29,771 bases of DNA from an uncultured Paracoccaceae bacterium. GTDB lineage: Bacteria; Pseudomonadota; Alphaproteobacteria; Rhodobacterales; Rhodobacteraceae. The position numbers were made by a program, and so were the translations under genes. The stretch is taken from positions 1 to 29,771 of the forward strand of contig CAJXHQ010000001.1 of NCBI GenBank assembly GCA_913054485.1. The letters run 5' to 3'. The notes under the pieces are model-generated. The model saw only the letters and a list, made by a program, of their open reading frames with translations. It was not told where the DNA came from and did no database searches. This document shows, piece by piece, positions 1-29,771 of this stretch (its first letter is position 1; each line of letters starts with the position of its first letter).

Positions 1-651
1 CAGCTCGACCACGGTACGGTCGGCCTGGGCACGAACCCGCTGTGCGGCTTCTTCACCGCGGGCGATCTCATCCGCCGCTTCCCGCTCACGTTCGGCCCGC
101 ATCCGGGCAAAAGTGGCTTCAAGGTTGGCCTGCGGCAGGTCGGTGCGTTTCAGGCGAACGTCGATGACTTCCAGACCCAGCGCACGCGCTTCGGCAATCG
201 CGCCGTTACGGATGCGCAGCATCAGGGTGGCCCGGTCAGAGGACAGGATGTCATCCGAGCTGACGGTACCCAGGATCGCACGTGTCTGCGACCGCAGGAT
301 CGAATCCAGACGGGTTTCGGCCGTGGCAATACCGCCGGCACCCACCGCGCGGCGGAACTGGCGCACATCGGTGATCCGGTAGCGCGCAAAGGCGTCAACC
401 ACCAGGCGGCGGTCATCTTCCGGAGTGATTTCCAGCGGGCCAACTTCGCGGCTGAGGATCCGGTCGTCATAGGTGACGACGTTCTGGATCAGCGGGATCT
501 TGAAGGCGAGACCGGGGTCTTCCTTCACCGATTTGATCTGGCCGAACTGCAGAACCAGCGCCTTTTCACGCTCGTCCACGATAAAGATCGAGGACAGAAG
601 GGTGATCACCGCCAGAACCAGGACCGGCAGAATAAAAGTGGTTTTCCGCAT
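1..651 (-). CDS. hflC: HflC, FtsH protease modulator subunit (partial, C-terminus outside window)
   Basis: Translating the minus strand from the ATG at 651 gives an open frame of 217 codons that runs off the window edge. It starts MRKTTFILPVLVLAVITLL, a single N-terminal membrane anchor. An SPFH/prohibitin (Band 7) domain follows, with VDEREKALVLQFGQI and later DDRRLVVDAFARYRITD. The visible end is the charged coiled-coil RMRAEREREAADEIARGEEA typical of HflC. HflC pairs with HflK to form a membrane cage around the FtsH AAA protease and limits its access to membrane substrates. The start overlaps the hflK stop by one nucleotide (TGATG), so the two are almost certainly co-transcribed and translationally coupled. 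The family is about 290-300 residues, so roughly a quarter is missing. The identification is firm. Confidence 0.95.
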   Translation of the reverse strand, partial: MRKTTFILPVLVLAVITLLSSIFIVDEREKALVLQFGQIKSVKEDPGLAFKIPLIQNVVTYDDRILSREVGPLEITPEDDRRLVVDAFARYRITDVRQFRRAVGAGGIATAETRLDSILRSQTRAILGTVSSDDILSSDRATLMLRIRNGAIAEARALGLEVIDVRLKRTDLPQANLEATFARMRAEREREAADEIARGEEAAQRVRAQADRTVVEL

Positions 652-1811
652 CAGTTCCCCTCCGGTGATTTGCGCAGCTCATTGAGCGGCAGATAGGGCA
701 CAACGCCCTGGCCTTCACCGCCGGCATTGTCATCGATGATGACCTTGTCAACGCGGCGCATGACCTCTTCCATGGTTTCCAGATAGAGACGCATACGGGT
801 CACTTCCGGTGCCTTGTTGTATTCGGTCAGAACTGCCGAGAAACGGCTTGCCTCACCCGAGGCTTCATTGACCACCTGGGCGCGGTAGGCTTCGGCTTCT
901 TCCAGCGTCTGCGCGGCTTCACCCCGTGCGCCCGCAAGTTTGCGGTTGGCATAGGCGTCGGCCTGTTTTTCCAGACGGTCGCGTTCCTGACCGGCGGATT
1001 GCACTTCGCGGAAGGCATCTTTCACCGGCTCGGGCGGATCGGCCTGGTCAAAGTTGACCCGGATGATGCTGACGCCGCTGTCATAGCTGTCGAGCGTGGA
1101 CTGGATCAGCTCGCCCAGGCGTTCAGCAATGATGCCGCGGTCCCGGTTGAGGATCGGCGCCAGGTCGGACTGGGCGACGATCTCGCGCATGGCCGATTCA
1201 GACACCGCCTGAATGGTGCGCTGCGGGTCGCGCAGGTTGAACAGGTATTTTGCCGGATCGTTGATGTTCCAGACCACCTGGAAATCCACGTCGATGATGT
1301 TTTCATCGCCGGTCAGCATCAGGCCCGCATCACCCCCGCGCGATCCTGCGCCGATGTGTTCAGTCTGCTCCACGCGCACCGGGATCACCTCGTAGGTGAC
1401 AAAGGGCCAAGGTGCCACGTTCAGGCCCGGCTCTCCGGTGGCGGAATACTCGCCCAGGAACAGTTCAACGGACTGTTCTTCCGGCTTCACGGTATAAAAG
1501 CTCGCCATGCCCCACAGGACCACGGCCGCAACCGCGCCAATGGCCAGGGTGCCCTTGGTGAAGATCGGGGGCTGCGAGCCGCCGCCACCGCGCCGGCCGC
1601 CACGGCCGCCGCCCTGACCGCCGCGTCCGCCCATCAGGACGCGCAGCTGTTCCTGGCCTTTCTTGACCAGCTCGTCGATTTCGGGAATCTGCGGTCCGTC
1701 ATCACCGGGGCCTTTACCGCCACCGTTGTTGCCGCCGCCGTTATTGCCCCGGTTGCCTCCGCCGCCGGAAGAGCCTCCGCCCCCCCATGGCCCGCCGCTA
1801 TTACCCGCCAT
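651..1811 (-). CDS. hflK: HflK, FtsH protease modulator subunit
   Basis: This is a 386-residue protein, normal for HflK. The order is: a Gly/Asn-rich disordered cytoplasmic N-terminus (residues 1-80, runs of GGGG and NNGGG), one membrane segment near residues 85-105 (GTLAIGAVAAVVLWGMASFY), an SPFH/Band 7 domain (VKPEEQSVELFLGEY, then NIIDVDFQVVWNINDPAKYLF), and a coiled-coil with AGQERDRLEKQADAYANRK. The Gly-rich head, absent from HflC, distinguishes the two paralogues. HflK and HflC form a hetero-oligomeric assembly that regulates FtsH. The gene lies 76 nt downstream of gor and overlaps hflC by 1 nt, which suggests an rpiA-gor-hflK-hflC transcription unit. A protease of the DegP type often follows hflC in related genomes but would be outside this window. 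Confidence 0.96.
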   Translation of the reverse strand: MAGNSGGPWGGGGSSGGGGNRGNNGGGNNGGGKGPGDDGPQIPEIDELVKKGQEQLRVLMGGRGGQGGGRGGRRGGGGSQPPIFTKGTLAIGAVAAVVLWGMASFYTVKPEEQSVELFLGEYSATGEPGLNVAPWPFVTYEVIPVRVEQTEHIGAGSRGGDAGLMLTGDENIIDVDFQVVWNINDPAKYLFNLRDPQRTIQAVSESAMREIVAQSDLAPILNRDRGIIAERLGELIQSTLDSYDSGVSIIRVNFDQADPPEPVKDAFREVQSAGQERDRLEKQADAYANRKLAGARGEAAQTLEEAEAYRAQVVNEASGEASRFSAVLTEYNKAPEVTRMRLYLETMEEVMRRVDKVIIDDNAGGEGQGVVPYLPLNELRKSPEGN

Positions 1812-1887
1812 CTGTCTCCTATCCTTATCAAGCCGCCCCTTACCGGAGCGGCGATTGTCCTTTTACCTGTGCATCTTGCGCCGCAAT

Positions 1888-3246
1888 TCAAGCGGTGCGG
1901 ACAGGTGTCTTCAGTGTTACCAGTTCTTCGGACATGGTCGGATGCACCGCCACGGTCCGGTCGAAGTCTTCCTTGGTTGCGCCCATCTTGACGGCAATGC
2001 CCGCCAGCTGGATCATCTCACCGGCCCCCGGCGCCACAATATGGCAGCCCAGAACCTTACGGCTGGCCTTGCTTACAACCAGTTTCATAAGAACACGTTG
2101 CGCCCGCCCTGCAAAGGACTGCTGCATCGGCTTGAAAGTGGCCGCATAGACCTCGATCGGCTCCTGTTCGCGTGCCTCTTCCTCTGACAGGCCCACGGTG
2201 CCCATCTCGGGCTGGGTGAAGATCGCCGTCGGGATCAGGTCATGATCCGGGCTGGTCGGGTTGCCCTTGAAGACGGTTTCCACAAAAGCCATGCCTTCGC
2301 GGATTGCCACCGGAGTGAGGTTCACCCGGTCGGTCACATCGCCGATGGCATAGACCGACGGCACGCCGGTCTGGCTGTACTCGTCCACGGTGATCGCTCC
2401 GCCCCGGCCGCGTTCGATGCCCAGCTCCTCCAGGCCGAGGTTATCGGCATTGGGGGCGCGGCCGGTGGCATACATCACCTTGTCAAACAGCTGTTCCTTG
2501 CCGTCCGTGTCGATGACCCGGATCTTGCCGCCTTCTTCGCGCATTTCCACGACATTGGTATTCAGCCGCAGATCCACGCCCGCCTCCACCATGCCTTCGG
2601 CGATCACATTGCGGGCTTCCTCGTCAAAGCCGCGCAGGATCTGGGGCCCGCGATAGAACTGCGTGGTCTTCACGCCGAGCCCGTTCATGATGCCCGCAAA
2701 TTCCGATGCGATATAGCCGCCGCCAACGATCAGGATTCTCTCCGGCAGCGTTTCCAGATTGAAGATCTCATTCGGGGTAATCGCCAGATCCGACCCCGGA
2801 AACTCCGGCACGGTCGGCCAGCCGCCGGTGGCGATCAGGATATGTTTGGCAGTGAAGCGGCGGCCGTCGGACAGCTCCACAGTATGGGCGTCGGCCAGCT
2901 TGGCACGCGCATCGAAACTGTCGACGCCGCTGTTGGCCAGAAGCTTGCGGTAGATGCCTTCCAGCCGGTCCAGTTCCGCGTGCAGCTTGCCTTTGAAGCG
3001 GTCCCAGCTGAAGGCACCCGGCTGGATGTCCCAGCCATAGGCCTGCGCGTCATCCACCATGGTGGAATACTCGGAGGCAAAGACCATCAGCTTCTTCGGA
3101 ACGCAGCCGCGGATCACACAGATGCCGCCATAGCGGTCTTCCTCTGCCAGCGCCACTTTTGCACCGGCCTCACCCGCGGCTACCCGCGCCGCACGCACAC
3201 CGCCCGAGCCGCCGCCAATGACGAAGAGATCGTAGTCAAAGCTCAT
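1888..3246 (-). CDS. gor: Glutathione-disulfide reductase
   Basis: This 452-residue FAD-dependent disulfide oxidoreductase reduces glutathione disulfide with NADPH in the cytoplasm. Visible motifs are: the N-terminal FAD dinucleotide fold GGGSGGVRAARVAA, the redox-active pair in GGICVIRGCVPKKL (C43 and C48), the second nucleotide fold GGGYIASEFAG, an Arg-bearing stretch FYRGPQILRGFDEEAR that fits NADPH rather than NADH preference, the FAD-contacting YAIGDVTDR, and the C-terminal HPTMSEE motif (H435, E440) that supplies the catalytic His-Glu dyad. The pair CVIRGC differs slightly from the common CVNVGC, as in alphaproteobacterial GorA. It lies 13 nt after rpiA, so the two are probably co-transcribed. 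Trypanothione or mycothione reductase is much less likely given the group. Confidence 0.95.
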   Translation of the reverse strand: MSFDYDLFVIGGGSGGVRAARVAAGEAGAKVALAEEDRYGGICVIRGCVPKKLMVFASEYSTMVDDAQAYGWDIQPGAFSWDRFKGKLHAELDRLEGIYRKLLANSGVDSFDARAKLADAHTVELSDGRRFTAKHILIATGGWPTVPEFPGSDLAITPNEIFNLETLPERILIVGGGYIASEFAGIMNGLGVKTTQFYRGPQILRGFDEEARNVIAEGMVEAGVDLRLNTNVVEMREEGGKIRVIDTDGKEQLFDKVMYATGRAPNADNLGLEELGIERGRGGAITVDEYSQTGVPSVYAIGDVTDRVNLTPVAIREGMAFVETVFKGNPTSPDHDLIPTAIFTQPEMGTVGLSEEEAREQEPIEVYAATFKPMQQSFAGRAQRVLMKLVVSKASRKVLGCHIVAPGAGEMIQLAGIAVKMGATKEDFDRTVAVHPTMSEELVTLKTPVRTA

Positions 3247-3259
3247 GAATTTGCCCTTT

Positions 3260-4048
3260 TCAGTCTTTCAGGTCGGTGAACAGGTTGTCGCTTTCCGCGA
3301 AATCCAGCCGGTCGTGTTCAACCGTGCCTTCGTTGATGTCGCGCGCTTCCACCTTGCCGTCCCCATGTCCGATGATCACCGTGTCGCAGATATCGATGAA
3401 CAGCCCGTTTTCAACCACCCCGGGGATCTGGTTCAGCACCAAAGCGAGTTGCCTTGCATTGCCAATACGGTTCAGATGCAGGTCCAGGATGTGGTTGCCC
3501 TCATCCGTCACAAATGGCGCTTCGCCATTCATCCGCAGGGTAGAGTTGCGCCCCATAACATCCATGGAAATAAGCGTTTCTTCCAGCAGCGCCTGGGTGG
3601 TCTGCCAGCCGAAGGGAATGACCTCCACCGGCAGCGGGAAAGCCCCCAATGTGTCCACTTCCTTGGCGGCATCCGCGATCACCACCATTTGATCGGAGGC
3701 GGTCGCCACGATCTTCTCCTGCAACAGCGCGCCGCCGCCGCCTTTGATCAGGTTGAGGTCGGCATCAAACTCATCTGCGCCATCAATCGTCAGGTCCAGC
3801 CACTTGGCCTCGTCCAGGCTGACCACCTCGATACCCACATCCCGCGCCAGTTCGGCGGTGCGGGTGGAGGTCGGCACGCCGCGGATCTTCAGGCCCTCGT
3901 TGCGCACCATCTCGCCGATGCAGCGCACCAGCCAGGCGGCAGTAGACCCGGTGCCCAGCCCCACCCGCATGCCGTCTTCAACCATGCCGGCAGCATGTTT
4001 CGCAGCAACGAATTTGGCCTTGTCGATCGGCGACAGGTCTCCGGTCAT
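3260..4048 (-). CDS. rpiA: Ribose-5-phosphate isomerase A
   Basis: This 262-residue enzyme interconverts ribose 5-phosphate and ribulose 5-phosphate in the non-oxidative pentose phosphate pathway. Family motifs are in order: GLGTGSTAAWLV (phosphate-binding loop, about residues 31-42), LTIDGADEFDADLNLIKGGGGALLQEKI (catalytic Asp/Glu and Lys) and the late segment PGVVENGLFIDICDTVIIG. The length is slightly above the E. coli enzyme because the N-terminus (MTGDLSPIDKAKFVAAKHAA) is extended by about ten residues. It heads the minus-strand run toward gor and hflKC and is divergent from the glutathione S-transferase gene, with a 249-nt shared upstream region. Confidence 0.96.
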   Translation of the reverse strand: MTGDLSPIDKAKFVAAKHAAGMVEDGMRVGLGTGSTAAWLVRCIGEMVRNEGLKIRGVPTSTRTAELARDVGIEVVSLDEAKWLDLTIDGADEFDADLNLIKGGGGALLQEKIVATASDQMVVIADAAKEVDTLGAFPLPVEVIPFGWQTTQALLEETLISMDVMGRNSTLRMNGEAPFVTDEGNHILDLHLNRIGNARQLALVLNQIPGVVENGLFIDICDTVIIGHGDGKVEARDINEGTVEHDRLDFAESDNLFTDLKD

Positions 4049-4232
4049 GGCTTGAGCTCCAAAAAAGCGGTTTCAAGGCCTTATACGGAAAGCAACCGGC
4101 CTGTGCGAGGGCCAATTGCAGCGCGCGCCAGCCGCCGCCGTCCGGTCTGCAAGGGCCGGAGGGAGGCTCAAGGGGTGCGGGCGTCAGCCCGCTCTGCATA
4201 ACGGCGTCACCAAAACATATGGGTCAAATGCG

Positions 4233-4250
4233 CGTTTCCTTTCGGAAACG
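4233..4250. promoter_or_regulatory. Perfect 7-4-7 inverted repeat, candidate operator
   Basis: CGTTTCC and GGAAACG flank the 4-nt spacer TTTC. It lies 48 nt upstream of the glutathione S-transferase start, in the shared region with rpiA. No T-tract follows, so it is not an intrinsic terminator. The symmetry suggests a dimeric regulator site, but I cannot name the regulator. Confidence 0.35.
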
Positions 4251-4297
4251 TCGGAATCGGCCCTTATCCCTGCCAAAGTTGGTTTTAGATAAGCCCC

Positions 4298-4999
4298 ATG
4301 ACAGAACCCTTGCGCCTTCATTATGCCCCCGACAACGCCTCGCTGGTGATCCGCCTGGCGCTGGAGGAGCTGGGCCTGCCCTATGAAACGGTGCTGGTGG
4401 ACCGGAAACGGGACGCACAGAACTCTGCGGCCTACCGGGCGATCAATCCCAACGGGCTGATCCCGGTGCTGGAAACCGCGGACGGGCCGATTTTCGAGAC
4501 CGCCGCGATCCTCCTGTGGCTGGCCGACCGCCACGGCGCGCTGGCCCCTGCCCCACCCAGCGCAGAGCGCGCCGGCTTCCTGAAATGGCTGCTCTGCGCC
4601 TCCAACACGCTGCACGCCGATCTGCGCATGCTGTTCTATACGGAAAAATACGCCGGCCCCGATGCCGCGGCCCAGGCCGCAGTGCGCCGCCAGCTGACAC
4701 GGCGGCTCGACACCCACCTGCGGAATTTCGACGCCGCGGCGGGCGCGTCTTGGCTGGGTTCCGCCCAGCCCTCGGTTCTGGACCTTTACCTGGCTTGCCA
4801 GCTGCGCTGGATGGCGCTTTATCCGGCAGGTTATGACCGAAGCTGGTTTGATCTGTCCCGCTACCCGGCGCTTTACGGGATCTGCGAGCAGCTGGAAAAC
4901 CGCGCCAGCACCCAAGCCGCAATCACCGCCGAAGGGCTGAATGCCCGCCCCTTTACTGCCCCAGAACACCCAAATCCCCCAGAAGGATCAGCCACCTGA
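4298..4999 (+). CDS. Glutathione S-transferase family protein
   Basis: This is a 233-residue cytosolic GST-like protein. The N-terminal thioredoxin-fold domain (residues 1-80) carries LHYAPDNASLVIRLALEELGLPYE, the cis-Pro segment NPNGLIPVLE and the glutathione gamma-Glu contact IFETAAILLWLADRHG (E-T/S motif). The C-terminal domain is all-helical and ends in a Pro-rich tail. GSTs conjugate glutathione to electrophiles or act as peroxidases, and the substrate cannot be told from sequence. The canonical N-terminal catalytic Ser/Cys/Tyr is not obvious: the aligned area reads YAPDNAS, where S15 or N13 could serve. The stop codon overlaps the L-serine dehydratase start by one nucleotide, so the pair is translationally coupled. 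Confidence 0.88.
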   Translation: MTEPLRLHYAPDNASLVIRLALEELGLPYETVLVDRKRDAQNSAAYRAINPNGLIPVLETADGPIFETAAILLWLADRHGALAPAPPSAERAGFLKWLLCASNTLHADLRMLFYTEKYAGPDAAAQAAVRRQLTRRLDTHLRNFDAAAGASWLGSAQPSVLDLYLACQLRWMALYPAGYDRSWFDLSRYPALYGICEQLENRASTQAAITAEGLNARPFTAPEHPNPPEGSAT

Positions 5000-6372
5000 T
5001 GTTCCTCTCCGTCTTCGACATGTTCAAAGTGGGCATCGGCCCGTCCTCCAGCCACACCATGGGTCCGATGGTGGCCGCCGCACGCTTCCTGGACCTGATG
5101 CGTGCCTCGCCGTTCCAATTTGCGGGCCTGAAAGCTTCGCTGCACGGCTCGCTCGCCTTCACCGGCGTCGGCCATGCCACCGACCGCGCCACCATCCTTG
5201 GCCTGGCCGGCTTCCTGCCCGACACCTATGATGACGAGAAGGCCGAAGCGGCGCTGGCCGGGATCTCCGCCACTCATAAGGTGCATCCTGAAGGTCTGGA
5301 CGCGCTCTCCTTCGACCCCAAGAAAGACCTGGTCTTTGACTATGACCATGCGCTGAGCGGCCATGCCAACGGCATGATCCTGATGGCCACCGACGCCCAG
5401 GGCGATGTGATCCTGCGGCAGGTCTACTACTCTGTCGGCGGCGGTTTTGTGCTGACCGAGGAAGAGCTGGCCGAGGGCAAGGACACCGATGATGGCGCGC
5501 CCATCCCCTACCCCTTCCACAGTGCCGCCGAAATGCTGGAGATGGCTAAGAAAAGCGGCAAGTCAATCGCCCAGATGAAGCGCGAGAACGAGATCGCCCG
5601 CGGCTGCGCCGAAAGCTTCGCCAAGGGCTCTGCCCGGCTCTGGCAGGTGATGAACGACTGTATCGAGCGCGGGTTGACCCGCGACGGCATCCTGCCCGGC
5701 GGGCTGAATGTGCGCCGCCGCGCCAAAGGCATTTATGACGCGCTGATGGCGGAACGCGGCATGAACCTGACCGCGCCCCATACCATCAACGACTGGATGA
5801 GCGTCTATGCCATGGCCGTCAACGAGGAGAACGCCGCCGGCGGCCAGGTTGTCACCGCGCCCACCAATGGGGCTGCCGGCACCATGCCCGCAGTGCTGCG
5901 CTACTATCTGGACCACGTGCCCGGCGCGTCTGAATCCCATATCGAAGACTTCCTGCTGACCGCCGCCGCCATCGGCGGGCTGGTGAAATACAACGCGTCG
6001 ATCTCAGGCGCCGAGGCCGGCTGCCAGGCCGAGGTCGGCTCTGCCGCCGCCATGGCTGCTGCCGGGCTTTGCGCGGTCATGGGCGGCACCCCCGAGCAGG
6101 TCGAGAACGCAGCTGAGATCGCACTGGAGCACCACCTCGGCATGACCTGCGATCCGGTCAAAGGCCTGGTGCAGATCCCCTGTATCGAGCGCAACGGGCT
6201 GGCGGCGATCAAGGCCGTGTCGGCCGCCTCGCTGGCGCTGCGCGGCGACGGCCAGCATTTTGTGCCGCTGGATGCGGTGATCGAGACCATGCGCCAGACC
6301 GGCGCCGACATGCACGAGAAATACAAGGAAACCTCGCTTGGGGGCCTTGCGGTGAACGTGCCCAACTGCTGA
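4999..6372 (+). CDS. sdaA: L-serine ammonia-lyase (L-serine dehydratase), iron-sulfur type
   Basis: This 457-residue single-chain enzyme deaminates L-serine to pyruvate and ammonia using a [4Fe-4S] cluster rather than pyridoxal phosphate. The beta-domain signature [21 protein letters not shown] is at residues 3-23. The alpha-domain contains [41 protein letters not shown] and [17 protein letters not shown], which hold the conserved cluster cysteines. Length and domain order match the fused SdaA type of Gram-negative bacteria. The ATG is shared with the GST stop (TGATG). It ends 65 nt before the EamA transporter start chosen here, and repeats that look regulatory lie between them. Confidence 0.96.
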
Positions 6373-6378
6373 GTCTTG

Positions 6379-6418
6379 ACGTAACGTAAACTTACGGAGG
6401 CTTGCCCGGAAACTTACG
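6379..6418. promoter_or_regulatory. Cluster of CGTAA/TTACG half-sites, candidate operator
   Basis: Immediately after the serine dehydratase stop are ACGTAA at 6379-6384, CGTAA-AC-TTACG at 6385-6396 and a second copy of AAACTTACG at 6410-6418. The two 9-bp copies (6388-6396 and 6410-6418) are exactly 22 bp apart, about two helical turns. This fits cooperative binding of a dimeric regulator upstream of the EamA exporter. The ACGTnnACGT-like flavour recalls MerR- or TetR-family sites, but no regulator can be assigned. Confidence 0.4.
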
Positions 6419-6437
6419 CGCGCTTAACGTGTGCAGC

Positions 6438-7373
6438 ATGAGTCACGACCGTCCGCTTCTCGGCATTTTTCTGATGCTGGGGTTTTGTGTAACCGCGCCG
6501 TTGGGCGACGCCGTGGCAAAGCTTCTGGGGGCAACCGTGCCCCTGGGCCAGCTGTTGCTGGTCCGCTTTGCCGTACAGTCCCTGCTTCTGGCACCGCTGG
6601 TCATTGCCGGCAACCGCCCTTGGCGGATGCGCGGACGTGTGCTGCGGCTGACGCTGCGCCGCACGCTGCTGCACATCGCCGGCATCGGCTGCATGGTCAC
6701 CGCCCTGCGCCACCTGCCGCTGGCCGATGCGGTGGCGATTGCCTTCGTGATGCCCTTCATCATGCTGTTTCTCGGCAAATACGTGCTGGGCGAAACTGTC
6801 GGCATCCGCCGCATCAGCGCCTCAGTCGTGGGATTTGCTGGCACGCTGCTGGTGATCCAGCCCAGCTTTGCCGCCGTGGGCGCCCATGCGCTCTGGCCGC
6901 TGGGCGTGGCGGTGATCTTTTCATTCTTCATGCTCACCACCCGCCAGATCGCCAAGGAGACCGACCCGATCGGCCTGCAAACGGTCTCTGGCGTCATGGC
7001 CTGCGTGATCCTGGCGCCCGTGCTGCTGTTCGGCGAAAAGATGGGCATTGCCGAGCTGCAGATGGTGACCCCGGACAGGGGAACCCTCTGGCTGCTGGCT
7101 GCCATCGGAGTGCTTGGCACCCTGGCGCACCTGCTGATGACCTGGAGCCTGCGCTACGCTCCGTCGGCCACGCTGGCGCCGATGCAATATCTGGAAATCC
7201 CGGTCGCCGCATTGATCGGCTGGCTGATCTTCCGGGAGTTTCCCAACGGGATGGCGCTGGCGGGCATTGGCGTGACCGTCGGTGCGGGCCTTTATGTGGT
7301 GCTGCGCGAGGGCGCCGAGGCCCGGCGCGCCGCTCGCAGCCTCAGCGCGGAGCCTGCGCAACCTCAGGTATGA
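6438..7373 (+). CDS. EamA/DMT-superfamily membrane transporter
   Basis: This is a 311-residue, very hydrophobic protein with about ten predicted transmembrane helices and two EamA repeats: from LLGIFLMLGFCVTAPLGDAV to about residue 130, and from LWPLGVAVIFSFFMLTTRQIA onward. The repeat signature ADAVAIAFVMPFIMLFLGKYVLGE is clear. The family exports amino acids or other metabolites, and its place after serine dehydratase makes an amino-acid-related substrate possible but unproven. I chose the ATG at 6438 (MSHDRPLLG). The same frame is open upstream to a TTG at 6402, but a GGAGG only one base before that codon is too close to serve it, and the intervening DNA looks regulatory. The 3' end overlaps the convergent thiamine diphosphokinase gene by 32 nt. 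Confidence 0.9.
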   Translation: MSHDRPLLGIFLMLGFCVTAPLGDAVAKLLGATVPLGQLLLVRFAVQSLLLAPLVIAGNRPWRMRGRVLRLTLRRTLLHIAGIGCMVTALRHLPLADAVAIAFVMPFIMLFLGKYVLGETVGIRRISASVVGFAGTLLVIQPSFAAVGAHALWPLGVAVIFSFFMLTTRQIAKETDPIGLQTVSGVMACVILAPVLLFGEKMGIAELQMVTPDRGTLWLLAAIGVLGTLAHLLMTWSLRYAPSATLAPMQYLEIPVAALIGWLIFREFPNGMALAGIGVTVGAGLYVVLREGAEARRAARSLSAEPAQPQV

Positions 7374-8010
7374 GCGCCGCCAAGTGCCGCCGCGGGATCA
7401 TGCACAATAGCCCAGGCCCGTCCGGGCGGACCACCGCAGGGCCCAGCGCCCGGTTCGAGGTGCCGATCTGACCCGCAGGCGACATCTTCAGACCCTCAAG
7501 AGGCCATTCCAGCCCTTCCGAGCGCGCCGTCACCGGCTGCATCGGGAACAGGGAGACCAAATCCCCGGCCTCCACTGGCAGGCGGGTCTCGCGGTGCAGG
7601 TGAAAGATCACCTCGGTCGCACCGAGGATGATGCAAGGACAGCGCCCCGGCTGCACCAGCACGTTGAATGCGGCCAGCTGATGATCCACCCGGTCGCCCA
7701 GAAACCCGGCGCCCAGCACCAGAGGCGCGGATATGCTGCGCAGCGCCTTGCCGAAATCGGTGCTGTCCTGTTCCGGGATCGGATGCAGGCTTGCTTCCGG
7801 CAGCTGCGCCCGCATCCCGGGCGTCAGCGAATCAAAGTCGCCGATCACCGCCTCGGGCATGTATCCCGCCGCCAGCGCGGCCCCGGCACCGCCATCGGCA
7901 GCAACCAGCCTTGGCGCCAGGGCCAAAGCGGCCTCCAGGTCGCCTTTGAAAAGGGTGCCGCCGCCCACAAGGGTTAACGGTTCTTTACTTTCAACAATCG
8001 CTTTGTTCAT
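7342..8010 (-). CDS. thiN: Thiamine diphosphokinase
   Basis: This 222-residue enzyme transfers pyrophosphate from ATP to thiamine, making the cofactor thiamine diphosphate. Signature segments are LVGGGTLFKGD, VAADGGAGAAL, EAVIGDFDSLTP, EQDSTDFGKAL and GAGFLGDRVDHQLAAFNVL, all diagnostic of TPK. The frame is open upstream to 8145, but the domain begins right after MNKAIVESKEPLTLVGGG, so the ATG at 8010 is preferred. I see no thiamine riboswitch in the 138 nt upstream. The gene is divergent from the acidic protein and convergent with, and overlapping, the EamA transporter. Confidence 0.93.
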   Translation of the reverse strand: MNKAIVESKEPLTLVGGGTLFKGDLEAALALAPRLVAADGGAGAALAAGYMPEAVIGDFDSLTPGMRAQLPEASLHPIPEQDSTDFGKALRSISAPLVLGAGFLGDRVDHQLAAFNVLVQPGRCPCIILGATEVIFHLHRETRLPVEAGDLVSLFPMQPVTARSEGLEWPLEGLKMSPAGQIGTSNRALGPAVVRPDGPGLLCMIPRRHLAALIPEVAQAPR

Positions 8011-8148
8011 GCGCGGTTTCTCGCAGATTTGGAAACAGGCCACAATCTGGTCACAAAATGATACGATCAATTGCACGGATTCGGGCTGAATTTGTCGCTC
8101 TGGCCCAGTTATCTGAGCGGCAACAACCTTGGTGAGGACGAGCATCCG

Positions 8149-10185
8149 ATGGTACAGAACAACAAAGTACTGACGGTTTCATACGGCACATTTTCCTGCA
8201 CGCTGGAAGGGTTTGAAGACTCTTTTGGCACGATGAAAGTGATTGCGGAATACTTCCGCGACCTGGCCGCAGATGACCGTTACTTCGGCGCTGAACCGCC
8301 GCAACCGGACGCCGATGTGCTGGCCCGCATCGCCCAGCGCGAGATCGCCCGCCAGGTCGAAGCCCGTGCCGACGGCGAGGGCGTGCACCTGCGTGCAGCA
8401 ACAGCTGCCCTTCCGGCCGCCGCTGCCGCGCCTGCACCGGCAGAACCGGCCGCTGAAGCACCCGCTGAGACAGCCCCGGCACAACCGGCACCCCAACCGG
8501 CCCCGGCCGAAGCAGAGCCTGCTCAGGCACCTGAAGTTGAGGCCGCTGAAACCCGGGTTGCAGAGACTGCCACCCCGGCAGAGCCCGAAACACCTGTTGA
8601 GCCCGCCCTCCAGCCGGATCCCGAACCCCTTGCCGGGCGCGAGCCGGAGTCTGAGCCTGCGCCTGTGGCCGTGGACGCTGAAGAGGTGGAAGCCGAGGCG
8701 GAAGACACCCTGATCGAAGACGTGGCCGAACCCGCTCCGCAAGGGACCGCGCCCGCCGCCGACAGCATCGCCGCCAAATTGCAGCGCATTCGTGATGTGG
8801 TTGCCCGCGGCACGGCCGGGACGCAGGAGGAATACTCCGAAGACGAACACGCAGATGCCTTTCTGGAAGACGCCGCTGGTGATATTTCGCAGGCCCTGGG
8901 CGAGACCGGCTCTGAGACGGACGCACAAGACCCCGCCGAAGACCGCGAAGACGACATCGCCTGGACGCTCGACCACCTGGATCTGACAGGCACCAGCAGC
9001 GCGGCCGAGGAAGCGGAGGCTGATGAAGCGGAAGAAGCAGAAGACAGCCTGTTCGGCGGCCTTGACGAAGCCGCTGACAGGGACGGGGACGGGGACGCCG
9101 ATAGCTCCAACCTCCTTGCTCCGGAGGAGGCGCCTGCCCCGGAGGCATCTGCACCGGTCGCGCCTGCCCGCCCGGCCAAAGCCCGCATTGTCCGCGTGAA
9201 ACGCGCGCAGATCGACGAAGCCATTGCCTCGGGTGAATTGGAACCGCTGGACGGGGAAGAGCCAGAAGCCCCCGACTCGGATGTCGCTGAACCCATGGCC
9301 GAAGGTGGCCTCAGCGCGGAAGACGAGGCCGATATGCTGCGCGAGCTCGCTGCGGTTGAAGCCGAGTTGCGCAGCACCGGTGATGACAGTGCCGCCGGCC
9401 TGGCAGAGCTGGATGACCTTGCTGAGGCGGGTGACGGGGACGAAGCCCCCGGCGGCGGGACCGATGTGCCGGACCACCCGGCCGGTGCGCCGCAGGAAGA
9501 GGCCCAGGAGAACGATATCAGCCGGCTGATGGCCGCTGCCGACGAAAAGCTTGGCACCGCCGAAAGCGAGAACTCGCGCGAGACCTACAGCCGCCTGCGG
9601 GCCGCCGTGGCCGCCGCCGAAGCGGAACGTGCGGCTGGCGGCTCACACGGCTCTGGCGACGAGGAAGACATCTACCGCGATGATCCGGCCAGCGTGGTGC
9701 GTCCGCGCCGCCCGGCCGCTGCGGCTGGCCGAAGCCCGCGCCGTCCCGAGCCGGACGCACGCCCTGCGCCGTTGAAACTGGTGGCGGAACAACGCGTTGA
9801 TTCCCCGGAAACCGAAGTCGCCGCCGCAGGCCCTGTGCGCCCGCGCCGCATCTCCTCCTTCCGCGCAGAGGAGGCCGAGCTCGACAGTCACGGGATCGAG
9901 GGCGGCTTTGCTGCTTATGCCGAAGAAAGCGGTGCAGTGGAACTGCACGAGCTGCTGGAAGCCGCCGCGTCTTACATGAGCTTTGTTGAAGGGCGCGAGC
10001 AGTTCTCCCGGCCGCAGCTGATGAACAAGGTTCAGCAGCTTAGCAGCACGGATTTCAACCGCGAAGACGGGCTGCGTTCCTTCGGTCTGCTGCTGCGTGA
10101 AGGCAAGATCGAGCGCACCAACAGCGGACGCTTCACCGCTTCAGGCGACATCGGCTTCCGCCCTGGAGAACGCGCCGCAGGCTGA
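8149..10185 (+). CDS. Large acidic Ala/Glu-rich protein of unknown function
   Basis: This is a 678-residue protein that I do not recognise by function. The first 60 residues (MVQNNKVLTVSYGTFSCTLEGF, then MKVIAEYFRDLAADDRYFGAEPPQPDA) look compact and conserved in style. Residues of about 75-570 are a low-complexity Ala/Glu/Pro/Asp-rich, strongly acidic and probably disordered region, with basic islands such as RPAKARIVRVKRAQIDEA. The last 100 residues (ELHELLEAAASYMSFVEGRE, SRPQLMNKVQQLSS, DGLRSFGLLLREGKIERT, GRFTASGDIGFRP) read like a folded winged-helix-type domain. There is no signal peptide or membrane segment, so it is probably cytoplasmic. The frame is open to 8071, but the ATG at 8149 has a good ribosome binding site (GAGGA at 8134-8138). 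It ends at a strong terminator. Confidence 0.85.
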   Translation: MVQNNKVLTVSYGTFSCTLEGFEDSFGTMKVIAEYFRDLAADDRYFGAEPPQPDADVLARIAQREIARQVEARADGEGVHLRAATAALPAAAAAPAPAEPAAEAPAETAPAQPAPQPAPAEAEPAQAPEVEAAETRVAETATPAEPETPVEPALQPDPEPLAGREPESEPAPVAVDAEEVEAEAEDTLIEDVAEPAPQGTAPAADSIAAKLQRIRDVVARGTAGTQEEYSEDEHADAFLEDAAGDISQALGETGSETDAQDPAEDREDDIAWTLDHLDLTGTSSAAEEAEADEAEEAEDSLFGGLDEAADRDGDGDADSSNLLAPEEAPAPEASAPVAPARPAKARIVRVKRAQIDEAIASGELEPLDGEEPEAPDSDVAEPMAEGGLSAEDEADMLRELAAVEAELRSTGDDSAAGLAELDDLAEAGDGDEAPGGGTDVPDHPAGAPQEEAQENDISRLMAAADEKLGTAESENSRETYSRLRAAVAAAEAERAAGGSHGSGDEEDIYRDDPASVVRPRRPAAAAGRSPRRPEPDARPAPLKLVAEQRVDSPETEVAAAGPVRPRRISSFRAEEAELDSHGIEGGFAAYAEESGAVELHELLEAAASYMSFVEGREQFSRPQLMNKVQQLSSTDFNREDGLRSFGLLLREGKIERTNSGRFTASGDIGFRPGERAAG

Positions 10186-10210
10186 CAATCCGCAATTCAC
10201 CTCCTAAATA

Positions 10211-10234
10211 GGCAGGCCTCCGGGCCTGCCTTTT
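10211..10234 (+). terminator. Rho-independent terminator after the acidic protein
   Basis: GGCAGGCC (10211-10218), loop TCCG and GGCCTGCC (10223-10230) form a perfect 8-bp GC-rich stem followed by TTTT. It lies 25 nt after the stop codon and between two convergent genes. Confidence 0.93.
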
Positions 10235-10274
10235 GCGTTGCTGGTTGCTGCGCCGAAATCGGGCAGTGGAGCGC

Positions 10275-12044
10275 TCAGCCCGCCTCCGCGCCGGCCGGAA
10301 GACCAGCCGCTTTCAGGGCGGCGGCGAATCTGTCCCACCCTTCGGCATTGCGGAAGTGAGTGGCACCGCGCAGATCCGCGAGAGACAGGCCCGTCAGCTG
10401 CGCCTGCGCATCCCTCAGGGACTGCCGAGCGGTATCTGCATCGCCTGCCTGCTGCGCGCAGGCGGCTTTCCAGGCCAGCGTCAGGTGGTTAGGTGTGCCC
10501 ACATGGCGGTAAGCCTCCAGCCCTTCGGCATATTTCCCGGCACAGAAATGCGCGCGGCCCAGGTGCGCCCAGAAACGTTCCGGGTGGAACGGGTTGAGGC
10601 GCATGGCCTTCCGGATCCACTCTGCGCCCTCTTCGGGCTGGCCCAGCCAGGTCAGGATCTCGCCCTGCTGCACCACAATGAGATCATCATTGGGGTTCAG
10701 TGTCACCGCGCGCTCCTGGTGGAAAGCAGCCTTGTCGAATTCGCCGTAAAGCAGGCTCACTGCGGCCAGAATCCGGTGCACGTCGCTGTCGTTCTCGTCC
10801 AGCGCCAGCGCCTTGTGCAGTTCCGCCTCGATAAGCGGGATCAGCGCGTCCCGGTCCTCCACGTAGCCGTTGGCCCAAGCCTGCCCAAGGACGCAACCCC
10901 GCCAAGCGTGGGCATGGGCATAACCGGGATCCAGCTCTATCGCCTTGTCGAGCAAGACCTGCGCGCGCGCATTGTCCTCAGGGTTGCTGCGGTGGTGCAG
11001 CACTTTGCCGGTGATCACCGCCTCAAACGCCGCCATATTCCCGGGCGGTTTGCGCGCAGCGCTTTTACGCACCGCGGCTTCCAGCCGGCCGGGCACAACC
11101 GAGGCGATGGTCTGTGTGACCTCATCCTGGATGTCAAAGATGTCTTCAATATTCCGGTCGTATTTCTCGGCCCAGATGTGATTGTCACTGGCCGCGTCGA
11201 TCAGCTGCACGGTGATGCGCAGCCGGTTGCCAGCCTTTCGCACCGAGCCTTCTACGACGTATTTCGCCCCCGCCTTCCGGGCCAGCTCCGGCACGCTGAG
11301 GCTGCTGCCTTTCAAGGCGAAACTGGTGGTGCGTGAGATCACGGTCAGGCCGTGAAAACGGGCGAGTTCCGTGAGCAGATCTTCGGTGATGCCATCGGTG
11401 AAGAATTCCTGCTCAGGGTCGCCCGACATATTCTCAAACGGCAGCACCAGGATAGACGGGAAGCTATCAGAAGCATCAGCTTTGGACATCTCGACCGGCA
11501 TGCCGCCCGCATCCCCCTGCCCTTGCACCCAGCGCCAGACACGCAGGGGTTCCGAGATGTTCTTCACATATTGCTCGCCGCAGTCTTGCAGCCGCACCAG
11601 CATGCGGCCGCAGATCTCATTCCTGACCTTGTCCGAGAGCGCAATGCCGCCGGGATCGGCCAGCGCCTGCAGACGAGCGGCGATATTCACCCCATCGCCG
11701 AAAATGTCGTCATCGGCCACGATCACCTCGCCGATATTGATGCCGACGCGCAAAAGCATCTTCTGGCCGTCCGGCAGGCCGGCGTTGCGCTCGGCCATGC
11801 CCATCTGCACCTCGATGGAGCTTTCCACGGCTGCAACCGCACTGGAGTATTCGATGAGGATGGAATCACCTGCCCCGCCAACGATACGCCCGCCAAATTT
11901 CTTCACCAGCGGCGCCCAGAGATCGCGCCGGTGCGCCCGCATGGTGGCCAGCGTGCCGGCCTCATCCGCCTCCATCAGGCGCGAATAGGCCACGACATCC
12001 GCCGCCACGATGGCGGCCAGTCTGCGTTGGGTTTCGAGAGACAT
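10275..12044 (-). CDS. Class III adenylate/guanylate cyclase with TolB-like and TPR regions
   Basis: This is a 589-residue cytoplasmic signalling protein. The N-terminal cyclase homology domain (residues 1-175) shows the metal-binding aspartates in AAIVAADVVAYSRLM (D16) and GGAGDSILIEY (D60), the segment GINIGEVIVADDDIFGDG and the NxxxR element VNIAARL, so the catalytic set looks intact. Residues of about 200-320 match the region usually found after such cyclases: PSILVLPFENMSGDPEQEFFTDGITEDLLTEL, KAGAKYVVEGSVRKAG and QLIDAASDNHIWAEKYDR. Residues of about 345-560 form TPR-like helical repeats (AIELDPGYAHAHAWRG, AVTLNPNDDLIVVQQGE, AMRLNPFHPERFWAHLG). It makes cAMP or cGMP in response to an unknown input sensed through the C-terminal half. 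No membrane segment is visible. It stands alone at the edge of the accessory block. Confidence 0.92.
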   Translation of the reverse strand: MSLETQRRLAAIVAADVVAYSRLMEADEAGTLATMRAHRRDLWAPLVKKFGGRIVGGAGDSILIEYSSAVAAVESSIEVQMGMAERNAGLPDGQKMLLRVGINIGEVIVADDDIFGDGVNIAARLQALADPGGIALSDKVRNEICGRMLVRLQDCGEQYVKNISEPLRVWRWVQGQGDAGGMPVEMSKADASDSFPSILVLPFENMSGDPEQEFFTDGITEDLLTELARFHGLTVISRTTSFALKGSSLSVPELARKAGAKYVVEGSVRKAGNRLRITVQLIDAASDNHIWAEKYDRNIEDIFDIQDEVTQTIASVVPGRLEAAVRKSAARKPPGNMAAFEAVITGKVLHHRSNPEDNARAQVLLDKAIELDPGYAHAHAWRGCVLGQAWANGYVEDRDALIPLIEAELHKALALDENDSDVHRILAAVSLLYGEFDKAAFHQERAVTLNPNDDLIVVQQGEILTWLGQPEEGAEWIRKAMRLNPFHPERFWAHLGRAHFCAGKYAEGLEAYRHVGTPNHLTLAWKAACAQQAGDADTARQSLRDAQAQLTGLSLADLRGATHFRNAEGWDRFAAALKAAGLPAGAEAG

Positions 12045-12327
12045 GCCCGGATGGTAGCGCCGCCAGGCCAGATATCCACGGGTGGAAGATCAGCAGGTGA
12101 CCTTCCGGTCTGGCCGACATTTGTAATAGCAGCCGTACACCGAATGCGCAGAGAACGCTCTGAAAGCGCCCAAACTGTCGAATGCTGCGGACTGCACCGA
12201 TGTCTGCTTCGGGCACCAGGTGCCAACACCGCATGGCACATGTGGCGACATCTGGTTGCGTCACATCACGACCGCAGTCCGTGAGCCTCGGCATCCGCTT
12301 TTGGATTTTGCAAAATCAAAGTGGCTC

Positions 12328-12429
12328 CTAGAGGATGATGTAGAAGACGACAAAAGCCACTGTGGTGAAGAAAAGGTATCGCACCACCACGCGGGAGGTG
12401 ATCAAAGTGAACGCTTCCCACGGTGTCAT
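12328..12429 (-). pseudogene. Short membrane ORF, possibly truncated start of a sterol-desaturase-like gene
   Basis: From the ATG at 12429 the minus strand encodes 33 residues beginning MTPWEAFTLITSRVVVRY and ending in the hydrophobic run FFTTVAFVVFYIIL before TAG. The pattern resembles the first membrane helix of fatty-acid hydroxylase/sterol desaturase proteins, where a charged loop and His boxes would follow. Here the frame stops. There is no clear ribosome binding site. It could also be a genuine small membrane protein. Confidence 0.35.
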
Positions 12430-12615
12430 GTTCGTTGGAAAGATATCGGTCGTAACTCTAGCGTCCGGATGACGCGTCTTATGTCGAATTCATGCGATTA
12501 GTGGGTTAAAAAAGCACGAATGAATTTCTGTCGAAAGAAATATGGTTCTATTATGAAGCATGGCCAACAGGGCCTAATCTGACCCGGGGGGCTCATGCAC
12601 TTCAGCCTGTCCCGT

Positions 12616-12740
12616 TCAATAGAGATCTGACAAAAGCTCCTGCGCTTCGGTCTGGTCCAAGGGGCTGAACGGTGCCACGTCGGGCGCATAACTGCGTCAA
12701 GGCCGCCGTGCCACCGATCTGGACGCAGATGGGACCCGAG
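12616..12740 (-). pseudogene. Probable frameshifted C-terminal gene fragment
   Basis: One minus frame ends in SYAPDVAPFSPLDQTEAQEL and, five codons later, a stop at 12616-12618. This reads like a natural protein C-terminus. An adjacent frame, one base off, gives GPICVQIGGTAALTQ just upstream. Joining the two at about 12692 gives a smooth coding sequence, so a decayed gene is likely. The family was not recognised. It abuts the LysR gene end. Confidence 0.3.
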
Positions 12741-12743
12741 AAA

Positions 12744-13655
12744 TCAGGAGACGATATCCAGGTTCGGGTGATCGTTTACAAATTGCTCGAAGTAGTCGGC
12801 GAATGTGCTAACCACGGGGGGCAACTGCTCGTAAGGCGGGTAAAACAGGGTCAGCCACAGCCAGGGTATCGACCAGCCCGGCAGAACCTCCACAACGCGG
12901 CCCGAGGACAGCCCGGCACTGGTGATGAAATCGGGCAGGACGCAGATGCCCTCTCCGGCCAGGGCCAGCGCGTACAAGAAATCTCCGTTGTTCGAGATCA
13001 CTTTGGTTCCTGCACGGACAGCGCGTTTTTTGTCAGACTGGCGCAAGTCCCAAAGCTCCGCAGCACCCTGGGCGCTGTATGACATCAGCAGGTCTCGGTT
13101 CAGATCATCGGGATGCAAGGGGGTGGGGACACGCTCGAACAGGGACGGGGCCGCGACACAGCGGCGGGGAACCTCGCACAGCTTGCGCCAGATCGTTGAT
13201 TTGTCAGTTGGCGGACCGGACACGCGAATGGCAAGGTCGCAGTTTTCCTCGATCACATCGAGCAGCGTGTCGGTAAAATTGATCTCGACCGAGATGTTCG
13301 GAAAGGCGAGCCGGAAACCAGCGACGACCTGGGGCAGCAAGGCCACGCCCAACGAGACAGGTGCCGTCAGCCGCAATTGCCCTTGGTCCGGACGAATGGC
13401 GCGCTGCAGGTCTTCGGTGACCTCTTCAAAGCCTTCAAGCAGCGGCCGGTAGCGCGCCAGAACCATCGCACCCGCGCTGGTCAGCGCCACTTGCCGCGTC
13501 GTGCGCACCAGCAGTTGCGCGCCAAGATCCTGTTCCAGTTGAGAAATGATGCGTGTGACCGAGGCCGGGGCCAGTCCCAGCTCACGCGCAGCATGGGTGA
13601 AGCTTTTGAGATCGGACACAGCGCGCAGGACACGGATCGGCTTTAGCTCAATCAT
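12744..13655 (-). CDS. LysR-family transcriptional regulator
   Basis: This is a 303-residue LysR-type regulator. The N-terminal winged helix-turn-helix (residues 1-60) contains IRVLRAVSDLKSFTHAARELG, then APASVTRIISQLEQDLGAQLL and VRTTRQVALTSAG. Residues of about 90-295 form the type 2 periplasmic-binding-like effector domain (GQLRLTAPVSLGVALLPQVV, ENCDLAIRVSGPPTD, LALAGEGICVLPDF). The CrgA/DsdC-like sub-type is plausible. It is transcribed away from the ring-cleaving dioxygenase across a 113-nt gap, the classic arrangement for a LysR protein controlling its divergent neighbour in response to a small aromatic or quinone ligand. Ligand identity is inference only. Confidence 0.93.
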   Translation of the reverse strand: MIELKPIRVLRAVSDLKSFTHAARELGLAPASVTRIISQLEQDLGAQLLVRTTRQVALTSAGAMVLARYRPLLEGFEEVTEDLQRAIRPDQGQLRLTAPVSLGVALLPQVVAGFRLAFPNISVEINFTDTLLDVIEENCDLAIRVSGPPTDKSTIWRKLCEVPRRCVAAPSLFERVPTPLHPDDLNRDLLMSYSAQGAAELWDLRQSDKKRAVRAGTKVISNNGDFLYALALAGEGICVLPDFITSAGLSSGRVVEVLPGWSIPWLWLTLFYPPYEQLPPVVSTFADYFEQFVNDHPNLDIVS

Positions 13656-13679
13656 GCGGGGCCCATTATTCTGTTTTCA

Positions 13680-13721
13680 TCAACAATATAGATACATCGT
13701 TGGCTATTCACTTCAACAATA
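13680..13721. promoter_or_regulatory. Repeated TCAACAATA motif in the divergent LysR/dioxygenase promoter region
   Basis: TCAACAATA occurs at 13680-13688 and again at 13713-13721, 33 bp apart (about three helical turns), in the AT-rich gap between the LysR gene and the dioxygenase. A partial inverted element (CGTTGG near 13698) lies between them. Placement and spacing fit recognition and activation sites for the divergent LysR protein. Confidence 0.45.
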
Positions 13722-13768
13722 GGAATGCCATTTGTGATCCAACGCAATCAAACGCCGAGGAACACAGG

Positions 13769-14704
13769 ATGATCAAGGACATCAAAGGTCTGCACCACGT
13801 CACATCCATGGCGGCAGACGCCAACACGAACAACGACTTCTTCACCCACACGCTGGGACTGCGCCGCGTGAAAAAGACCGTCAATTTTGACGCGCCTGAC
13901 GTCTATCACCTCTACTATGGCGACGAGACTGGCACGCCGGGTTCGGTGATGACCTATTTCCCGTTTGGTCAGATGCCCAAGGGCCGTCGCGGGGCGGGCG
14001 AGGTTGGCACAACCGAATTCGCCGTGCCGACAGGCAGCCTGCGCTTCTGGCGCGATCATTTGGCCGCGAAAGGTGTAACCGGCCTGGCCGAAGGCACCGC
14101 ATTCGGCGAGAAGCGACTGGCCTTTGACGGCCCGGACGGCGACGGGTTCGCGCTGGTGGAAAGCGATGCGCGGGGCCGGTCCGCATGGACGGGCGGCGGC
14201 ATTGGCGATGACACGGGCGTCTTTGGCTTCCGGGGTGCACGCTTTGCCCTGCGCGAGGTGGATGCCACAGCCGAGCTTCTGGGCTTCATGGGATACCAGA
14301 AAGCCGAAACCGAGGGCGATGTCACCCGTTTTGTGATCGAAGGCGGCAACGCGGCCGACACCATCGATGTTGAGCGTCTTTCAAACGCGGCACCCACGGC
14401 GGATCAGGGTACGGGGTCGGTGCATCACATCGCCTTTGCCGTCGATGACCGGGCCGCACAACTGCGCGTGCGTCAGGCGCTGATGGATACCGGGTATCAG
14501 GTCACGCCCGTGATCGACCGCGACTATTTTTGGGCGATCTATTTCCGGACACCGGGCGGTGTGCTCTTTGAGATTGCCACCAACGAACCGGGCTTTGATC
14601 GGGACGAAGATACGGCGCATCTGGGCCAGGCCCTCAAGCTGCCGTCCCGCTACGAGCCGCATCGCGACAAGATCGAGGCGCTGTTGCCGCCGATCGCAGC
14701 CTGA
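13769..14704 (+). CDS. Ring-cleaving dioxygenase, VOC superfamily (MhqO/LinE-like)
   Basis: This is a 311-residue two-module vicinal oxygen chelate protein. Module one begins DIKGLHHVTSMAADANTNNDFF with a candidate metal His at residues 9-10. Module two has GTGSVHHIAFAVDD (H219/H220) and FRTPGGVLFEIATNEPGFD (E268), completing the 2-His-1-Glu set for Fe(II). Family members open hydroquinone-type or catechol-type rings, and Bacillus MhqO and the hydroquinone dioxygenase LinE are the nearest named relatives I recognise. The frame is open to 13700, but the ATG at 13769 is preceded by GAGGAA (13757-13762) and starts at the conserved domain edge. Twelve bases after it comes an alpha/beta hydrolase, matching the MhqO-MhqD pairing. 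The exact substrate is unknown. Confidence 0.9.
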   Translation: MIKDIKGLHHVTSMAADANTNNDFFTHTLGLRRVKKTVNFDAPDVYHLYYGDETGTPGSVMTYFPFGQMPKGRRGAGEVGTTEFAVPTGSLRFWRDHLAAKGVTGLAEGTAFGEKRLAFDGPDGDGFALVESDARGRSAWTGGGIGDDTGVFGFRGARFALREVDATAELLGFMGYQKAETEGDVTRFVIEGGNAADTIDVERLSNAAPTADQGTGSVHHIAFAVDDRAAQLRVRQALMDTGYQVTPVIDRDYFWAIYFRTPGGVLFEIATNEPGFDRDEDTAHLGQALKLPSRYEPHRDKIEALLPPIAA

Positions 14705-14715
14705 CGGAGGGCGAT

Positions 14716-15321
14716 ATGTCCACAGACCTGTATACCGCGCAAACGCGGGCGCCGGATGCCGGACGACCTCTGGTCTTTGCCCTGCACGGCACTGGCGGCG
14801 ATGAACATCAGCTCTTTGAACTGGCCGGGCACCTCGTGCCCGGCGGCGGGATCGTCTCGCCGCGCGGGGACGTGTCGGAAATGGGTGCGTCGCGGTTCTT
14901 TCGGCGCACCGGCGAAGGCGTCTATGACATGGAGGATCTTGCGCGGGCGACCGACAAGATGGTTGCCTATGTCGAAGCGCATCGCGCGGCCCATCCCAAT
15001 AGCCCGGTCTATGCCTTTGGCTATTCCAACGGGGCCAATATCCTGGCGTCTGTTCTGCTAAAACGGCCCGATCTGTTTGATCGCGCCGGGCTATTGCACC
15101 CGCTGGTGACGTGGCAGCCGGACGATCAGCCGGGGCTGGCGGGGCGCAAGATCCTTGTCACCGCGGGCAAGCGGGATCCGATCACGCCCTGGCCACTCAG
15201 CGAACAACTGATCGGTTGGTTTGCCGCTCAGGGCGCGCAGGTGACAACCGACATACACGACGGTGGCCACGAGCTGCGTCAAACCGAAATCAATGCTTTG
15301 GCCGCTCATTTCGCGGCCTGA
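14716..15321 (+). CDS. Alpha/beta hydrolase, phospholipase/carboxylesterase (MhqD-like)
   Basis: This is a 201-residue alpha/beta-hydrolase of the short carboxylesterase type. The oxyanion segment LVFALHGTGGDEHQLFEL is near residues 19-36. The nucleophile elbow is FGYSNGAN (S104). The acid is in VTAGKRDPITP (D154) and the base in DGGHEL (H185), so the triad is complete. The protein is cytoplasmic with no signal peptide. GGAGGG at 14705-14710 serves its ATG. It directly follows the dioxygenase, and in Bacillus the same pair (MhqO, MhqD) is induced by hydroquinones and catechols. Hydrolysis of a ring-cleavage product or of an aryl ester is likely, but not shown by sequence. It is convergent with the next LysR gene, with only 6 nt between stops. 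Confidence 0.9.
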   Translation: MSTDLYTAQTRAPDAGRPLVFALHGTGGDEHQLFELAGHLVPGGGIVSPRGDVSEMGASRFFRRTGEGVYDMEDLARATDKMVAYVEAHRAAHPNSPVYAFGYSNGANILASVLLKRPDLFDRAGLLHPLVTWQPDDQPGLAGRKILVTAGKRDPITPWPLSEQLIGWFAAQGAQVTTDIHDGGHELRQTEINALAAHFAA

Positions 15322-15327
15322 GCACAG

Positions 15328-16269
15328 TTAGCGGACGGCATCCTTCAGCGCTTTCAGCGTCGACAGGATCGCCGCCTCGGCCTCAGTCCAATCCATGAAG
15401 GAACGGATATGCGGTTCATTTTCACGCCCCTTCGGACAGGCCACGTAGTAGGCAGTTCCGGTGTCTACGGTCGGTCCAAACGGGCAGACCAGCCGTCCCT
15501 CGCTGAGGGCGCGGTGGGTCAGGAACGCGCGACCCAAGGCGATGCCATTGCCCTCAACGGCGGCGTGCACAACGAAATCCCCCGCCCATCCGTCAAATCG
15601 CAAGAAATGCGCGGTTTCCAGCATCGGCAGGCCTGCCTTTGCAAACCACATCTCCCATTCCGATCTGCCCTGCAAAAGGGTCAGGCTGCCCTCGCTCAGC
15701 AACCGGGCGCGGGTGATGTCCTGCGGTTTGCGAATGTCGAGGTTTTTCAAAAGCTGGGGACTGGCCAGCGGCATCAGAAACTCGTCAAACAGCTTGCGCG
15801 CATAGATCGTGTCAGGCGGCGGAAGCCCATAGCGGATCTCGACGTCAGGGCCATCGTCATTCAATGGATCAATCGGAACATTCGCAGAGATGCTGGTTTC
15901 AAGATCGGGGTGCAGGTCGGAAAACCGCTGCATGCGCGGCATCAGCCAGATCACGATGATCGATGCGATCGTGCTGATCCGGAATCTCTTGCGCTTGGGC
16001 GGACGGACCAGATCGACCGCCTCGCGCAGGTGCCGAAAACTGTCCGCAACGCGGGGGTACAGCAGATGGCCCTCTTCGGTCAGGGTGACCGAGCGCGGCA
16101 GGCGGTTGAACAGAGTGACACCCATATCGGCCTCCAACGCCTTGATCTGCTGGCTGACGGCACCGGGTGTCACCGCCAATTCGTCGGCGGCATTCTTGAA
16201 CGACATCAGCCGTGCGCAGGCCTCAAAGGCCCGCAGTGCATGGAGGGAAGGCAGTCTGCGAAACGGCAT
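15328..16269 (-). CDS. LysR-family transcriptional regulator (GcvA-like)
   Basis: This is a 313-residue LysR-type regulator of the GcvA sub-group. The DNA-binding start is MPFRRLPSLHALRAFEACAR, then MSFKNAADELAVTPGAVSQQ, IKALEADMGVTLFNRLPRSV and TLTEEGHLLYPRVADSF. An effector domain follows (STIASIIVIWLMPRMQRF, DDGPDVEIRYGLPPPDT, GNGIALGRAFLTHRALSEG). The frame is open to 16350, but the GcvA-type N-terminus begins at the ATG at 16269. A perfect palindrome lies 14-38 nt upstream of that codon and strongly suggests autoregulation. It is divergent from the XapX-to-IorB run, which it probably controls. Confidence 0.92.
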   Translation of the reverse strand: MPFRRLPSLHALRAFEACARLMSFKNAADELAVTPGAVSQQIKALEADMGVTLFNRLPRSVTLTEEGHLLYPRVADSFRHLREAVDLVRPPKRKRFRISTIASIIVIWLMPRMQRFSDLHPDLETSISANVPIDPLNDDGPDVEIRYGLPPPDTIYARKLFDEFLMPLASPQLLKNLDIRKPQDITRARLLSEGSLTLLQGRSEWEMWFAKAGLPMLETAHFLRFDGWAGDFVVHAAVEGNGIALGRAFLTHRALSEGRLVCPFGPTVDTGTAYYVACPKGRENEPHIRSFMDWTEAEAAILSTLKALKDAVR

Positions 16270-16572
16270 TTTGGCACATTTACATGGTTTAGCGTGGCTA
16301 AACCATGCCCGCAGAATTTCTGCTTTGTCGAGGGGAAATTGGGCCTCCATTATCAGCTGACATCAGCGATGCTTAGGACAGATGCTCAAGAGACATGAAA
16401 CAGCAACACGCGCACGCCCCCAAAACGGGTCGCGCGACAGCCGTCACATGGTCGCGTTCGGCCAGCTCTCGGACCCGACGCACATTCGTCAGCGCAACGC
16501 ACCTGACATCCAAGCGGCGCTGACGGCACAAGCAACCCATCCCGCGACACTCCGAATGCAAGGAGACCAAAC
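16270..16572. other. Divergent promoter region between the second LysR gene and the XapX operon
   Basis: A 303-nt stretch with one strong element, the palindrome at 16283-16307. The rest shows no convincing gene. Frames at 16382-16576 (plus) and 16386-16574 (minus) have Arg/Thr-rich translations typical of non-coding GC-rich DNA. AAGGAG (16559-16564) is the ribosome binding site of the XapX gene. Confidence 0.6.
16283..16307. promoter_or_regulatory. Perfect 25-bp palindrome, probable LysR operator
   Basis: CATGGTTTAGC (16283-16293) and GCTAAACCATG (16297-16307) are exact reverse complements separated by GTG. The core fits the LysR T-N11-A consensus (TTAGC...GCTAA, 13 nt). It ends 14 nt upstream of the LysR start, so bound protein would block or tune its own transcription and could act on the divergent operon. 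Confidence 0.75.
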
Positions 16573-16827
16573 ATGACCTGGCAACCCTACCTGATATCAC
16601 TGGCAGCGGGCCTCGGGATCGGCGTGATCTACGGCCTGATCGCTGTCCGAAGTCCCGCCCCGCCCATTATCGCACTGCTTGGCCTTCTCGGCATGCTGGC
16701 GGGCGAAGCGGCTGTGCAATGGATGCGCGGTCACTCGGATGTCGTGGCCAAATGCCTGCACCAGAAATCCTTTGCCGTGACGCAAACAGAGACGTCCGCC
16801 ACGTCGCGAGAAACCGAAACCACCTGA
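16573..16827 (+). CDS. XapX-domain (DUF1427) small membrane protein
   Basis: This is an 84-residue protein. Residues 5-50 match the XapX/DUF1427 pattern closely: YLISLAAGLGIGVIYGLIAV, RSPAPPIIALLGLLGMLAGE. It has two hydrophobic segments, a conserved RSPAPP turn between them and a soluble tail of about 35 residues. Its molecular role is unknown. Related proteins sit in operons for nucleoside or small-molecule use and are usually thought to be accessory membrane proteins. AAGGAG precedes the ATG by 8 nt. It is the first gene of the plus-strand run that extends through the hydrolase and amidohydrolase. Confidence 0.88.
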   Translation: MTWQPYLISLAAGLGIGVIYGLIAVRSPAPPIIALLGLLGMLAGEAAVQWMRGHSDVVAKCLHQKSFAVTQTETSATSRETETT

Positions 16828-16860
16828 CCTCTTCACCTCTAGACAACGGAGACCAAAACC

Positions 16861-17562
16861 ATGTCGAAAACCCAAGTCCTCACGCCCGAAAACAGTCAAC
16901 TGATCATCATCGATCATCAGCCCCAAATGGCGTTTGGTGTGCAGTCGATGGACCGGCAAGCCCTGAAAAACAATGTGGTCGGCCTGGTGAAGTCGGCCAA
17001 AGTGTTTGACGTGCCGACGACCATCACCACCGTCGAAACGGATGCGTTTTCGGGCCACACTTATCCTGAAATACTCGACGTTCTGCCAGATACGCCGTTG
17101 CTGGAGCGGACGTCGATGAACTCCTGGGACGACCAGAAGGTGCGCGATGCCCTGGCCGAAAACGCCGCTGCGGGCCGCAAGAAAGTCGTCGTCGCGGGTC
17201 TTTGGACCGAAGTGTGCAACACGACGTTTGCGCTCAGCTGTCTGCATGACACCGACTATGAGATTTACATGGTCGCCGATGCCTCGGGCGGCACGTCGCT
17301 GGACGCGCACACCTATTCCATGGACCGCATGACCCAGGCAGGCGTCATTCCCATGACGTGGCAGCAGGTTCTGCTGGAATGGCAGCGCGATTGGGCCAAG
17401 CGCGACACCTATGACGCCGTCATGGACATCGTGCGCGAGCATTCCGGCGCCTACGGCATGGGTGTCGATTATGCCTACACCATGGTTCACAAGGCTGCGT
17501 CGCGGTCCAAGCATACCGGCCCCCGCCTTGACGCGGTGCCTGCCCCCATCGCGGCAGAATAG
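16861..17562 (+). CDS. YcaC-like cysteine hydrolase (isochorismatase superfamily)
   Basis: This is a 233-residue cytoplasmic hydrolase. Superfamily landmarks are the catalytic Asp in QLIIIDHQPQMAF (D18), a basic residue in LLERTSMNSWDD (R83, aligned with the basic residue of E. coli YcaC) and the nucleophile in VAGLWTEVCNTTFAL (C119). MTWQQVLLEWQRDW near the C-terminus is also YcaC-like. The family includes amidases and hydrolases of small carbonyl compounds, and the YcaC substrate itself is not established. The C-terminus is about 25 residues longer than YcaC. A GGAGA ribosome binding site lies about 8 nt before the ATG. Its pairing with a YtcJ-type amidohydrolase suggests two hydrolytic steps on an amide or imide. 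Confidence 0.88.
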   Translation: MSKTQVLTPENSQLIIIDHQPQMAFGVQSMDRQALKNNVVGLVKSAKVFDVPTTITTVETDAFSGHTYPEILDVLPDTPLLERTSMNSWDDQKVRDALAENAAAGRKKVVVAGLWTEVCNTTFALSCLHDTDYEIYMVADASGGTSLDAHTYSMDRMTQAGVIPMTWQQVLLEWQRDWAKRDTYDAVMDIVREHSGAYGMGVDYAYTMVHKAASRSKHTGPRLDAVPAPIAAE

Positions 17563-17690
17563 ATCCCTGCCTCGCGCCTTCCCGGTTCCTCGTCTGACCT
17601 TCGGCCGGGGGGCGCTCCTGCTCTTGATTTCATGCTGATGCGCGGCCGCGACGGCCTGCGCTGCGACCCTTTTGCGAAAGGACACGAGCC

Positions 17691-19424
17691 ATGTCTGCCC
17701 CTGATACGATCCTTCACAACGGCAAGATCACCACGATGGACCCGGACCAGCCCGAGGCGACGGCCGTTGCGATCACGGCGGACAAAATCGCCGCTGTGGG
17801 CAGTGACAAGGACATCCTTGCGCTTGCCGGGTCAGAGACAAACAAGGTGGATCTGGGCGGGCAACGGGTGATCCCCGGTCTGATCGACAGCCACACCCAC
17901 ATCATCCGGCAAGGCAACAACTTTGCCATGGAGCTGCGTTGGGATCATGTGCCGTCGCTGGCCGATGGCCTGCGGATGCTTAAGGCGCAGGCGGAACGCA
18001 CCCCCGCCGGGCAGTGGATCCGTGTCGTGGGCGGCTGGTCGGTGGATCAGTTCGCCGAAAAGCGTCTGCCCACCATCGACGAGATCAACGCGGTCGCCCC
18101 GGACGTTCCCGTTTACGTGCTGCACCTCTATGATCGCGCCTGGCTGAACAAGGCCGCCCTGCGCAACCTCGGCATCGACAATCACTATTACGAACCCTTC
18201 GTCTCGGGCCGGTTGGAGCGGGATGACAATGGCAACCCGACCGGCCTGGCTATGGCGCGCCCCAATGCGCAGCCGCTTTATGCGTTGCTCGACATGGCGC
18301 CCAAGCTGGATTTTGAGCAACAGATCACCTCGACCAAGCATTATTTCAAGGCGCTGAACGGGCTGGGCCTGACTTCCGCACTGGATTGCGCGGGCGGGTT
18401 CCTGAACTACCCCGACGATTATGGCGTGATCACCGAGCTGAACAGCCGCGGCGAACAGACCGTGCGCATCGGCTATCAGCTTTTTGCGCAGCGTCCCATG
18501 TTCGAACTGGACGACTTCAAGAAATGGAACGACGTCGTCAAACCGGACGAAGGCAATGACTACCTCAAATGCGTGGGCGCGGGCGAGATGCTGGTTGCCT
18601 CGGCCTATGATTTCGAGGATTTCAGCTATCCCCGGCCCGACCTGCCCAAGCGCATGGAAAGCGACCTGCGCCCGGTGCTTGAGTTTCTGTTCGAGAACCG
18701 CTGGCCCATTCGGTTTCACTGCACCTACGAGGAAAGCGCGCACCGCCTGCTGAGCCTTGTGGAAGAGATTGGTCAGGACAAGGGTCTGGAAGAGCTGAAC
18801 TGGATCTTTGACCACGGCGAGACGATTTCCGAGGCGACGATGGAGTGGGTCACGCGGCTGGGCGGCGGGATCAGCTATCAGAACCGGATCGCCTTTCAGA
18901 CCACGGCCTATCGCGACCGCTATGGTGAGGACGCCCTGCGCGACGTGATGCCGGTGAAAAAGATGATGGCCTCGGGCGCGCCGCTGGCCGCCGGGACGGA
19001 TGCCACCCGCGTGTCGTCCTATAACCCGTGGCTGGCCATTCACTGGGCGGTGTCGGGCAAAGGACGTGGCGGCGATCTGATCTGGGATGCGGCGAACCGG
19101 CTGGATCGCCATGATGCGCTGCGCCACTGGACGGCGGCAGGCGCGTGGTTCAGCCGCGAACAGGGCAAGAAAGGTCAGATCATGGCGGGTCAGCTGGCCG
19201 ATATCGCCGTGCTTGACCGCGATTACTTTGCCGTGGCCGAAGACGACATCACCAATATCGAAGCGGACCTGACCCTTTCGGGCGGCCAGATCGTGCACGC
19301 CAAGGCGCGCTTTGCAGATCATGCACCGGCCCCCCTGCCGGAACTGCCCGACTGGTCGCCGGTCCCCATCTTTGGCGCGCCCGGTGCGGCGGCGGCAGGC
19401 ACGCCCATTCTTGCCGCAGAATAA
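17691..19424 (+). CDS. YtcJ-like metal-dependent amidohydrolase
   Basis: This is a 577-residue amidohydrolase-superfamily enzyme. The N-terminal beta-sandwich starts DTILHNGKITTMDPDQPEAT and leads to VIPGLIDSHTHI (metal ligands H68 and H70). Further ligands are H343 (IRFHCTYEES), H375 (WIFDHGET) and D437 (LAAGTDATR), and the sandwich closes with GQLADIAVLDRDYF. This is the complete set for the amidohydrolase_3/YtcJ group, which hydrolyses C-N bonds in amides or cyclic substrates. No signal peptide is visible. The C-terminal PAPLPELPDWSPVPIFGAPG tail is an extension after the catalytic unit. AAAGGA before the ATG is a good ribosome binding site. It is separated from the YcaC-like gene by 128 nt and may have an internal promoter. 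Confidence 0.9.
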   Translation: MSAPDTILHNGKITTMDPDQPEATAVAITADKIAAVGSDKDILALAGSETNKVDLGGQRVIPGLIDSHTHIIRQGNNFAMELRWDHVPSLADGLRMLKAQAERTPAGQWIRVVGGWSVDQFAEKRLPTIDEINAVAPDVPVYVLHLYDRAWLNKAALRNLGIDNHYYEPFVSGRLERDDNGNPTGLAMARPNAQPLYALLDMAPKLDFEQQITSTKHYFKALNGLGLTSALDCAGGFLNYPDDYGVITELNSRGEQTVRIGYQLFAQRPMFELDDFKKWNDVVKPDEGNDYLKCVGAGEMLVASAYDFEDFSYPRPDLPKRMESDLRPVLEFLFENRWPIRFHCTYEESAHRLLSLVEEIGQDKGLEELNWIFDHGETISEATMEWVTRLGGGISYQNRIAFQTTAYRDRYGEDALRDVMPVKKMMASGAPLAAGTDATRVSSYNPWLAIHWAVSGKGRGGDLIWDAANRLDRHDALRHWTAAGAWFSREQGKKGQIMAGQLADIAVLDRDYFAVAEDDITNIEADLTLSGGQIVHAKARFADHAPAPLPELPDWSPVPIFGAPGAAAAGTPILAAE

Positions 19425-19483
19425 TCCCGGTGCGGGCGCCTTTGGCAGGTGCCCGCTTGCCAGACAGTCAAAGGAGGCTTCCG

Positions 19484-19792
19484 ATGCTGGACGACCCCAA
19501 ACTAGACATCACCTACAGCGAAAGCGACACCAAAGGCCGCTATGGCGCCTCTGTCCAGGGTTTTGCCAGCGAAGCAGAGCTGACGATTTCCAAGGTCTCG
19601 CCTGTCCTGATCATCGCGGACCACACCTTCGTGCCGGACGAATTGCGCGGGCGCGGCCTGGCCCAGGCGCTGGCCGCCCGGCTGATCGCTGATGCGCGGC
19701 AAAAGGGCCAGCGCATTGTGCCGCTCTGCCCCTTTGTGCGGGCCTACGCCACCAAACACCGCGAGGAGCTTTCCGATGTCATCCAGTGGTAG
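19484..19792 (+). CDS. Small GNAT-family N-acetyltransferase (YjdJ type)
   Basis: This is a 102-residue minimal GNAT of the YjdJ/COG2388 type. The acetyl-CoA pyrophosphate loop is in DHTFVPDELRGRGLAQALAA, followed by IADARQKGQRIVPLCPFVRAYATKH, the diagnostic C-terminal segment with the conserved Cys-Pro-Phe. The frame is open upstream to 19430, but the ATG at 19484 has a perfect AAGGAGG (19471-19477) six bases away. It overlaps the MFS start by 17 nt. It could acetylate an amine freed by the preceding hydrolases. That is inference from position. Confidence 0.88.
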   Translation: MLDDPKLDITYSESDTKGRYGASVQGFASEAELTISKVSPVLIIADHTFVPDELRGRGLAQALAARLIADARQKGQRIVPLCPFVRAYATKHREELSDVIQW

Positions 19793-21386
19793 CGCCACTT
19801 CCGGGGCCGCGCCTGTCGCCCCGTCGGCCTGGGCCCCGTTCGGGCACCGCACCTTTGCGCTGCTGTGGACGGCCACGCTGATCTCGAACGTCGGCACATG
19901 GATGCACGATGTGGGCGCGGGCTGGTTGATGACCACGCTCAATTCCTCGCCTGCTGTCGTGTCTCTGGTGCAGGCAGCGACAACGCTGCCGGTATTCCTG
20001 TTTGCGCTTTATGCGGGCACGCTGGCGGATCGGCTGGACAAGCGGAAAATGCTGATCACGGTCAACGTGATCCTTCTGGTGCTGATCTCCGTCCTGACCG
20101 TGCTGGTGCATTTTCAGATGGTCACGCCGGTGATCCTGATCGTCTTCACGCTGGCCATTGGGACCGGCACCGCCTTCACGGCACCGGCCTGGCAGGCGAT
20201 CGTTCCCGCTCTGGTCCCGCGCGATGCGTTGCAACCGGCCATCGCGCTCAACTCGATGGGGATCAATATCAGCCGCGCAATCGGTCCGGCGCTGGCCGGG
20301 GTGCTGATTGCGTCGGTGAGCCTGTCCGCGCCCTTTGCGGTCAATGCGGTCAGCCACTTGGTGATCATCGGCGCACTGATCCTGTGGAATTACGAAAGCA
20401 ACGCCAAAAAGACCTCGCAGCCGGTGGTAAATGCAATGCTGACCGGCCTGCGCCATGTGGCCCATAACGGCCCGCTCAAGGCGACCCTGATCCGGTCCTT
20501 CGCGTTCTTCATCTTTGCCTCGGCCTACTGGGCGCTGCTGCCCTTGGTTGTGCAGGGCATCGAAGGGGGCGGCGCCACGCTTTACGGCATACTGCTGACG
20601 CTCATAGGCACGGGTGCGGTTGTGGGGGCACTGACCCTGCCGAAATTCCGCGCCAAGGTGGATGCCAGCACAATGGCCGCCGGCGGAACGGTCGGCACTG
20701 CCGTTGCCATGGCTGTTCTTGCAACGGCCGCCAGCCCGGCACTGGCCTATGTCGCGGCCCTTCTGGGCGGCTTCAGCTGGATTGCGGTGCTCACTACGTT
20801 CAATGTGTCAGCCCAGACCGCCCTGCCCAACTGGGTCCGCGCACGCGGGCTTGCGATCAATCTGATGGTGTTTTTCGGCTCCATGGCGTTCGGGTCCGCG
20901 ATGTGGGGCCAGGTTGCAACAGCCACATCCACCTCGACCACCTTGCTGATCGCCGCTGCCGGGTTGATCGTGGGGATCGTGCTGACCCGCAACTTCAAGC
21001 TGGGCCAGGGCGAACATCTGGATCTGACACCCTCGATGCACTGGCCGGCACCTGAGGTGGCGCTGCCCACGGACGGATTGACAGATCGCGGCCCGGTCAT
21101 GGTCGAAATCGAATACCGGATCAAACCCGAGGACACAGAGGCATTCCTTGCCGCGCTTTACGAATGGGCGGGCGAGCGGTGGCGCGATGGGGCCTATGAA
21201 TGGCGCGTGTTCCAAAGCGCCGAAGATCCGGAACTCTGGGTCGAAGCCTTCATGGTGTCGTCCTGGGAAGAACACCTGGCGCAACACGATCGCGTGTCGG
21301 TTCAGGACAAAGACACGCAAGACAAACTGCGCGCCTTCGATATCCGCGACAGCGGCCCCATTGTACGCCACCTGATCGCGCCATGA
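19776..21386 (+). CDS. MFS exporter (MFS_3/EntS type) with C-terminal ABM-like domain
   Basis: This is a 536-residue protein. Residues of about 15-410 form a 12-helix major facilitator of the EntS/MFS_3 group: FGHRTFALLWTATLISNVGT, LYAGTLADRLDKRKMLI (loop 2-3 signature), FNVSAQTALPNWVRARGLAI. From about residue 440 a soluble alpha/beta unit follows (VMVEIEYRIKPEDTEAFLAAL, WRVFQSAEDPELWVEAFMV), resembling antibiotic-biosynthesis-monooxygenase-type dimeric barrels that occur on this MFS sub-group. It probably exports a small organic compound with proton antiport. The ATG at 19776 is chosen for its GAGGAG (19763-19768). The same frame stays open to 19692 inside the GNAT gene. The stop overlaps the adaptor start (ATGA). 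Confidence 0.9.
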   Translation: MSSSGSATSGAAPVAPSAWAPFGHRTFALLWTATLISNVGTWMHDVGAGWLMTTLNSSPAVVSLVQAATTLPVFLFALYAGTLADRLDKRKMLITVNVILLVLISVLTVLVHFQMVTPVILIVFTLAIGTGTAFTAPAWQAIVPALVPRDALQPAIALNSMGINISRAIGPALAGVLIASVSLSAPFAVNAVSHLVIIGALILWNYESNAKKTSQPVVNAMLTGLRHVAHNGPLKATLIRSFAFFIFASAYWALLPLVVQGIEGGGATLYGILLTLIGTGAVVGALTLPKFRAKVDASTMAAGGTVGTAVAMAVLATAASPALAYVAALLGGFSWIAVLTTFNVSAQTALPNWVRARGLAINLMVFFGSMAFGSAMWGQVATATSTSTTLLIAAAGLIVGIVLTRNFKLGQGEHLDLTPSMHWPAPEVALPTDGLTDRGPVMVEIEYRIKPEDTEAFLAALYEWAGERWRDGAYEWRVFQSAEDPELWVEAFMVSSWEEHLAQHDRVSVQDKDTQDKLRAFDIRDSGPIVRHLIAP

Positions 21387-22243
21387 GGCTGGCGTTGCAC
21401 ATACACAGGCCCGTCCTTGCGTTGGTGGTGTTGGTCCTTTTCAGCGGCGCAGTCACGGCCGCGCCCTACGAATTCGACGGGCGGATCGAGGCCGTGCAGC
21501 AAGCGGATGTCTACAGCCGCGCCGAGGGGATCGTCGAAAAGGTCCTTGTGACCCAAGGCGACTATGTCGAGGCGGGCACTGTTCTGGTGCGGCTCCGAAA
21601 CGATTTGGAAGCCTTGCGCAACGCGTCGGCCACAGCGAGCCTGGCCCAAGCAGAGGCCCTGCTGACGCAAGCGCGAAACAAGCTGTCACGCGCCGAAAGA
21701 CTGTCGTCATCCGGCAGTGTCACCGAAGTCACCGTGCTGGGCGCGCGCACCGAACTTGCCCTGGCCGAGGCTGAGCGGGACTTGGCGCAACACGCTCTCG
21801 ATCTGGCACAAACGGAATTTGATGACACGTTCATCCGCGCGCCGATCTCGGGATACATCGAAGACCCAAAGGTGCGCATCGGCTCCCTAGTGGAGTTCAG
21901 CTCTGGCGACCCACCCCTGTTCATGATCGTCGATCTGAACCCGGTGCGCCTGATCTACGAGGTGCCATATGCCCAGCGGCTGTCTCACGCGGCGCGGGTC
22001 GGGTCCGATGACACCGGCCAACTGCTGGCAACCGTCGAGCTGGAAGTTCTGGCAACCAACGGGCAGACCCTGACCTCCGGTCTGCACCCTACGGCATCGT
22101 CTGCCTGGGTCGATCCGGAAACGGGCACGATCCGGGTCTGGGCGACCATAGACAACGCGGACGGCACATTTCTGCCCGGCATGCAGGTGACAGTCCGCTC
22201 CGATATGCGCCCGGGGCGCGTTTTGGAAGGCCAATCAGAATGA
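21383..22243 (+). CDS. Periplasmic adaptor / membrane-fusion protein (HlyD/RND type)
   Basis: This is a 286-residue secreted adaptor. A signal peptide of about 27 residues (VLALVVLVLFSGAVTA, cut before APY) precedes the first lipoyl half (YEFDGRIEAVQQADVYSRAE, then GIVEKVLVTQGDYVEAGTVL). A helical hairpin of about 60 residues (ASLAQAEALLTQARNKLSRA to ALDLAQTEFDDTFIRAPISG), the second lipoyl half and beta-barrel parts (PGMQVTVRSDMRPGRVLEG) follow. Such proteins link an inner-membrane pump to an outer-membrane channel, but no RND pump or TolC-like gene is nearby. The only transporter is the MFS protein, with which it shares ATGA coupling. It is on the short side for the family. The 139 nt after it contain a small CCCGAC/GTCGGG hairpin and no gene. 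Confidence 0.88.
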   Translation: MRLALHIHRPVLALVVLVLFSGAVTAAPYEFDGRIEAVQQADVYSRAEGIVEKVLVTQGDYVEAGTVLVRLRNDLEALRNASATASLAQAEALLTQARNKLSRAERLSSSGSVTEVTVLGARTELALAEAERDLAQHALDLAQTEFDDTFIRAPISGYIEDPKVRIGSLVEFSSGDPPLFMIVDLNPVRLIYEVPYAQRLSHAARVGSDDTGQLLATVELEVLATNGQTLTSGLHPTASSAWVDPETGTIRVWATIDNADGTFLPGMQVTVRSDMRPGRVLEGQSE

Positions 22244-22382
22244 CCAGAGTGCCCCGTCACTGCCGCACCGCGGCGTCCAAACCGCAAGGATTGTACCGCC
22301 AAGAGCCAAACGGAAAAGACCCGACAGCGTCGGGCGACACCCGAAGACAATCGTACATCCCACATCAAAAGGAGTGCTCGTC

Positions 22383-22835
22383 ATGACCCAGTTCACCCTG
22401 AATGGCCAACCTGTCGAGGTTGAGAATACGCCCGACGAAATGCTGCTGCTTGTGATCCGCGACACGCTCAAACTCATAGGCACCAAATATGGCTGCGGTG
22501 CCGCGATGTGCGGGGCCTGCACCGTGCATGTGGACGGTGTCGCGATGTTTTCCTGCCAGATGTCCGTCGGCGATGTCGAAGGGGCCGAAGTGACCACGAT
22601 CGAAGGCCTGTCCGAGGACGGATCGCACCCGGTACAACAGGCGTGGATCGAAGAGCAGGTTCCGCAATGCGGCTACTGCCAGTCGGGCCAGATCATGCGG
22701 GCGGCCGCCCTGCTGGCCGACAATCCAACCCCCTCACGCGCAGAGATCGTGGATGAGATGTCCGCCAATCTCTGCCGCTGCGGAACCTACAACCGGATTT
22801 TCAAGGCTGTCGAGCGCGCAGCGCAGGAGGTGTGA
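22383..22835 (+). CDS. iorA: (2Fe-2S)-binding subunit of molybdenum hydroxylase (IorA type)
   Basis: This is a 150-residue small subunit carrying two [2Fe-2S] clusters. The N-terminal plant-ferredoxin-type cluster uses C38, C43, C46 and C58 (GTKYGCGAAMCGACTVHVDG). The C-terminal four-helix domain uses C96, C99, C131 and C133 (PQCGYCQSGQ and NLCRCGTYNRI). This is the two-subunit arrangement of isoquinoline 1-oxidoreductase and related periplasmic aldehyde oxidases, with no separate FAD subunit. AAAAGGAG (22367-22374) fixes the ATG at 22383. Electrons from the large subunit pass through these clusters to an acceptor, probably a cytochrome c not encoded here. The stop is one base before the large-subunit ATG. 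The gene symbol is by family, and the substrate is unknown. Confidence 0.88.
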   Translation: MTQFTLNGQPVEVENTPDEMLLLVIRDTLKLIGTKYGCGAAMCGACTVHVDGVAMFSCQMSVGDVEGAEVTTIEGLSEDGSHPVQQAWIEEQVPQCGYCQSGQIMRAAALLADNPTPSRAEIVDEMSANLCRCGTYNRIFKAVERAAQEV

Positions 22836-22836
22836 A

Positions 22837-25017
22837 ATGACACTGACCATGAACCGACGCAGCTTCCTGCAAGGGACCGCGGGCCTGACCTTCCTCATGG
22901 GTGCGCAGGGCATCACGGCGGTCCGGTCCGAGGCCGCAACCGGCGCGCTCGACGTCAATCACTGGCTCACCATTCGGGCCGATGGCACCATCCTCGTTGT
23001 GCATCCGTCCACTGAAATGGGCCAAAGCAGCTATTCCACCCTGCCCCAGATCCTGGCCGAAGAGCTGGATGCCGACTGGGCCGATATCGAGATCGAACAG
23101 TTGAACGCCGATGACCGGCGGTTTGGCAATCAGCTCTTTGGCGGCGTGCTTTATACGGCGGGCAGCACCGGAACGCAGTTCTATTTTGACCCGATGCGCA
23201 AGGCCGGCGCGCAGGCCCGCGATGTGCTGCTGCAGATTGCCGCCCGCGCCTGGGGTGTCGACAAATCCACCTTGCGCACAGACCCCAGCGTGGTCGTTGG
23301 CCCCGACGGGCAAGCCGCCGGTTACGGCGCGCTGGCCGCCCTTGGCGCGGATGGGATAACGGTGCCGGATGTTGACACGGTCGCACTCAAGGACCGGGCG
23401 CAGTTCCGGATCATCGGCCATGACGTTCCGCGCCGGGATGTTCCGGCCAAAAGCACCGGTCAGGCCGTTTATGCCATCGATGTGGATGTGCCAAACATGG
23501 CCTATGGCGCCGTGCTGCGCGCGCCCGTCGAGGACGAAGTGCCGCTCAGCGTGGATGACACCGCCGCCCGCGACATCCCGGGCGTGATCGACGTGGTCAC
23601 TCTGCCCGATGGCGTAGCGGTTGTGGCGGAAAGCCTCTGGTCCGCTTTGGGCGCGCGCGGCCTTTTGCAGGTGGAATGGTCCCGGACCTCTCCCTTCCGG
23701 TCCTCGAACAGCGATGCCACGCTGGCCGAATATGCCGCCGCCGCTCATGCGCCGGGGGCGCAAGGTGCGGTCTGGGCCGAAAAGGGCGACGCACCCGCAG
23801 CGATTGCCGGTGCGGACAAGCAATTCAGTCAGCTGTACCTCTCGGACTATGCCTATCACGGCCAGATCGAGCCGATGGCCGCCGTGGCGGACGTGGACGC
23901 GGATGGCCACGGCGCCGAGGTTCGGGCGGGCACGCCAACCCAATCCTGGACCGCGCGCACCGTGGCTCAGACGCTGGATATCCCGGTCGAGGCCGTGCGG
24001 CTGAACATGATGACCATGGGCGGTGGCTTTGGCCGCCGGACTGCGCTCATGCAGAACTATGTGCGCGACGCGGTGCTCTGCTCCAGGGCGACAGGCCGCC
24101 CGGTCAAGGTGATCTGGCCGCGCGAGGACGATGTCAAACAGGGCACCTTCCGCCCCGCCGCCGCCCAAAAGCTGCACGCAGGGCTGACCGCAGATGGCAA
24201 GCTTGACGGCTGGTATCACAAGGTGGCCACGCCATCGGTCATCGGGTTCTTCAACCCGCTGCGGTGGGAAGTGGCCCGACCCAACGACGTGATCTCGATG
24301 CGGGGGGCGGAAAGCAAGTTCTACGGCATCAAGGACTTCCGCGCCGATCACCTGATCATGGACCGGCATGCGCGCCTGTCCCCCTACCGGGGCATCGGGG
24401 CGTCCTATACCGCCTTTGCCGCCGAGGCCTTCATGGATGAGCTGGCCGAAGCGGCCGGGCGCGACGCGCTGGATTTCCGCCTGGACCTGGTCAAAGACAA
24501 CCCGCGCGGGCGTCATCTGCTGGAAAAGGTCGCCGATATGTCGGGCTGGCACACCCGTGGCAATCGCGCCCTGGGCCTGTCCTTTGCGGGCTACAGTTCG
24601 TCCATGGCCGCAGGCGTGGCCGAGGTCGAGGTCGATGCCGACCGCGGCGATATCCGGATCAAAAAGATCTGGGCCGCGATTGATGCCGGGCTGATCGTCA
24701 CGCCGGACAATGCCCATAACCAGATCGAAGGCGGGATCATCTTTGGCATCTCAATGGCGCTGAGCGAGAAGATCGATATCGAGAACGGCGAAGTGCTGCA
24801 GGAGAATTTCTATGACTATGAAATCACCCGCGCGCATCAGGTGCCCGAAATCGACATCTATATCGCCGAGGTAGACGCCCCCCCGGTTGGCGTGGGCGAA
24901 GTGGGCACGCCCATGGTGTCGGCGGCCATCGCCAATGCGTTTTATGCCGCCCAGGGCAAGCGTCTGCGCCACATGCCGTTCACGCCCGATCGTGTCGCCG
25001 GCGCGCTCGACACCTGA
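22837..25017 (+). CDS. iorB: Molybdopterin-binding large subunit of molybdenum hydroxylase (IorB type)
   Basis: This is a 726-residue large subunit of the xanthine dehydrogenase/aldehyde oxidase superfamily, IorB branch. It begins with a twin-arginine signal (NRRSFLQGTAGLTFLMGAQG), so the folded complex is exported to the periplasm with its partner. Molybdenum-cofactor contacts include LNMMTMGGGFGRRT (about residues 389-402) and RLSPYRGIGASYTAFAAEAF. The catalytic Glu is in PVGVGEVGTPMVSAAIANAF (E688), the GxGExG motif. The ATG at 22837 follows GGAGG (22826-22830), and the longer frame to 22753 lies inside the small-subunit gene. Known relatives hydroxylate N-heterocycles or oxidise aldehydes. 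No XdhC-type maturation gene is in the cluster. This is the last gene of the accessory run. Confidence 0.9.
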   Translation: MTLTMNRRSFLQGTAGLTFLMGAQGITAVRSEAATGALDVNHWLTIRADGTILVVHPSTEMGQSSYSTLPQILAEELDADWADIEIEQLNADDRRFGNQLFGGVLYTAGSTGTQFYFDPMRKAGAQARDVLLQIAARAWGVDKSTLRTDPSVVVGPDGQAAGYGALAALGADGITVPDVDTVALKDRAQFRIIGHDVPRRDVPAKSTGQAVYAIDVDVPNMAYGAVLRAPVEDEVPLSVDDTAARDIPGVIDVVTLPDGVAVVAESLWSALGARGLLQVEWSRTSPFRSSNSDATLAEYAAAAHAPGAQGAVWAEKGDAPAAIAGADKQFSQLYLSDYAYHGQIEPMAAVADVDADGHGAEVRAGTPTQSWTARTVAQTLDIPVEAVRLNMMTMGGGFGRRTALMQNYVRDAVLCSRATGRPVKVIWPREDDVKQGTFRPAAAQKLHAGLTADGKLDGWYHKVATPSVIGFFNPLRWEVARPNDVISMRGAESKFYGIKDFRADHLIMDRHARLSPYRGIGASYTAFAAEAFMDELAEAAGRDALDFRLDLVKDNPRGRHLLEKVADMSGWHTRGNRALGLSFAGYSSSMAAGVAEVEVDADRGDIRIKKIWAAIDAGLIVTPDNAHNQIEGGIIFGISMALSEKIDIENGEVLQENFYDYEITRAHQVPEIDIYIAEVDAPPVGVGEVGTPMVSAAIANAFYAAQGKRLRHMPFTPDRVAGALDT

Positions 25018-25532
25018 GCATGGCGCGGCGTTGATCGGGTCGAACTGCGCCGCCTTTACCCATCAATTGGAACTACTGGGCGGCGGTTGTCTGAACAAGC
25101 CAGCCAGGGCTTCAACATCTAACGTCTGCGCTCTTTCAGGCTCCGCTACCGCTTCGGCTCACAGATCACATTCCTGCTTTGCGCAACCAATGACATTTCT
25201 GAATGGCGTATGCACAAGGCACATTTCCTTACCGCGTTACGCATAGGTCTCTTGGTTTCATCCCGATGACGCACAAGCCTTCCCACCCTCAAATCATTAA
25301 CATGCAAACGCATTGCGCCAAAACCGGCCCATGGCGCAGCCGCAGCGAAACGTCTCTTTGTCCGCCACGCGGAGTTTCAACATCTGCAATGGGACGCCCG
25401 GTTTCGTCCTGTCATGTGTGATATCTTGGGTCAGAAGCGGTCGGCCGAAAAAGCCCAGGCGCTGCCCAACTTGAGCAACGCCTGTAATTTATCCTCTGGC
25501 CTGGGCCATGGCCCAACAATTGCGGCCTCGGC
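25018..25532. other. Gene-free right boundary of the accessory cluster
   Basis: About 515 nt without a supported gene, more AT-rich than its flanks around 25170-25310. A 14-bp self-complementary site (TGGGCCATGGCCCA, 25502-25515) lies just beyond the DUF2842 stop and may help end that transcript. Two near-copies of TTCAACATCT (near 25110 and 25377) are the only other repeats noted. No tRNA, integrase or IS end is seen. Confidence 0.5.
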
Positions 25533-25784
25533 TCAGCCCCCGCCGTTATCTTCCGCATCCGGGTCGGCCTTACCGACCCCTTTGAAGACAAATTTGAACG
25601 GCAGCACCCAGAGCACCCCCAGCACGACATAGACCGCCAGTTCGACCAGAATATGCGGCCGGTCCAGCATGTTCATCACCGTGACGGCCGCCACGATATA
25701 AAGCGGCATGCCGATCAGCAGCAGCACCAGCGACCAACGCCGCCGGGCCTTGTAGCTCAGGCCCGGTTTCTTGTCGCCCGCCAT
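25533..25784 (-). CDS. DUF2842 family small membrane protein
   Basis: This is an 83-residue alphaproteobacterial protein with two transmembrane helices (RRRWSLVLLLIGMPLYIVAA and VELAVYVVLGVLWVLPFKFVF) and the recognisable DUF2842 features YKARRRW near the start and LPFKFVFKGVGKADPDA at the end. Its function is unknown. The ATG overlaps the purA stop by one nucleotide (TGATG), so it is translated as the second gene of the purA unit. The C-terminal tail after the second helix is charged and glycine-terminated. Confidence 0.88.
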   Translation of the reverse strand: MAGDKKPGLSYKARRRWSLVLLLIGMPLYIVAAVTVMNMLDRPHILVELAVYVVLGVLWVLPFKFVFKGVGKADPDAEDNGGG

Positions 25785-27079
25785 CAGTCTGCGAAAGGAT
25801 CGGTGACGAGGATGGTGTCGTCACGCTGCGGCGAGGTCGACAGCAGGGCGACCGGGCAGTCGATCAGCTCTTCCACGCGTTTGACGTATTTGATCGCATT
25901 GGCGGGCAGATCGTTCCAGCTGCGCGCGCCTTCGGTGGACTCGCTCCAGCCCGGCATCTCTTCGTAGATCGGCGTGCAGCGGGCCTGCTGGTCGGCGGCG
26001 GTGGGCAGATAGTCCAGACGTTCGCCGTCCAGCTCGTAGCCGGTGCAGATCTTCAGGGTCTCGAAACCGTCCAGCACGTCCAGCTTGGTCAGCGAAATGC
26101 CCGTGATGCCGGAGGTGGCACAGGTCTGGCGCACCAGGCAGGCGTCGAACCAGCCGCAGCGGCGCTTACGGCCTGTGGTGGTGCCAAACTCATGGCCGCG
26201 GGTGCCAAGGCGGTTGCCGTCCTCGTCGTCCAGCTCGGTTGGGAAGGGGCCTTCGCCGACACGGGTGGTATAGGCTTTCACGATGCCCAGCACGTAGTCG
26301 ATGGAGCCGGGACCAATGCCGACACCGGTGGCCGCCTGGCCTGCGATCACGTTGGAGGAGGTCACGAAGGGATAGGTGCCGAAGTCGATGTCCAGCAGGG
26401 CGCCTTGCGCGCCTTCAAACAGGATCCGTTTGCCGGCTTTGCGCTTCTCGTTCAGCACTTTCCAAACGGGGGCGGCGAATTTCAGGATCTCCGGCGCGAT
26501 CTCTTTCAGCTGAGCGATCAGCGCGTCGCGGTCGATCGGGTCAACGCCCAGACCCTTGCGCAGCGGGTCATGGTGCTGCAGCGCGCGGTCGACGCGGGCC
26601 TCCAGCGTGGCCTCGTCTGCCAGGTCGGCAACGCGGATGGCGCGGCGGCCGACTTTGTCTTCGTATGCCGGGCCGATGCCGCGGCCGGTGGTGCCGATCT
26701 TGGTCCCCTTGGAGGCCGCTTCTTCGCGGGCCCGGTCCAGCTCGCCGTGCAGCGGCAGGATCAGCGGGGTGTTTTCCGCGATCATCAGGGTCTCGGGCGT
26801 GATCTCAACGCCCTGCGCCTGCACCGTGGCGATCTCTTTCAGCAGGTGCCAGGGGTCCAGCACCACGCCGTTGCCGATGACCGACAGCTTGCCGCCGCGC
26901 ACCACGCCCGAAGGCAGCGCGTGCAGCTTGTAGACCTGCTCACCCACCACCAGCGTGTGGCCGGCATTATGGCCGCCCTGGAAGCGTGCGATCACATCGG
27001 CGCGCTCGCTGAGCCAGTCCACGATCTTGCCTTTTCCTTCGTCACCCCATTGGGCGCCGACAACAACGACGTTGGCCAT
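25784..27079 (-). CDS. purA: Adenylosuccinate synthetase
   Basis: This is a 431-residue enzyme of AMP synthesis: it joins IMP and aspartate using GTP to give adenylosuccinate. Motifs are the N-terminal P-loop-like [33 protein letters not shown], the IMP segment [52 protein letters not shown] and [16 protein letters not shown]. The usual PurA start is [17 protein letters not shown], so the ATG at 27079 is chosen although the frame is open to 27205. It is co-transcribed with DUF2842 downstream. The nitrile hydratase operon lies upstream on the same strand, separated by 193 nt that contain a strong hairpin. Confidence 0.97.
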
Positions 27080-27186
27080 ATCCGGTCCTTTGCTGCGTAT
27101 CTTTAGAAGCCGGTGGCCCGTATAGCCCTGTGGCGCGCAGAGGGGAACCAAAAATACCGGTGTATTTGCCCAACATGAAGGTTGCA

Positions 27187-27226
27187 CCTGCCCAGGCGGG
27201 CGCATTTATGCCCGCCGGAGGGCAGG
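27187..27226. other. Long GC-rich hairpin between the nitrile hydratase operon and purA
   Basis: CCTGCCC (27187-27193) pairs with GGGCAGG (27220-27226), and GGCGGGC (27195-27201) pairs with GCCCGCC (27210-27216), around the loop GCATTTAT. The two 7-bp stems are joined by a small A/GGA internal loop. No T-tract follows on either strand, so it is not a standard intrinsic terminator. It could protect or end the nitrile hydratase mRNA. Confidence 0.6.
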
Positions 27227-27272
27227 CAGACGCAACCCGGGCCGCTGCGCACCCCGAAAAAGGAATCACTCT

Positions 27273-27602
27273 TCAGGTAAGTTTGACCGGCTGACCATGC
27301 GGCGTGGCAAGATAGGCAGCCTCCCATTTGGCGCGTATTTCAGATGTTTCCTGCGCCGGCGCGCTGTCTTGCTCGGCCAAAAGCCTCTCCAGCGTTTCGA
27401 GCCAGGCCATGAAGTAATCATCGCCGCCGTTCAGATCGCGTTCCAGCCCATGGCGGGCCAATGTGGCGGAAAAGCGCGTGACCCATTCGGTCCACTGAAA
27501 GGCGCCGCTTTCGTTCAGATGCACGGTCAGCGCAAAAACCTGCGCGTGCCAGGGCTCCTGAAACACCGGTTCTGGGGCGCCAATTTCCGGGCAGTCACTC
27601 AT
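27273..27602 (-). CDS. Nitrile hydratase accessory protein (metallochaperone-like)
   Basis: This is a 109-residue protein homologous to the activator encoded with cobalt nitrile hydratases, thought to help insert and oxidise the metal centre of the alpha subunit. The segment PVFQEPWHAQVFALTVHLNE followed by FQWTEWVTRFSATLARHG mirrors the N-terminal part of the beta subunit ([20 protein letters not shown]), a known relationship in this family. The ATG at 27602 overlaps the beta-subunit stop (ATGA). A longer frame to 27626 would lie inside the beta gene. It is the last gene of the operon. Confidence 0.88.
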   Translation of the reverse strand: MSDCPEIGAPEPVFQEPWHAQVFALTVHLNESGAFQWTEWVTRFSATLARHGLERDLNGGDDYFMAWLETLERLLAEQDSAPAQETSEIRAKWEAAYLATPHGQPVKLT

Positions 27603-28276
27603 AAAGGCTCCAGGTAGCTTTGCCACATGTCCAGCACCACCTCATCATCCGGGTGTTCCGCATGCGACCAGAGCATCCGGGCATGGAACCGCACCGCGTA
27701 TAAGGGCTCGGGTGCTTCGCCCAGACCATGAGCATTGCTGTCCGGCAGCACATGATTGCCATGCAGCCGCAGAATATAACCGCGCGCCCCGGCGGCGTAT
27801 TGCGGCAGGCGGGTGTGGCCGCCGTCCTGCAGCGGATTGTCCGCAGGCACCCGGACCCGCACCGCCTGCCCGGCCGAGAATCGCGGCTGCGGGCCATCCG
27901 CCCGATCCGCCGGGCCGCCCTTGGCCAGAACGCCGGGCACCGAAGCCGCTTTCAGCGCCTTGCCAGCCAGCCTGTGCACCGCCTCCGGCCCGGCGCCTGC
28001 CAGGTCCTCGCGTGTCAGCACGTCCTGCTCCACCAGCAGATCCGCCAGCGCCGAGATCCATTTCTCATAATATGAGAAGCCCGCGTAGTCCTTAGGGGCC
28101 AATCGTTCGCGGGCATGGCGCGACGTATCAAGGTTCCATTGCCCCAGCGCGCCGCAGGCCAGCGTCACCGCCAGCGCGCGGGCGTGCCAGTCTTCTTCAA
28201 AGACAGGCGCATCCGCCGCATCCGGCACCACTGGCCCGTCACCGAACCGCCCGCCCATATCATGCACACGAGTCAA
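27599..28276 (-). CDS. nthB: Nitrile hydratase beta subunit
   Basis: This is a 225-residue beta subunit. The N-terminal signature is [15 protein letters not shown], then a helical part ([38 protein letters not shown]) and a C-terminal SH3-like barrel ([56 protein letters not shown]). It forms the heterodimer with the alpha subunit that hydrates nitriles to amides in the cytoplasm. The start codon is TTG at 28276-28274, interlocked with the alpha stop as TTGA. No ATG fits the conserved N-terminus except the internal Met at the seventh position, which would remove TRVHD. The coupling suggests controlled subunit stoichiometry. Confidence 0.92.
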
Positions 28277-28890
28277 GATGCAGGCTCCGCCGCCAGCGCG
28301 GTGCCGATCATGCTGTCGCGGCTGATCAGCGCGGACAGCTGCTCATCGCTGAAGCCTTCGGTGCCCTCGGGACGCATGGGAATCACCAGGTAGCGGACTT
28401 CTGCTGTCGAATCCCAGACCCGCACAGAGGTGCCCTCGGGCAGGGTCACGCCAAAATCCGCCAGCACTTTGCGCGGCTCGCGCACGGCGCGGGCACGGTA
28501 GGCATCGGATTTATACCAGGCCGGCGGGATGCCCAGCAGCGGCCACGGGTAGCAGCTGCACAGGGTGCAGACGACCATATTATGCTGGCCGGGAGTGTTC
28601 TCCACCGCCACGATATGCTCGCCCTGCCGGCCATAAAAGCCAAGTGCAGAAACCGCCGCCGTGGCATCCTCCAGCAACTGGGCGTGAAACACCGGATCCG
28701 ACCAGGCTTTGGCCACCACCGCCGCGCCGTTCTTCGGCCCGATGCGGTTTTCATAGGTGTCAACAATGGCATCCAGCGCCGCCGGATCGATCAGACCCTT
28801 GGCGGCTAAAATCGTCTCCAGCGCTTTCACCCGGAGCGCGGGCTCCGGCGGAAGCAGGCTGTGCGGGTGATCGGGATCATCATGCGGCAT
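28273..28890 (-). CDS. nthA: Nitrile hydratase alpha subunit, cobalt type
   Basis: This is a 205-residue catalytic subunit. The metal-binding claw is [15 protein letters not shown] with C108, C111 and C113. The Thr after the first Cys is the mark of cobalt enzymes (iron enzymes have Ser). Conserved flanks are [31 protein letters not shown] and [19 protein letters not shown]. The last two claw cysteines are expected to be oxidised to sulfinic and sulfenic acids. I chose the ATG at 28890 ([11 protein letters not shown]). A GTG at 28905 in the same frame adds five residues, follows a G-rich stretch and cannot be excluded. The gene heads the nthA-nthB-accessory operon and is divergent from secG. 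Confidence 0.93.
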
Positions 28891-28980
28891 AGGGAAAGAC
28901 TGCACGCCCGCCCCCTGCCCTGTCCAGCCTTTCCCGGCAAGGAAAGGGGCACGGAAGCGCCGGGGAGCAAAAAGGAACCC

Positions 28981-29009
28981 TTGCCCCGCCCGGCATTCTC
29001 TCTTACATA
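28981..29009 (+). promoter_or_regulatory. Candidate sigma-70-type promoter of secG
   Basis: TTGCCC (28981-28986), 17-bp spacer, TACATA (29004-29009), followed by the secG ATG 33 nt later. Spacing is ideal and both boxes are near consensus. Confidence 0.55.
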
Positions 29010-29042
29010 CCGCCCGATACCAGCCAACCGCCGCAGGGTCCC

Positions 29043-29405
29043 ATGGAAAACGTCATTCTCATTATCCTTCTTCTTCTGGCCCTTGGCCTGATTGCCGCTG
29101 TTTTGCTGCAGCGCTCCGAAGGCGGCGGACTTGGCATGGGCGGAGGCGGCGGCGCCGTTTCGGGCCGCGCAGCCGCGACCGCGATCACCAAGCTGACCTG
29201 GATCCTGGGCGCCGGCTTCATGGTCGCCTCGCTGGCGATGACCATCATCGCGGCACAGAAATCCGCAGGCTCCTCGGTTCTGGACCGCACCGGCGTTCCG
29301 GCCGAATCCGCGGACACACCGGCTGCACCGGCAGTTCCGGCCGCTGAAGATCTGCTGCCCCCGGCCGAGGGCGACAATGCCCCGCTGGTTCCCAGCCTCG
29401 ACTGA
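29043..29405 (+). CDS. secG: Preprotein translocase subunit SecG
   Basis: This is a 120-residue inner-membrane component of the SecYEG channel. The first helix is [20 protein letters not shown]. The conserved cytoplasmic loop is [20 protein letters not shown], and the second helix [21 protein letters not shown] follows. The C-terminal 45 residues are a Pro/Ala-rich acidic tail ([20 protein letters not shown]) common in alphaproteobacteria. SecG supports SecA-driven export. It has its own candidate promoter and is followed by pyrG, the standard order in Rhodobacteraceae. Confidence 0.95.
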
Positions 29406-29431
29406 TCCACTACACCTAGACTGGGATAAAA

Positions 29432-29460
29432 GAACCGCAACAGCATCTTGCGGTTCCCTT
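29432..29460 (+). terminator. Hairpin between secG and pyrG, probable terminator
   Basis: GAACCGCAA (29432-29440) and TTGCGGTTC (29448-29456) form a perfect 9-bp stem with the 7-nt loop CAGCATC, 27 nt after the secG stop. Only CCTT follows, so the T-tract is weak. Confidence 0.65.
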
Positions 29461-29487
29461 GCGCATGCCGCGCGAATCCTATATATA
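29459..29487 (+). promoter_or_regulatory. Candidate promoter of pyrG
   Basis: TTGCGC (29459-29464), 17-bp spacer, then TATATA (29482-29487) within an alternating TA run at 29480-29488. It starts directly at the end of the secG hairpin and lies about 90 nt before the pyrG ATG. Confidence 0.5.
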
Positions 29488-29578
29488 TGAAGTCCCGTGA
29501 TGCTTTGGTTTTTCGGAACCGTCTGGGCACTTGAATTCTGAACACTTTTCGACTTCTCACGGGGGCAGCCGAACACTC

Positions 29579-29771
29579 ATGGCGCGTTTCATCTTCATTA
29601 CTGGCGGGGTTGTGTCCTCGCTTGGCAAAGGTCTGGCATCCGCCGCTCTCGGCGCGCTTCTGCAAGCCCGCGGCTACTCGGTCCGCCTGCGCAAGCTCGA
29701 CCCCTATCTTAACGTCGATCCGGGCACCATGAGCCCGTTTGAGCACGGCGAAGTCTTCGTGACCGACGACG
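29579..29771 (+). CDS. pyrG: CTP synthase (partial, N-terminal 64 residues)
   Basis: The frame from the ATG at 29579 runs off the window. It reads [20 protein letters not shown], then [20 protein letters not shown] and [18 protein letters not shown]. This is the unmistakable synthetase-domain start of CTP synthase: the SLGKG P-loop for ATP and the [15 protein letters not shown] segment. The enzyme aminates UTP to CTP with glutamine-derived ammonia. The glutaminase domain lies outside the window. A G-rich stretch (29560-29564) is the probable ribosome binding site. Confidence 0.96.

Follow-up and report, generated by a model that had tools for sequence, protein, structure and literature searches.

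A twelve-gene inserted block built around a YcaC-like hydrolase and an amidohydrolase, with a tentative role in detoxification of quinone-like aromatics

Introduction

Parts of the locus described here resemble known responses to quinones. In the available text of two reports, the regulons behind quinone resistance of Bacillus and Staphylococcus include MhqO/MhqD-type genes (PMC6798810, PMC12673573). The second, in the part available, describes purified Paenibacillus MhqO as inactive in the assays tried (PMC12673573). The available portion of another study describes a hydroquinone response in E. coli that runs through YhaJ, a LysR regulator, and includes yqjF as well as the pirin-like yhaK and yhhW (PMC5031710). 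A 2005 domain survey, in its accessible text, places DUF1427, the family of XapX, in plant-associated Proteobacteria and suggests a role in the plant-associated way of life (PMC554113).

Here we describe a block of twelve genes from an uncultured Paracoccaceae bacterium, carried in a window of 29,771 nt, the whole stretch of DNA analyzed. A full-text literature search found no study of this gene set, and no description of a YcaC-amidohydrolase pairing was found in the literature searched.

The block arose by one insertion

The initial annotation had placed twelve intact genes between positions 12744 and 25017. All twelve reading frames are open and in the order described, and Pfam and NCBIfam profile matches agree with the families named (Table 1). 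As proposed, each of the two LysR genes is oriented divergently to the enzyme set opposite it. The gene-poor borders were also recovered, as sparse stretches at 12045-12743 and 25018-25532, with a cyclase/TPR gene flanking one side and DUF2842 and purA the other.

Blastn matches between the window and locus L215 of G193, a genome of the same genus, end at 12081 and restart at 25535. G193 has the same flanks and carries a 19-bp spacer where the window has 12082-25534, a single 13.45-kb difference. Because G193 has matching flanks without the block, the twelve genes form one accessory block. The comparison demonstrates one insertion, and we regard the genes as one horizontally acquired unit. At the right edge lies an insertion-sequence remnant, annotated as ISNCY transposase in 4/10 of the plasmid records that match it; no plasmid match was found for the left sparse stretch. 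Repeat searches inside each sparse stretch separately gave nothing of note. No RNA family in the window reaches its gathering score and tRNAs are absent, which leaves integration at a tRNA gene unsupported.

Table 1. Features of the inserted block. Starts given for MhqO, GNAT, MFS_3, HlyD-like, IorA and IorB are refined, likely starts.
Feature	Coordinates	Strand	Evidence
Whole inserted accessory block	12082..25534	none	blastn vs same-genus G193, locus L215: absent there
LysR1, regulator facing ring-cleavage genes	12744..13655	-	Pfam LysR_substrate + HTH_1
LysR1-MhqO intergenic region, candidate operator CAAC-N14-GTTG at 13681-13702	13656..13768	none	inverted repeat in sequence; weak
MhqO-type ring-cleaving dioxygenase	13769..14704	+	3oaj MhqO E=6.7e-71; 4huz E=2e-45
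MhqD-like alpha/beta hydrolase	14716..15321	+	NCBIfam MhqD 119.7 bits; PDB 2r8b E=8.5e-62
LysR2 (GcvA-like)	15328..16350	-	NCBIfam GcvA subfamily 263 bits, cut-off 288
XapX/DUF1427 small protein	16573..16827	+	PF07235 75 bits, TIGR03510 69 bits, both above cut-off
YcaC-like cysteine hydrolase (isochorismatase/YcaC)	16861..17562	+	PF00857; 1yac E=4.7e-27
Amidohydro_3 metal-dependent hydrolase	17691..19424	+	PF07969 333 bits, cut-off 29.7
Small GNAT acetyltransferase (Acetyltransf_CG)	19484..19792	+	PF14542 75 bits
MFS_3 transporter, ABM-like C-terminal domain	19776..21386	+	PF05977 573 bits
HlyD/RND-adaptor-like periplasmic protein	21383..22243	+	TIGR01730 143 bits, above cut-off
IorA-type [2Fe-2S] subunit	22383..22835	+	PF01799, PF00111; 8gy3_B E=5.8e-52
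IorB-type molybdopterin subunit, Tat-like signal NRRSFLQG	22837..25017	+	PF20256, PF02738; 8gy3_C E=4.5e-79
Insertion-sequence remnant, right edge	25097..25206 (~110 bp)	none	blastn: 10 Rhodobacterales plasmid records

Gene products

The MhqO-type protein conserves His-His-Glu in alignments, which we take to be its metal-site ligands, and belongs with the MhqO/LinE/PcpA-type dioxygenases. Its second structural match, 4huz, is a 2,6-dichloro-p-hydroquinone 1,2-dioxygenase. MhqD is the best NCBIfam match of the neighboring hydrolase, below the equivalog cut-off of 325. A LysR gene resembling LysR1 or its own-genome paralog lies divergent beside MhqO in 10/14 loci from evenly spread MhqO plasmids. 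LysR1 is not a YhaJ ortholog, with 27.7% identity over 130 residues in the N-terminal part. A loose GCAAT-N15-ATTGC repeat occurs in 5/18 of the relatives' LysR1-MhqO intergenic regions. Alignments of these 18 regions and of 8 regions upstream of XapX revealed no clear shared operator, none in common with the XapX promoter was recognized, and a consensus promoter scan gave counts at chance level.

LysR2 has counterparts (40-47% identity) in only part of the relatives, namely L023, L024, L032 and L033; loci L016, L035 and L185 have no LysR2 of their own. Asp, Arg and Cys of the YcaC-like hydrolase, presumably the catalytic triad, align with their counterparts in 1yac, and the protein scores 123.1 bits against an NCBIfam YcaC equivalog cut-off of 310. 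Residues H68, H70, H343, H375 and D437 of the amidohydrolase, assumed here to be metal ligands, do not vary among 11 aligned sequences. Sequence searches of solved structures found no relative of known substrate for either hydrolase. The GNAT and MFS genes overlap by 17 bp in the window and also in L016, L030, L221 and L222, five loci in all. The MFS and HlyD-like genes overlap by 4 bp, and the two adjoin in L025, L028, L032 and L033 as well. The C-terminal piece of the MFS protein matches ABM at E=1.4e-4 and 22.4 bits, below the cut-off of 23.1.

IorB retains the GxGE motif and, from the Tat motif read in its sequence, is predicted to be exported. The window's genome has one gene of the XdhC (maturation) family. 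The initial annotation had proposed periplasmic molybdenum hydroxylation. The IorA and IorB subunits were confirmed; hydroxylation is only one possible activity, because the nearest solved relative, 8gy3, is a membrane-bound aldehyde dehydrogenase. Enzymes of the 8gy3 type have a third subunit, a cytochrome c. Across nine loci, of which L023 ends inside IorB with the far side outside view, no convincing haem-protein gene adjoins IorAB. Open frames with CxxCH occur in 3/9 loci, one motif per frame, and none is cytochrome-like. Those of L016 (two) and of the window (one) lie away from IorAB; in L033 a 90-residue antisense frame lies just past IorB and is missing from the near-identical L032.

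Conservation in relatives

YcaC lies near the amidohydrolase in 19/21 class-sampled genomes. The same holds for 74 of the best 80 loci among at least 582 confirmed matches, a set with ten loci under 15 kb and enterobacteria over-represented. By comparison the count is 0/11 in control loci (three picked by MhqO, three by IorB, and five purA loci), and chance adjacency is rejected. Because six controls were picked by MhqO or IorB, the counts of those genes in the controls mean nothing. Pirin is near 8/21 class-sampled amidohydrolases, and XapX near 4/21 with half of the query covered or 8/21 with a laxer filter, small-gene counts in this sample varying with the filter. MhqO is near 0/21. By BLAST, with either a strict or a lax filter, DoxX, ABM and Dps are each beside 0/21, the DoxX count being qualified by queries that, in L223 and L224, fail to recover genes annotated as DoxX. 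Because all four counts are zero, the YcaC-amidohydrolase nucleus can work without MhqO, DoxX, ABM or Dps.

When evenly spread plasmids were anchored on MhqO, the amidohydrolase was within 9 kb in 7/14 and YcaC in 8/14, several of the 14 being from R. phaseoli and S. meliloti. In Bacteroidota, MhqO lies within 10 kb in 6/12 genomes, each with one or two copies. Four IorB-bearing loci (L016, L023, L032 and L033) came through the amidohydrolase search, and only IorB-anchored searches are therefore fair for IorB linkage. Such a search recovered four other genomes, only two with an amidohydrolase near IorAB. IorAB is adjacent in some relatives only and was rejected as a constant component. The conserved nucleus is thus the YcaC-like cysteine hydrolase with the Amidohydro_3 enzyme; MhqO/MhqD is an optional, recurrent partner and IorAB a rarer one. 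Scattering of the genes in relatives would have spoken against a joint neighborhood. The empty site, the shared runs described below, and the plasmid and genome counts show that they are not scattered.

Proposed function

Our preferred reading, a tentative one at somewhat below even confidence, is that the block detoxifies aromatics resembling quinones, hydroquinones or catechols under LysR control, IorAB being a periplasmic accessory. The inducer, substrates, order of steps and direction of transport that we infer are as follows. LysR1 would sense the aromatic and activate MhqO and MhqD. MhqO, as an Fe(II) dioxygenase, would open the ring, and MhqD would hydrolyze the ring-fission product. 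XapX, YcaC and the amidohydrolase may be switched on by the same signal or, in this lineage, by LysR2 through a second promoter. The two hydrolases, with XapX, would cleave bonds of the amide, imide or lactone type, either in the compound itself or in its adducts. The remainder, which GNAT may tag, would be expelled by the MFS_3 pump and HlyD-like adaptor, and exported IorAB would act in the periplasm, oxidizing an aldehyde or an aromatic product. The initial annotation had suggested an aromatic, quinone-forming or N-heterocyclic substrate. Quinone-forming aromatics are favored by MhqO/MhqD and by pirin, DoxX and ABM, which recur as neighbors in part of the relatives, but ring cleavage is optional and IorAB rare. 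The N-heterocyclic idea found no specific support.

Nutritional catabolism is a somewhat unlikely alternative, in which hydrolases would free amine and acid from an N-containing aromatic or amide of algae or plants, and MFS/HlyD would serve transport. The hydrolase-rich content suits this, as do amidohydrolase and MhqO relatives, which are frequent on rhizobial plasmids and present on Roseobacter-group plasmids. The plant association of DUF1427 (PMC554113) and the lignin-dimer use proposed for a Paenibacillus mhq operon (PMC12673573), both from the available text of those reports, point the same way. However, MFS_3 is an export-type family, the block has no hydratase, aldolase or CoA ligase feeding central metabolism, and the pirin, DoxX, ABM and Dps neighbors in part of the relatives resemble stress genes.

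Each half of the block has its own LysR in the window. LysR1-MhqO-MhqD and LysR2-XapX-YcaC-amidohydrolase-exporter-IorAB might then be independent modules on one island, answering different signals. The MhqO plasmids with no amidohydrolase within 9 kb (7/14), the class sample and L023, where the halves are re-oriented relative to each other, are consistent with this. Yet the halves are co-directional behind one LysR in L016, L035 and L185, with a 4-bp overlap in L185, and the link between MhqO and the nucleus also occurs in the Bacteroidota (6/12). Rhizobium plasmids carry a single run of LysR, MhqO, YcaC, XapX, amidohydrolase, DoxX and MFS exporter. A second cluster in the window's own genome (contig C334) reads LysR, MhqO, MhqD, XapX, DoxX and YcaC, followed by the opening codons of an amidohydrolase, with a single LysR ahead and a 4-bp MhqD/XapX overlap. 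Because this copy and the Rhizobium plasmids unite them, the two halves belong together, and we judge independence improbable. Contig C318 of the same genome starts within an amidohydrolase and continues with GNAT, MFS and pirin. The gene order of the window recurs in locus L024, and the conjugative plasmid pTB1 of Roseobacter denitrificans carries both halves together with IorAB, Dps and pirin, all co-directional past a divergent LysR.

It is very improbable that the locus defends the cell against one particular antibiotic or algal compound containing a quinone or amide, mainly through the exporter and acetyltransferase: MFS_3, GNAT and a glyoxalase-fold protein do occur together, some relatives are on conjugative plasmids and the GNAT/MFS overlap recurs, but no NCBIfam resistance model reaches cut-off, and the hydrolases, not the pump, are the most constant genes.

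Returning to detoxification, a long shot is that YcaC-amidohydrolase, GNAT and exporter form a mercapturate-like conjugate-processing route. Amide bonds of thiol-quinone adducts would be cut, the amine acetylated and the product pumped out, while MhqO/MhqD and IorAB would clear free aromatic. If true, the route would amount to a general module for clearing electrophiles, distributed over several phyla and undescribed in bacteria. The gene set is widespread, often plasmid-borne and little studied. The YcaC-amidohydrolase pair extends from Enterobacterales to Bacteroidota and to rhizobial and marine-bacterial plasmids, and the literature searched describes no function for it. The recurrent association of the pair with MhqO-type ring cleavage offers a direct, testable guess, that it handles reactive phenolics and quinones from plants, algae or pollution.

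Comparison with known systems

Like the MhqR/YodB operons (mhqRED) of Bacillus and Staphylococcus, the window places an MhqO-family dioxygenase and an MhqD-type hydrolase next to a regulator. Unlike them, it has LysR instead of MarR, and none of the block's twelve genes encodes a MarR-type regulator, azoreductase or nitroreductase. It adds YcaC, amidohydrolase, XapX, exporter and molybdenum enzyme, and its MhqD is below the NCBIfam cut-off.

IorAB-type isoquinoline 1-oxidoreductase consists of a [2Fe-2S] and a Tat-type molybdopterin subunit. The window's IorAB resembles it and 8gy3 in having both subunits with no FAD subunit in the block, and differs from the 8gy3 type in being without a convincing haem-protein gene alongside.

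The YhaJ-responsive genes of E. coli (yqjF, yhaK, yhhW, ygiD, ybiJ and yceP) share with the window a LysR regulator and DoxX- and pirin-like families, which recur beside the cluster in part of the relatives; yqjF is itself a DoxX gene. Those genes are scattered in E. coli whereas the window's are clustered, LysR1 is distant from YhaJ, and the available part of the YhaJ report mentions no YcaC/amidohydrolase pair (PMC5031710). With YcaC (1yac, 4wgf) and the Amidohydro_3 hydrolases, the window's genes share both family and catalytic residues.

Gene content of the block

The initial annotation described all twelve genes as intact members of named families, and both the open frames and the family matches agree. 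The source genome is 3.84 Mb in 692 contigs and 75% complete, and the window is one whole contig of 29,771 bases. XapX through IorB are read in the same direction in the window, with overlaps of 17 bp (GNAT/MFS) and 4 bp (MFS/HlyD), suggesting that these genes may form one transcript. The 17-bp overlap is kept in five loci, namely the window, Roseobacter denitrificans pTB1 (L016), contig C318 of the same genome (L030), Ruegeria pSD25 (L221) and Pseudosulfitobacter (L222). In all five GNAT ends DVIQW and MFS begins MSS. A separate ABM gene occurs in many enterobacterial loci, and this gene and the MFS-borne ABM-like domain are possibly split and fused forms of one function.

Coordinates of the features discussed, in the window unless a locus is named
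Feature	Coordinates	Observation
Long acidic protein	8146-10185	no Pfam or NCBIfam match
Stretch absent from G193	12082-25534	19 bases in its place
MFS gene	19776-21386	C-terminal end is an ABM-like domain
Insertion sequence-like remnant	25097-25206	resembles stretches annotated ISNCY transposase on Rhodobacterales plasmids
Nitrile hydratase alpha, beta and accessory genes	27273-28905	between purA and secG
pTB1 amidohydrolase, R. denitrificans OCh 114	L016:13995-15711	annotated as two overlapping coding pieces; single feature in another strain's plasmid record
Separate ABM gene (example)	L020:8410-8955	between YcaC and amidohydrolase

Residues that presumably carry the functions of four of the enzymes are retained. 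MhqO keeps two His and a Glu when aligned with the solved dioxygenases 3oaj and 4huz, YcaC keeps the Asp, Arg and Cys of 1yac, the amidohydrolase His/Asp set is kept across 11 aligned sequences, and IorB retains the GxGE motif.

The conserved nucleus

The amidohydrolase was found in 21/239 other genomes sampled across the class (E<=1e-100). In 19/21 it has a YcaC relative no more than 3 kb away; the two without one nearby, G230 and G358, belong to one genus. Among the best 80 of at least 582 confirmed amidohydrolase matches in a species collection, YcaC lies within 10 kb in 74/80 loci (all except L068, L081, L086, L087, L092 and L109), and the record titles name Alpha-, Beta- and Gammaproteobacteria, Bacteroidota, Verrucomicrobia and a few others. 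Other neighbours within 10 kb in these best 80 are alpha/beta hydrolase (34), MFS (30), ABM (28), LysR (27), XapX (24) and DoxX (24), and more rarely pirin, Dps and MhqO (10 each), GNAT (7), MhqD (5), HlyD (3) and IorB (2). In the 21 class genomes the neighbours are MFS (10), LysR (9), pirin (8), XapX (4, or 8 with a laxer filter), alpha/beta hydrolase (3), HlyD (2), IorB (2) and GNAT (1). ABM, DoxX, Dps, MhqO and MhqD each adjoin the amidohydrolase in 0/21, the DoxX queries overlooking divergent copies such as the annotated DoxX genes of two Rhizobium plasmids (L223 and L224). Eleven control loci lacking an amidohydrolase anchor gave no YcaC or XapX, one MFS and two LysR.

Several amidohydrolase copies are unusual. 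Two tandem genes adjoin YcaC in L181 and L196. The 83% identical copy of G004 (L010/L026) has six in-frame stops and is apparently decaying. The 73% identical copy of L034, a metagenome-assembled genome labelled Verrucomicrobia, may reflect either a recent transfer or misbinning. The Klebsiella 'plasmid' record CP125156.1 (L020) is 5.37 Mb long and includes secD, queA and tgt; it is apparently a chromosome under the wrong label.

Linkage of the ring-cleavage genes

Eight loci combine LysR1-MhqO-MhqD with the nucleus: the window, contig C334 of the same genome, pTB1 (L016), G139 (L023), G098 (L024), an alphaproteobacterial bin (L032), Labrenzia sp. R4_2 (L033) and Roseovarius aestuariivivens (L035). 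LysR2 stands between the halves in the window, L024, L032 and L033; in L023, which is re-oriented, it is located beyond MhqD, and L016, L035 and C334 have no counterpart. Both halves, with AraC genes in between, are also found on Ruegeria pSD25 and a Pseudosulfitobacter plasmid. Rhizobium leguminosarum ATCC 14479 and R. johnstonii 3841 have the order LysR, MhqO, YcaC, XapX, amidohydrolase, DoxX, MFS, alpha/beta hydrolase, unidirectional after the divergent LysR except for one small minus-strand frame; in R. johnstonii 3841 the run spans RL_RS35200 to RL_RS35160 on pRL12. The proposed search for the same neighbourhood elsewhere returned co-located halves repeatedly.

MhqO served as the anchor in 14 records spread evenly over 238 plasmid records: the amidohydrolase lies within 9 kb of MhqO in 7/14 and YcaC in 8/14. 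Four Sinorhizobium pSymB or Ensifer loci have only MhqO and MhqD of the cluster set, and MhqO accompanies pirin on one Alloyangia and one Paroceanicella plasmid. All 12 Bacteroidota genomes among the best 80 of at least 582 loci have one or two copies of MhqO, and in 6/12 a copy lies no more than 10 kb from the amidohydrolase (L043, L049, L050, L075, L092 and L105; the L075 copy, truncated by the locus end, is included here and excluded by the coverage filter of the neighbour count). Because MhqO is linked in part of the plasmid and Bacteroidota loci, it is, as judged by gene order, an optional but repeatedly chosen partner of the nucleus.

The same genome has a second copy. C334 encodes LysR (54% identity to the window's), MhqO (73-74%), MhqD (66%), XapX (72%), YcaC (78%) and DoxX, and breaks off a few codons into an amidohydrolase. 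C318 starts inside an amidohydrolase (48%), followed by GNAT, MFS and pirin. No exact overlap of at least 15 bases was found between their ends and the contigs were left unjoined; we infer that they are genomic neighbours. Joint expression of the ring-cleavage and XapX-side genes is favoured by C334, where the end of MhqD shares 4 bp with the start of XapX and no additional LysR gene separates the two.

The molybdenum half

IorB relatives of at least 57% identity were found, besides the window, in four of 385 class genomes (G288, G345, G530 and G225). The amidohydrolase is present in 4/4, versus 21/239 in the class sample; it lies within 10 kb of IorB in G288 and G225 and on a separate contig in G345 and G530. 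G332 and G514 have 46% relatives and lack the amidohydrolase. Plasmid matches at E<=1e-150 comprise only two R. denitrificans records and an Indioceanicola gene (48%), which has no amidohydrolase within 9 kb. In a tree, IorB of the window, L023, L177, L032, L033 and L016 cluster with full support; each adjoins an amidohydrolase, but four of the six were found via that gene. Among solved structures, IorB comes closest to the large subunit of a membrane-bound aldehyde dehydrogenase. No convincing haem protein adjoins IorAB in nine loci inspected; only in L033 does a CxxCH motif occur next to IorB, in a weak antisense frame. The window's genome has one XdhC-family gene.

Probable insertion and mobility

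The same-genus genome G193 matches the left side of the window (Band 7/HflK-like, disulphide oxidoreductase, rpiA, GST, serine dehydratase, EamA transporter, thiamin pyrophosphokinase-like, acidic protein, cyclase) and continues from the cyclase directly into DUF2842, purA, nitrile hydratase genes and secG. Since the intervening stretch is wholly missing as one difference, both halves arrived, or were lost, together. Gain is the more likely of the two, because only 7/197 other family genomes have the amidohydrolase (E<=1e-60) and the cluster sits on a conjugative plasmid in R. denitrificans.

The acidic protein is only 52% identical in G193, versus 73-95% for the remaining genes that the two genomes have in common along this stretch. 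The order of the nitrile hydratase genes recurs in G193, G219 and G098, so they have probably belonged to this chromosome for a long time.

Likely function

The cluster is real, mobile and widespread, and its parts are of known families. Their combination had been taken for no known characterised pathway, and no description was found in the literature searched. We favour a predicted role in detoxifying quinone-, hydroquinone- or catechol-like aromatics. Genes for pirin, DoxX, ABM and Dps are repeatedly found beside the cluster in some of the relatives. Four points speak against detoxification: the nucleus is widespread without MhqO, the class sample is without detectable DoxX, ABM or Dps, LysR1 is by sequence comparison not the E. 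coli regulator YhaJ, and comparison of upstream regions gave no operator common to both halves. A nutritional pathway is the plain alternative. The parts played by YcaC, the amidohydrolase, XapX and GNAT are putative, at family level.

Published accounts place MhqO/MhqD-type pairs within quinone-resistance regulons of Bacillus and Staphylococcus (PMC6798810) and in a Paenibacillus operon induced by a lignin dimer, whose MhqO was inactive when purified (PMC12673573). In E. coli, hydroquinone leads YhaJ, a LysR regulator, to activate yqjF together with two pirin-like genes, yhaK and yhhW (PMC5031710). Sequence comparison identifies yqjF as a DoxX gene. A 2005 survey reported DUF1427 from plant-associated Proteobacteria alone (PMC554113); the marine and Bacteroidota-linked loci found here extend past that setting.
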